This document shows, piece by piece, positions 1 to 64,000 of a DNA stretch of 64,000 nt. Location: the NCBI GenBank assembly GCA_963931925.1, contig OZ007580.1, positions 317,501-381,500 on the forward strand, read 5' to 3'. The notes beneath the pieces were generated by a model, which had not been told where the DNA came from, did no database searches, and saw nothing but the letters and a program-made list of their open reading frames with translations. Made by a program: the position numbers and the translations under genes. The stretch comes from Onchidella celtica. Its lineage: Eukaryota > Mollusca > Gastropoda > Systellommatophora > Onchidiidae. Within the stretch, counting starts at the first letter, position 1; every line of letters starts with the position of its first letter.

Positions 1-1538
1 AGAGAGGGGGAGACAGACATAGACACAGAGATAGAGAGAAAGAGAGGGGGAGACAGACATAGACACAGAGAGAGAGATAGAGAGAAAGAGAGGGGGTGAC
101 AGACATAGACACAGAGAGAGATATAGAGAGAAAGAGAGGGGGAGACAGACATAGACACAGAGAGAGAGATAGAGAGAAAGAGAGGGGGTGACAGACATAG
201 ACACAGAGAGAGAGATAGAGAGAAAGAGAGGGGGAGACAGACGTAGACACAGAGAGAGAGATAGAGAGAAAGAGAGGGGGAGACAGACATAGACACAGGG
301 AGAGAGAGAGAAAGAGAGAGGGAGACAGACATAGACACAGAGAGAGAGAGAGGGAGACAGACATAGACACAGAGAGAGAGAGAGAGGGAGACAGACATAG
401 ACACAGAGAGAGAGAGAGAGAGAAAGAGAGAGGGAGATAGACATAGACACAGAGAGAGAGAGAGAGAAAGAGAGAGGGAAACAGACATAGACACAGAGAG
501 AGAGAGAAAGAGAGAGGGAGACAGACATAGACACAGAGAGAGAGAGAGAGAAAGAGAGAGGAAGACAGACATAGACACAGAGAGAGAGAGAGAGAGAAAG
601 AGAGAGGGAGACAGACATAGACACAGAGAGAGAGAGAAAGAGAGAGGGAGACAGACATAGACACAGAGAGAGAGAGAAAGAGAGAGGGAGACAGACATAG
701 ACACAGAGAGAGAGAGAAAGAGAGAGGGAGACTGACATAGACACAGAGAGAGAGAGAAAGAGAGAGGGAGACAGACATAGACACAGAGAGAGAGAGAAAG
801 AGAGAGGGAGACAGACATAGACACAGAGAGAGAGAAAGAGAGGGGGAGACAGACATAGACACAGGGAGAGAGAGAGAGAAAGAGAGAGGGAGACAGACAT
901 AGACACAGAGAGAGAGAGAGAGGGAGACAGACATAGACACAGAGAGAGAGAGAGAGGGAGACAGACATAGACACAGAGAGAGAGAGAGAGAGAAAGAGAG
1001 AGGGAGACAGACATAGACACAGAGAGAGAGAGAGAGAAAGAGAGAGGGAGACAGACATAGACACAGAGAGAGAGAGAGAGAAGAGAGAGGGAGACAGACA
1101 TAGACACAGAGAGAGAGAGAAAGAGAGAGGGAGGCAGACATAGACACAGAGAGAGAGAGAGAAAGAGAGAGGGAGACAGACATAGACACAGAGAGAGAGA
1201 GAAAGAGAGAGGGAGACTGACATAGACACAGAGAGAGAGAGAAAGAGAGAGGGAGACAGACATAGACACAGAGAGAGAGAGAAAGAGAGAGGGAGACAGA
1301 CATAGACACAGAGAGAGAGAGAAAGAGAGAGGGAGACAGACATAGACACAGAGAGAGAGAGAAAGAAAGAGGGAGACTGACATAGACACAGAGAGAGAGA
1401 GAAAGAGAGAGGGAGACAGACATAGACACAGAGAGAGAGAGAAAGAGAGAGGGAGACAGACATAGACACAGAGAGAGAGAGAAAGAGAGAGGGAGACAGA
1501 CATAGACACAGAGAGAGAGAGAAAGAGAGAGGGAGAGA
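1..1538. repeat. GA-rich minisatellite, ~40-bp unit
   Basis: This is a purine-rich tandem array that runs off the left edge of the window. The commonest unit is 40 bp: a GAGAGAGAGAGAAAGAGAGA part followed by GGGAGACAGACATAGACACA. Longer units with extra GA steps are common in the first 1 kb. The last third is almost perfectly 40-bp periodic. It stops about 400 bp before the first coding exon of transporter gene A, so it lies in or near the gene's promoter or 5' UTR. There is no coding potential. Confidence 0.95.
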
Positions 1539-1936
1539 CTTGTTGACGTGTTCTCCGTCTTGCTGACATCTTCTTTTTGGTTGCTATGTACAAACACAAT
1601 GGCTCTTATTTGAGCAGAAAGACAGTAAGTATATACATTACTGTATATTTAGTTTATCCTAGTGGATTACATCAGCATAGTTTACCTTTCCTTCGCTTCC
1701 CTCTATGACGGGTCAGTAGAAAGTTACACCATCTGTATTTCTGTCACACGGGAGGTCATGCAGATAGCGACTAAAGATAAAACTGTGATATCATTGTAAA
1801 TTATGTTAGTAAGACGCGCTGTTGCCTAGTCTTCTGACAGAGTCGGGCTGCTAGTCACAGCAATTGTAAAACCTCCGTATTTCTGCCCTCAGCCAGTCAA
1901 CAGTTCTGACTACACAACTGATCACAGAACTCGGAG
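1539..1936 (+). other. Unique DNA upstream of gene A (5' UTR/promoter candidate)
   Basis: About 400 bp of non-repetitive sequence between the GA array and the first ATG of gene A. It probably holds promoter and 5' UTR, but I see no convincing TATA box or upstream exon. Confidence 0.4.
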
Positions 1937-2099
1937 ATGTGTGAACAGAGCGATACACGTGGCCGACACAGCACATTTGTCCTGAAAGGCCGAGAAGAAG
2001 ATGAGGAAGAAAAAATGATGACAGGAAAGAATGAGATGGATAAGGAGGACGACGAAGGAGTTCCAGTGGATACAGGATGGGCATGGGTTATCGCTGTTT
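1937..2099 (+). CDS. Gene A exon 1 (N-terminus, start of TM1)
   Basis: Encodes residues 1-54 and ends in phase 1 at GTTT|gtaagtg. An acidic, lysine-rich N-terminal tail leads into [13 protein letters not shown], the SLC16 signature at the start of TM1. Paralogue exon 37419-37593 has the same [13 protein letters not shown] and the same donor position. Confidence 0.85.
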
Positions 2100-2842
2100 G
2101 TAAGTGTGACTGTGTTGGAGATTCTTAGCTGAACAGGACGGTGTCTTAATGTGACCAGTAGTCACAAGTGCCAGGAATGTCGCAAGTGTCCGGAATCGTG
2201 GTTTCCTCAACATTTTCTCAGTTTCATGTCATTGCATCTCCCGAGTACCGTACACCTTCCGTTATCTCACTTCAGGATTTTATGGTCATATTATTATTTC
2301 ATTGATTTTGTTGTCTGTCAGTGCGTGGCCTTCGTAAATAGATGGCCAAACACAGCGGGCGCGTGGCGTCACAGCAAGCGGCGATGCTCGGCTTTCGGCA
2401 GAGGTGTTTTGATAACCTGATATCAGTGTACCAACGTAATGTGTACCGGCACTTGTGTTGTCGTATTACTCAAAGCAAGATGTAGCATGCATGTGCCTTA
2501 AGCTGAAAGAATGTTTGCACTGTAGATCAGCAAGTCTGAAAATTCGACCACAAAAAAGTGACTACTACTATTATTATTTAAAACGGAATCGATCAACGAG
2601 AAGTGAAGGCTTAGAGTTTGTCCGACGATTTACTTTACTTACCTACCATTATAGACACCAATAGTTGCTAGCCTGAGTAGGTTGGTGATAATATTATTAT
2701 CTTAAGCAGCATACCGGTATATTTAATAAGGAAATATCGACATAATAGATTAGGCCACTGTTGTATTTTAATACATGTATAATGTGTGCACCACTCCTCT
2801 ATCTTTCGTGTCTGAAAGGAAAGAAACGAGAAAAATAGGGAA

Positions 2843-2921
<79 letters not shown>

Positions 2922-5900
2922 CATGCACACTTGATAGACAGGAGAAAAGACATGGTGAGAGGAAACTTGCAAACATGAACAGTCTAAAATGCTTTACCTT
3001 AGCTGGACATAAGGAGCTGCTCAGAGGGATAGAACTAAATCCTTTTGGTGAACGTCTTCACTTTTCTTGAAGTATTTGCAGATGATGCCTGGTCACAGAA
3101 GCTTTTAGAATAATTGTTCGGGAAAATATTTACCACTGGTTTGATACATTTGGCAGCCACCTCTTCATAAAGAACCCCGCATTCTTTACATTTTCTTTGA
3201 CATAATTCCAGATTCATAACTCTTCGCAGGGAAAATTGCAAAAGAATTGTTCTGTGGTTTGTGGTCTGCAGAAATTTATTCTCACTGTCATCTTTTCCAA
3301 CCAGAACTTGAAAAACTTTGAAAGCTTCTATAATAACTGACACGGCAAGATCAGACGGCCATACTAGACCTCCTCTGTCTAGAGCAGACAAATAGGTGTA
3401 ACGATCATCAGTCCCCTCCACATGAAGCGTTTTGTCTAGTCTTAACTCGTTCTTGCAGTCGTCACAGTTGGTGCATGGCATGGCAGTACCATGGAGACCG
3501 CATAACCTGATTCAAACACTAAAGCTTTTTGTTGTGCCTCTGTTAGTTCGACGTTCTCACAGTCAGGGATCAATGGCAGAAACTCTATATACTGTTGAGC
3601 TGAAGACGCTTTCAGTTGGGTAACTGTTTCCTCCAGAGTTTCAGTGAAATCTTTGAGTGTTAAAGTCCCTTTGGACGCTGAAACCAGTTTTAGGACGCTA
3701 ATTAGCTTGAGCTTTTTTTCTCCTTCAAGTAACTGTTGGACCGACACGTGGAAGTTACATCCACTCATTTGTCTGTACTGACTAAATCTAAATTCAAGGT
3801 TGTCGGTTTGGAACTTGCCTAGTAAAATATATTTGAACTTTTTATCATCTAACAGGTAGGAAGAAATTTCTTGTAAGCCTCTCAGTGTATGAGCCAGAGC
3901 AGTCATTGTCTCGTTCGATATAGTGCCTTCTCATGGTTTCAGATTTAACTTCTGCCACTCCTGAGGCCATTCAACTGCTTTCTTCATATACTGCATGTTC
4001 ATATCAGAGGTGGAGGTTACAACTTTAATGTCGTCATTCCTGAGTCTCTTAGCTTTGTATGGATGTTTAACATTAACTTTGTTCCACAGACGTAGAATTA
4101 TGTCTAGAAATTCTCTAGTGCCTCGTGTATCTTCCCGCCAGTGCTTCTCAAAATGCTGTAGGGCAAAAATAATTCGTTGATCAAAAACTTTAAGCATCAA
4201 TTTGACGTTCTGCTTTTCAGTAGCTGCTGGATACAAAACTTTTTGGTTCAGTGCCGGTGCCAGTTTTAGTGCCGACAACTTTCTTAAATGAGAAAATGAT
4301 GCTTTCATAATTTCAGTACAGGCAGAACTTTCAAATGAAGGAAACTGGAATGTTTTCTCCACATCTTTCTGAGCAAGCCAGTTATTTCTGATACATCTCT
4401 ATAAATAAGTGAAGACTTTGAAACTTTGTGCTCTATAGGTATAAAAACGGCTGGATGTAAAATCGTGAAATTTTCTGTGCTCAGACAGAACGAGTATTAA
4501 TAGGTTTTTACGATATCTGACTGCAGATTAAATATTGCAACGGATTTCTAAAAGTAAAACTAAATATAGTTCATTTAATTTCTCCTAGCGTGTTTTCATT
4601 CTTTTTCACCGCCCGATATTTTTCGTTCCGCCATATCGTTTCGCGATTTTTATAAATCTAGCAAATTTGCCAAAGTTAGCAGCAGCATTTCACAGACCTA
4701 TGCATGTTGTAAATCGCAGTCATTCACTTAAGTCTGTACACAGGCTTTTAGACATTTAATCTGACTAAAAATAATAAAAGATTTATGTTAGGCATAATAA
4801 GCACAGACTTTCAATCGGTCTAAATCAAACATCAAAATGCCTGCCACCAATCCGCAAAAAAATGAGCATGGTTTGGCCTAAAACTTAAAAATCTGGGCAC
4901 CACCTCATGTCCGTCAAACGTAAACAAAGCGGTCGGCGTCCACCATGTGCTCAATCTTGAGATTTTAGTTACGTTTGTGCTTCTTGCCTGGGCGTGTTGA
5001 CCCACAGTTACAAAAAATCCTACATCTTTATGCAAAAGTCAATATAGGGGAGGAGTTCCGTATGCGTTACATGTAATTTTTACCGTTATTAAGTAAAGCT
5101 TACTGACAGACAATAATAGGTTTAGGCTAGGCGATCGATGTTCACTTCGACTAGAGGCTAGGCCAGGCCTTGCCTTGATTCTTGATTCTTCTTCTCTACT
5201 GACTCTACAAAATAATAATAGAATCGAAGTGCACCTAAAACGTTACAAAACATGTGACATATTTTAAACAGTTAACTTTCAAACATGCCCCCAAAACGCC
5301 GAGCGACTTTAGGTCGTTCAACCCCACAAGCAAAGAGGATGAGAGTTCTCAGACTAAACTATACACTCTTCAGGCCTGAAATTTGGCAGGAAGATGGCAA
5401 TTGAGATAAGGAAGATGATGGCTATAATAAAAAGTTGTTTATTTGAAGCATGTATTTTTAAAAAAATAACAATGTTAATTGCTATGTAACATCTGTATTT
5501 TTGCATGTTTGTTTCGTAATATATAGTACCGTGCATGTCATAAAAAGTAACCGTATCAAGCGTTCAGTTTGGAGCGTAGTGTTCTGGTGCGCATGAGTTC
5601 TGAAGCAAGACTGTAGTTTATTACTTTTATATGAGAGAGAGAGAAGGAGCACATCATTGTTTATTCCGGGCAATGCCCGGTAGGTCAATCTTGTTTAAAT
5701 ATAATGCGCTGTGTCAAAGAGAAAGAACAATTTCTCAGAACAGCTGAAGGGATTCTGTGTAGAAAACTTCAATTCTCCTCCATACATTTTGGTCAATGCA
5801 TTACGATTTACTCTGTTGTTGTCTGAGATCACGCATACAACAGAATACACTACACTGTGGAGCAATTTCAGAACCTCAAGAAGCATATCGTACAACAATC

Positions 5901-8900
5901 GGTGGTCAAATTTTTGACAGGAACAATTCCCACAATATCTTTACTTTTGCATAACCGGGATGATACCATGAAAACTTGAGCTGTGCTGGCTTCTTGAGAC
6001 AGAATTTGAGGCTGTGCCTTCCAGTTTTCCCTCTTTGTAGGATACTTGGTGAGCGACATGAATTTCGTCTGACATTAAAATTACCATTCTCTCTCCCTCA
6101 TTCAAACTTTGACACTTTTGCTTCAAATATTCCCCGTGGACGCTTCCATCTGTCAATCCGCTTCCAATAGTAAATACTGATGAAAGTCTCTTCAAATATA
6201 AAGTTTGTGGTAGAGTTAGATGAATGTTTCTTAACATAGAATAGGTTCTAGGGGCTGCTGCAAAAATGTGAAAAGCCCAAAGCAGTGTTTCGGATGAGTA
6301 TCGTCTCACCGGAGAAGTCAATAGCTTTAACTGTTCCACCAAAGAGGAAAGTTTGTCTTTCTGTGGTAAAACCTGGTCTTCGCTGTGCTCATCAGTTTCT
6401 TCTGCTGGTTCGCCTAAGCACAAATTCTGCAAGCCGTCAACAAAAACTTGAATTTGCTGTTTGACATCCATCTCTTTGGCGCTGGCACTGGCGAAGTGTG
6501 ATAGCATTGTATCAAACTGTGACCAGGGTGTGGGGATAGGGGGAGATTGCTGACCAAAGAGCCATTTCAAAGATGTGTTTGGAACTTGAACAATACCTGT
6601 ATTCTCTTGTGTGAACATCTCTACGTGCATGTCAGAATGTACTCTAATTGCCCAAACTAAAGCTGCCTTGCTGCTAGGTAAATCTTGTAAATTGTGAAAA
6701 CTTCTCTGAACCTGGTGCTGGTCTCGATGTTTCTCATTATCCTGATGTACATGTGATGTTCTATGTAATGTTTTCTTCCCCCAGGTGTACATGTGATGTT
6801 TTCTTCCCCCAGGTGTACATAATTATGATGTTTTCTTCCCCCAGGTGTACATATGATGTTTTCTTCCCACATTTGTATATGTGATGTTTTCTTCCCCCAG
6901 GTGTACATGTGATGTTTTCTTCCCCCAGGTGTACATATTATGTTTTCTTCCCCCAGGTGTATATGTGATGTTTTCTTCCCCCAGGTATACATATGATGTT
7001 TTCTTCCCCCATGTGTACATGTGATGTTTTCTTCCCCCAGGTGTATATTTGATGTTTTTGTCACGAGTGGAGTGAGTGCAATTAAGGGGATTGCTACAGA
7101 GCGGGTGTAGAGTAAGAAAGGCTCACAGTAGACAGCAAGTTAAGCGTGCTGTTGTGAGTAGTGGGGGCGGGGTCTGAAGGAGGCGAAAGCGCGGTATTAC
7201 TATCACTGCAAGTTAGAAGGTCCTAGGGATCGGACCTGTGAATAAAAGCCCATCGGGCGGACATAAAGGGGAAGCAGTCGAGAAGACTAGTGAGAGTCTT
7301 TCCAGTTATGACTGGTATGTAGAACGTTGATTGATTATTATGATTGATGTATTATATTATATTCGTCTATTACCATGATGTAAATAAGTATATGTGAGGA
7401 ATGTGGAAGTCCTTGATATTGGATATAGCAATGTGCGCCACGAGCGATAGATGAAAGTGAGTTCATGGATTTGTAGCGCGAGTGAGTAGTGTGTACTCCG
7501 ATGGAGGTGTGTTACCGTAAGATGTGTGGTGAGTGAAAGGTGAACTAGTGTGTGTACGTTTCATGGGTTGTAAGGAGAGGTGGAGTGAATAGAAATGGTA
7601 GGGTATTATACCATTGTAATGTTATTCTTGTAGGTGTCGGGGACGGGCCGCAGAGCCACCTCGATGAGCACAGGGGATAGGCCAGCATAGGGCCGGAGGC
7701 CACACATAGGCCAGAAGTGAGGCTGTCAGTGCAGGACAGTAGAGGCACATAAAGTCGTGGCAGTCAGGTCACGGACAGGGACGTAGATATGAGAGTGAAT
7801 GAGATACTATATTGTTGCCATGTTGATAGGCTAGTGAACTGATATTATGTTGTTGCCATGTTGATGGCTAGGGAAATAATAATGTGTTATTGCCCTGCTG
7901 AGGTGCTAGGGGAGTGCTAAGGTGTATGACAATAGGAAGGGGATATTGAGAGACTGCGGTGCCAGTAAATTATTAATGTACTATTAAGACCCTGAGGGGA
8001 GAGGCTGAGGCCGAAGTGCCTTTAGGAGTAACTGCCGGATTGTGGATCCGAGGGAGAGTGTGTGTGAGAATAAGGCCGTTGTACGGCAGTGCATTTCAAT
8101 AATATAATGTATGTAATTGCGCTCTTATATGTATAATTATGTTTAATAAATGTGTGAGTCTGATGGATTGTTCTGTTAAGTGTTAACTTGTTTGTTCGTG
8201 ATTGTTGTCCTGTCATAACTTATTACATCTCCCAGTCTGGGATTTGTGACAGTTTTCTTCACCCAGGTGTAAATGTGATGTTTGCTTCCCCAGGTGTACA
8301 TGTGTTGTTTTGTTCCCCAAGTGTAAATGTGATGTTTTCTTCCCCCGTGTGTATATACGATCTTTTATTGCCCCATGTGTTCATATGATGTTTTCTTTCC
8401 CCAGATGTACATATGATATTTTCTTCCAGTAGGTGTACATATGATGTTTTCTTCCCCCATGTGTTCATATGATGTTTTCTTTCCCCAGGTGTACATGTGA
8501 TTTTTTTCTCCCCGGGTGTACATGTGATGTTTTCTTTCCTCAGATGTACATATGATGTTTCTTCCCCCAGGTGTACATATGATGTTTTCTTCTCCCAGGT
8601 GTATATAGGATGTTTTCTTCCCCCCGGTGTACATGTGATGTTTTCTTTCCACGGGTGTACATGCGATGTTTTCTTCCCACAGGTGTACATATTATGTTTT
8701 CTTTCCCCAGGTGTCCATATGATGTTTTCTTTCCCCATATGTACATGTGATGTTTTTTTCCTCCAGGTGTACATGTGATGTTTGCTTACTCCAGTTGTAC
8801 ATGTGATATTTTCTTTCCCCAGGTGTACATGTGTTGTTTTGTTCCCCAGGTGTACATGTGATGTTTTTTTCCCCCAGGTGTACATGTGATGTTTTCTTCC

Positions 8901-11900
8901 CCCATTTGTACGTGAGATGTTTTCTTCTTCGAGGTGTACATGTTATGTTTTCTTTTGCCAAGTGTACATATGATGTTTTCTTTCCCCAAGTGTACATGTG
9001 ATGCTTTCTTCACCCAGGTGAATATATGATGTTTCTTACCCCAGGTGTACATATGATGTTTTCTTCTCCCAGGTGTACATGGGATGTTTTCTTCCCCCAG
9101 GTGTACATGTGATGTTTTCTTTCCCCAGGTGTACATGTGATGTTTTCTCCTTCCAGGTGTACATGTGATATTTTCTTCCCCCAGGTGTCCATGTGATGTT
9201 TTATTCCTCCAGGTGTACGTGTGATGTTTTCTTCACCAGGTGTACATGTGATGTTTTCTTTCCCTAGGTGTACATGTGATGTTTTCTTTCCCCCTGTGTA
9301 CATGTGATGTTTTCTTTCCTCATGTGTACATGTGATGTTTTTTCCTCCTTGTGTACATGTGGTGTTTTCTTTCCCCATGTGTACATGTGGTGTTTTCTTC
9401 CCCCAGGTGTACATGTGATTTTTTCTTTCCCCAGGTATACATGTGATGTTTTCTTCCTCCAGGTCTACATGTGATGCTTTCTTCCTCCAGGTGTACATGT
9501 GATGTGTTCTTCCCTCAGGTGTACATGTGATGTTTCCTTTCCACAGGTGTACATGTGATGTTTTCTTCCTCCAGGTGTACATAATATGTTTTCTTCCCTA
9601 GGTGTACATGTGATGTTTTCTTCCTCCAGGTGTACATGTGATGTTGACATTGATCTTCGGCTTCGACAGGGCTATTTCTGTTTTATTTGTGGATTTCACT
9701 GAACAATTTGAACAGTCAGCGACGGTCATCTCCTTGATATTTACAGTAGAAGCCTTGTCTTCCAGCATTAGTGGTCAGTTGTCTACATTGTTTAAAACTT
9801 GTACTGTATTAGCGATTCTCAGAGAATAAGAGTGTAATAAACTTAGAACCAATCATGTGACATTGGTAAATCTAGACGCCCTTCCTCCCCCCTCCACCGC
9901 CAAGCAAAATGTCATTTTGTGCATCAGAATGGGGTCCGCTGGAAATACGAGTTAAATAAATGTTTCCGTTTTCGTTTTTATGATACATCTGTAATGTCAT
10001 ACTGGGTTATCCAGACGCGACACTGGAGAGGAAATCGAGTATTTGCTTCATAACTCCCTTATTGTCTGCAGTAAGAAAGTGAGCAATCTTTCGTGTGGTA
10101 GTGGCAAACTGGAGATTGGAGTACAGTACATCACAGTGACTGGACAATGATGGTCCACATTTTGACACATCCAAATTATAATAAGAATTAATTTTGCTAT
10201 TTGCTTGGGAAGTGCTTGATGCACAAATGCAGTGAAAGAAGACGTGCTGGAACAATTTTCGAAGAGAATAAAAAAAGTCGGCCACGTTTAGTGCATTGCT
10301 TAACCCTTCAGTGTTTTGTGTATTTTGGGCAATTTCCTATAACATTTTCATATCAGGTTTTTTTTGTGTTTTTTGTTAGTTTTGTTCATCGCCAGTAAAA
10401 TCATGCCAAGATTCAGTGTCAGAAGTATCTGTTGTGTGGCTGGTATTTCTACATCAGTGGTCACCATCTGCATTTCTCGAGCACCAAACATCGCCCTTTT
10501 CTTGCTGCTCTTTGTGTTTAAAGGTAATGTCGAGACATCACATAGTCGATTTCCACAAACTAATTGATGAACAGGCTGGAGGGGGATCAAACATGGAGTT
10601 TTTCCATTAATTGTAAACTTTGAGCAGACTAACACTCCATTTCTTTGTTTGTTTAGTTTAGTTTTGTTTCAAAAAATGAGGGAAATTAAGTTTAAAATTT
10701 TGACAGAATTTTTAATCTGAAAAGTAGGCGAGAGAAAGACACAGGAAAATCAATTTGTTTGGTCTCATGGGATTTCGATGTTTGATATGAGTGAAAGACT
10801 GACAGATTTTGTCTGGGCTCACCAAGTTGTCTTAGTTTCCGACAAATGTGTGAACTTACATTATTCTGTCAATCGTGGGGACATTTAAGCTGTTAATTAG
10901 TCAGACAACCATTTGTCCGGGTAACCAACCAATGATTCAGCCCCCAAACTATGCAATATCTATGTGTCTGTTTCAGTACTGACTGGACTAATGAATCAGA
11001 AATTTACTTGCAACAATTATTCAACTTCATTCTCCTCCTCGCCCTCCCCCCCCCCCCCCCCCGACTTAAAACTGACCAAAATATGTAAGAAAAAAAGTTT
11101 ACAAACTCTGATTGAACAAAAAACAAAACAAAACCAGAACAGATATCCAACATGTCTAGGATGTCAATTAATATTTTATATAAAAAGCATGAAAGTAAAG
11201 CCAGCTCTCGACCCAGAGCCAAAATACATTCATTAAGTCATTGTTTTCTATGGTGTACTTTGCTGTTCTGACAGGTATGTGTTTTCAAGCTATTTTAGTG
11301 GGAACTTTGTCTATGATTGGCTACTATTTCAAGACGAGACGAGCGCTTGCGTCATCAATAGCCAATGCAGGACTTTGTATGGCCTATATCAGCATTCCAC
11401 CAATCACAGACATGCTCCGGTGAGTAGTTACTACACACCTCTGATTTTATGTTCATACAAATGTTATACACTACAAAGTTGTAACTCATGTCTCGACTTG
11501 ACGTTTAAGTGGTACACAGTTTGTTGCATGCCTACTGGACTATGCTTGATGTAATGGCTGGAATCCGGGGAATCAAAATGTACCAAAATCTCAATCTGGT
11601 CCAAAATCACACGTGATAGATTAAAGAAGCGCTGTTTTCCCTCTCAGCTCCTGTAACGTAATTACCCGCTTGGAAAACTGGGTCACAAATACACGACGTC
11701 GTGTAGTCATTTTATTGGTCATCTTAAAGTCTTTAAAAACTAGTCTTTTCTGTCCGACGTTCGATATCGACAACCAAACTAGCACAAATGGTAGGCATTT
11801 TCCACGGCATTTACCAATGCAACGGCGGGAGGAAGTAAACAAGAGGTGTTTGACGCCCTGTTCGTTCAGTCAGTAGAAACACTTGCCAAATCCCAGCCAC

Positions 11901-14900
11901 ACAAATCACGTTATGTCGTCCATTACCGAGCGACACAGCAGAGACAGGCGTGGACACTAAAGTAAATTACTTCCTAGTACAAACCATTGTGACACGGCGG
12001 CTAGTCAAATAATAATTATATGCTACTTTTAAATACGCCCATATAACAGTGAAAGAAGAAGACAAAAGGCTTTTAAGGTGAAAGAATTGAAAATTTCGGA
12101 AACTGTTGAAGAAGCCACTTTTCCTGGCGTTCTTGAACACAAAATTTTTACATAAGAACAGTAGCCGCAGCTGCTCAGGTTAAAACACACACACACACGC
12201 AGAACTTTAGGGTCTTAAATTTCATCTCTTGTTTTCTCTTGGGTTTTACGGCCTGACATCACCACTCACATCTTTCCTTCTCTACCATCTGATGTTTCTC
12301 TTCAGGCTAGAGTATGGTACCAGAGGTTGTCTTCTCATCATAGCTGGGCTAGAGCTCCATCTGACACTGTTCGGCCTTCTCTTACGACCAGTCGACAGCT
12401 ACAAGTATGGCAATTTTTTAATTATTTTTTTTTCTTTCTTCCTTTTACTTTTCCAAGGTGCAGTTTCAAGACAGTGAAAAAAAAATGCTATCAGTTTCCT
12501 CATGAATGAATACATTTAATTTTGATGTCATTCAACTTTCTAGACTGTCCGATGAGTCTTGCATCCCGTTATACCTCTGAACTTACATGAAAATGTTATA
12601 GACGAAATTTTATAAAAACCACATAAAAACTGTGGGGTCGCAGCAAGGCTTACAGCAAAGTCAAAATAATGGCAAAAAGAAAATGTTGTATGCAGCAATG
12701 CAGGTTTCTAACCGAACGCTGGATTTGTCTTCCCTTTTTGTCTGTGGTTTATTGTAATTGTATCGTTGAGGTATCATTTCTTACCTCAGGCTTTGCTCAA
12801 GGTGTATATAGGCTGACCCTCTCCCCCCCCCCCCCCCCCAAAAATAAAACAACAGAACCCACAAATCTGAGGAAGTTTTTGGCACCACTGGGACGACGCA
12901 GAGGGATAGATGGAGGTGAGCAATGGTTCCAGCAAGACTGGGTCACACCCCACACATCAAATGAGTCCCTAGCCTGGCTGAGAGAGCGATTTAGGGAAAG
13001 ACTGATCAGCCAGAAGTGTGACGTTGAGTGGGTACCGCATTCACCGGACTTGAAATCCCCAAATTTTTATCTGTGAGGTTATCCCAAAGATAATGTGTAC
13101 GAGAACAACCCTCAAAGGTGAACTGAAGGCAGCAATCACAGTAAAAATCAGAGAAATCCCCAAAGAGGAATGTGTTCGAGTAATTGACAATTTTGCGCGA
13201 TGTATGCAAGTTTTTGCCTCCAACGCCCAGGACGCCATTTGGAACATATTTTGGAGAGACTATGACTCTCATGCAACGCAACCAAGATAGCTGAAACTTT
13301 GGAGAATGAATGTACACAGAGTGAAGTTTAAGTCCAGCTGACCTTTGTAGGATTGAAATTTTTTTTTTTTTATGGGTTCTGGTTGTTGTTTTTTTCATCA
13401 CCCCGTACATCATCATCATCATCAATATCATCATGATCAGTTGCCGTGTCTGGAACAGACATTGGTGATCATGGCTCTCCACTTGGATCTGTCACCAGCC
13501 AACCTCAAGAAGGAGTTGTTGTTGTGACGTGTATTTGTTGTCCATGAATTAAGACTTTCAGTGAAAGTTTTTCCCGGTCTATGCCTGTTTTTCCTGCCTT
13601 CGATCTTCCCTGTGACTGCTAGATGCTCGAGGCTCCTGTGGCGACAGATGTGTCGTAGAAATTTCAGTTGCCTCTGTCTTCTTGTTTTAATTAATGATCT
13701 TTTCAGATTAGAGCCTCTCAGTACTGACTCATTTGATTTTTTTCTCCATCTATGATTATTCTCAATATTCTTCTAATCAACCACATCTGTGCTGCTTCTA
13801 GTTTCCTCTCCATTTCTTTGTTCATTGTCTAACATTCACATCCGTATTAAAGCTCTGACCACACATGTGTTTTCAAAACTCTGACTTTAGTGGTCGTTGA
13901 TATATTTCTGTTCATTAATAATGGTCTCATTTTGTGGAATGAATCTTCGGCCATTATTATTCTTTTCCTTATTTCACTTATGCTCCTACCATCTGATGTT
14001 ATCAAATGTTAAGTACACGCGTATTCTGTTTCGATTCTTTATATTTCCTATTGAAATCTTTTATTGTTCCATTGTTTTCTCTGTTCCATTTTTCTTTTTT
14101 TTCTGTTGTTGCTTTTTCTCTTTTTTTTCCTTGATAAAGGTGATACCCGAAATATCGAACATTTTCTGTCTTCTCTTTTAGTTTGCATTGTATCATTAAT
14201 TTGGGGTATTATTTCTTATGCAGGGCTTTGCTACATTCAACTTTTTCTTTTTGCCCAATTTTGATATTGCTCATAGCCCTGCTGCGACCCTACAGTTTTT
14301 CTGTGGTTTTTATAATATCTCGACATTAAAGTAGATTCCACGCGTGGCTTCGCCAGCCCTCTCTTTTCCTGCCTTGCGAAGCGAGCTGGCATGGGCGGCA
14401 TTGAAAACCCGTCTCCCCATCGCTGTATGGGCTGAGCGCTCGTGGCTGGCCTAGCCCAGCCCAGCCAACGAGTTGAAAAATAGCGGTGATTGTGATTGAT
14501 TTTGTAACTTTAATTTGATTGTTATTGATTTTGTAACTTTAATTTGTTTATAGTCACCCACATACCATTTCCGTGCACTATAACGTAAAATTGAATAAAA
14601 TTCCTTGATTGAAAAAAAACAAAAAAAAACTGATTCAAGCGACACAACTCACCACAACTACAATGTTATGTACGCAAAAAAGAATAGGGGCTTACATGAG
14701 TGTAAGAAGCAAAAACATTGTAAAGCCAGTGGTGTTAGTGTATATGACACGGCGTTAGAGGTTGGGGTAAGCATAGAGGGAAGACAACGGGTGATGAGAA
14801 GTGAACACTAACAGCTTCATTGGTTCAAACACTTGTCACTGAATTGGGCTAAAAAAATTAGCAAAAACACTATATAGAAGCATTAGTATACCAGTACTAG

Positions 14901-17900
14901 AGTTAAGAGAGAGAGAGAAAGAGATGAGCTAGGGCATGGGTAACGTGGAGATAGGCCAGACAACAGACTAGTGAATGACTCGCCCTATCGTGTGGCCTAA
15001 CACTGACGACATTGAACTTTTACTAATATCAAGCTTGGACTGCTATTGAAAATAAAGTGTGATTGCAAAGCTCCATGTACCACACAAATGGGCAATGGAG
15101 AGAGAAGAGAGAGGGAGAGAGAGAGAGAGAGAGAAAGAGAAAGCAAGAGAGAGAGAGAGAGGAGTCGAGGGTGAAACATGATTTACAAACATACATTAAC
15201 TCACCAACAACTGTGCTTTCTCTACTGACACGACTGATCCACTTCGTGGATCTTTTTTGGGTCACGCCATGGAAAACTAGAGGGGTGGGTAGTAGGGTGA
15301 GGGCAATTTTTATGAATGATTTGACGTAGGGTGAGGTACAAACCTAACCAAACCTACATAACATTAAAAACAAAACGTAGCCTCTTCCATTGTGGGTGGG
15401 ATACTGTCACGAGGTTTACTACAATCTAGATCTACTTACCACTTCGCATACATGCACTATTTAGGCTACTCGTGGCCTGAAATTAATGTGCTCACAAGTA
15501 ACAGAATTAGAAGTAGATGGCTAACGCCCCAACGGCTGAAAAAAACTAGATCTAGGCCTACCCTCAGGCTTTGACTTTGGGGGAAAGGGACACGTATTGT
15601 GGAGTCGGCCTACAATCCAGATATCTAGATCTAGATCTTCTAGACAGAATAAAATGTTATCGATATATTTTGGTCTATCAGCTTTCCTGTGAAATGACAG
15701 GGGATTTCCCTTCTTGGCCTTGTTGAAATATCCAACCGCGCAGCAACTTTGCACCATATTCTTCAACATTTCAACGTCCGATCGAGTCAGTTGAGAATGA
15801 TTCCAACAAACGAGCTAGATTTCTGGTCTAGAATAGATCTAGTCTACTTCTCAATTGAATAAACAGTTCAAGACACGATATTCTAAATAGCTTGGGCCAC
15901 ACGTCAATTGATTAACCTTCTCACAGTCAAAGACCAACACGCTGTTCTGCTTACAAACACGATGAGTCATGACCCATGCCGTGGTGGCCGCCACCGCCTC
16001 CATCTTGCACCGATTGGTATCCAATCAGTGACGTGTTTGGGCATTGTTTTGGGTCGTTTGTTTTTTTTTTAGACTACCATATCTTCTGTCTTTTCCCCGT
16101 TGAGAGACAGTCCCATTTTTTCACTTTCTATAACAACTGTGCCCAAAAGTCTCTGAAGTTGTGGTTCCGAGTTTTGCCATTAAAACTGTGTCATCTGCAT
16201 ATCTGGGATTGTTAAGATTTTCTCCATTTACTTTAAGGCCAGGGATGTCTTCCAAGTTCCTGAGGATCAACTCGCTGTGTAGATAAAAAAGATCAGGTGA
16301 CATCACGCGTCCCTGTCTCACTCATCTTTTACTGTTTTTGAATTCACGATGTTCTCCTTCTATTCTTACGGCTGCGCTTTGATCCCAGTAAAGATTTCGG
16401 ATAACCCTCAGGTCTTTGCCGTCGATGTCTAGTTTTTCCAAAATATTAAATAGTTCTTCGTGTTTTACTTGGTCAAAAGCATTAGAGTAGTCAATGATGC
16501 AGAGATGGAGGTCTTTTTTGCACTTCTATAGAACTTTCCATGATCATTGATAATGTAGAGATGATATGCCCGGTAGGCCTACCTATATACAACCTTTTCT
16601 TTTTGCCATATTTTGACTATGAAAATGTTATGGCTTGTGAGACTTCGTGTTTGCAGATTTCCAATGCCAAAAGCAGCATACGCCACCAATTTTTTTTCAA
16701 TATTTCAAAAGACTAAACAGAGAAAAAAAAAAGAAAAGATCTAATGATTTCACCAGAGCCAATGCATTTTTTATTACATTGTACATTATTCACACCCGAT
16801 CCCTTTGAGGTTACATTTTCTACAGAAAATCTTGCCAGCAACTTAAATACGAACACATTTGTTGTTTTATTCCTGATAAAACATAGAGATGAAAGATATA
16901 AAATGTTAATCTGTCTGGCTGTCAAATTTAATTGTGTTCATTAAACTCAATCAGCAATTGCAGATTCAATGTCGATTTGTGTGCAGTCAAATAAGAAAAG
17001 TTTTCCACAGATTTTTCATCTTTATTGCATTGTGTCCAGCAGCAGCAGCAGCTGATACCGGTGACATTCAGTTTCTATCAGGTGGTGACAGCAGTAGCTG
17101 GTAGCGGTGACATTCAGTTTCTATCAGGTGGTGACAGCAGTAGCTGGTAGCGGTGACATTCAGTTTCTACCAGGTGGTGACAGCAGTAGCTGGTAGCGGT
17201 GACATTCAGTTTCTATCAGGTGGTGACAGCAGTAGCTGGTAGCGGTGACATTCAGTTTCTATCAGGTGGTGACAGCAGCAGCTGGTAGCGGTGACATTCA
17301 GTTTCTATCAGGTGGTGACAGCAGTAGCTGGTAGCGGTGACATTCAGTTTCTATCAGGTGGTGACAGCAGTAGCTGGTAACGGTGACATTCAGTTTCTAT
17401 CAGGCGGTGACAGCAGTAGCTGGTAGCGGTGACATTCAGTTTCTATCAGGTGGTGACAGCAGCATCTGGTAGCGGTGACATTCAGTTTCTATCAGGTGGT
17501 GACAGCAGCAGCTGGTAGCGGTGACATTCAGTTTCTATCAGGTGGTGACAGCAGTAGCTGGTAGCGGTGACATTCAGTTTCTATCAGGTGGTGACAGCAG
17601 CATCTGGTAGCGGTGACATTCAGTTTCTATCAGGTGGTGACAGCAGCATCTGGTAGCGGTGACATTCAGTTTCTATCAGGTGGTGACAGCAGCAGCTGGT
17701 AGCGGTGACATTCAGTTTCTATCAGGTGGTGACAGCAGTAGCTGGTAGCGGTGACATTCAGTTTCTATCAGGTGGTGACAGCAGCATCTGGTAGCGGTGA
17801 CATTCAGTTTCTATCAGGTGGTGACAGCAGCATCTGGTAGCGGTGACATTCAGTTTCTATCAGGTGGTGACAGCAGCATCTGGTAGCGGTGACATTCAGT

Positions 17901-20900
17901 TTCTATCAGGTGGTGACAGCAGTAAAAAAAAAAAAAAAACTCCATTACCTTTCACTATGAGCGCTGTCAGGCGTTACTTCAGACACCAACTAATATTTTA
18001 CAGGAAAGTGTACACCAACAGAGTCAAAGTCCAAGAGAAGGACGGAAGAGGTAAACTAGAAGAGATGCCTGTTTTGGAAAATGCAAAGAACGGATACCTG
18101 GACTTGGTGAGTTCTGGGCCAAACACGAAAGTTCAAACATTTCTTGACGGAACAACAGAAGAACACATTCAGCTGGTCAAGGGAACACGTCATACTGGAG
18201 ATCCTGTGACCAGTAATGAGCAAGAGAAGGCTCAAGAAGACGGACACACAGTGCCTGATGTCCTGTCCAGAAGAATGAAAGCCAATACGATATATCATGA
18301 CATCTCAACAGAATCTCGGCCTACTGTGTGTCATTCATTAAAGTCAAATCTTCATGACCTGGGGGATAAGCACATTTTAAGCAGCAGTTTAAATAAAAGT
18401 TTATTGAATGACATGCAAGCGGCCAGTAGTCAGAATGATGAAGGAAAGTCTGGTCAGACAACAGCATCTGTTGGTACAGAAGTCACGTGTGACGTCATCT
18501 CTGATCAAGCTCAAACAGCATCCAATCAGTTTAAGTCGACAAGCTGCCACGGTTCCTACAGCAAAAACAACAATAACCAATATTGTGACACTCCCAGCAC
18601 TGACGACACGGCTGTTAGACTTGGAAACCAGATCTGCCCTCCATCTTCCACCGGTATCGGCTGCTCTGATCTGTCGTATACTCCCGCAAGTGACAAGGCC
18701 GATGTAGAGGAGATTCCTGACGACGTCGCTGATGACAATAATGAGAACAAAACGATGTGTTTAAGTTGGCTGAAGGACGTCATTGATTTGTCTCTGTTTA
18801 AGGTAAGCGCAGGCTGTCCCTTCTCCGGTCATTACTACTGTGGCCACGCTAATGTCATCAGATTTGCCAGGATATCAATTTACTCACTGACAAGGAGAAT
18901 ACAATAAAATTATTCTCGTAAGGGTGCGTTCCCCTGGAAATTCCTCCCAATTAATCTTAGCACTGTTTTCGTCTGCGAAATGGCCGCAGTAACGTCTTTT
19001 GGAAATGTTCACAAACTGTTCACAAGCTGTTCACAAACTGTTCACAAACTGTTCACAAGCTGTTCACAAACTGTTCACAAGCTGTCCACAAACTGTTCAC
19101 AAGCTGTTCACAAGCTGTTCACAAACTGTTCACAAGCTGTTCACAAACTGTTCACAAACTGTTCACAAACTGTTCACAAGCTGTTCACAAACTGTTCACA
19201 AGCTGTTCACAAACTGTTCACAAGCTGTTCACAAACTGTTCACAAGCTGTTCACAAACTGTTCACAAGCTGTTCACAAACTGTTCACAAACTGTTCACAA
19301 GCTGTTCACAAACTGTTCACAAACTGTTCACAAGCTCTCCCTCACCCTCACCCTCAGCCAGCCACACACACACATACCCACACACATACAATATACACAT
19401 ATACACACAACACACACACACAGGTATACACAGACACCAACACCACCCCTACCCCACCCCACACATCCTCACCACACAGCCACTAACACACACACAAACG
19501 CCAACTGCCAGTATTTTGCCTCTCTACCCAAGAATTTCTAGTCATGATTTTCTTCTGTCAAGATCTGGAGGTTCAGAATGATGTCACTGTACATTATGTT
19601 TGCCGTGTATATCAACTTTCTACCCATGTACATGCCGGCCATTGGATACACCGCTGGCATTGACAAATCTGATGCTGCCTTCTTGCTGACCATCAGTGGC
19701 GTCACCGATCTGATCACAAGAATTGTCTTGGGGTGTATTGGGGATTATCCTTGGGCTTCCGTATCAAAGGTGAATTTGTGAATTTATAGAATATTCTAGA
19801 CTGACGATTATAATAATTTTAGAACGAGATTATCTGTAGCGCGAAATTAGAACCACGTTGAAAGGTGGAGATTGCTAAGAGCTGTATTGCTGCTGGACAA
19901 TCAAGGTCCTGCACAAAAAGTCGTACTAAACCTGGCAGGTTGCTCACCCTGATGTAGATATATAGAGTAAGGTTATGAGTCTGCTAGGCTTAGCTGCGCT
20001 TTGTTGTTTTTTGTTTTGTTTAAGAGCCCGTGGTCTCTTGTTGACCTCTGTGACAACCTGAACTTAATCCCAACCCTAAACCCTAATCCTAAACACCCCA
20101 TTCCACCCCCTCTTCCATTCTCTTGATCCCTTAATTCCTTCCGGAGTCGTGCGGTCACTGAACTGGTGAGCATCGCACCAACTGCCTTCACTTCTGGCGG
20201 CCATGGACAACGGCCAGTGTTGTGTGTGGCAAAGTTTTCTACTGTCCATTCAGTAAGATTGTCTGTCCATTTCTTTATTTGTCTGCCCCGTCTTCACGTT
20301 ACCTGAACTGTACCTTGGAGGATGGTCTTTGATAGTCCACTGACTCTTGTCACATGTCCAGACCACTTCAACTTTCTGTTTACTATGTTCAGAAGATCTT
20401 TCTAGTGTCGAACATGTTGGGTGAAGGTTTTGTGCACGTCTTCACTTGTGATGTGGTCTGTGCACGAGACGCCCCCCCCCCCCCAGCCCCCTGCCATGTG
20501 ACCAGGTAAATAGGACGTTTTGTGCATATTTAATAAATAGCTTTAGTAACCTTGCTGTTTTCCTTCCTGATTTTCATTCTTCTGCTTCAACGCCTGCACA
20601 TGTCACCTGTAAATAGATTTGAGACACAGGGTGACATTTTGCACCGTTTGGCGAAGTTAGGTTTTGTTTGCACTATGAATTTTTTTTTTTAAGTTTTAGA
20701 GTTTGGGTTAAGGTTAATGTTAAGATTAGATCAATCAAATTGGCCTTGAAAATCCTTTGGTGGGCCCCGTGACCACAATAACATTTTAGGACACTGGCCA
20801 GCATTTAGTGACAAAACTATTGTGTTTTGGCGAGGTTTTTGAACTAAATATTACGTTTGTGATCACTTTTGTTTGTTTGTGGTCCAGACTATTAACTGAT

Positions 20901-23900
20901 AGTTTATCTTTGTAGAATTTAAACACTCAGTTCTAGGTGTGCGGTGTGACTCACTGGCTATCTGAATTTGTCTGAATTTCCGATCTGAGAACTTGAAAAA
21001 TTCATCTCAACTGCGTGCAAATTTCATACTTTACAGAACAATGAAGCTATTTTTTTTTGTTGTTTCTTTATTTGGTTTACTTAAACTCCTCTAGGCTAAT
21101 GTGAGTTCCATCTTTGGTGGTGGTATGGGTTTTTTTTGGTAACATTTAGAAACCTTCAATTTTCAACTTTTCTGTCTTTTAATTATTGTAGATTTGAATG
21201 ACTCCAGACGTTCCCCATTTTCTACAGATGGTGGCATTTTCCACACTGGTCATTGGTGTCGTCTCACAGTTTACCAGATATATCACGACTTACGCTCATT
21301 TTGTTGTCTTTGCACTGATAGTGGGCAGTGCGGCTGGAGTACATCAAAATTTTCTCAATGTTTTACTAGTGGAATATGTCGGTGTGGACAACTTTTCCAA
21401 GGCGTTCGCTATCATTGCAATGTTGGCAACGTTAACTATCTCTGTGACATTTCCTGTTGTAGGTAAGAAAGTATTTGTGTGGATGGATGGATGGATGAAA
21501 GGATGGGTGGGTGGATGGATGAAAGGATGGATGGATGGGTATACGGAAAAATGGGTGGATGGATGGATCGATGGTTGGATGAATGGGTGGATGGTTGGGT
21601 GGATGGATTGAAGGATTGGTGGGTGGGTGTGTCGCGATGTGGGTTAGATGGGGAGAATTCGACTGACACTCTTTCGAGGTCCGCTCCCACAATCGACGAA
21701 CACACAAAAAAAAATACTTGCACTCTAAAAACTAAATAAATCAATTGCTTTGATTTTTAGCAGAACTGTAGGGCAGTTTAATTACAGGAATTAATGTAAC
21801 AAATATAATTATAAATATAAATATCAATTCAAAGGCAACTGAATCTAACTAATGAAACTACAGCTTTCTATAAAGACTAACTTATTCACTCTAACTACTT
21901 GCAGGTCATATGAGTTAGATGCCAAATAGAATCCGCGCACGTGGCGACGGATATAACAGTTTAAATTCTATTAATTCAATGAGACATGTTATGATATGGA
22001 CATTTCCTCTAGACACGCCATGGAGAATGCTTGTACAACCATGCGTTGTCTGGCGGTAACTCTGAAACTGTCTTCAAAAGTAAGTAGAACAGTTCACTTT
22101 CATCATTACAAATTAGTATGAACTCTCACCATTAGGCCCCCACTGGGAGTGAGAGCGCTGGATGTAAACGCTGTGGGTTCATATCAAACCAAGTAGCTTA
22201 GGCTCTGGAGCTTTAAATCATGGCGCTCCTCACAATATGGACTGCTCAACTGCGTCTCTGTGTCTCTCATCTGGCTGAGGACTATCGCCGTCCACCTCGT
22301 AAATGGATTGTCTACATGTGGCCTCTATCTGAGCTCTGCACGGGTTTAAATACTAAAGCTATGTCTCGACCTTCCGTCCAGATTCATACATTTGATTGGT
22401 GCAGCCGCTGGGAGCTCAGCCTGCAATATTAATTTATGCTTGTCATGGCCTTGCGCCAAAATCAAGGTCAATTTTACGGTCTAGACAAAATTTAAAATGC
22501 GAAACATTAACTACTAAAATCTTCAAACCCCGTGCTTTCTACTCTTATGCACGAATTTCCGAACGCCAACTAAGCGTCTAAATAAACTACCTTTACTCGC
22601 CCCTTATCTATGTTAATCAAAATCACGGGGTCGAGAACTGCTCTGTCATTCCTAGCTATACATTTATTCTATCTCGCCCCTCCTTCTCTCCATCCATCAG
22701 AAAAAAGGTGTTTCAAAACAAACTGTTCACGAGAACAGCTCAAGGACAAATTACGCTGGTTATAATCAACAAGATCGTAAAAATTAACTCACTGACGTCG
22801 TGACCTAGCACGGCATTTATGATCCTAATGTGATCATGACAGGGTGGATGGATGGATCGATGGATTAATGAATGGATGGGTGGATGGATGGATAGATTGA
22901 TGGATGGGTAAATGAATGGGTGGGTGGGTGGATCGATGGATGAATGGGTGGGTGGATGGGTATACGGTTGGATGGATGAATCTGTGGGTGGATGGATGGA
23001 TGGTTGGATGAATGGGTAGGTGGGTGGATGGATACATAGGTGAGTGGGTTGATGAGTGGATGGATGGGTGGTTGGATGGATAATGAGTGGATGGATGGAT
23101 AGATGAACACGTATGTGGATGAATGCATTTTTGGATGAACGGATGCCTGATGGATGGATGGAAGGGTGGATGAATGGGTGTGTGGATTAATGAATTGGTA
23201 TGTGGATGGATGGGTGGTTTAAATGGATGGGTGGACAGATGAATGGGTGGGTGGGTGGATGGATGGATTGATGGCTGGATGGATGGATTGGTGGTTGAAT
23301 GAATTAATGAATGGGTGGGTGGGTGGATGGACGGATGGGTGGTTGGATGGATGGTAGGATTAATGGATTAATGAATCAGTGGGTAGATGGGTGGATGGAT
23401 GGATGAATGGGTGGGTGAATGAATGAATGGGTGGGTGGATTTATGGATGAATGGGTGAGTGGATGGATGGATAGATGGATGGGTGTGTGGATGGATGGAT
23501 GCGTGAGTGGGTGGATGGATGAATAGGTGGGTGGATGTATGGATGAAGGCATGGATGGATGGATGAATGGGTAGGTGGATGGATGGATGGGTGCATGGGT
23601 GGATGGATCAAAAGTTTGATGGAAAGATGAACGGGTGGGTTGATGGAATTAATGGATGGATTAATGGTGGGTGGATGGATGGATAGATTTATGTATGAAT
23701 GGATTGATGGATGAGTGGATGGGTGGTTGTATTTAGGGATGGATGGACGGGTGCATGGGTGGGTGGATATATGGCTGGATGGATGGATGATGAATGGGTG
23801 GGTGGATGGAATCAATGGATGGACGGGTGCATGGATGAATGGGTAGGTGGATGGATGGATGGATGGGTGCATGGGTTGGTGGATCAATAGTTTGATGGAA

Positions 23901-25086
23901 AAATGAACGGGTGGGTTGATGGAATTAATGGATGGATTAATGGTGGGTGGATGGATGGATAGATTTATGTATGAATGGATTGATGGATGAATGGGCATGT
24001 GGATGAATGGATAGATTTATGTATGAATAGATTGATGGATGAGTGGATGGGTGGTTGTATTTAGGGATGGATGGATGGTTGGCTAGATGAATTAATGGTT
24101 GGACAGATGGATGGATGGATACGTGGATGGATGGTTGTATTTAGGAATGAATGGATGGATGGTTGGCTAGATGGATTAATGGGTGGATGGACAGATGGAT
24201 GGGTAGATGGATGGATTATGGATAGATGGATGGGTGAATGGGTGGGTAGATGGATGGATAGATGGATGGATGGATAGATGGGTGGGTGGATGGATGATGG
24301 ATGGATGGGGGAGTGGATGGAAAGATGAATGGATGGATGGATGGGGAAGTGGATGGAAAGATGAATGGATGGATGGGGAGTGGATGGATGGATCGATGGG
24401 GGGATGGATGGATGGATCTTTGGTTGGATGCGTGGATGGGTGTATGAATGGACGGTTAGATGGATGTATGGATCTGTGGATGGGATGGCTGATATCATTT
24501 ACTGAATCTTAATGTTGGTCTCTGAACTGACGCCTTGTGTAACAGTGACGGCTAGACTGGCTGGTTTTGTTTTCTGATCACCAATTTCAGTGATTTATGT
24601 TAGGTCATGTTATGTTGTGTCGTGTAGTGTCGTGTGATGTGATGTAATGTTATATTTTTTATTATGGTTTATTATTATATCATGTAATGTTATGTTATGT
24701 TATGCTATGATATTTTATGTTATGTTCCGTGTTAGCAACAAACGACTTGAAATCTTGACGATGAATTCTAAAAGAATGAAAAGAAATATAAAATGAAACA
24801 AAACAAACATCTTTCTTTTAGAAAATCTACAGTTTTCTTGCTGTTCGTTGACAACTTTGTCAATTGTGTTGTCGTTGATGGCCATGATGCTGTAAATCGT
24901 ATTGGCCATTTTTAAGTAATCTCATTGACTGCATCAACAGGTGCCATGGTAGATGCCACCGGAAGTTTCGTCACGCCGTTACATTTTGCAGGAACCATGA
25001 TTCTTCTGGTCAGCCTCGTTTTGTTTTGTGAACCAATATTTAAGAGACTGGACGAAAACAATCTGGCCAAGAAAAGAGGGCAATGA
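1937..25086 (+). CDS. Transporter gene A: monocarboxylate transporter-like (SLC16/MCT), 9 coding exons
   Basis: Predicted 12-TM MFS carrier of the MCT/SLC16 family, expected in a cell membrane, where family members move monocarboxylates or related small solutes. Exons: 1937-2099, 9630-9773, 10380-10523, 11275-11419, 12306-12404, 18004-18802, 19563-19769, 21228-21462, 24941-25086. They total 2082 nt, giving 693 aa and a TGA stop. Family evidence: DTGWAW at residues 45-50 (family DGGWGW-like motif at TM1), a [17 protein letters not shown]-type TM5 motif, and Asp547-x3-Arg551 in TM8, matching the MCT1 Asp302/Arg306 pair. TM1-6 are in exons 1-5, a 266-aa polar loop in exon 6, and TM7-12 in exons 7-9. 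Every junction is GT-AG and phase-consistent, and each matches the paralogue at 37-57 kb. The substrate cannot be read from sequence. The start is the first ATG of the open exon; a later Met (residue 27 or 28) is possible. Confidence 0.9.
2100..2843. other. Intron 1 of gene A, proximal part
   Basis: AT-moderate intronic DNA after the exon 1 donor. Several short open frames lie here (for example 2151-2420) but none shows a recognisable domain. I see nothing else in it. Confidence 0.5.
2844..2917. repeat. (GA)n microsatellite
   Basis: An uninterrupted GA dinucleotide run of about 74 nt. It produces spurious SLSLSL and ERERER open frames on both strands. Confidence 0.95.
3035..6740 (-). mobile_element. 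P-element-type (THAP9-like) transposase relic, split by a 1.3-kb insertion
   Basis: On the minus strand two blocks read as a P-type transposase. Block 1 (6740 to 5692) carries a stretch typical of the N-terminal catalytic region ([26 protein letters not shown] with a catalytic-type Asp; FDTAH at its end). Block 2 (4405 to 3035) resumes with [15 protein letters not shown] and continues through [13 protein letters not shown] to a C-terminal CTNCDDC and [10 protein letters not shown] segment. Both halves match the expected order. It is dead: an in-frame TGA lies near 3931, a frame change near 3470, and 1.29 kb is inserted between 4406 and 5691. The N-terminal THAP finger is absent, because sequence upstream is replaced by the 28-bp minisatellite. 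It is antisense within intron 1 of gene A. No terminal inverted repeats were found by eye. Confidence 0.8.
4406..5691. mobile_element. Insertion within the P-type transposase relic; possible Helitron-related piece
   Basis: This 1.29-kb segment separates two contiguous parts of the P-type transposase. It lacks a plausible intron donor at its start on the minus strand, so it reads as an insertion. On the plus strand 5285-5404 opens [20 protein letters not shown], resembling the short basic N-terminal ORFs that precede Helitron/Helentron proteins in invertebrates. A TATAAAA sits near 4440. No Rep or helicase motif is present. The Helitron link is tentative. Confidence 0.35.
6743..9645 (+). repeat. 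28-bp minisatellite built from the exon 2 splice acceptor of gene A
   Basis: Tandem 28-bp units, about 1.7 kb (roughly 60 units) once the LTR at 7059-8251 is removed. The consensus unit is GTGTACATGTGATGTT followed by TTCTTCCCCCAG. The final unit merges into coding exon 2 (starts 9630). Exon 2 begins with exactly the 16-nt half of the unit, and the AG ending the preceding half is the real acceptor. Most units keep pyrimidines plus YAG followed by GT; a minority have lost the AG (for example CCCCATGTG). Period 28 is not a multiple of three, so all frames are read in turn; the long frames with [16 protein letters not shown]-type repeats on the minus strand are by-products, not genes. Confidence 0.93.
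7059..8251 (+). mobile_element. Solo LTR (family A, Ty3/gypsy Gmr1-like) inside the minisatellite
   Basis: A 1193-bp sequence beginning TGTCACGAGTGG and ending TTTGTGACA. It is flanked by a 5-bp direct repeat GTTTT (7054-7058 and 8252-8256), so it inserted into a 28-bp unit. It is closely similar along its length to the LTR at 59002-60240, which is joined to a Ty3/gypsy pol. A polyadenylation signal AATAAA sits at 8145-8150. No internal region remains, as expected after LTR-LTR recombination. The array predates the insertion. Confidence 0.9.
9630..9773 (+). CDS. Gene A exon 2 (TM1-TM2)
   Basis: 144 nt, phase 1 to phase 1, residues 55-102. Contains [13 protein letters not shown], aligned to GFNRTLSVIFVDI of gene B and to the MCT1 segment holding Lys38; Arg68 takes that place. 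The acceptor TTCCTCCAG and the first 16 nt lie in the last minisatellite unit. The donor is G|gtcagt, weaker than its paralogue's gtaagt. Confidence 0.88.
9774..10379. other. Intron 2 of gene A
   Basis: 606 bp of intron. A short minus-strand frame (10007-10285) shows no recognised domain. The end is a T-rich tract leading to the TTAG acceptor at 10379. Confidence 0.6.
10380..10523 (+). CDS. Gene A exon 3 (TM2-TM3/4)
   Basis: 144 nt, phase 1 to 1, residues 103-150. It reads [15 protein letters not shown] and ends FLLLFVFKG, matching SVVVSNIVMNKFSVR and FLLLFILKG of gene B residue for residue in spacing. The acceptor is TTTTTTGTTAG and the donor G|gtaatg. Confidence 0.87.
10524..11274. other. 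Intron 3 of gene A
   Basis: 751 bp. Holds a C-run of about 17 nt at 11046-11062 and A-rich DNA after it. I see no gene or element. Confidence 0.6.
11275..11419 (+). CDS. Gene A exon 4 (TM4-TM5)
   Basis: 145 nt, phase 1 to 2. Encodes [10 protein letters not shown], then [17 protein letters not shown], the conserved MCT TM4-TM5 region. The donor is CCG|gtgagt. The paralogue is 41959-42103, same length and phases. Confidence 0.9.
11420..12305. other. Intron 4 of gene A
   Basis: 886 bp. A minus-strand frame at 11621-11842 (73 aa, basic) shows no domain I can name. A short CA run lies near 12186. The rest is unremarkable. Confidence 0.5.
12306..12404 (+). CDS. Gene A exon 5 (TM6)
   Basis: 99 nt, phase 2 to 2. 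Encodes [16 protein letters not shown] and ends [10 protein letters not shown]. The acceptor is TTCTCTTCAG. The paralogue exon 44347-44445 has identical length and reads LEYGLRGCLLVIAAIE. Confidence 0.9.
12880..13290 (+). pseudogene. Mariner/IS630-type transposase C-terminal fragment
   Basis: The frame reads [20 protein letters not shown], then [16 protein letters not shown], the DDE/D catalytic-core signatures of mariner-like transposases (QQD and SPDL Asp residues). A stop follows at 13074, then the reading moves to another frame: [16 protein letters not shown] and a C-terminal [10 protein letters not shown]. There is at least one frameshift and the N-terminal half is missing. It is a relic in intron 5 of gene A. 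Confidence 0.8.
13380..13880 (-). pseudogene. LINE reverse-transcriptase C-terminal fragment
   Basis: The minus strand reads [20 protein letters not shown], then [20 protein letters not shown] and [19 protein letters not shown]. This is the C-terminal tail found after the RT domain in RTE/jockey-like LINEs of invertebrates. It is interrupted and 5'-truncated. It lies between the inverted arms at 12.6 and 14.3 kb. Confidence 0.65.
14325..15600. other. Intron 5 of gene A, middle part
   Basis: Mixed low-complexity intron. GA-rich patches lie near 14900 and 15100-15165. A short C/G-rich stretch at 14340-14480 contains GGCTGGCCTAGCCCAGCCC. I recognise no gene. Confidence 0.45.
15640..15757 (-). 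pseudogene. THAP-domain N-terminal fragment
   Basis: The minus strand from 15757 reads [20 protein letters not shown] and then SFHR, the start of a THAP zinc finger (THAP1 begins MVQSC and continues to SFHKF). The second zinc-ligand Cys (position 10) is Tyr here, and the frame after SFHR loses similarity, so the finger is incomplete. It could be the first exon of a P-type transposase or of a degraded THAP host gene. It lies on the same strand as the transposase relic at 3.0-6.7 kb but 9 kb away with gene A exons between, so I do not join them. Confidence 0.6.
15770..16120. other. Intron 5 of gene A, unassigned DNA
   Basis: About 350 bp rich in TCTAGA/TAGATCT words, with a T-run near 16062. 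I see no gene in it. Confidence 0.4.
16121..16560 (-). pseudogene. LINE reverse-transcriptase fragment with YADD box
   Basis: The minus strand encodes [18 protein letters not shown], then [18 protein letters not shown], then [18 protein letters not shown] and [15 protein letters not shown]. These are RT blocks in the correct order, including the catalytic YADD. It reads like RTE/jockey-type LINEs. At least one stop interrupts it near 16325, and flanking RT is lost. With 13380-13880 it may be one LINE split by later insertions, but this is not shown. Confidence 0.75.
17041..17923 (+). repeat. 46-bp minisatellite in intron 5 of gene A
   Basis: About 19 tandem copies of a 46-bp unit containing CTGGTAGCGGTGACATTCAG and TTTCTATCAGGTGGTGACAG. 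The array ends in an A-run at 17925-17939, only about 65 bp before the exon 6 acceptor. Each unit contains a pyrimidine-rich TTTCTATCAG followed by GT. The open frame that runs from 17843 into exon 6 is an accident of the array; exon 6 starts at 18004. Confidence 0.93.
18004..18802 (+). CDS. Gene A exon 6 (large cytoplasmic loop)
   Basis: 799 nt, phase 2 to 0, residues 232-498. It starts [13 protein letters not shown] after the ATATTTTACAG acceptor and ends [12 protein letters not shown] before gtaagc. The loop is polar and rich in Ser, Thr, Asp and Gln with no domain I recognise, typical of the variable loop between TM6 and TM7. It is 44 codons longer than in gene B. Only the two ends (KxYTxR and DxSLFK) are clearly alike. 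Confidence 0.88.
19005..19336 (+). repeat. 11-bp minisatellite (TTCACAAACTG/TTCACAAGCTG)
   Basis: About 30 copies of an 11-bp unit alternating between TTCACAAACTG and TTCACAAGCTG, 200 bp inside intron 6 of gene A. It is followed by a CA-rich stretch to about 19490. The open HKLFTNCSQ frames are by-products of the period. Confidence 0.95.
19563..19769 (+). CDS. Gene A exon 7 (TM7-TM8)
   Basis: 207 nt, phase 0 to 0, residues 499-567. Starts [13 protein letters not shown] and includes [20 protein letters not shown], then [11 protein letters not shown]. Asp547 and Arg551 match the coupled TM8 Asp/Arg pair of MCT1. Paralogue exon 52515-52721 has equal length. Confidence 0.9.
19770..20139. other. 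Intron 7 of gene A, proximal part
   Basis: Ordinary intron; a short degenerate CCCTAA-like stretch lies at 20070-20100. No gene is seen. Confidence 0.5.
20140..20510 (-). pseudogene. LINE C-terminal fragment
   Basis: The minus strand reads [10 protein letters not shown], then [20 protein letters not shown] and [23 protein letters not shown]. This is the tail after the RT domain of an RTE/jockey-like LINE, distinct in sequence from the piece at 33.8-34.4 kb. It is degraded and ends in a C-run at 20474. Confidence 0.65.
20511..21227. other. Intron 7 of gene A, distal part
   Basis: About 700 bp of T-rich intron up to the TTTTCTACAG acceptor. I see no gene or repeat unit. Confidence 0.5.
21228..21462 (+). 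CDS. Gene A exon 8 (TM9-TM11)
   Basis: 235 nt, phase 0 to 1, residues 568-645. Encodes [15 protein letters not shown] and [16 protein letters not shown], near-identical in spacing to gene B (LIEYVGVENIAKAHGF). The EYVG-x-x-x-x-x-KA segment is a typical TM10-region MCT feature. The donor is TAG|gtaaga. Confidence 0.9.
21478..24490. repeat. GGAT-type microsatellite, split by a solo LTR
   Basis: Degenerate GGATGGATGGGTGGATGAAT repeats start 15 bp after the exon 8 donor, are interrupted at 21630-22841 by an LTR, and resume from 22842 to about 24490. In total there is about 1.8 kb of repeat. Complementary-strand HPSIHP frames are artefacts. Confidence 0.93.
21630..22841 (-). mobile_element. Solo LTR (family B) inside the GGAT array
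   Basis: 1212 bp, bounded by TG..CA ends (TGTCGCGATG at the left, ATCATGACA at the right) and a 5-bp duplication GGGTG (21625-21629 and 22842-22846). Read on the minus strand it begins TGTCATGATC. It shares blocks with the LTR at 46368-47636 (TGCCGTGCT-GGTCACG; CCTTGA-CTGTT; GGATGGAGAGA), so it belongs to a related family and lies in minus orientation. It looks clearly older than the 46-49 kb copy. Confidence 0.85.
24491..24940. other. Intron 8 of gene A, distal part
   Basis: About 450 bp. A TGTTATGTTA-like AT-rich stretch lies at 24600-24725. It is otherwise plain intron up to the GCATCAACAG acceptor. Confidence 0.5.
24941..25086 (+). CDS. Gene A exon 9 (TM12 and C-terminus)
   Basis: 146 nt of coding sequence ending TGA. 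Encodes [20 protein letters not shown], then [10 protein letters not shown] and a short basic tail ending KKRGQ. The G-A-M-x-D-A-T-G-S-F block is the conserved start of TM12 in this pair. The tail is about 26 aa shorter than gene B's. An ATTAAA at 25160 and an AATAAA at 26799 are candidate polyadenylation signals. Confidence 0.9.
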
Positions 25087-25274
25087 AAGCTGCCAAACAA
25101 CGAAACAAGACGTGTGGAGAATTTTTAAGTACAGACAATCCATCTGGAGCATTGTGATAATTAAAACGAGTATGTTAATGCCACCGAAAAGACATGGGAA
25201 ATTTTCTTACAAATGACCATTGTGTGTTACTCCTGCATTTTGAATTTAAAAAGTTTACATTCAAAGAGTATCGG

Positions 25275-25965
25275 ATATCGTGACTTTGGGGTACAGCTGC
25301 ACTCAGACAAGCGTATATTATGACCTTTGGGTACAGCTGCACTCAGACAAGGTTATATCATGACCTTTGGGTACAGCTGCACTCAGACAAGCGTATATCA
25401 TGACCTTTGGGTACAGCTGCACTCAGACAAGCGTATATCATGGCCTTTGGGTACAGCGGCACTCAGACAAGCGTATATCATGACCTTTGGGTACAGCTGC
25501 ACTCAGACAAGCGCCTATCATGACCTTTGGGTACAGCTGCACTCAGACGAGCGTATATCATGACCTTTGGGTACAGATGCACTCAGACAAGCGTATATCA
25601 TGACCTTTGGGTACAGCTGCACTCAGACGAGCGTATATCATGACCTTTGGGTACAGCTCCACTCAGACAAGCGTATATCATGACCTTTGGGTACAGATGC
25701 ACTCAGACAAGCGCATATCATGACCTTTGGGTACAGCTGCACTCAGACAAGCGTATATTATGACCTTTGGGTACAGCTGCACTCAGACAAGCGTATATCA
25801 TGACCTTTGGGTACAGCTGCACTCAGACAAGCGTATATTATGACCTTTGGGTACAGCTGCACTCAGACAAGCGTATATTATGACCTTTGGGTACAGCTGC
25901 ACTCAGACAAGCGTATATCATGACCTTTGGGTACAGCTGCATTCATGCAAGCGTATTTCGTGAGC
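25275..25965. repeat. 40-bp minisatellite downstream of gene A
   Basis: About 17 copies of a 40-bp unit containing GCGTATATCATGACCTTTGG and GTACAGCTGCACTCAGACAA. Copies are nearly identical. It starts 190 bp after the stop codon of gene A, so it may fall within the 3' UTR if the AATAAA at 26799 is used. Confidence 0.95.
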
Positions 25966-26167
25966 ATTTGCTATTTGAGTGAAATGAGCTCTTCTCACTC
26001 ATTATCTGATTTCCTCTGGTTCCTTCCTTGTGTTTATGTGGGACATTTGTTCTGGGTGCATCTCTGTCTCTGTCATTTGCACTTCTCTTGTTGCTGTTTT
26101 TATCTTGCTTGTTCTTATTTTTGTTGTTGTTGTTGTTGTATTTGTTTACTTCTTTGATCTTGCTTGG

Positions 26168-26478
26168 GATGGGGGGGGGGGGGGGGTGGTACGGATTAGT
26201 TCTGTAAAATTTTGCCCCTCGGCCGGCCTCGTTAAGCCTGCTCTTCTTCCACTTCCAACCGCCAAGGGAACTTTAACGTGCCCGACGTGCACACGAGCCG
26301 TCCGAATTTTTCGTCCTTATCTTAGAAGACTAAGAGCTCGATCCTACCCACCATAGAATCAGGGACAGGAAAAGATGAGAACAATTCCAAATTCCAACAT
26401 GCCTGCTCCGACCTGGAACCGAACCCAGAGCCTCCGGTATGAGAGGCGAACGCCTTGTCTCTAAACCAGCGTATTTTG
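26168..26478 (-). mobile_element. tRNA-derived SINE, copy 1
   Basis: On the minus strand the head starts near 26478 with a tRNA-like 5' part. It has a degenerate A box (TGGTTTAGAG) and a B box GGTTCGGTTCC at about 26415-26427. The body includes GGACGAAAAATTCGGA and GCACGTTAAAG and ends at a G-run (plus strand 26170-26187). It matches the copy at 32170-32505 along its length. Confidence 0.75.
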
Positions 26479-26580
26479 GTTGACATTGTGGGTATGACAG
26501 TGTGGGTATGACATTGTGGGTATGACAGTGTGGGTATGACATTGTGGGTGTGACATTGTGGGTATGACATTGTGGGTACA
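26478..26580. repeat. 14-bp minisatellite abutting the SINE head
   Basis: About seven copies of GTGGGTATGACATT or GTGGGTATGACAGT, starting where the SINE head ends. Confidence 0.9.
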
Positions 26581-26584
26581 TTTG

Positions 26585-27139
26585 GTTTCTGGTGTATTGG
26601 AGAAAGTTAACACAGCAGGTAATTTTTTTTTAAAGTCCCGAATTGCATGGGCGAGTTCTTTCCTCCTTGAGAGGGGGAGGTAACTCACTACAGTCATTTC
26701 GATACGTACAGTCGTAGACACTCGCATTTTATCTTCTCCAGCAGCAGGTCTCAGTAACAGAGCTACGTCACCGCTGTCCTGTTGTGCTTTTGCTTTTCAA
26801 TAAAATCATTCCCGTACAGCACACATTGTAATAATAATGGTTTGAATTGTGTTGATTGGGTTGACACAGAGATCAGCTGTTTCTACGTGATGACAACATG
26901 ACAATAAATAAACTTGTTCTACTGTACTGAAATTTGTTCTGGCATTCATCATAATTTTGTTGCATCTGATTCACTAAGCGTCTAGATCGAGCATGGGCAA
27001 TCTGTCAGGGGCTGCATGTATATAATATCTATATAATTTACTTATCTATAGTTGAGTGACGCGTGCGTGGTTTTTGGTGAGCGGCCAAAATTGTTCGGCA
27101 ATCTGAAGTGCGAATGGCGTGAGGTCTGCACTATTGGGT
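26585..27139. other. Intergenic DNA
   Basis: Unassigned sequence with AATAAA motifs at 26799 and near 26905, possible 3' end of gene A transcripts. No gene is recognised. Confidence 0.4.
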
Positions 27140-27489
27140 GGTTACGGTACAGAGAGAGAGAGAGACAGATACAGAGACAGAGAGAGACACAGAGAGAGAC
27201 AGAGACAGAGAGAGAGAGAGAGACAAAGAGAGAGACAGAGACAGAGAGACAGACAGACAGACAGAGAGAGACCAGACAGAGAGAGAGACACAGATAGAGA
27301 GAGAGAGCTGTCTTCACAGTTTTACATCGACCAAGACCTAAGCTATCCGCAATCACCTCCTGTGATAAGTTTTGTTCAAGGGATATAACTGAAAAATGAT
27401 AGCGCCCTTGGGAGGGTAACATTGTTGCTCTCCCTCTTGCAACTGTCTATCTGTCTGTGTGTCTCTCTGACTATCTGTCTGTTAATCTC

Positions 27490-27538
<49 letters not shown>

Positions 27539-27585
27539 GTCTCTCTGTCTCTTTCTTTCTCTCTCTACCTCTACCTCTCTCTTCT
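27140..27585. repeat. GAGACA-rich and CT-rich simple repeats
   Basis: Purine-rich GAGAGACAGA stretch at 27150-27310 and a pyrimidine-rich CTCTCTCTC stretch at 27440-27590, in opposite strand sense with about 130 bp between them, so the transcript could fold on itself. Confidence 0.85.
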
Positions 27586-27671
27586 TCGCCCCTTCTACTA
27601 ATTTTGTCCATAGTCTATTCTTGGCCCCAACAACAAGAAAGAAAAGGGAGAAAGAAGAGAAATCGGAAAAA

Positions 27672-28092
27672 CGGAACAAGAAACTACAAGTTAACACAAA
27701 CAAGAAACTACAAGTTAACACAAACAAGAAACTACAAGTTAACACAAACAAGAAACTACAAGTTAACACAAACAAGAAACTACAAGTTAACACAAACAAG
27801 AAACTACAAGTTAACACAAACAAGAAACTACAAGTTAACACAAACAAGAAACTACAAGTTAACACAAACATGAAACTACAAGTTAACACAAATAAGAAAC
27901 TACAAGTTAACACAAACAAGAAACTACAAGTTAACACAAACTAGAAACTACAAATTAACACAAACTAGAAACCACAAGTTAACACAAACTAGAAACCACA
28001 AGTTAACACAAACTAGAAACCACAAGTTAACACAAACAAGAAACTACAAGTTAACACGAACGAGAACTACAAGTTAACGCAAACTAGAAACG
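27672..28092. repeat. 24-bp minisatellite
   Basis: About 17 copies of a 24-bp unit AAGAAACTACAAGTTAACAC plus AAAC. The first ten are almost invariant; later copies carry CTAGAAACCAC variants. Because 24 is a multiple of three, both strands are open (NKKLQVNT; VLTCSFLF); there is no other sign of a gene. Confidence 0.95.
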
Positions 28093-28719
28093 CCAAGAAG
28101 AAAACGAACCGAAGAATCAAGAATAGGAAGCCCGTGCAGTCAGCATCCTTACGTCAATCCGAGGTAGAATTACCCAGGATATCTGTAGAGTCGGTAGGAT
28201 TACCGTAGGGCGGGTTCTCTACGTCAAACCGACGTGGTAACCAGTAGATCTATGTAACAACGATATCATTTCTATGTGCAAACGTGACGTCAGTCCTACG
28301 CGTGGGATTCCCTCCAGTTGGTGGCTGGGACAAGCCTAAAGCTGCGGCCACCGAGAAACACAAAGATCTGACCAGCAGAATGGCCATGTGGCTATCTGAT
28401 AAATGCATAGGGTTTGAAATGATTGGATGGACGGTTCAAACTGCCTTCCTTTGTTTTAGTATTTTATCTTTAATTTTATTAATATTATTATACCGAAATA
28501 CGTTCTTTGGCTTCACGGGGGGGGGGGGGGGGGGGAGAACTGATGCTGTTGGTTCTCTTTTCTTTATTTTCTTGTTTAATGGTTTCCATCTGTCTGTCTT
28601 CTGTCTTGTTTTGCTTTCTTCATTGGTGGTCGGAGCCGTACACAGAGTGATGTAGGCGGCAGGAGGAGAGATAAGATGGTAGGCATACAGGGATAGTAGT
28701 GTAGGCAGCAGGCGGAGAG
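28093..28719. other. Intergenic DNA between arrays
   Basis: Includes a G-run at about 28518-28537. A frame at 28284-28655 has hydrophobic stretches but no recognised domain; I do not call it a gene. Confidence 0.4.
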
Positions 28720-31590
28720 TTAAGGTGGTAGACGCCTTATACAGAGATAGTAATGAAGGTAGCAGGAGAGTTAAGATGGTAGGCGCCTTATACAGAGATA
28801 GTAGTGAAGGTAGCAGGAGAGTTAAGATGGTAGGCGCCTTATACAGGGATAGTAGTGAAGGTAGCAGGCGGAGAGTTAAGGTGGTAGACGCCTTATACAG
28901 AGATAGTAGTGAAGGTAGCAGGAGAGTTAAGATGGTAGGCGCCTTATACAGAGATAGTAGTGAAGGTAGCAGGAAAGTTAAGATGGTAGGCGCCTTATAC
29001 AGGGATAGTAGTGAAGGTAGCAGGAGAGTTAAGATGGTAGACGCCTTATACAGAGATAGTAGTGAAGGTACCAGGAGAGTTAAGATGGTAGGCGCCTTAT
29101 ACAGAGATAGTAGTGAAGGTAGCAGGAGAGTTAAGATGGTAGGCGCCTTATACAGGGATAGTAGTGAAGGCAGCAGGAGAGTTAAGGTGGTAGGCGCCTT
29201 ATAGAGGGATAGTGGTGTAGGCAGCAGGAGAGTTAAGGTGGTAGGCGCCTTATACAGGGATAGTAGTGTAAGCAGCAGGAGAGTTAAGATGGTAGGCGCC
29301 TTATACAGAGATAGTAGTGTAGGCAGCAGGCGGAGAGTTAAGGTGGTAGGCGCCTTATACAGAGATAGTAGTGTAGGCAGCAGGAGAGTTAAGGTGGTAG
29401 GCGCCTTATACAGGGATAGTAGTGTAAGCAGCAGGAGAGTTAAGATGGTAGGCGCCTTATACAGAGATAGTAGTGTAGGCAGCAGACGGAGAGTTAAGGT
29501 GACAGGCGCCTTATACATGGATAGTAGTGTAGGCAGCAGGCGGAGAGTTAAGGTGGTAGACGCCTTATACAGAGATAGTAATGAAGGTAGCAGGAGAGTT
29601 AAGATGGTAGGCGCCTTATACAGAGATAGTAGTGAAGGTAGCAGGAGAGTTAAGATGGTAGGCGCCTTATACAGGGATAGTAGTGAAGGTAGCAGGCGGA
29701 GAGTTAAGGTGGTAGACGCCTTATACAGAGATAGTAGTGAAGGTAGCAGGAGAGTTAAGATGGTAGGCGCCTTATACAGAGATAGTAGTGAAGGTAGCAG
29801 GAAAGTTAAGATGGTAGGCGCCTTATACAGGGATAGTAGTGAAGGTAGCAGGAGAGTTAAGATGGTAGACGCCTTATACAGAGATAGTAGTGAAGGTACC
29901 AGGAGAGTTAAGATGGTAGGCGCCTTATACAGAGATAGTAGTGAAGGTAGCAGGAGAGTTAAGATGGTAGGCGCCTTATACAGGGATAGTAGTGAAGGCA
30001 GCAGGAGAGTTAAGGTGGTAGGCGCCTTATAGAGGGATAGTGGTGTAGGCAGCAGGAGAGTTAAGGTGGTAGGCGCCTTATACAGGGATAGTAGTGTAAG
30101 CAGCAGGAGAGTTAAGATGGTAGGCGCCTTATACAGAGATAGTAGTGTAGGCAGCAGGCGGAGAGTTAAGGTGGTAGGCGCCTTATACAGAGATAGTAGT
30201 GTAGGCAGCAGGAGAGTTAAGGTGGTAGGCGCCTTATACAGGGATAGTAGTGTAAGCAGCAGGAGAGTTAAGATGGTAGGCGCCTTATACAGAGATAGTA
30301 GTGTAGGCAGCAGGCGGAGAGTTAAGGTGATAGGCGCCTTATACATGGATAGTAGTGTAGGCAGCAGGAGGAGAGTTAAGGTGGTAGACGCCTTATACAG
30401 AGATAGTAATGAAGGTAGCAGGAGAGTTAAGATGGTAGGCGCCTTATACAGAGATAGTAGTGAAGGTAGCAGGAGAGTTAAGATGGTAGGCGCCTTATAC
30501 AGGGATAGTAGTGAAGGTAGCAGGAGAGTTAAGATGGTAGACGCCTTATACAGAGATAGTAGTGAAGGTACCAGGAGAGTTAAGATGGTAGGCGCCTTAT
30601 ACAGAGATAGTAGTGAAGGTAGCAGGAGAGTTAAGGTGGTAGGCGCCTTATACAGAGATAGTAGTGTAGGCAGCAGGAGAGTTAAGGTGGTAGGCGCCTT
30701 ATACAGGGATAGTAGTGTAAGCAGCAGGAGAGTTAAGATGGTATTCGCCTTATACAGAGATAGTAGTGTAGGCAGCAGGCGGAGAGTTAAGGTGATAGGC
30801 GCCTTATACAGAGATAGTAGTGTAGGCAGCAGGAGGAGAGTTAAGGTGGTAGGCGCCTTATACAGAGATAGTGGTGATGGTAGCAGGAGAGTTAAGGTGG
30901 TAGGCGCCTTATACAGAGATAGTAGTGAAGGTAGCAGGAGAGTTAAGGTGGTAGGCGCCTTATACAGGGATAGTAGTGTAGGCAGCAGGCGGAGAGTTAA
31001 GGTGGTAGGCGCCTTATACAGAGATAGTAGTGTAGGCAGCAGGAGGAGGGTTAAGGTGGTAGGCGCCTTATACAGAGATAGTGGTGATGGTAGCAGGAGA
31101 GTTAAGGTGGTAGGCGCCTTACAGAGATAGTAGTGAAGGTAGCAGGAGAGTTAAGGTGGTAGGCGCCTTATACAGAGATAGTAGTGAAGGTAGCAGTAGA
31201 GTTAAGGTGGTAGGCGCCTTATACAGAGATAGTAGTGTAGGCAGCAGGAGGAGATTTAAGGTGGTAGGCGCCTTATACAGGGATAGTAGTGTAGGCAGCA
31301 GGAGGAGAGTTAAGGTGGAAGGCGCCTTACACAGAGATAGTAGTTTAGGCAGCAGGCGGAGAGTTAAGATGGTAGGCGCCTTATACAGAGATAGTAGTGT
31401 AGGCAGCAGGCGGAGTTAAGATGGTAGGCGCCTTATACAGAGATAGTAGTGTAGGCGGCAGGCGGAGAGTTAAGATAGTAGGCGCCTGATACAGAGATAG
31501 AAGTGAAATCAGCAGGAAGAGAGTTAAGATGGTAGGCGCCTTATACAGAGATAGTAGTGTAGGCAGCGGAAGGAGAGTTAAGGTGATAGG
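28720..31590. repeat. 51/54-bp minisatellite with an 828-bp higher-order period
   Basis: About 55 units of 51 bp (or 54 with an extra CGG/AGG), containing GGTAGGCGCCTTATACAGAG and ATAGTAGTGAAGGTAGCAGG. A landmark unit (GACGCC with AGTAATGAAGG) recurs at 28731, 29559 and 30387, exactly 828 bp apart. The first two 828-bp blocks are nearly identical and the third is shortened. Because 51 and 54 are multiples of three, long frames appear on both strands (up to 636 codons, minus). No start context, splice pattern or domain supports a protein. Confidence 0.95.
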
Positions 31591-31599
31591 AGTATCCAT

Positions 31600-32165
31600 T
31601 GGAAAGAATTGTGAGAAACACTGTCCTTCACAGGTCGGGAGTTAAAGTTTGATCTCTGATTTTGCCGAATATACAAGTAAATAGTTGACTGTATTTCTCT
31701 CCCCCTATCCTATTTCTGGCCATCTGTTTTATTTGACGGCCAGGGACCTGGCAGGTTGACAGGTTGTCTTACATCAAGTACCCGTCTAGTTGGGCGCGCC
31801 CGGACCGTTTAGGCACCATCTCCTAAAATATTTAATCTGTCCCATGTGGTGGAAACTTTTCATGAAACCGGCCACAGCGTTTTCGAATTTATTTTCTTGA
31901 GTTCTATGTGCTGTTAGTACAGCTGCCGGCATCAGACTACTCTCTCCGCAGAATGTATATTTAGGGATCTTCTTATGAAAAAAGGTCTACGGTGGGTGGT
32001 CTCAGATAGGTGCAAAAGGCATCTGGGCCCATTATAATAGATGTGTATTTTTTTTGTATTTTCTTTAATCCCATTTGGGAAATTTGCCTTTGTGCCATTG
32101 CAGTCCAGTTACAACTGGAGCAGGCATATCGTCGCCACAGTGCAGCGCCGGTCGGCGGATTTATT
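31600..32165. other. Intergenic DNA
   Basis: Unassigned. A GC-rich patch (GGGCGCGCCCGGACC) lies at 31792-31806. No gene or element is recognised. Confidence 0.4.
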
Positions 32166-32169
32166 TTTT

Positions 32170-32505
32170 TTGGGGGGGGGGGAGATGGGGGAGGGGGAGT
32201 GAATGGTAGGGATGAATTTTATTTAATTTTCCCCAGGCAGCAGCCTGTGCGGCCTGCTCTTCACGATTTCCAACTGCCAATGTATCTTTAATGTGCGCAA
32301 CGTGCACATGGGGCCTCCGAATTTTTTCGTCCTTATCCGAGAAGATTAGGTACTCGATCCTAACCCCCCCCCCCCCCCCAAATAGGATCAGGGACACGAA
32401 AATATGAGAAAAATCCCAAACGTCCAGCATGCCTGCACCGGCCGGGTTTTGAACCCGGTACCTTTGGCATGAGAGGCGAGCACCTTGCCTCTAGACCACC
32501 TTGGG
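32170..32505 (-). mobile_element. tRNA-derived SINE, copy 2
   Basis: On the minus strand the head from 32505 reads AAGGTGGTCTAGAGGCAAGG, giving an A box TGGTCTAGAGG. A B box GGTTCAAAACC follows at about 32445-32457, both good RNA polymerase III promoter matches. The body shares GGACGAAAAAATTCGGAGG and the GCACATTAAAG segment with copy 1. The element ends at G-rich DNA near 32170. The head is better preserved than in copy 1. Confidence 0.82.
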
Positions 32506-32559
32506 GTTGGAGTGAGGGAGTTCCCTTTTTAAAATATTAGCTTTTAAATCTGCTTGGGT

Positions 32560-33005
32560 CCGACACCCTGTTCCGCAAAGACTTTCCATACAGGCAGACG
32601 ATTTGTTATACCGAAAAAGGATGTGTTCGGTGATCATGGACAACAAGATTACAATCATTGGAAATCACCCTTGAATCTATAAGCCCCGATCCTCAGTGTT
32701 TTTATACCTGTGTCACTCCAAATAAGGAAATTTTGTTCTGGCACCAAGATGTTTATTGTCTTGGGTGTAGGTTTGCGTTGAGAAGACTGGCGTTGTCTGC
32801 GATTCTAACTGAACTGTCTTGTTCAAATCTGTGCTGCACAAGCCCACGCTCGCACGTCCATCCTCTGTTGTGGACCCATCAGTGTATATTTTGTCTCTGT
32901 CTTTGTGTTATCTGCCTATGTGTTCGTTCACTGTGGGGAATTTATCTCTAGGCTATGTTTACTGATTTCCTTTGCCAGGGTGAGGTCTAATGTGAGGGGT
33001 CAGAT
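32560..33005 (-). pseudogene. LINE RNase H-domain fragment
   Basis: On the minus strand 32900-32740 reads IYTDGSTTEDGRASVGLCST, a typical RNase H opening motif (Asp of YTDGS) from I/jockey-type LINEs, followed by QTYTQDNKH. Flanking sequence is degraded. It sits directly upstream of the 26-bp array. Confidence 0.6.
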
Positions 33006-33078
33006 TCTCCTACGGGAAGGAGGGGGGGGGGGTGTATCAGGCAGGAAATAAAACATCTTTAGAAAGTTTGGACAGCAT

Positions 33079-33757
33079 ACAGTACTCGGCCCTCATACAT
33101 GTATACAGTACTCAGCCCTCATACATGCATACAGTACTCGGCCCTCACACATGCATACAGTACTCGGCCCTCACACATGTAAACAGTACTCGGCCCTCAC
33201 ACATGTATACAATACTCGGCCCTCACACATGTATACAGTACTCGGCCCTCACACATGTATACAGTACTCGGCCCTCACACATGTATACAGTACTCGGCCC
33301 TCACACATGTATACAGTACTCGGCCCTCACACATGTATACAGTACTCGGCCCTCACACATGTAAACAGTACTTGGCCCTCACACATGTATACAATACTCG
33401 GCCCTCACACATGTATACAGTACTCGGCCCTCACACATGTATACAGTACTCGGCCCTCACACATGTATACAGTACTCGGCCCTCACACATGTATACAGTA
33501 CTCGGCCCTCACACATGTATACAGTACTCGGCCCTCACACATGTATACAGTACTCGGCCCTCACACATGTATACAGTACTCGGCCCTCATACATGTATAC
33601 AGTACTCAGCCCTCACACATGTATACAGTACTCTGCCCTCATACAGTCATGTATACAGTAGCCTACTCAGCCCTCACACATGTATACAGTACTCGGCCCT
33701 CACACATGTATACAGTACTCGGCCCTCACACATGTATACAGTACTCGGCCCTGAAAA
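33079..33757. repeat. 26-bp minisatellite
   Basis: About 26 copies of CATGTATACAGTACTCGGCC plus CTCACA. Most copies are identical. Long THVYSTRPSHMYTVLGP frames on the plus strand come from the period and are not genes. Confidence 0.95.
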
Positions 33758-33769
33758 ATATTTATCAGA

Positions 33770-34380
33770 TCCATGGCAGTCCCATTACATGCAGCCTTGA
33801 AAATACTAATCCTACATTTCGATCACGATCACGAATACCTTAGACTAGACGTCCGCCGGGGCACCTCTGATGACTTTGCAACAATCCTTCTCAATTCCTC
33901 TCGGTTTTCAGCTTTTCTGAGCGTCTCTCTGAGTTCCACGCCCGTCCGTTCTCTGATGTTGTCTTCCCATCTCTTCTTTTGTCTGCCTCGTCTTCTCCCC
34001 CCCCTGGACTTTGCCCTGCAAGATGGTCTTGGCAAGGCCTTTTGAACGGGTGATGTGTCCATACCAACTCAGTTTGCGTTTTCTGACCAGTGTCAAGAGG
34101 TCGTCGTATGGCCCAAATTCATTTTTGATTCGTCTTTTGCCTTCGTCATTTGTGACGTGGTCTCTGTATGAGATGCCGGCCAGAAGTCTTCGAAATCGTC
34201 TATCTCCACAGCTTTGATTCTTCTCTCTAGGTCATCAGTTAGGATCCAGGATTCATATGCATATAAAATATTGATTTCACCATGGAGCGCATGAGTTGAA
34301 TCTTTGACCTGATGGCCATGTTCCTGTTGTTCCAGATAGTTTTGAGCTTAATCCTACATTTAGCACGAATTAAAAGTATT
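33770..34380 (-). pseudogene. LINE C-terminal fragment
   Basis: The minus strand reads KRKLSWYGHITRSKGLAKTI, then in another frame GGRRRGRQKKRWEDNIRE. This is the tail downstream of RT in RTE/jockey-like LINEs. There is at least one frameshift near 34010. Confidence 0.75.
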
Positions 34381-37300
34381 CTGAATGCTGGATCAGGACA
34401 GAATTAAATCCTGGCAATCCCATTCACAACATCATTAAAAACTATGAAATGAAGTTCTAGGCCTACAGTACTTACCACGGCAAGACACCCTAAAGAATAA
34501 AATTCTAATTCAAAACATGCAAGAAATGTCCGAAAACCTCCAGACTGGCGATTTCTGCCCGACCTGTCGCTACATCTCTCTCACCGACCTGGGCACTCGT
34601 GGGACTCATTGTGCATTATTATTATTATTGTTATATTAATATCATTACTAGATGAGGTACCCAGCATTGCTCGGAACCAGTCCTGTGCTCCCAGCCTCCC
34701 CCTCCTCTCTCTGATCCAGAATGTTCGCTATCTAGTCTTGCTACAGGTCTCGTAATGTGCACTCGTTTCTATGCAGAGAAACTGCACCAAATTGAACGTT
34801 TGTCAAAATCCGTTTCAAAAACAGTGTCCCCCACGCTGGGCTTATAGGGAGTAGAAAAAAAAAAAATTAATTTAACGTCACAACTGCATTTTTAAAAGAT
34901 TACCTGAGAACAGAATTAAAACAGCAGGTAGATGAGACATGAATTAGATTATGCGTATAGACACTATAAGTACATTGTGCGATTTTTCTCAGGATGAGCC
35001 AGGGAGCTTAGATAGTATATAAGCTCCTTGGGATGCGCTGGATGGACATTGGTTTTTCCGAAAACTTTTTTTGAACTGTGTTAAACTGTGTGACCTCTGA
35101 GGATACCACCACAATAAGCGTTTCATTTTCATTCCTTCCGATCCCAGTACAGATTTATAAATTATGCAAAACTACCGTTAATTCCAATGTCAAATCTGAA
35201 TGTAGGCCTAGATCTATAGTGTGCGGCAGCCAGCGGTCAGCCACGTGTGGCTCTCGCGCATATCCGAAGAAGGCATTATGCATGCGGATCCATGAAAGAA
35301 CTATTTTCTGACGTGGACCCGCAGTTCATCTTGCCGTTTCTGAAAGAAGTTGAACTTTACAAATTGAGTCAACAGACTTTTATCATATTTACAAAATTTA
35401 TGTAGACATACTGTACAGGAGTTCAGAGCGGGCCGGGCCTTTTCCCGTTATAACTTTTTTACTTTTATTTGATCTTACCAGTACCTATAGGCAAACTGAA
35501 GGGAGATGCCGGTAACGGAAAAGCCGTGAGAGGCGCAGAGTGGCCGTTATCGTGCTGACGGGCCGTTAAACCCAAACTCAACCTCCACTCCCCCCCCCCT
35601 CCCCAAGCTCCCTCCACCACCTCGACTCATGGACCAAGTATTTGTTCACGCATGCGCAACGATTCAAAACAAACAGGAGGTCACCAGCGATTGCGGCCTG
35701 ACGAAAGCCGCAGAGAAGATTACATAAGTTACATAGACGGGGCGTCGTCGATCGGAGGCCCGAAGACCCGGCTTTGAATGGGTGAGATAACTGGTTTTCA
35801 ATCATATTTTGTAGGCCTAGAATGCAGCCATCGTTTTTTGTTTTTTTTCCAGACAGCTCGACCTTGTCCTTGCATGCCTGTGGCTAGATTTAGGTCAGGT
35901 CACCTGCTCAGCTGATTGCGAATGGAATAATAATAATAATAATGTATAGCATGTGCCATCTGTTTGGCCTATGGCATGCAGAGATTTGCTAAGGCCACTG
36001 TGTGTATAGAATTTAAAGTGTAAATTTACTCAGGATTCGATTGAATATTCGTTATTATAGTAGCGCAAACCTCTGTGTTTTGCTATCGTCGGCAGTAACA
36101 AGTGAATCAAAGCAACCGCAAGTTTTGCTTTGTCATCGCTCGCTCACCCTGCACTCTAAAATCTCAGTACAAGGCCTAGAATCTAGATCTAGACAGCTGT
36201 CCTCTCCCTTGGTCATTCAAGCGTAGCAATACCAATCCCGGCAACACTAACTGTCTGTTTTTACGATGTGTTTTGCAGTTCCCAGTGTCAGATCTAGATT
36301 CTAGATCTTTAGCCTAGATCTAAACGGTAGAATTTTATTTTTGTAAGGCTCGTTTTTGTAAAGTTCTCCTCCATCACAATAAAATACTCAGGCCTGTTTA
36401 TGAATTAGATCTATGTATAACACACGGGACAAGTTCCCCAAGTGCCGACCACCCTCTCTAGGTGCCATAAAAATATCTATAGGCCTGTCCTAACCCTGCC
36501 CTTATCCCTAACTATAATCCTAATCTTATACCTAGTCTTATCTCTAATATACTATATACCCTTTACCCTTTCAACCAGAAAACAGAAGTTTAGAATTATG
36601 GATAAGGACAAGGTCAGGTTTAGAGAATCATTGGGTGGTCAGGATGTACAAAACTCTTTCCTAGTATTCTGTTGAAAAATCTAAATGGTGACAATTGATC
36701 CTACCTACAGTGGATGGACTATCTGGCAAGCCTAGTGTACATTTTAGTATAGTCATTCATGGAGACATGAAGTTGCAGGCAGTTACATCCATAGAATAGA
36801 TGATCTATCCAGGCCCCCTCCCCTCCAAAAGAAAAAAGCCCCATATATTTCCTGGATGACCCTAGCCAGCCGTCTTGGCAACTATATTTTCTTTTAGTTC
36901 CCAAACTTTTGTGCTAAGTTCTTCAGGTTTGAAGCATTGCATTTTAAACATTTCATTGATGTGTTGAGAATTTTTTTACTTTTCCTTAAATTTTGTTTGA
37001 TTCAAATTTTCGATGTGAGCATTCGCTTTCCTGTGCACAGATTTTGGTCATGGTTGTACATAGTGTTTACATTACCTCAAGCTGGTTCTGGAAACTGTAG
37101 CAGTCTAACAATAGAACAGAGCATCTACCTGTGAGCATAATTATTCCAAAGGCACTCAAATAATATTATATTCATGCATTCATTAAATATTATGTCCATC
37201 ATGACTTCATATTAAACAAACAGTCAGGATCACTGCATTGATTTAAGCAGTGGATGCTGTCAATAGTAATGCTATGTGATTTCATGTTATTTGTAATCTT

Positions 37301-37418
37301 TTAAATGTCCTTGGTCCTCAGTAGCTGAGTAGGCTTAGCCAAATCTGCAGGCCTACTCTATGTCAACTTTTTACTCTTTTTACTTAGGTGATTAAGAAAT
37401 ACATGCATAGAGAAGGAC
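34381..37418. other. Intergenic DNA upstream of gene B
   Basis: Three kb of mostly unique DNA. Visible items: an A-run at 34856, the segment GACGGGCCGTTAAACCCAAA at 35558-35577 resembling mollusc repeat tails, an AAT microsatellite at 35929-35944, repeated TCTAGATCTAGA words at 36180-36320, and a degenerate CCTAA-rich stretch at 36485-36550. Promoter and 5' UTR exons of gene B are probably here, but I cannot place them. Confidence 0.45.
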
Positions 37419-37593
37419 ATGATGGCTCTGGAAAACCTTGACACAGAAACTGACAAAGGACTTTTGAGTCCTGGAGCTCATGGAGATGAGGAGAATGCTA
37501 AATGGAGGAAAGTTAAGGAGGAAGTTGAAAGGAAAGAAAATGACCATGAAGGAGTGCCAGTTGACACAGGCTGGGCATGGGTCATTTGTATAT
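37419..37593 (+). CDS. Gene B exon 1 (N-terminus, start of TM1)
   Basis: Residues 1-58, phase 1 at the donor TAT|gtaagt. An acidic and lysine-rich tail precedes [13 protein letters not shown], identical to gene A over that motif. Confidence 0.9.
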
Positions 37594-40500
37594 GTAAGTG
37601 GTTTTAAAATTTATCTTTTGTCACGTGAATAAATTTATTTCTGAGTGCTAGTTTTTTCACAAAAGACATTTTTGCTGTGGAGCATCAATTCAAAGTTCCA
37701 TATCACAACTTCAAAACTACAATGGAAATAGAAGAGTTGGTGATCATTGGACACTGGCAGCTTTTGTTTGATATTGGAGATGTTGTTGTTCTGCTTCAGG
37801 CAAAACTATCATACAACTCAGCTCTTATTTTACTCTGGACCTGCTAAATTGGTCAGTGGTATTTATCCTAGTACGACATTTCATTTTCATTGTGGTTGTA
37901 GTGATTAAAATGTGCTGCTTTTATATTTTTATATTCCTCTGCTACGGTTGCTGTTTTTGTTTTCTCGTTCTTGGTAGTTATAAATTATGATGTGACCATA
38001 AATATGACATGAAAGGATGTAAAAACCAAAACTGATGCTATAATAATTATCCATATATCATCAGTGTGCTGGCATTATAGCTTGATCTTTTGTATTCTCC
38101 TTGAGATCAAGCCCATCATTGTCACATGAACAATTCACAAGTAAAACAGTAAAACATACGTCTTTGTCTGTCCTGGCAATAATACATCAAACCATGAGAA
38201 ATATTTCACTTAAATGTAAAATTATGTTCATCCAATGACAATATATTTGATCTATAAACTGCTGACTGAAAAGTTAATTTGCAATATCTGTCACGAAAAT
38301 TCCCTCATTGGCTATGGTAAATAGATAGTTTTATTTTCCCCTGCCAGTTCTGGTGTAATTTATTGTTGTGTGTGGTCTGTGACTGCTGCTGGCTGTGTGA
38401 GTGCAGCTGTTACACCATCAAGAAATTACTACACACTAATACTTTTATGTTTATAGATCATCTTGATAATTAATATGTTGTGTGCTTAACATCATTAATG
38501 TTAATGTTATTTTGCTGATCTGTCTCTGGACTGACATAAAACTACCATACATGTATAATGTATTCAAGGAATGACTTAAATAAGGAAATAAACAAAATAT
38601 TTTATAGAAGTAAATGATTCAAGAGAGTAGTGACAGAACAATGGAGTAGCAGCTCAAAACAATTCTGTCCTCCCAAACTCACAAACTTTTATTACTGTTC
38701 TTCATTAATTAGAATCATCTGAAATATTTCACATAATTCTTTGAGTAAAAAAATAGATCATCTGTTTGTCTCCTCCTGACTTATTTTCCTTTTCCATTCC
38801 CCATTGTGTGTGTGTGTGTGCGTGACTGTGTGTGTGTGTGAATGTAGGGTGATGTCTTTAATGTTGGTATGACTAAATGTGATGGTACAGGTAGTTGCAC
38901 AGGTAAACTGAATTAAACAGGAGTTCAGCGGTGTGAACTAAACTTCTGTGTATGCCCTCTGACCCCCAGAAAAAAACCTGAATATTTGAGATGTATAGAG
39001 GCGCCAACACGCACATAATAATACATTTAATAATAATAATAAATATATAAATAACAACAAATGCTTGAGTCTGGTCTCATTTGAGCTAACTTCGAAAAGC
39101 TACATTAAAAGGACATTTTGAGCAAAACATCCTGTACACAACAACCTACTTAAAAAGGATCTTTCTTATGGATATCTATGAACATTCAACCAGACTTGAT
39201 CACACAGATAGTTGATCCCTAGAGCTTCACTGACAATGTATCATGTATTTATTGCACATTAAAAAGTTTTTGTTGGTGTAAGCACAGCCAGTTTTGTATC
39301 TCTCATTTCTTTGGTGTAATTGTAACTACTTCAGTTTGTTGAAAATTGACCAAACACAGAAATAAAATCAGCTTATATATAATTGCTGGGAGAGATTACA
39401 AGAGCATTGGTACTGGCTTGGGATATGACAGAATAAATTGATAAATCAGGGTTTTCACTGTTCACCTGTTGCTGAAATGGATACATAATCCCAAGACAAG
39501 AGTTTATCATTCATATTTGGTTTTAGTGTGTCTTCTGAAAGTAGATAAATTCTAGCGGTGTATATTTTGATGGCAAAATAGATACATTGTGCAATGTTCT
39601 GGACAGCTTGCCTTACTCATACTGAAAAAAAAAAAAAATTCTATTTGATATTTTCATCCTGTTTGTATAAATTTTATTGGAAAGAATCTGTGGGAACTAT
39701 TTCACTTTCTATTTTCTTTGCTCAGGTATTTTCCTCAACATAACGACCATCATGGGTTTCAATCGCACACTGTCAGTCATCTTTGTGGATATTGTTGAAG
39801 AATTCAGACAATCAGCCACAGTAATTACACTGATGTTTACTATACATGCCCTTTTTGGCAGTATTGCATGTAAGTAATCTCATAGATTGATCCTAGTGCA
39901 GTTGTATGTAAAAGCACCAACCTACAAGTGTACAAGTATCAAAGTGTGTATTAGATCATGTTTCTCTATGTATGTCTGATTACACTGACAGTTTAGGCCT
40001 TGTTTGTTAGTCTTTTGGATCAGATAGATTGAAATGACTATTGTTGTCTGTTAGTTGGAAAGAGATGTATTGTGTCTAATTACATGTTTGATATCCAGAG
40101 GTTATAATAATTTAGAGCAGAAATGTCAATTTCAGGTTGCGCTGAATGTAAAAAAAAACTTTTCAGATCATTTAAAATTTTCTTTTGCTTTCCTAAAATA
40201 TTGATCAGCTCTTTTTCATATTGAGGTAATTAAAACTGCAGGTCAATCCACTCTGTCATAAACTTAGTTTTTTTAAGTGACATAAAATTGCAAATTTCAT
40301 CAAAATTAAAAAAAAAAGACCAAGTTATTTGTGTTTTTAGCAAACTCAATAAAGCTGAACATTTATTTGAAAAGTTAATTTGTCAGTGTTATAAACCTTG
40401 CAATTCCAATCAATCTGAAATCATTTTTACAGTCAAGTAATACTGATATGTGGCATATATGGTACCGAATTGGATGATGGCAGTTAAACGTTATTTGATT

Positions 40501-43500
40501 CCTCTTTAACTCCTTCACTGCCTTGCCCCGAGAATTTCTCGGGCCAGTCGGGGTCAGCATGCTTGCCATATGCCTATAACCCGAGAAATTCTCGGGCTTA
40601 TGACGTGCTGTATTTGCAGTACTGTCAATGGGATGTAAACAAGTAAAAACTCATGCAAATAACTGCAGCAATGTCCCTTGCTAAAATCTCCCGGGCATAT
40701 GGGGGTTTACATAGCCGGCAGTGAAGGGGTTAAGAGTTAGAGACGGAGGTAACCATACTTAAAGTATGTGAGCAGATATTTTTTGTGAAGAAATTTTTAT
40801 CTGTGCCAACTACAATGTACATCACACCAGACATTGCAATGCTGAAGAATCTAATTTGACAGTTTCTTTTTGTTGTTCATGACAGATGAAAATTCACAAT
40901 TCACGCTGTTTTTTCTTTTTTTTTTTTGCAGCTGTGGTCGTGTCCAATATTGTTATGAACAAATTTTCTGTCAGGACCATTGCTGTAGCAGCTTCCATTT
41001 TGAACGCGTTGACGTCAATATTCTTGTCCCTGGCTCCAAGTATCACCATTTTTTTGTTACTGTTTATTTTGAAGGGTAAGTTTGGTTTTTTGGGGAGTCA
41101 TTTGATTGTGTTACAGGGATGCCAAAAGTCAGGTTTTTCTGGTTTTTTTCTGGTTTTTCCGACAGTTTCCTGTGTATTTAATTGTATTTTGTGTGTTAGT
41201 GATTATTTAAAAACTGTTAAAAAAATGTATGTTTTGGTGCAAACACGATGACACGTTCATTTTTCATGTTTTTTTGCAAAAATCATTTGGCATCCCTGGT
41301 GTTAAGTCCTGGGTTCAGCGGGCTCTTTCATGCAATGGCCATCCCAGTGATCACTACTGGTCGGTCAATCCCTCGCCCGCGTGTTGCCGCTTGCTAAAAT
41401 CTTAGTGGCCAGGTCATTTGGGTGATTTTGAACATAGGTACATGTATTATCTTCACTTAACATATTAAAATTAACATGGTTAAAATATATTTTGACCACC
41501 TTCTCCAGAAGTCTGCACATGTTTGTCTCTTAGTCGTGTCATATTATAGGTGAAAAAAATTCTGTTCTCAAGCCAAGTAGGTACCATGTATTAACTATCA
41601 TGATATTCACATCTGATTTGATTTCCAGCTTTTAAAACTAAGTGTAAAAGCAAGAAAATGAACAGCAAGCAAGTCACTTTCTCTCAGTTTGCCAGGATAA
41701 TAAACCTAACGACAAACTGTTATGCTGCATTTCCCTTGGTGTTACATTGGAATATAAGCCCAATGGAATTCAACAAATGAGACTGAGTATTAGAAATTTT
41801 TTCATGTACATGTTGGAATAAGAAAAAAAAGCAAACTGGTACTTTCACATGATTTCTTTCCCATTATGTATTTCTATCATGCCCCCCCCCCCCCCTCCAG
41901 TTTATGTGAATGAATTAAATGTTACTAGAACTTTCCATGTGTGTGTGGTCTGTCCAAGGTGTGGCATTTGGAACTCTGCTGGTCAGTCCTATGTCTCTGA
42001 TTGGATTTTATTTCAAGAAAAGACGATCGTTGGCATCTTCCATAGCCAGTGCTGGTATCTGTGTAGCTTTTATTGCCTTTCCTCTGATTACAGAAGTACT
42101 CAGGTATGTACATTTCATCTCTTTTGTCATCTTTGTTATCATAGGACCTTCTCTTTCATTTTTGTTTCTTTCATCCTTGAACACTGATAGTCATGAATAT
42201 TTGAAAACAGGGCTCTGTTTCATAATTACTGTAACCTTCTGACTACAAGAACAAATTATGGTAGTAGCTTTTTGGATGTAAAGGGAAATCCAGTAAATTT
42301 CAAATCTGCAAAAATGTATCTGGTTAGATTTGGGGGGCCTGAGCAGACATACTGCAAACCGGATCCTGTAGGAAGCCAATATATTGTATAGCAACGCTGT
42401 TCCTCGTGTTTTGTTTATTCGGTTGCTACGTCTATCGTTTTTTTTCACGTTTTTTTCCCCTCCACAAAATTTTCGCATGTTTATCTGTCCCGTCACCCCT
42501 ACTATGTCTAACAAAATGGTATCGTCCGATTACGTTTATTACGATGTAACTATTCATCATACTCATGTAATAGTACTGACGGTCTGAAGTTAATTGGGGG
42601 AAATCTTGGGGAAACTGTGGACTCTGATGCTGTTTGTCGTCTACATGTGAAATGATGAGAAGAAAGGGGCCATCTGCATATTTGAGAAACTGTTCTGTCT
42701 GTAATTATCAATTCTGATGTAATACTAGGCATGCCGCTTAAGGGCGTCTGCCGGTAGGTTTTTCAACAGGGAAAACGGAGAAAATGACCGACTTTGTTGT
42801 AGGTCGTTGTCTTTATTTGATGTGATTAGAGAGATTTTGTGTAGCTTTGATTAAATGGCTTTTCAGTACATGTACTTTACAAGCTGGAAATCAAATCTCT
42901 TGCCGAAACTAACATCATAGTACGTGGAACCTTTACATAGTGGATGAGGGAGAAGGCAATGCCACGATACATGTGGTTAGTAAATTAAACACCTGGCTTA
43001 AATAATTATTTGTTCACCTGAATGGCCTGACTTAGGGACAAAAAAAAAAATGCCGAGGGCTTGGGAAAAGGACAAAACATGTGTTAAACGGCAAGTAAAT
43101 GCAGAAAATACTTGATTATGGGCCTTCTAACTTCTATTTAACAATAGAACTTACTGCATACCATCACAAGTACTTAATATCATAGTGGTCACTTACGATT
43201 TATCCACCACTATTGTTGTTATTATTGCATCCTAAAGTAAACACCGTATACGTGTTCAAAAGGACCCAGTTGACCCGACCGCCGAGGTTATTGGCAACAA
43301 GCGAACGTTTGGCGGACTGGCCGCTGGCTATCCCCGCACAGGGCATTAGGTGGACGAGTTCATTCAACGTGGGACGAGGGTTAATTATGTCTAGTTTGTT
43401 AAAGAAAAAGAGGGGGAGGGGGGATTACTAAACAAAGTTAGAACTACCTAGCATTGGGCAGGGATTAGTTCAATAGAATATTTGGATAAAGTCACCAGTA

Positions 43501-46500
43501 ATATACTTTGTGTATTGGTTAGGGTGTAACCCATGTATCCTGTAGTCTTAAGAGACAAGTGAGAAGTGACTGGAGATCAAGGTAGCACCTCATCCTCGTC
43601 ATTCATACTTATTCTAGCTTTAGGACAGATTCCTGATGGTATTATTGGCATGCCTTTATATATTATTGATTCATCTTTCACATTCTTGCATGACTTGCGC
43701 TTGCAGGAAAAAGTTCAGGAAATTTTTTTGTGGCCTGGTTCCATCCCTGTAACCATTACCTTAACATAATCCAAACCATTACCTAAACCTAATACTAACA
43801 GTACCTTAACCTAATGCTAACAATGACCATATGGCGTAACCTAATCCTAACAGTTACCTAAGCCTAATCTTTAAACCAAACCCTAAAACTTTCCCTACAA
43901 GTCACTCTGCAAACAAAACCCAGTTTGGTCACATGACCCCAAAACTGCAAAAGTCATTCTGATAGATTTGGCTCTACTGTGTTGGCCATGAATGTATTCA
44001 TTCCAAGGAAGGACAAGCATGCCGGATTTACCATAGATTTCTTCATGACTTGAATGTCTAATCTGGCATGTTAACTCCTTCAGGACGTCAGTGTTAGGGG
44101 CCGGTCAAGTCTGGACGTAATTAATTTTTCCCCATTTTGGGAAAAAACAGCATGGTTCAGAAAAACGCTTACAGAAAACAAAGTACTGATAGTAAAGTAA
44201 AACATGGAATAAATGGACTTGACATATGTATGTAAGAAATTTGATTGTATTAAATTCAGTAGATATTCAATAATATTGTTGGTGGTCGCAGAAATACATT
44301 TTCTGTTCGCTAACTCAGTGTTTTTATGGTTCTTTCATATTTAAAGATTAGAGTATGGACTTCGAGGTTGCCTTTTGGTCATAGCCGCCATAGAACTCCA
44401 TCTAGTGGCAAGCAGCATGTTTCTGAGACCAGTCAGCAGCTACAAGTAAGGTTTGGTCATGTAATGTTGGTGCAAATCAGTGGTAACCCTGCCTTGTCAT
44501 TTAGTGGAAAGATAAGTCATGTTTCTTTACAGAAGGCAAAATATCATGAACTTTTATGGAACTCTACAAACTTCATTCCTGGTTTGAGCTATTTTGCTGG
44601 ACCTGTCATGAAATCCCACAAGGATGAAATACCTAATTTTACAGGAAAAAGAAAAATATTTTTTACTTGAAATGTTCTCCTTGTCTCAAGTATGTTTTTA
44701 CTTGTATAAATAAATATTTTAAACATCATGCTTTCCGTCAAACATGAGAGGAAATGACACTTTTTCATGATTTCACAGAATATTTTGTCATAATTGTTAT
44801 TTGTAGTTTGTTCGAACACACTTTTGCAGTTTCCTGATTGGTCAAGTGATTGCATATGGCATCAAGTTCTCTATCCAGTGTAACAAGTTAAAACATGATT
44901 CATTGTCACATAATGGTCTAGTGACCAAAGCTGGTCATTCACCAGCAGCAAAGATGTGAGAAGATGTGACAATCCTTTCTTTGCGCCTCTCCTCCCACCC
45001 TCAGCACACCAAGGACGAGGGTTAAACTATATTTACTATCAGTCGCCCCAGAAATCAAAGCATATGAAATGGGTGGGTGAGGGGAGGAGAAAAAAAGGGA
45101 GAGATTTTTCATTCGCCTCTGTCCTATCTGTTTCTCAGAATATACCTACTAGATCTATCTTGGGTGTGATGGTAAGCTAATAAACAAATCTCAGTTTGTC
45201 ACATTGCTACCACATTTAAAAGGGAAAAAATGGCCAGAGATTTCCTGTAGTGATTTAATTAAGTTATCATTACAAAGTAAGTGACTTCTATTGAGATCTG
45301 AGGTGATGACTAAACTGTGAACAAAACTCAATATTTTCCGTCCTCAGCTGTGTAAAGCAAGTCATTACTGACGTCTCTCACACATTTGCCACCAGGTGGC
45401 AGTGCGAAGACTCATGAACGCAGAATGTACCAGCTGTCCCATCTTAATGTATCTGATAGCTTTGCCAGCAAACATACAAGAATGACAGTGTATGCACATT
45501 CATCTCTTTAGTTTTAATGGACATTTTTTGTCAGGCTGTATTATAAAACACAGTTGATGTCACAAATCCCAGACTGGGAAATGTAATAATTATGACAGGA
45601 CAACAATCACGAACGAACAAGTATAACACTTAACAGAACAACCAACCAGACTCACACATTTATTATACATAAAAAATAAAGATATACGTGCATTACATTC
45701 TTCAGTTCAAATACCATTCAATGGTCAGTATTCCCGACATTCATTCTTCTACGGGTCCACAACCCGATAATACTTTCTAAAATATGCTCTGGCCTCAGCC
45801 TCACATCTATATATGTACTACCTGCGGGCCTCTCTTATTGGCTCCTGCTCAACCTAATCTCCGTATCTCAATCTCCCCTCGAGGTCTTAATAGCACATTA
45901 ATATTTCAATAGCACATTATATTCTCAATGGCACATTAACATCTTAATAACAACGTCCCTGTCTGTGGCCAGACTGCCACGACTCATGTGCTCCCGCTGT
46001 CCTGCGCGACAGCTTCACTCAGGCAGGCCTGTGGGTAGCCTTCTGCCCAACCCCGGCACAAGTCCGCTCACCGCGGGTGGCTTCTCGGCCCGACCCCGGC
46101 ACCTATAAGAATAACATTACATTTCTATAACACCATACAATTACTATCCACTTCACCACTCATTACGAACTATCAAGCGTACACACAATAGTCCACCTTT
46201 CACTCACGCCACCTCTTACGGTAACACACCTCTACTGTACCACACAACACTCAGACTCGTTACGAATCCATGATCCGAACTTACATCTATCGCTCATTGC
46301 GCCCATCTCTATACACGGTAGTCAATGACTTTCACATTCCTCACATATAACTTATTTACATCATGGTTGTCAGGGTTAGAATTTGAAGTGCCGTGCTGGG
46401 TCACGGTTTTGTTTATTTCATGTCATCATTGGTTTTGGCCAGTGCAAACGTCCTTGAACTGTTCCCGTGGACGGTTTGTTTTTGAGGCGCTTTTTCTTGG

Positions 46501-49500
46501 GGATGGAGAGAGAGTGGGGCAAGATGGAACGAATGGATAAGTTAACAGTGACGATGCAGTTTTCAACCCCGTGGTTTGGGTGTACTTTAACAGGGAAAGA
46601 CGGGGCGAATAAGGAGTGAATAAATTCGTACATAAAACGTAGAGGGTGTAGAGACTTTGCGAAAGCTTTTGACATCCTAAGTTTGACTTTGGCTGTTACT
46701 ATTAATAGACTGCGAGCTGAGCTCGAAGTGGATGCACCAATCAAATTTGAGCAGTCGCGCGGATTTGCAGAAGATAAGCGGAGACATCTTTATGTTACTT
46801 CACTCCATGCAGTGTATTCCATCCTGCGAGGGTGTCGGCTAAGGTTCAGCCAGAGATAACCATAAGACTGTTAAAGACATGTCTATGTCCTGGATAGACA
46901 ATGAAATAATCCACAGCTATTTTCTCCAGTTCCCTGAAATCGTTTCAGGGAACCAATCGTAAGTGTCTTCACAATGATTCGAGATGATGTGCATCTGACC
47001 CTAATTTTCCAGTAGAAGTGCTACCAAAGGAATGCAAGACCATAATATTTTACTTGCAATTAAGATCTAGAATGAGTGACTGGTATACACATTTGTAAAT
47101 TGTAATTGATGTGTCTGGATGAGGCTGGGGATTGCCAGCCCATCCTAGAGCAGATCTAGATCTATCTTAACTACGTCAGTGTGTCTTGACGGTTTGATCC
47201 TTTATAAGTAATTAACTGAGTTAATATTGTCGTCTGAGACATAAGAATATTATTTGTGAGATAGTAGGCAGACTATATTTCTGAAGATAAATAATTACTA
47301 AGTAAACTGTGAATGAGTCAGAATGATATGGATTTTCTAATCTTTAAGAATCTAGAGGAGACTTCTAGTTATGTATTATACTATTTTTATTTGATGCTGC
47401 TGATGTTGTCTTTTTGATATGTAAGATAGACGAAATTGTTAGGAATTTTAAGTAATAAATTTGTGGCCCTACAAGGTCCTTGATATAACGTACTCGAAAT
47501 TGTTATTAGTGTATGTGGCATGGTATGGCAGAGTAATTTCTAAAACCTCTCGATATTTTATTAAATGCAGTCGAACACGTAAATTTATAATTAACCATCC
47601 CCGTAAAACACGAGCACAGTAATCCCCATCGTAACACTGGAGGGGACACGTCTCATTTAATTTCCCATTAAAGAGTGTTGTCTTGTATTGGGGTTGGATA
47701 GTGCTTGTCCCCCTCAATTCTAGACGGTGGATGGATTCACATTTATCTTGTTCATTACTTTATGAACCAGTTTTACAATCCTTTTTTGTGAATATCCTCT
47801 TTCCACCAGCGTCATTCCTGACTGTGACCTGAACTTCTGGCAAACCTGACGCCCTTGTCAGCGGGTCAATGAGATGAGGACATGGCAAACCAAGCTACCA
47901 GAGCTACTGCTGCCATTGGATACCACAGTATTTTAATTAACAATATATTGTGTGTGAATGTGTATATAAGCAGCAATTGTGTGTGTTGACTAGATATTTA
48001 TAAGCCTATTTCTTCAGTAAGGCTTCATTATTTGATAATAGTTATACTTTAACCCAGCAGTATACAGTGATATACTCATTATTATTATAGATGTTTCTGA
48101 GAATTTTGATTGTGTGCAGTAAGAATGTTTAAATAGAATAAATTCTATAGAACGTGGCATCAATAATTGTATGCTTTTTGTCCATCCAGTATGCACGTTC
48201 TTAGTTAGATTTTTCTTCTCAAGCTTAAGACTCATTTTTCTACAGTACTACTTAAGCCCCTACCACAATAACTTTGGGATTTTTTGGATCTTATCGTGTA
48301 AATTTTTCTTAAAATTTTCACTGGGGTGGGGGATATGTCAGGGTTAGAATTTGAAGTGCCGTGCTGGGTCACGGTTTTGTTTATTTCATGTCATCATTGG
48401 TTTTGGCCAGTGCAAACGTCCTTGAACTGTTCCCGTGGACGGTTTGTTTTTGAGGCGCTTTTTCTTGGGGATGGAGAGAGAGTGGGGCAAGATGGAACGA
48501 ATGGATAAGTTAACAGTGACGATGCAGTTTTCAACCCCGTGGTTTGGGTGTACTTTAACAGGGAAAGACGGGGCGAATAAGGAGTGAATAAATTCGTACA
48601 TAAAACGTAGAGGGTGTAGAGACTTTGCGAAAGCTTTTGACATCCTAAGTTTGACTTTGGCTGTTACTATTAATAGACTGCGAGCTGAGCTCGAAGTGGA
48701 TGCACCAATCAAATTTGAGCAGTCGCGCGGATTTGCAGAAGATAAGCGGAGACATCTTTATGTTACTTCACTCCATGCAGCGTATTCCATCCTGCGAGGG
48801 TGTCGGCTAAGGTTCAGCCAGAGAGAACCATAAGACTGTTAAAGACATGTCTATGTCCTGGATAGACAATGAAATAATCCACAGCTATTTTCTCCAGTTC
48901 CCTGAAATCGTTTCAGGGAACCAATCGTAAGTGTCTTCACAATGATTCGAGATGATGTGCATCTGACCCTAATTTTCCAGTAGAAGTGCTACCAAAGGAA
49001 TGCAAGACCATAATATTTTACTTGCAATTAAGATCTAGAATGAGTGACTGGTATACACATTTGTAAATTGTAATTGATGTGTCTGGATGAGGCTGGGGAT
49101 TGCCAGCCCATCCTAGAGCAGATCTAGATCTATCTTAACTACGTCAGTGTGTCTTGACGGTTTGATCCTTTATAAGTAATTAACTGAGTTAATATTGTCG
49201 TCTGAGACATAAGAATATTATTTGTGAGATAGTAGGCAGACTATATTTCTGAAGATAAATAATTACTAAGTAAACTGTGAATGAGTCAGAATGATATGGA
49301 TTTTCTAATCTTTAAGAATCTAGAGGAGACTTCTAGTTATGTATTATACTATTTTTATTTGATGCTGCTGATGTTGTCTTTTTGATATGTAAGATAGACG
49401 AAATTGTTAGGAATTTTAAGTAATAAATTTGTGGCCCTACAAGGTCCTTGATATAACGTACTCGAAATTGTTATTAGTGTATGTGGCATGGTATGGCAGA

Positions 49501-52500
49501 GTAATTTCTAAAACCTCTCGATATTTTATTAAATGCAGTCGAACACGTAAATTTATAATTAACCATCCCCGTAAAACACGAGCACAGTAATCCCCATCGT
49601 AACAATGGTCCTAGGAGAATATAGTACATCAATCATCATAATTATCAATCACAGTTCAACCTACCAGTCATCACTGGAAAACACAACAATCTCCCGACTG
49701 CTCTCTTCACGTCTGTCCCCTTGGACTTTCTTAACTTGCAGTGACTTTTCACTACACAAGATTTACCTCATTGCCTTCACTTTACTCACGTCTTGCACGC
49801 TTCCACACTAACTAACAGAAGTCAATACAGGTGAGCAGCCTCACTATCCCGTGAGTCCATCCTACACTTCCATGCCCCCGTAATCCTTGAATCTCGCTCA
49901 CTCCACTCGTGACAGTTGAGATTGCAGGCTTTGGTATGTTAAGATGTCGCCCCTACATTTGGTATCAAATAGACAGTCATTCTTGCTCCTATGAACATGT
50001 TTACATGTATGGTTGTGTCTTGTGATTCTCTATTGTAAATGGCATTGGACTTACGATTCCTGATGAATTTTGAAACTTTTTTCACACATTATGATAGCAA
50101 GAGAAACTGGAAGGTCAAAGGGAAGAAAATCCATCTACATGTATTAAAAAATTTGAATTTAACATGAGAGAGATGATTTTAGTCAGAATTCAGAATTTTG
50201 ATGGTAAATGCAAAGGAATGAAGTGTGACTCTTAAGGGTACTGACTGATTGATCTATAACTCATGCGTTTGAAGACCTTATAAAGTCATAATTATGATGG
50301 TAGCTATGTTTTTTTACCATATTCTAATGAGACGTTTTTACAGTGGGTGGAATCAACATTGATTTTCTTGGAAAATGTCTTTAAAAAGTTGTTTGAAATT
50401 TGCCTCAGCTGGTGTTTCACACTAAATTTATGGAACTGTTTTTTTATATGTCAGATTGTCAGCCTGATTTTGAGTTTGCTCCTTAGTGCAAAGCTCTTTA
50501 TTTAAAACTTGATGATTTGACTTAAGTATTTAAAAAAAATTCTACAAATTTAACTATGCGGAACACTAAAATGTGTGTTCAGTCGAAGGGGAAAATGATC
50601 GGTGAATACTCAGTGAACAAAACTCCATGTACTAAAGTACATACAAAGAACATGGAAATGGGATTGGGTAAATTGGCTGCATTGGACTGTATTTCACAAC
50701 ATAACAATGAAGTTGCCAGATGGTAAAATGTTTTATTCACACAAAAAATGTGATACAAGTATTAACTTTGTTTGCTTTGGATCTGACATCTTGTAGCTGT
50801 ATATTTATTTAATGGTTTCTGAGATAAACTGTGACATAATTCTCCTGTCCTCGTTTGGCCAAGTGCGGTTCCATGGATTATCTCCCTTTGGTAGTTTGTG
50901 GGCTTCAAAAAGTCACAGTTACCTTTTCACATCTATCTGCATATTTTCTGGCATCAATCACTTGTGAAGTCAGGCACTCAGGCCTGCATGATTATTTCAT
51001 GTTCTAGTAACTAGTAATAGTTCTAGTAATATTCATACCCCTTGCCATTGTTCTTTAATTTCTGTTGGTCCACAGAAAAATGTATACCAGCAGAATGAAA
51101 AAAGAATTGGAGGAAGCGCTGTCGATAACGCCAATTTACAAAGTTCAAGAAAATGACAGTTCTCGATACAGGATTACAGGTACAGGAGATGGTCATTCCA
51201 AAATAGTTATCAAACAAGCCAATGGTCAGCCAGATACCAGTGCACGACCCTTACCAGTTTCTGACCCTCCAGTGCAAGAACAAGAAGTCAGCACTTCATA
51301 TGGAGGTGAACACCAGTGTTTATTGGAAATTCCTTACAAAACTGGTGGCGATGCAGGCCCAAGTGATGAAGAAAATGTATTTCGACAGAGATCAAATTCT
51401 GATTCTAGACATACGAAAAAACTGAGTGACAATGGTCACCTTACCGGTGGTCAGCACACCGGTGGTCAGCTTACCGGTGGTCATGCAAGCAAGACTGCAC
51501 ACGGATTCCCTGCTGTATTCTCCAGTCTGAAAAACTTGGATATTTCTGCAAAGGTGGAATTTGCACCCACAGAAAAAAGAGGCCGTCGTCACCATGTCAG
51601 TCAGCTGAGTGTAATCAGTATTGAAGAATTGCCATACATCCCAGCACAGGAAGATGACTATTCAACTAGTGATCAAATCTCTCAAGACAGAAACAAGTCC
51701 AAATGTTTTTTGAAAACACTGATTGACTTTTCATTGTTTAAGGTACATCAATGTGTGTTTCATCCTTCCAGCCAGTTGACCATCTTTCTTTTCCATGATA
51801 AAATTGTTGTTATTTATGCACCAGCTCCATCCACTTATTCATTCATTTCATCCAGTCTTTTGTCTGTCTTTGTTTTTCTTTCCTTATCTCTTCTGCCCGT
51901 TCTTTGTTTTGAAATTGTCCTTCCCTAAAGGGTGTCTATCATGCACAATGCTCTCATTGTCATTTCTATACTCTCTAAAAATGTTTTTCATAGTAATATC
52001 TACATTTAGTGTAGCTGGGATTTGCTCAAAAAGATAAACCAACAAGTTTTGATTCTCTTGTAATAAAAGAACACTCTTCATTTTTTTTTTCTGACAATGG
52101 AAATTAATAGATTAAAAATTTATCCATATCACCCCCCCCCCCCCCCCTAACCAGCAACAACAAAATCATATATATATTGTTATTAATAAATATTCAAATG
52201 TTATTTGAGTTGTGTGTTGTGTGAACTGCTGTGAGTTGTGAATTGTTGCGAGTTGTGAACTGCGCCTAACAGGCTGCGTTACAATTTGCTCTGAGATAGA
52301 GAGAGAGAGTGAGCGAGACAGGGAGAGAGAAAGAAGCAGTGCAGTGTGTTTGAGCGCTTCGCAGGCAGCTCCATTCTGCTCTGTGGTTGACATGTTGTTT
52401 CTGTAAAGCGCATAGAGCATTTTAAATGGATATGCGCTATATAAATGCTATACATTATTATTATTTCTGTTCTGTAGTCATTTTTTAATTCCATACGAAC

Positions 52501-55500
52501 TTGACCAATTTCAGATTTGGCTGTTTCGTATGATGGCAATATTTGTTCCTCTTGGGGCTTTCAGCAACTATCTGTGGATCTACATGCCAACCATTGCTGT
52601 CACCTCAGGCATTGACAAATCTGAAGCAGCTCTACTCATCACATTGGTCGGTGCCATGGATCTTGCCACCAGAATTGTCACTGGCTTTATTGGAGATTTC
52701 AAGTTTGTTTCAAAATCCAAGGTTTGTTATTTGTTATTAGCTGAGGTGCCCGGCCTTGCCCAGGATAAATCTTGTATTAGGTTTAATTGTGGGTGATTAG
52801 AATAGATCCTCTTCATCTTGCCTGGCCCATTAGATTTATCTAGTAGTTGGTTGTTTGTTTGCATTGAGAAAAGTCTTACTGCACTCCCCGCCAGTGTTAA
52901 TGCCCCATGCACCTTGTCAGTATTTGGGGCACTGGGCAGTGTGTTCAGTAGTGGACACAAAGGCATGAAATGAAAATGTCAAGGGCTCATGTATTCATGG
53001 ACAAGAAAGAGTCACAGCCACACAAGTCCAATAAATACTTGTCCAGCATTTCAAGTCTTCAAATGTAGAAAGGAACTTTCTGCAGGTTGGAGGGAATTGA
53101 AGGCGCCTGTGAATCTGAGCTGTTTGATTGGCTGTAAGTCTTGTTCAAAATCCCATGAGTTTTTGTATTACGTAGATTATTTTGGATTGACTCAGATAGG
53201 TGGTGGGTCATAGCAAGTCTAGTGAGGGGAAAAAATTGGAGGATGAATTTGTGGAACCATACAACAAGAGTAAATGGGTATAGAAAAACTAGACATTACT
53301 TGAGTCTTTCTCAGTCGACCAAATTCTCCTCTAGATGTGCAATTTGCCTGTATCTATTCACCCCTGTGCAGTGCCAGCACTAAAGCCTTTTTGTTTTGTT
53401 TGTTTGTTATTTTTTTACTTTTTTGCCTGACTAATTATTTGATGCATGCCAGAAACATTCCCTAGAATCATAGGAGATTGGAAAAGGGCTGTAGTTTGTT
53501 TAACCTTTTCATATTGCCTCGTGCACTGTCCCACTTTACAGTGGATGGCTACACTACATGCTACAGTTGAGGGACTCTTCAGGGAGCCTTTCACACATGG
53601 CCGAGTGGCTGAATCCCTGAGTTTGCAAAGTTTTATATACACTCTGTACAACAGATGTTAGCACCAAACATACGAGATATTCCTGTCTTCTACTTGTAAT
53701 AACCTATCAACTGTTAGTACTGCTGCATTGTAGGTTAATTAACCCTATTCCTGCAGGAGGCCACTATATTGGCCTCCTCCCGCAACAGGCGAGGTACACG
53801 AGGCCAATATTGTGGCCTACATTTTGCAAACCAGGTCTTGTGGGTAGACCAATATATTGTATAGCAACGCTGCTCCTCGTGTTTTGTTTATTCCCTTGCC
53901 GCGACTACCATTTTTTTTTTCACTTTTTTTTTCCACACTAGTTTCACTATTTGCGCTTGTTTATCTATCCCTGTCACCTCTACTATGTTTAACAAAATGG
54001 TATCGTCGAATTACATTTATTATGATGTAACTGATCATAACTGTTTGTCATACTCATGTAATAGTACTGACTTTCTGAAGTTCGAACCACGGAAATCTTA
54101 GGGAAACTTTTGACTTTGATGCTGTTTGTCGTCTACATATGACATGAGAAGAAAGGGGCCATCTGCATATTTTAGAAATCGTTTTATGTCTACAGTAATG
54201 AATTCCGATGTAATATTAGGGCATGCTGCATAAAGGTGTCTGTCGGTAGGCTTTTCAGCAGGGAAAATTGGGAGAAAATGACCGTCTTTGTTGTTGATCG
54301 TTGTCTTTATTTGATGTGGTAACTAGAGAGATATTGCGTGGCTTTGATTAAACCGCTTTTCAGTACATGTATGTGCTCTACGAGCTGGAAATCAAATCTC
54401 TTGTTAAAGGTGTGCTAAGAAAACTAACATCATAGTAGTTAGTACGTGAAAGTTTTACATAGTTCAGGAAAGAGAAGGCAATGCCATGATACATGTGGTT
54501 AGTAAATAAAGTGCCTGGCTTAAAAAATGATTTGGTCACCTGAATGGCCTGACTTGGGGACAAAAAAAAAATGCAGAGCTCCTGGGAAAAAGGATAAAAC
54601 GTGTGTTAAACGGCATGTAAATGCATAGAATTCTTGATTATGGGCGCCCTATTTAACAGTAGAACTTACTGCATCTCATCACTAGTACTGTATCCAAATT
54701 TATCCACCGTTATTGTTGTTAGTGCGTCTTAAAGTCAACATGATACAAGCGTTCAGAAGGACCTGATTAACCCGACCGTCGAGGTCATCGGCAACATGGG
54801 AACAGTTGGTTGACTGATCACTGGCTTTCCCGGCACAGGGTGTGACATGGATGAGTTCACTCAACTCGAACGAGTTGAGAGATTTTTTTGTGCATTTTCA
54901 AACTGACCCCAAAATTGTGCTTCTAGTTCTACAGGGAATAATGATCATGAAGTAACGAGGGTTCAGAGGGAAGGTGAAACATGGGCTTTGAGATGTGAAA
55001 AGGTTAACCTTTTGAACTCATCATCCCACCATACAATTATGTTTCCTTAGATTGCAGTGCTTGTAATGAGTGACCTCAATGACTTTTAATGAAATTGTTT
55101 TGTTTTTTTTAAATCTGCTGATTTTGCTGGATACACTTATGGCCTTTGAGAGGAAGTTGATGAAATTGTTGTATAACGCTAACCCTCTGTATATCATCTT
55201 TTATACAGTAGAGTGATAAGTGATGTAAAAGTTTTGTGTCCAGTCAGTGCCTACTGCCACAGTGGTAAACTCAGGCCATTGAAACAAAACACATCAAATT
55301 TGGCAATTGGTCCATGTTTGGGTAGATTTTGATTGCAAACAGTCATGGATGTAGGCAAGAGACATTCATATAGGAAAGAATGTCCTGACATGATAGTATT
55401 TTGTGACAACATGTTAACGTATTTTTGTCAGTTTGATTACGGTGAAAGCAGGCGGGGGTGTATGTTTTTTGAGAGAGAGAGAGAGAGAGAGTGAATGCCT

Positions 55501-56736
55501 GTCCTTGAGAGTGTAAGAGCAACACAAAAGGAGCAATAAGAAGTTCTTTCCTTTTGAAGATTTCCTGTGCTCTCACCCTTTCCCTTCAAACTTTCAGTTT
55601 TTCTATTCTTCTTGTTTGTTTGTTTGGGTTGGTTTTTTTTAAATAAGTTACTAGAATTTGTATTGTGTTGGCTATAACTACAGATTTCTTCATTGCCATT
55701 TTTATGTGTGTTTGACAGATGGTGGCCTTCAGTACGTTTGTGCTGTCAGTGGTATGTCACTGTGCCAGACTTTTCACCACCTACACCCTCTTTATTGTCT
55801 TTGCTGTTCTGGTCGGCATGTTTGGTGGATTTCGACAGAATTTTTTCAATGTGATGTTGATTGAATATGTTGGTGTGGAGAATATAGCCAAGGCCCACGG
55901 GTTCTGTGTGATGTTTGGAACACTGGTCATGTCCATCAACCATCCAGTTCTTGGTAAGTCCACAGTACGGGTGGGATCAGATGTTGTACGTCATTTTTTT
56001 TGTTGTCCGCATAACTTTTGATGGAACAAGTTTATTGTGATAAAATAAGTCTGCCAGCAACTGGAACATTCCTGAATGGTAGCTAGAGACACCTCAGTTT
56101 ATGTTTATACAGTCACCATGGCAGTTGTGGGAATACACTTGATCAGTTTGACAGTAGGGCCACCAGTGTTATGGAATTTATGCGGGCATGGACATATGGA
56201 GCTTTAGTTGATATGGTGTTAGGCTGACTGGACAGGCATGGAGACTGGTCAGCTGGATGAGTTCAGGTCGTCTACAGTTAATGTGTCATTAGTTAGATTT
56301 GATAGTTGGTAAGAAATTTTGCAAGATTCTTCATCTTGCTGCTTGTGGTAGATTCTCTAACTTACAGAAGTGATCTGACTGTTCTATTTAGTTTTGCATC
56401 TCATTTCTGTTGATGGTTTGAACTTGCCAGTTTGGACAGTTTTAAACTTGACATGTCTTCTCATTTTCTGTCTTCTTACGTGTAAACCTGTAGTGTTTTG
56501 TTGTGTCGCCAGGTGCCATGTTTGACGCCACTGGAAGTTTTATCATCCCTCTACATTACATTGGCATCATGGTGTTTCTGGCCACTCTTGTACTCTTGTG
56601 TGAACCATTTTTTCACAAAAAAGACAAGGAAAGGACAGCAAAGCTCCAGCTGGAAGAAGATGTGTGTGGGCATGCAAACGACACTGAAACAGCAGTGGAA
56701 AGGATTGTTGTTGACAAAAAGGGGAGCAAATCCTAG
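37419..56736 (+). CDS. Transporter gene B: monocarboxylate transporter-like (SLC16/MCT), 9 coding exons
   Basis: Tandem paralogue of gene A in the same orientation. Exons: 37419-37593, 39726-39869, 40932-41075, 41959-42103, 44347-44445, 51076-51742, 52515-52721, 55719-55953, 56513-56736. Total 2040 nt, 679 aa, TAG stop. DTGWAW lies at residues 49-54, YFKKRRSLASSIASAG in TM5, and Asp507-x3-Arg511 in TM8 (equivalent to the MCT1 Asp302/Arg306 pair). TM1-6 are in exons 1-5, a 222-aa loop in exon 6, and TM7-12 in exons 7-9. Expected to be a membrane carrier for monocarboxylates or related solutes; the substrate cannot be predicted. Translation could start at the first or second of two adjacent ATGs; I use the first. 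The introns carry transposons but almost none of the minisatellites that fill gene A. Confidence 0.92.
37594..39725. other. Intron 1 of gene B
   Basis: 2.1 kb of AT-rich intron with a short GT microsatellite at 38807-38844. There is no array comparable to the one before exon 2 of gene A. Acceptor TTTGCTCAG at 39725. Confidence 0.6.
39726..39869 (+). CDS. Gene B exon 2 (TM1-TM2)
   Basis: 144 nt, phase 1 to 1. Begins GTATTTTCCTC, unlike the minisatellite-derived start of gene A exon 2. Contains GFNRTLSVIFVDIVEEF; Arg72 corresponds to MCT1 Lys38. Confidence 0.9.
39870..40505. other. Intron 2 of gene B, proximal part
   Basis: AT-rich intron with nothing recognisable before the MITE at 40510. 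Confidence 0.5.
40510..40729. mobile_element. piggyBac-like MITE, 220 bp
   Basis: Flanked on both sides by TTAA (40506-40509 and 40730-40733), the piggyBac target. Terminal inverted repeats are CTCCTTCACTGCC and, reversed from the right end, CCCCTTCACTGCC (one mismatch in 13). Inside, CCCGAGAATTTCTCGGG and CCCGAGAAATTCTCGGG are near-perfect palindromes. Non-coding. Lies in intron 2 of gene B. Confidence 0.85.
40932..41075 (+). CDS. Gene B exon 3 (TM2-TM3/4)
   Basis: 144 nt, phase 1 to 1. Encodes VVVSNIVMNKFSVRTIAVAA and ends FLLLFILKG. Acceptor TTTTTTTGCAG, donor AGG|gtaagt. Confidence 0.92.
41076..41958. other. Intron 3 of gene B
   Basis: 883 bp; a C-run at 41882-41895. No gene or recognised element. 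Confidence 0.55.
41959..42103 (+). CDS. Gene B exon 4 (TM4-TM5)
   Basis: 145 nt, phase 1 to 2. Encodes GVAFGTLLVSPMSLIGFYF, then KKRRSLASSIASAG, the conserved MCT TM4-TM5 region. Acceptor GTCCAAG is pyrimidine-poor; the donor is CAG|gtatgt. Confidence 0.9.
42350..43390. repeat. Dispersed ~1-kb repeat, copy 1
   Basis: Similar throughout to 53825-54880 in the same orientation, with scattered differences. Shared landmarks: CCAATATATTGTATAGCAAC, AACAAAATGGTATCGTC, GTAATAGTACTGAC and CCATCTGCATATTT. No coding frame. It lacks the hairpin left end seen in copy 2. It lies in intron 4 of gene B, so the two copies sit in two introns of one gene. Confidence 0.8.
43391..44346. other. Intron 4 of gene B, distal part
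   Basis: Includes degenerate CCTAA-type sequence at 43745-43890 and, at 44073, TTAACTCCTTCAGGACGTC, which resembles one end of a piggyBac-like MITE; I found no matching right end. No gene. Confidence 0.45.
44347..44445 (+). CDS. Gene B exon 5 (TM6)
   Basis: 99 nt, phase 2 to 2. Encodes LEYGLRGCLLVIAAIELHL and ends MFLRPVSSYK. Acceptor ATTTAAAG, donor CAA|gtaagg. Confidence 0.9.
44446..45552. other. Intron 5 of gene B, proximal part
   Basis: 1.1 kb of intron without a recognised element or gene, ending at the target duplication of the LTR insertion. Confidence 0.5.
46368..47636 (+). repeat. 5' LTR of the family B element
   Basis: 1269 bp, TG..CA ends. Blocks near its 5' end are shared with the solo LTR at 21630-22841. 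Confidence 0.92.
48336..49604 (+). repeat. 3' LTR of the family B element
   Basis: 1269 bp, nearly identical to 46368-47636. Preceded directly by the polypurine tract at 48322-48335. Confidence 0.92.
49920..51075. other. Intron 5 of gene B, distal part
   Basis: 1.1 kb of AT-rich intron up to the TGGTCCACAG acceptor. No recognised element. Confidence 0.5.
51076..51742 (+). CDS. Gene B exon 6 (large cytoplasmic loop)
   Basis: 667 nt, phase 2 to 0, residues 236-458. It starts KKMYTSRMKKELEE and ends TLIDFSLFK, matching the two ends of gene A exon 6; the middle is divergent, polar and without a known domain. Near 51438-51487 a 15-bp DNA repeat gives LTGGQHTGGQLTGGH, a small internal tandem. The donor is AAG|gtacat. 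Confidence 0.9.
51743..52514. other. Intron 6 of gene B
   Basis: Contains T- and C-runs (C-run 52132-52147), a GA-rich patch at 52295-52335 and a SINE/LINE tail at 52395-52465. No gene. Confidence 0.5.
52395..52465 (+). repeat. SINE/LINE 3'-tail fragment
   Basis: Reads GTAAAGCGCATAGAGCATTT, then ATGCGCTATATAAATGC and an ATT microsatellite. The GCGCTATATAAAT tail is widespread at the 3' ends of CR1/L2-related LINEs and SINEs. Only the tail is clear. Confidence 0.5.
52515..52721 (+). CDS. Gene B exon 7 (TM7-TM8)
   Basis: 207 nt, phase 0 to 0, residues 459-527. Includes SGIDKSEAALLITLVGAMDL then ATRIVTGFIGD; Asp507 and Arg511 are the TM8 pair. Acceptor AATTTCAG, donor AAG|gtttgt. Confidence 0.92.
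52722..53738. other. Intron 7 of gene B, proximal part
   Basis: About 1 kb of intron with no recognised element. Short frames on both strands look accidental. Confidence 0.5.
53743..55003. mobile_element. Dispersed repeat, copy 2; possible TTAA-flanked element
   Basis: Second copy of the 42350-43390 repeat (similarity about 53825-54880). Its left end CCCTATTCCTGC follows TTAATTAA, and GGAGGCCACTATATTGGCCT is a hairpin with a 9-bp stem. A TTAA at 55004-55007 bounds the right side, but the terminal inverted repeat match there is weak. A non-autonomous piggyBac-type element is possible, not proven. Confidence 0.6.
55008..55718. other. Intron 7 of gene B, distal part
   Basis: T-rich intron with a short GA run at 55471-55490. 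No gene. Confidence 0.5.
55719..55953 (+). CDS. Gene B exon 8 (TM9-TM11)
   Basis: 235 nt, phase 0 to 1. Encodes MVAFSTFVLSVVCHCARLF and LIEYVGVENIAKAHGF, ends NHPVLG. Acceptor GTTTGACAG, donor TTG|gtaagt. Confidence 0.92.
55954..56512. other. Intron 8 of gene B
   Basis: 559 bp, plain intron ending in GTGTCGCCAG. The equivalent intron of gene A is 3.5 kb and full of GGAT repeats. Confidence 0.6.
56513..56736 (+). CDS. Gene B exon 9 (TM12 and C-terminus)
   Basis: 224 nt ending TAG. Encodes GAMFDATGSFIIPLHYIGIM, then LVLLCEPFFHKKDKE and a charged tail ending DKKGSKS. The tail is longer than in gene A. Confidence 0.92.
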
Positions 56737-57600
56737 TTTTGTAGTTCTATTTTCTGTTATTTTAGCTGAGAGATTTTTCGAATCCCCAAAATTGATTCTT
56801 TCAGGACTCACAAATCAAAAACTGACCACATCCATCCAGTTGTCAGTCAGAATATGGAAATTTTCAAATATGTTTTACCACAAAACCTTCTGCCATCACT
56901 GATCTTAAAGGTCACTCTGACTTGAACCAGACAAATTATTGGGGGGGGGGGGGGTGTGCGTGCGTGCGTGCAGAGAGAGAGAGAGAGAGAGACATGCTCA
57001 TCTTGGACAAGAAATGATAACTAATGAATGAATGGCACAAAACCAATTGGTCAACAAATTTCTATATCAGGCAATTATAATTACTTTCTTTTCATTTTTG
57101 TGGCTCAGAAACTGGAACTGACTACAAATAACTCGCTTGTGTTTGAGACCTACATAGGACAGTTTGAACAGTCCCAAAATTATCTTTATTGCAGTGAAAA
57201 AAAAAGAAAAGATTTTCAACATTTCCATTTGAAGTTTTAAGACACATTTAATTATTGCCTGTAATTTTGTTTTGTCCATGATTATCAATTGTTCCCACTG
57301 TGAAAATTTAACTAAATGTTGGAAGAATTGTGAGAGTGGCCGTAGAGATCTGTGTAGCTTCAGCAGATACATATTGTACATTGTCTATCATTAAATGTCA
57401 TTGTGTGCATTTTGGCCCATCTAGCGCCACCTCTCCTTTAACATGCTTTCTCTTTCCTATTTCTTCCCCCCCCCCCCCCTCCCCACCCCCCACAAGTCAC
57501 ACACCCAATCAGCACTCTGGCAACACTAACGCTCAACATAAATGGCATAGAATTACTTTGAAGACAAATTCCTAACAATCTTTTGCTCAGATTGTACCTT
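56737..57600. other. Region after gene B (3' UTR candidate)
   Basis: Likely 3' UTR: a G-run then GTGC repeats at 56940-56970, a short GA run, and an ATTAAA at 57390-57395 as one candidate polyadenylation signal. C-run at 57467-57479. No gene. Confidence 0.4.
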
Positions 57601-58572
57601 TAAACATGATTCAATCCTGACCATCATGCAAATTGCTGTCATGAAAAGTCTCCACATGAAAGCATTATGTTTACCGTTTATCTACAAGGAAACAAAATCC
57701 AAAATTTATACTTTACATTTAGCAACAATTAATGTTAGTCAAAGAGTAATTGTGGAAACCTTTCAACCAACATCCAGCCATACCAATTCTAATTATCTCC
57801 TCTCAAAAGGTCTCTTCAGTTTTAGACCACAAAGCTTCAAACAATTAATCATCAAAACAAATTCAAAAAACATTAAAGCTTAAACCTAACAATAACAAGG
57901 TACAGTAGAATGTATTTTACACACCAAAAAAAATGTAAAAAAGGCAACATAACAAATGAAATGATATTACCAGCCCTGAATCTCACTTGATTTAGTTCAT
58001 TATTAATGTTATAAATCCTGTAGGAGTCCATTAACAATTTTCTAAGGGACTGAACCATATTATTCAGAAAATATGACTCCATTTTCAGTAATTAACATGA
58101 ACACATCCTTAATATAATATTTCAAACAAATGAAACACTACTCCTTTTGCCAATGAAAACCCAAGGAAAGATAAAGAAGAATCAAAATGTCTATCCCCAC
58201 ATCCAAAACATTATGTGAATGTGAACAACATGTAAACATCAGTGAATTCCTTCTAGAGCATTCTTGATTCCAACAAATTAAAGGTAAATTAATTAAATAG
58301 CTGTAAAATTTTCACAACAGGTCATGGAATTTAGCATTAATTAAAATACTACCTGTCCATGTAACACAACAGTAACACTTGATAGTAATACAAACCCAAA
58401 CAAATATAATACCGGTCATGAACCCAAGTTAATAATTAATGGACCCAGTGAGTAATGCAATGTCATACAAACTCACTATCTTCCAATGCACTTGCAAATC
58501 ATAAACTTTCTTGTGTACAAGTATACTAGTACATAATTATGATGTAATTGAATGCAAGTAATACCCTGTACA
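57600..58572 (-). other. AT-rich DNA, possible LTR of the BEL/Pao element
   Basis: AT-rich sequence without genes. By position it could be the 3' LTR of the BEL/Pao fragment, but I found no second copy in the window to confirm either end. Confidence 0.3.
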
Positions 58573-59001
58573 TTCATCCCAACCTCCCAATCATCACTCA
58601 TAAAATAGTTTACAAATCCAATCTCTTCAGTGGCTTGACTGCCCGACCAGTTCTGGTTACCCTTGAGTTTAAATCAACACATTTTAGGCTCTTGGCCCTA
58701 GGGCCATGATTTGTCACGGGGACACTAGTAGTAGTCTTCTGCTGTGGTGACAACACAGGCTCGTTGTGTTCAGCGGAATCTGAGGTGTCCTTCTGAATTG
58801 GATCATCACTGCTGTCTTCCAAAAGACAAAGATGTCTAATGGATCTCACAAGTGTACCTTTCTGGGTATGAAGCTTTACAGCTCTTATCTTTCCATCTAT
58901 CCCCTTATACAGCTTTTCTACTCTTCCCAATGCCCACAACAACCTAGGCCTTTTCTCATCTTTAATCAGTACTAGAGAGCCCACACTCAGAGAATGATCT
59001 G
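58573..59001 (-). mobile_element. BEL/Pao retrotransposon fragment (integrase C-terminal region)
   Basis: On the minus strand the segment 59001 to 58610 encodes VGSLVLIKDEKRPRLLWALG, RVEKLYKGIDGKIRAVKLHT and a LVRSIRHLCLLE tail, the domain found at the C-terminus of BEL/Pao pol (DUF5641-like). Downstream, a polypurine-like GGGAGGTTGGGATGA precedes TGTACAGGG at 58572, which may be the start of its 3' LTR. Its upstream part was cut off by the Ty3/gypsy element starting at 59002. A fossil fragment. Confidence 0.7.
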
Positions 59002-60240
59002 TGTCACAAATCCCAGACTGGGAGATGTAATAAGTTATGACAGGACAACAATCACGAACAAACAAGTTAACACTTAACAGAACAATCCATCAGACTCACA
59101 CATTTATTAAACATAATTATACATATAATAGCGCAATTACATACATTATATTATTGAAATGCACTGCCGTACAACGGCCTTATTCTCACACACACTCTCC
59201 CTCGGATCCACAATCCGGTAGTTACTCCTAAAGGCACTTCGGCCTCAGCCTCTCCCCTGAGGGTCTTAATAGCACATTAATAATTTACTGGCACCGCAGT
59301 CTCTCAATATCACCTTCCTATTGTCATACACCTTAGCATTCCCCTCGCACCTCAGCAGGGCAATAACACATTATTATTTCCATAGCCATCAACATGGCAA
59401 CAACATAGTATCTGTTCACTAGCCTCTCAACATGGCAACAATATAGTATCTCATTCACTCTCATATCTACGTCCCTGTCCGGGGCCTGACTGCCACGACT
59501 TTATGTGCCTCTACTGTCCTGCACTGACAGCCTCACTTCTGGCCTATGTGTGGCCTCCGGCCCTATGCTGGCCTATCCCCTGTGCTCATCGAGGTGGCTC
59601 TGCGGCCCGTCCCCGACACCTACAAGAATAACATTACATTGGTATAATACCCTACCATTTCTATTCACTCCACCTCTCCTTACAACCCATGAAACGTACA
59701 CACACTAGTTCACCTTTCACTCGCCACACATCTTACGGTAACACACCTCCATCGGAGTACACACTACTCACTCGCGCTACAAATCCATGAACTCACTTCA
59801 TCTATCGCTCATGGCGCACATTGCTATATTCAATATCAAGGACTTCCACATTCCTCACATATACTTATTCACATCATGGTAATAGACGAATATAATATAA
59901 TACATCAATCATAATAATCAATCAACATTCTACATACCAGTCATTACTGGAAAGACTGTCTCACTAGTCTTCTCGACTGCTTCCCTTATGTCCGCCCGAT
60001 GGGCTCTCATTCACAGGTCCGATCCGTAGGACCTTCTAACTTGCAGTGATAGTAATACGGCGCTTTCGCCTCATTCAGACTTCCACCCCACTCATACACG
60101 CACGCTTTTCCCACTTGTCTGCATGAGTTATTTTTACTCTTCCCCTTTCACGTCTTTTCCTATCCGTCTGTCGTGAGCTCTTCTTATTCTACACCCGCTC
60201 TGTAGCAATCCCCTTAATTGCACTCACTCCACTCGTGACA
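59002..60240 (-). repeat. 3' LTR of the Gmr1-like element
   Basis: 1239 bp with ends TGTCACAAATC and CACTCGTGACA on the plus strand. On the minus strand it follows a polypurine tract GGGGTGGGGGATGA (plus 60241-60254). Related full copies lie at 7059-8251 and in two parts at 45558-49914. Confidence 0.93.
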
Positions 60241-60254
60241 TCATCCCCCACCCC

Positions 60255-60595
60255 AAAAAAATTAATGCAATTAATTTCAAATCGCATCAAGATGACTGTC
60301 AACGAGTGAGCGTGAGCAATACCTACACTAGAAAAATGACCTAGCAGTTCCCCTAGTATATAAAATACCGAAATCAGGGGAAAATATGGGGATCAATATG
60401 GTCTGCAATATGCATATATGTGTCACATCATGAATAGCTAACTAATCACAATACTTAATACAGAATCAAAAACCATTCAACCTATCAACCATTCTTCATA
60501 TCATATTTATAATGTCAATATTTTAAAGTCGACTCATTCACACAGATCCTGTCAATGTTCCTGTCCTCTGATGTATAAGCTCCTGAAATCTTGCC
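60255..60595. other. Non-coding spacer of the Gmr1-like element
   Basis: About 340 bp between the end of pol and the polypurine tract. AT-rich with no reading frame of note. Confidence 0.6.
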
Positions 60596-63500
60596 CTAGG
60601 CTCGACTAAGGTAGTCGGCGATATGATTGCTGGTTCCCGGAATTGGTTGAATAACGAAGGTATACGGCTGCAAAGCCAATGCCCATCTAGACAAGCGTGG
60701 GCTGGACGAACGATTCTTCGACAAAAATGTCAGTGGCTTGTGGTCTGTCTGGATACAAAATTCTCGTCCCATGAGATAACGTCCTAGTTTCTGGACTGAC
60801 CAGACAATGGCAAGACACTCACGCTCTATCACAGAATACTTTCTTTCTCTCTGCAATAACTTCCTACTGACATAACATACAGGATGGAGACATTCGTTCT
60901 TCTCCTGTAGAAGACAAGCGCCGACACCAGAGTCCGACGCATCCGTTCTGAGGATAAAATTAGATCGAAAATCGGGTAATATCAAAATGGGTGACGATGA
61001 TAATGCTGTCACCAAATTATCAAATGATGTCTGACATTCAGACGTCCACTGGACCTTATCGGGTTGTCCCTTCTTAGTAAGGTCAGTAAGAGAAGATGAC
61101 AAGGAGGAAAAATTTGGAATGAACTTTCTGTAATAATTTAAAATTCCCACTAAGCTTCTGACTTGTTTCTTTGTTTTAGGGATTTGCAACCCTACTAACT
61201 TGTCAATTTTTGTTTCTTCAGGTCTCTGAACACCTCTACCCACAATATGTCCTAAGAATACTATCTCTGGACATGCCAAATCCATCTTTGCGGGTTTAGC
61301 AGTTAACCCAAAATGACGTAATCGTTGAAAAATTACTGTTAGTGTCTGAATATGATCAGACCATGTCGACGTATGGCATGCTATATCATCAAAGAATGAC
61401 ACGACATTAGGTATGTCCTTCAACACTAATCTCATTAATCGTGCAAACGTCGCTGGCGCGTTTACCAACCCAAATGGCATGACCTTAAATTGGAATAATC
61501 CAATGGGCGTTTGGAACGCCGTGTATTGTTTAGACTCCTCAGTAAGCGGGATTTCCCAATACCCTTTCGTCAAATCTATCTTGGAAAACCACGTGGACCC
61601 GGCCAGTGAAGCTATTAATTCCTCCTGAAACGGAATAGGCTCTCTATCGCCTACCGTAATAGTGTTCAATCTTCGAAAATCAATACAGAACCGCACCGAT
61701 CCACCCAGTTTTTTCACGAGGACGATGGGTGATGAATACGGCGATGTTGATGGTTCTATCACATCTAACTTCAGCATTGTCTCAACTTCCTTTATGACTC
61801 TATCTCTCGAAGAAAAAGGCAACGGATACGGTCTAAGAAATACTGGCTTATCCGAAGTCAACTTTATTTGGTGCTGGATCACCGTAGTGCGACCCGGCAA
61901 ATCCGTAACAACATCCGGAAATGACGCTAACAGGGTCTCAAGTTCCCTACTCCTTGAACTCGTAAGGTCAGGGTTAATTTTAACGTCCCTGTAACCTTGT
62001 GTCGCAGTTAACTCCGGCAACTGAATTTGTAACTCTTCTTGCGCCTCGGTGTCGCTTACGTCACCGTCCAACTGGTCTACGACCCCCGTACAAGCAATAG
62101 AGAAGACAGTCTCCTCTGGTCTTGTCTGTGCACACAGATACTGTGGTCTCTCATAAAATCTCTGTAGCATATTAACATGGAAAACCTTACTCGCTCCATC
62201 AATGTGGATAGCGTAATCTACCTTTGAAACAACTCGCTCAATAACATAAGGGCCTTTCCATGTCATCAATAACTTATTATGGTCCGTAGGTAACAACAAC
62301 AGAACCTTGTCTCCTGGCTTAAAAATTCTCAGTTTGGAACCTCTATCTTTATAGTCTTTTGCTCTTTTCGAAGCGATACCAGAAGCTTCTTCTGCTATAG
62401 TGCGCGCTGAAGATAGTCTTTCTCTTAAATCAACAAGGTACTGAAACACCGAAATCTGCTCATCGTCTCCCGATGATGGCGACGTCATCATGTCCCGAAG
62501 AACATCAGTTGGGCCCCTGGGACTACGACCGTACATCATTTCGAACGGCGAGAATCCCGTTGACTCCTGCCGTACCTCTCTGTACGCGAATAACACTGCA
62601 GGGATATATCTATCCCAATCTTTAGGGCGATCAGCAGCTACGTTACGCAGCATCGACTTCAACGTCGAGTTCAATCTCTCGCACATGCCATTAGCCTGCG
62701 GATGATAAGGGGTGGTAGTGATGGGTTGTATGCTGAATAAGCGGAACAATTCCTTCATCATCTGCGACGTAAATTGCGCGCCCCTATCAGACAGAATTTG
62801 CTCTGGTATTCCTACCCTAGCGAAAATTGCAAACAACGCTTCCGCGACTGCCTCAGACGTTATGGTCCGCAGAGGAACCGCCTCTGGCCATCTCGTAGCA
62901 TTACATATGACCGTTAAGAAAAATCGATTCCCCCTATCGGTCGCTGGGTGAATGGGGCCAACAAGGTCTATCGAGACCTTTTTAAACGGTTCCGAGACCG
63001 TGGGGATCTTCTGAAGAGGAGCCTGGGGTGTACGACCCTTATGCGTCGTCTTTTGGCACGCACTGCACGTCTTACAATAGACTTGCACATCTCTGTGGAT
63101 CGATGGCCAGTAAAAATTTTTAAGAACCCTTTCCTTGGTTCTAGCTATCCCCATATGACCCGCTAATGGGACATCATGTGCCAATTGCAATACTGTTGCG
63201 ATCAGCAACGCTGGCACAACGACCTGCTTTAAAATGGAGGACACCGTTACATACTTACGGAACAGAATGCCCGCCTGAACAAAAAAAGAAGATGACCCGT
63301 TCTTATATCTCCTCGTTTTCTCGGTTCGCGCTTCCCCAAAACATGGGTTTAATGATGGGTCCTCCCTTTGTAATCTCGCCAAGCGCTCTGGCGTGATATC
63401 TAGGTTGACCGCTGGCGTAGCCAAAGGTCTAATCTTATCTTTATCAGCTACCAGTCGTCGTGTTTCGACCGCGGCGCAAAAGTCAATACCTTTTGATTGC

Positions 63501-63733
63501 GACCATGCTTGCACGTTCTCATCGGAAGGGGAAACTACCCGTGATACATTCCCAATGATGAGCTGGGCGCCTGGAAAACAACCAACGTCTGCTTCGACTT
63601 CCCCGCTAAGGAAAGGTGTATCTATCATTATTCTTGCCATGGGTAATTTCTCAATGGCCCCCGAAAATTGGATGCACGGGACAGTCTCACCTGTAAGCTG
63701 TGAATCCCGAATGCAGTCTCTATGCACTCCCAC
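60596..63733 (-). CDS. Pol polyprotein of the Gmr1-like Ty3/gypsy element
   Basis: A single frame of at least 1045 codons, probably continuing upstream past 63733 because the protease DTG lies just before that Met in the same frame. Order from the N-terminus: integrase zinc-binding segment (AGHMG, CKTCSAC; around residues 185-225), integrase core with D, D and E spaced by 35 residues between the last two (SIDLVG, LSDRGAQF, CERLNS; about 250-355), RT (YSSPIVLVKK, VRFCIDFRRLN, SKIDLTKGYW, SFFDDI; about 640-830), RNase H (LRTDASDSGVGA, CIQTDHKPL; about 930-1045). The enzymes would copy and integrate the element. Neighbours are the 3' LTR and the BEL/Pao fragment. Confidence 0.92.
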   Translation of the reverse strand: MGVHRDCIRDSQLTGETVPCIQFSGAIEKLPMARIMIDTPFLSGEVEADVGCFPGAQLIIGNVSRVVSPSDENVQAWSQSKGIDFCAAVETRRLVADKDKIRPLATPAVNLDITPERLARLQREDPSLNPCFGEARTEKTRRYKNGSSSFFVQAGILFRKYVTVSSILKQVVVPALLIATVLQLAHDVPLAGHMGIARTKERVLKNFYWPSIHRDVQVYCKTCSACQKTTHKGRTPQAPLQKIPTVSEPFKKVSIDLVGPIHPATDRGNRFFLTVICNATRWPEAVPLRTITSEAVAEALFAIFARVGIPEQILSDRGAQFTSQMMKELFRLFSIQPITTTPYHPQANGMCERLNSTLKSMLRNVAADRPKDWDRYIPAVLFAYREVRQESTGFSPFEMMYGRSPRGPTDVLRDMMTSPSSGDDEQISVFQYLVDLRERLSSARTIAEEASGIASKRAKDYKDRGSKLRIFKPGDKVLLLLPTDHNKLLMTWKGPYVIERVVSKVDYAIHIDGASKVFHVNMLQRFYERPQYLCAQTRPEETVFSIACTGVVDQLDGDVSDTEAQEELQIQLPELTATQGYRDVKINPDLTSSRSRELETLLASFPDVVTDLPGRTTVIQHQIKLTSDKPVFLRPYPLPFSSRDRVIKEVETMLKLDVIEPSTSPYSSPIVLVKKLGGSVRFCIDFRRLNTITVGDREPIPFQEELIASLAGSTWFSKIDLTKGYWEIPLTEESKQYTAFQTPIGLFQFKVMPFGLVNAPATFARLMRLVLKDIPNVVSFFDDIACHTSTWSDHIQTLTVIFQRLRHFGLTAKPAKMDLACPEIVFLGHIVGRGVQRPEETKIDKLVGLQIPKTKKQVRSLVGILNYYRKFIPNFSSLSSSLTDLTKKGQPDKVQWTSECQTSFDNLVTALSSSPILILPDFRSNFILRTDASDSGVGACLLQEKNECLHPVCYVSRKLLQRERKYSVIERECLAIVWSVQKLGRYLMGREFCIQTDHKPLTFLSKNRSSSPRLSRWALALQPYTFVIQPIPGTSNHIADYLSRA

Positions 63734-64000
63734 AGCGGTAGATCCTGTATCTCGTAAAACCGAGACCGGTTCGTCCCCAACAAACCCCGGATAAACCCTA
63801 AGACCACCTCCTGTATGACATGAATTTATAACAGGGATCTTTCTCCCACAAGGTAAAACACCGGAAGATAATAACTTCTCACAACTGGGACACTTAGAAT
63901 ACTGTCCGCCTCCGTTGTCCGATGTAACACACGCAGCCGCATGATGAAATTTATTTGGGGAACATGGGCTGGAGCTACTGTCCCCGTTCGCCGCTATCCC

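Follow-up and report, generated by a model that had tools for sequence, protein, structure and literature searches.

The 28-bp minisatellite in intron 1 of gene A, a predicted monocarboxylate transporter (SLC16)-like gene of Onchidella celtica, very probably originated where it stands, by amplification of a 3' splice site. The unit, GTGTACATGTGATGTTTTCTTCCCCCAG, is present in 58 full copies plus partial ones, about 60 altogether, which run up to the exon 2 acceptor, and each unit corresponds to 12 nt of acceptor and 16 nt of exon 2, thereby crossing the border of the exon; as an earlier note on this DNA had stated, positions 9630-9645 read GTGTACATGTGATGTT and directly follow TTCTTCCTCCAG. It is proposed that, in an ancestor of the arrays of gene A and of its paralogue A', 28 bp at the border of intron 1 with exon 2 (16 intronic nt, TGTT through CAG, together with 12 exonic nt, or the 28 bp in another phase) underwent tandem duplication, and that replication slippage or unequal exchange carried the repeat to its present number in A and to 10 full copies in A'. 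The exon-adjacent copy would have remained the working acceptor because the other copies would shift or stop the frame, leaving the upstream copies as intronic decoys that are probably rarely used or destroyed as nonsense messages, and the array would be tolerated, since the last acceptor and the exon's own donor continue to define exon 2 correctly.

Table 1. Coordinates of the array and of the exons discussed, within the window (the whole stretch of 64,000 nucleotides that was analysed).
Feature	Position	Strand	Remarks
Exon 1, gene A (MCT-like transporter)	1937..2099	+	ATG at 1937; donor GTAAGT at 2100; phase 1
Left block, 28-bp array	6743..7058	+	Partial left edge, 9 full units (6785-7040), first half of split unit (GTTTT end)
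Solo LTR, 1,193 bp	7059..8251	+	Inside one array unit; ends TGTCAC...GTGACA
Right block, 28-bp array	8252..9629	+	Second half of split unit, 49 full units (8267-9629); intronic
Acceptor part of last unit, TTCTTCCTCCAG	9618..9629	+	Sole acceptor with open frame (frame test)
Exon 2, gene A	9630..9773	+	Opens with the 16 exonic nt of the repeat unit (9630-9645)
Exon 1, paralogue B	37422..37593	+	Intron 1 without 28-bp array
Exon 2, paralogue B	39726..39869	+	Begins GTATTTTCC (IFLNI)

The two blocks of the repeat form a single array interrupted by a solo LTR, whose 5-bp target site, GTTTT, is duplicated on either side (7054-7058 and 8252-8256) and which shares 92% identity with 59002-60240 on the minus strand. 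At its left edge the array meets a transposon-like ORF (5941-6822, minus strand), where the original edge has been lost. A possible transposase origin for the repeat was set aside, the ORF having a single Pfam match of 17.5 bits, under the curated cut-off of 24.6, and two PDB matches, both weak (E 0.1 and 0.7).

The assignment of 9630 as the exon 2 acceptor is supported by phase and frame, by protein alignment and by the exon starts of the paralogues, and this site would accordingly be the one used in RNA. When each of the 163 AGs in 6744-9640, those inside the LTR included, was joined to exon 1, only the AG before 9630 left the frame open to the end of exon 2; none of the 162 others did. In the two best alignments of the spliced protein, both to MCT2, the junction of exons 1 and 2 is ungapped and a 4-residue gap lies further on, within exon 2; exon 2 starts in the same way in paralogues A', C and D. 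For exons 1-4, to which these scores apply, matches to MCT2 (E 2.4e-14), MCT1 (E 1.1e-13) and Pfam MFS_1 (46.2 bits, cut-off 33.4) are those expected of the predicted SLC16-like transporter.

The origin of the unit was addressed by searching the 1.14-Gb genome with the pattern GTTTTCTTNCCCCAGGTGTACATGTGATG, allowing up to 3 mismatches; the resulting counts may be lower bounds, and some stretches read N. The 50 matches listed are all located at the exon 2 border of one or other of three paralogues: the gene A array accounts for 40, that of A' for 9, and the remaining one, a single copy, falls exactly on the exon 2 border of paralogue C. The reversed control pattern gave no match in the same search. 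Since the listed matches occur in three places only, all of them exon 2 borders and one of them single-copy, the splice border itself is indicated as the seed, which bears out the proposal of the earlier note that an intron 1/exon 2 border had been amplified. The dispersed satellite that the note had named as contrary evidence, like a transposon-borne repeat, was not found among the listed matches. In paralogue C (10,734,828, minus strand) the border is present once, with TTGTTTTCTTTCATCAG on the intron side and GTGTACATGTGATGC on the exon side, as it is in paralogue D (10,783,292, minus strand), with TTGTTTCCTTCCGTCAG and GTGTACACGTGATGTT, respectively; neither carries the 28-bp array, and both share the 16 exonic nt of gene A with one difference each. 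Paralogue D is missing from the 50 matches because it differs from the pattern at 4 positions (hand count).

These borders also bear on the converse order of events, in which a foreign minisatellite, satellite or transposon-borne, was inserted beside exon 2, so that TTCTTCCCCCAG became the acceptor and 16 nt of repeat were added to the exon. The transposase-like ORF adjoining the left edge, despite a match under the curated cut-off, and the abundance of arrays in this region (in the window, 33 TRF rows with a period of at least 10) would suit such an insertion. It is nevertheless very unlikely, given that C and D possess the border and the 16 exonic nt without the array, that the unit was not matched elsewhere among the listed genome matches, and that the alignment to MCT2 has no gap at the junction; the single-copy border of C speaks against it unless C and D once had the array and lost it.

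Paralogue B, as had been noted before, starts exon 2 differently and has an array-free intron 1, in which examination for the 28-bp array revealed just short unrelated repeats. Its exon 2 differs from those of the other paralogues at 58-62 of 144 nt, and its different start is explained by B being an older paralogue. The earlier suggestion that the array had changed the start of exon 2 to VHVML does not hold, as C and D encode VHVML without the 28-bp array.

In A', 10 full units occupy the same intron 1/exon 2 border, so that array length differs between paralogues within one assembly (58 full units against 10). The two arrays have in common an odd unit, GTGTACATGTGTTGTTTTGTTCCCC-AG, and an identical last unit, and are therefore related; four unit types are exactly common to both, including one that combines two substitutions with a deletion. 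Exons 2 to 3b of A and A' (dS 0.07-0.15) are much closer than exons 1 and 4 (far higher: 0.68, saturated), for which reason the sharing of the array may reflect conversion rather than descent. Direct repeats exactly 28 bp apart span the border in C and D (CATGT, 5 bp; TGTT, 4 bp), and it is possible that such repeats seeded the 28-bp duplication. Independent origins of the two arrays from one such seed would also be conceivable, but the exactly common unit types, including the one with several changes, and the identical last unit make this very unlikely. Short direct repeats over a border could be due to chance, and array-free B also has a 5-bp direct repeat, with a spacing of 29. The flank of the A' array showed no significant resemblance to D or C over 45 nt (116/2000 and 203/2000 shuffles, respectively); resemblance to D reached significance solely once the compared stretch had been trimmed post hoc (5/2000 shuffles).

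Unit statistics were based on the 58 full units, with the left-edge partial units and the LTR-split unit left out. An AG end is kept in 41 of the 58, every one of the 162 upstream AGs from 6744 onward leads to a stop in or before exon 2, and the array is kept by both A and A'; together with evidence that AG/GT sites in human genes can serve as both donor and acceptor (PMC10809524), this would be consistent with a maintained regulatory bank of decoy AG/GT acceptors, setting the transporter level by nonsense diversion or by stepwise removal of intron 1. The AG is, however, no better kept than the rest of the unit, its A being changed in 10% and its G, the third most variable position, in 24% of units against a unit-wide mean of about 9%, and no selection on the AG was seen across the 58 full units. 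Nor was there a clear AG trend along the array (11/15 of the last units versus 8/15 of the first in the right block), and GTGTAC, which we take to be a poor donor relative to the consensus, also counts against a regulatory bank. That reading is improbable, and no positive function of the array is shown by the data. Likeness between adjacent units along the array is weak (63/1000 shuffles as high).

Amplification in place from the splice border is not the only such event in these genes. Paralogue C is not a pristine ancestor, having its own other array at the same acceptor; the units of this different array are 63 bp in C and 57 bp in D, and A' carries a 37-bp duplication, in two copies, at another acceptor belonging to a later exon. 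Border amplification thus recurs in this transporter family, and it is conceivable, though doubtful, that its acceptor borders are recurrent birthplaces of minisatellites, with three separate amplifications (28 bp in A/A', 57-63 bp in C/D and 37 bp twice in A'). If so, some feature of 3' splice sites in active use, for instance their pyrimidine tract or a structure that arises in the course of transcription, would promote tandem duplication, and rows of AG/GT sites could work as stepwise or decoy acceptors. No donor-spanning array of period 20 or more was present in the 36 exons scanned. A 46-bp array at 17043-17922 was rejected as a second border array, since its end lies in A-rich sequence short of the probable start of the exon.

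It is rare to find a minisatellite at its origin alongside its single-copy source. This one genome contains the border as a single copy, two related arrays of it and a second, different array at the same splice site, which makes a splice-border origin arguable from sequence. Tandem duplication of acceptor borders is a proposed route of intron gain, and the locus offers a natural test of whether such borders are prone to it, as well as of how the splicing machinery singles out the final one among some 40 near-identical acceptors.

Among known systems, the human interferon-induced gene 6-16 (IFI6/G1P3) reportedly contains a minisatellite of splice donor sites with a 12-bp unit. It resembles gene A in the tandem amplification of a splice site where an exon meets an intron, and differs in that a donor with a short unit is involved there and an acceptor here. 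In UBC and VCX3A, dual-specific splice sites carry an AGGT motif in each tandem unit (PMC10809524), a likeness to gene A; the UBC monomers are coding, whereas the units of gene A are intronic and their length of 28 bp is not divisible by 3. No mirage-like case from a mollusc was found in the open-licence literature, a small part of the search having targeted molluscs. The closest parallel, which runs counter to the earlier statement that no named minisatellite class of this origin was known, is that of the 'mirages' of amphioxus, described as minisatellite-like tandem repeats over intron-exon boundaries, the 3' boundary included, with AG/GT in many units (PMC3087553). Mirages are reported for Adh3 (units of 10-72 bp), the globins BflGb6 and BflGb9, TnC and PGBD5 (PMC3087553, PMC3902484), and amphioxus RT-PCR data suggest that splicing is left undisturbed; instability of length between haplotypes or tissues is a further mark of the class. 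The BflGb6 repeat takes in the 3' end of the intron with the 5' part of exon 2 and is present in 6 and 3 copies in the two haplotypes (PMC3087553, PMC3902484), compared with about 60 copies in gene A. Two traits of mirages are present in gene A, namely a unit across the border of a real exon (on the basis of frame and homology) and AG/GT kept in many but not all units (41/58 ending in AG). The differences are that the host is a mollusc rather than a cephalochordate, that the single-copy state persists in a paralogue of Onchidella celtica, and that paralogues bear two different unit lengths at one acceptor. The array of gene A thus appears to be a high-copy mollusc case of mirages, with an unusually clear ancestry, and would extend the phenomenon from amphioxus to a mollusc.

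The 28-bp tandem array at the intron 1/exon 2 border of gene A (6743-9645) lies in a predicted transporter of the monocarboxylate kind, since exons 1-4, when joined, matched MCT2 (E 2.4e-14) and MCT1 (E 1.1e-13) in protein comparison as well as Pfam MFS_1 (46.2 bits, cut-off 33.4). The array extends through the opening 16 bases of exon 2 (9630-9645), so that the repeat spans the intron-exon border, as the earlier note had read it; unit decomposition gave 9 full units in a left block and 49 in a right block, and these 58, plus partial units, agree with the copy number of about 60 first put forward. When exon 1 was spliced in silico to all 163 AGs between 6744 and 9640, including those in the LTR, and read through exon 2, the reading was stop-free from the acceptor at 9630 only and from none of the other 162 AGs; because the unit is 28 bp, the frame shifts with each unit gained or lost. 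The exon 1/2 junction is gap-free in the MCT2 alignment, and together these results strongly support the prediction from sequence, also made in the earlier note, that 9630 is the acceptor of exon 2.

In paralogues C and D, located elsewhere on C14, exon 2 opens with GTGTACATGTGATGC and GTGTACACGTGATGTT, immediately preceded by TTTCATCAG and TTCCGTCAG, respectively, each in one copy. The border unit therefore exists as a single copy in paralogues without the 28-bp array, which supports the proposal that the array arose by multiplication of the intron-exon border of gene A. The accompanying claim that the array altered the start of exon 2 (VHVML against IFLNI) did not hold, as VHVML is common to A, its paralogue A', C and D, the last two being without this array; the difference was mistaken for an array effect because A had been compared only with the distant, older paralogue B. 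Per 144 nt of exon 2, 5 differences separate A from A' and 15 separate C from D, with 26-31 between these pairs and 58-62 to B, and in a small tree A and A' formed one pair (bootstrap 67), C and D another (bootstrap 83).

The genome searched comprised 1.14 Gb in 43 contigs, with the window at C14:317501-381500. It is most probably that of a mollusc, since Pfam Haemocyan_bet_s (PF14830), a mollusc marker family, matched it 33 times, always on contig C7, and matched none of 14 prokaryote genomes used as controls. An 84-bp trimer returned 30 listed matches in two clusters, the array of A and C14:278,295-278,574. A 29-base border pattern with up to 3 mismatches returned at least 50 matches (those listed, possibly a lower bound), with 40 in the array of A, 9 in that of A' at 278 kb and 1 in a single copy, and the reversed pattern, used as a control, gave none in the whole genome. 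Among the matches listed, none lay away from exon 2 borders, which speaks against the unit being a dispersed satellite. An exon 2 protein search gave 10 matches, five of which (E up to 5.4e-9) were A, A', B, C and D.

Features of the gene family and its arrays (plain positions count within the window; C14 is contig OZ007580.1)
Feature	Position	Strand	Remarks
Exon 1, gene A	1937-2099	+	phase 1 end, GTAAGT donor
Insert between array blocks, gene A	7059-8251		1,193 bp; TGTCAC start, GTGACA end, GTTTT on either flank
46-bp array, gene A	17043-17922		19 copies, most units with TATCAGGTGGTGA; intron 5' of loop exon
Stretch near-identical at silent sites in A and A', exons 2 to 3b	9630-11420 vs C14:278577-286072		silent-site dS 0.07-0.15
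Exon 2, B	within window		protein search
Exon 2, A'	C14:278,577		protein search
28-bp repeat, A'	59 bases before exon 3		2.3 copies; 60-base limit
25-bp array, A'	C14:286116-286595		19 copies; starts 44 bases past donor side of exon 3b
37-bp duplication, A'	C14:310776-310851		two copies; over acceptor of later exon at 310,842
Single-copy border match	C14:10,734,815-10,734,843	minus	border pattern search
Exon 2, C	C14:10,734,826	minus	protein search
63-bp array, C	C14 ~10.735 Mb	reverse	just 5' of exon 2 acceptor
Exon 2, D	C14:10,783,290	minus	protein search
57-bp array, D	C14 ~10.783 Mb	reverse	just 5' of exon 2 acceptor

The insert between the array blocks of gene A, a 92% match to 59002-60240 (minus), is a solo LTR inserted within one array unit, prior to which the array was unbroken. 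AG is lost in 17 of the 58 full units and G28 is altered in 24% of units; the upstream units do not seem to have been maintained as acceptors, and no evidence of a function for the array was seen. The left array edge is adjoined by an ORF (5941-6822, minus) with an RNase H domain match to P-element-like (TNP-like) transposases, below cut-off. Opposite-strand ORFs occupy intron 1 at 3035-6822 (minus), three besides this one being without a Pfam match. Elsewhere in the window, 59002-60240 (minus) and 58610-59089 (minus) represent an LTR of the solo-LTR family adjoining an ORF with Pfam DUF5641, and ORF comparison revealed near-identical copies at ~46322-47759 and 48235-49632, ~1.97 kb apart.

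The array of A' consists of 10 full 28-bp units and one partial unit. Four unit types, one of which carries a deletion besides two substitutions, are identical in A and A', as is the last unit, and the two arrays are therefore related. Between these genes, dS was low in the middle exons (exon 2, 0.10; exon 3, 0.07; exon 3b, 0.15) and higher elsewhere: 0.68 in exon 1, based on just 15 codons, saturated in exon 4, and 0.44 and 0.98 in two later exons. The gene middle, including the array, seems to have been homogenised recently, despite unlike introns; within introns 1-3, only the 58 bases at the end of intron 2 could be aligned.

Other arrays occur at acceptors of the family. The array units of C and D contain an acceptor-like stretch, and that of C also five exonic bases. 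The C border (-45 to +5) aligned to its unit with a score of 61 (shuffles 19.5 +- 3.8, 0/2000 as high); this alignment has one gap of 10 bases and two of a single base, and the match continues through GTGTA, the five exonic bases. The last acceptor of C, predicted to be the working one, resembles the final unit of the 63-bp array. The D border scored 42 (0/2000 shuffles as high), the local alignment ending before AG, and the B border, as a control, 23 (461/2000). All 8 genome matches listed for a 34-base pattern over the C/D unit lay at C and D, and its control gave none. The 37-bp copies of A' read CCCTGTAG/GTGATGGCATT and CCCTGTAAG/TGATGGCGTTTTC at their borders and show two base differences; since one of these moves AG by one nucleotide, the exon frame at 310,842 is in doubt.

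Scanning both sides of 36 exons (9 each of A, A' and B, 3 of C and 6 of D) located arrays of period at least 20, over the border or at most 25 bases off, on the acceptor side of four exons (the later A' exon and exon 2 in A, C and A') and on no donor side; 12-bp repeats lay by one B donor and one A' acceptor. Loosening the limit to 60 bases included the array of D exon 2, but also two of A', the 25-bp array on the donor side of exon 3b and the 28-bp repeat ahead of exon 3. The leaning of border arrays to acceptors over donors is a lead and not a result, because the exon ends, derived from protein matches, are approximate, and because exons that are related do not count as independent cases. 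The 46-bp array of gene A was set aside as a border array, the likely exon border not being crossed.

In the simplest account, a single tandem duplication of the 28-bp border would have been the starting step, perhaps aided by short direct repeats spaced 28 bp; such repeats occur exactly 28 bp apart in C (CATGT) and D (TGTT), and are not telling alone because B has a 5-bp one at a spacing of 29. The array may then have grown via slippage or unequal exchange, with the copy adjoining the exon remaining the working site.

A 1995 paper reportedly bears in its title a human minisatellite made of splice donors. The array of A belongs to the kind known from amphioxus as mirages. The earlier note knew of no named class of such origin; mirages are one, the name being given to such border arrays in amphioxus genes (PMC3087553), with PGBD5 and TnC named as cases (PMC3902484). 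A mollusc case was not found in the open-licence literature, in searches mostly run without mollusc terms. Compared with the amphioxus mirages considered here, the mollusc array has more copies and a clearer ancestry.
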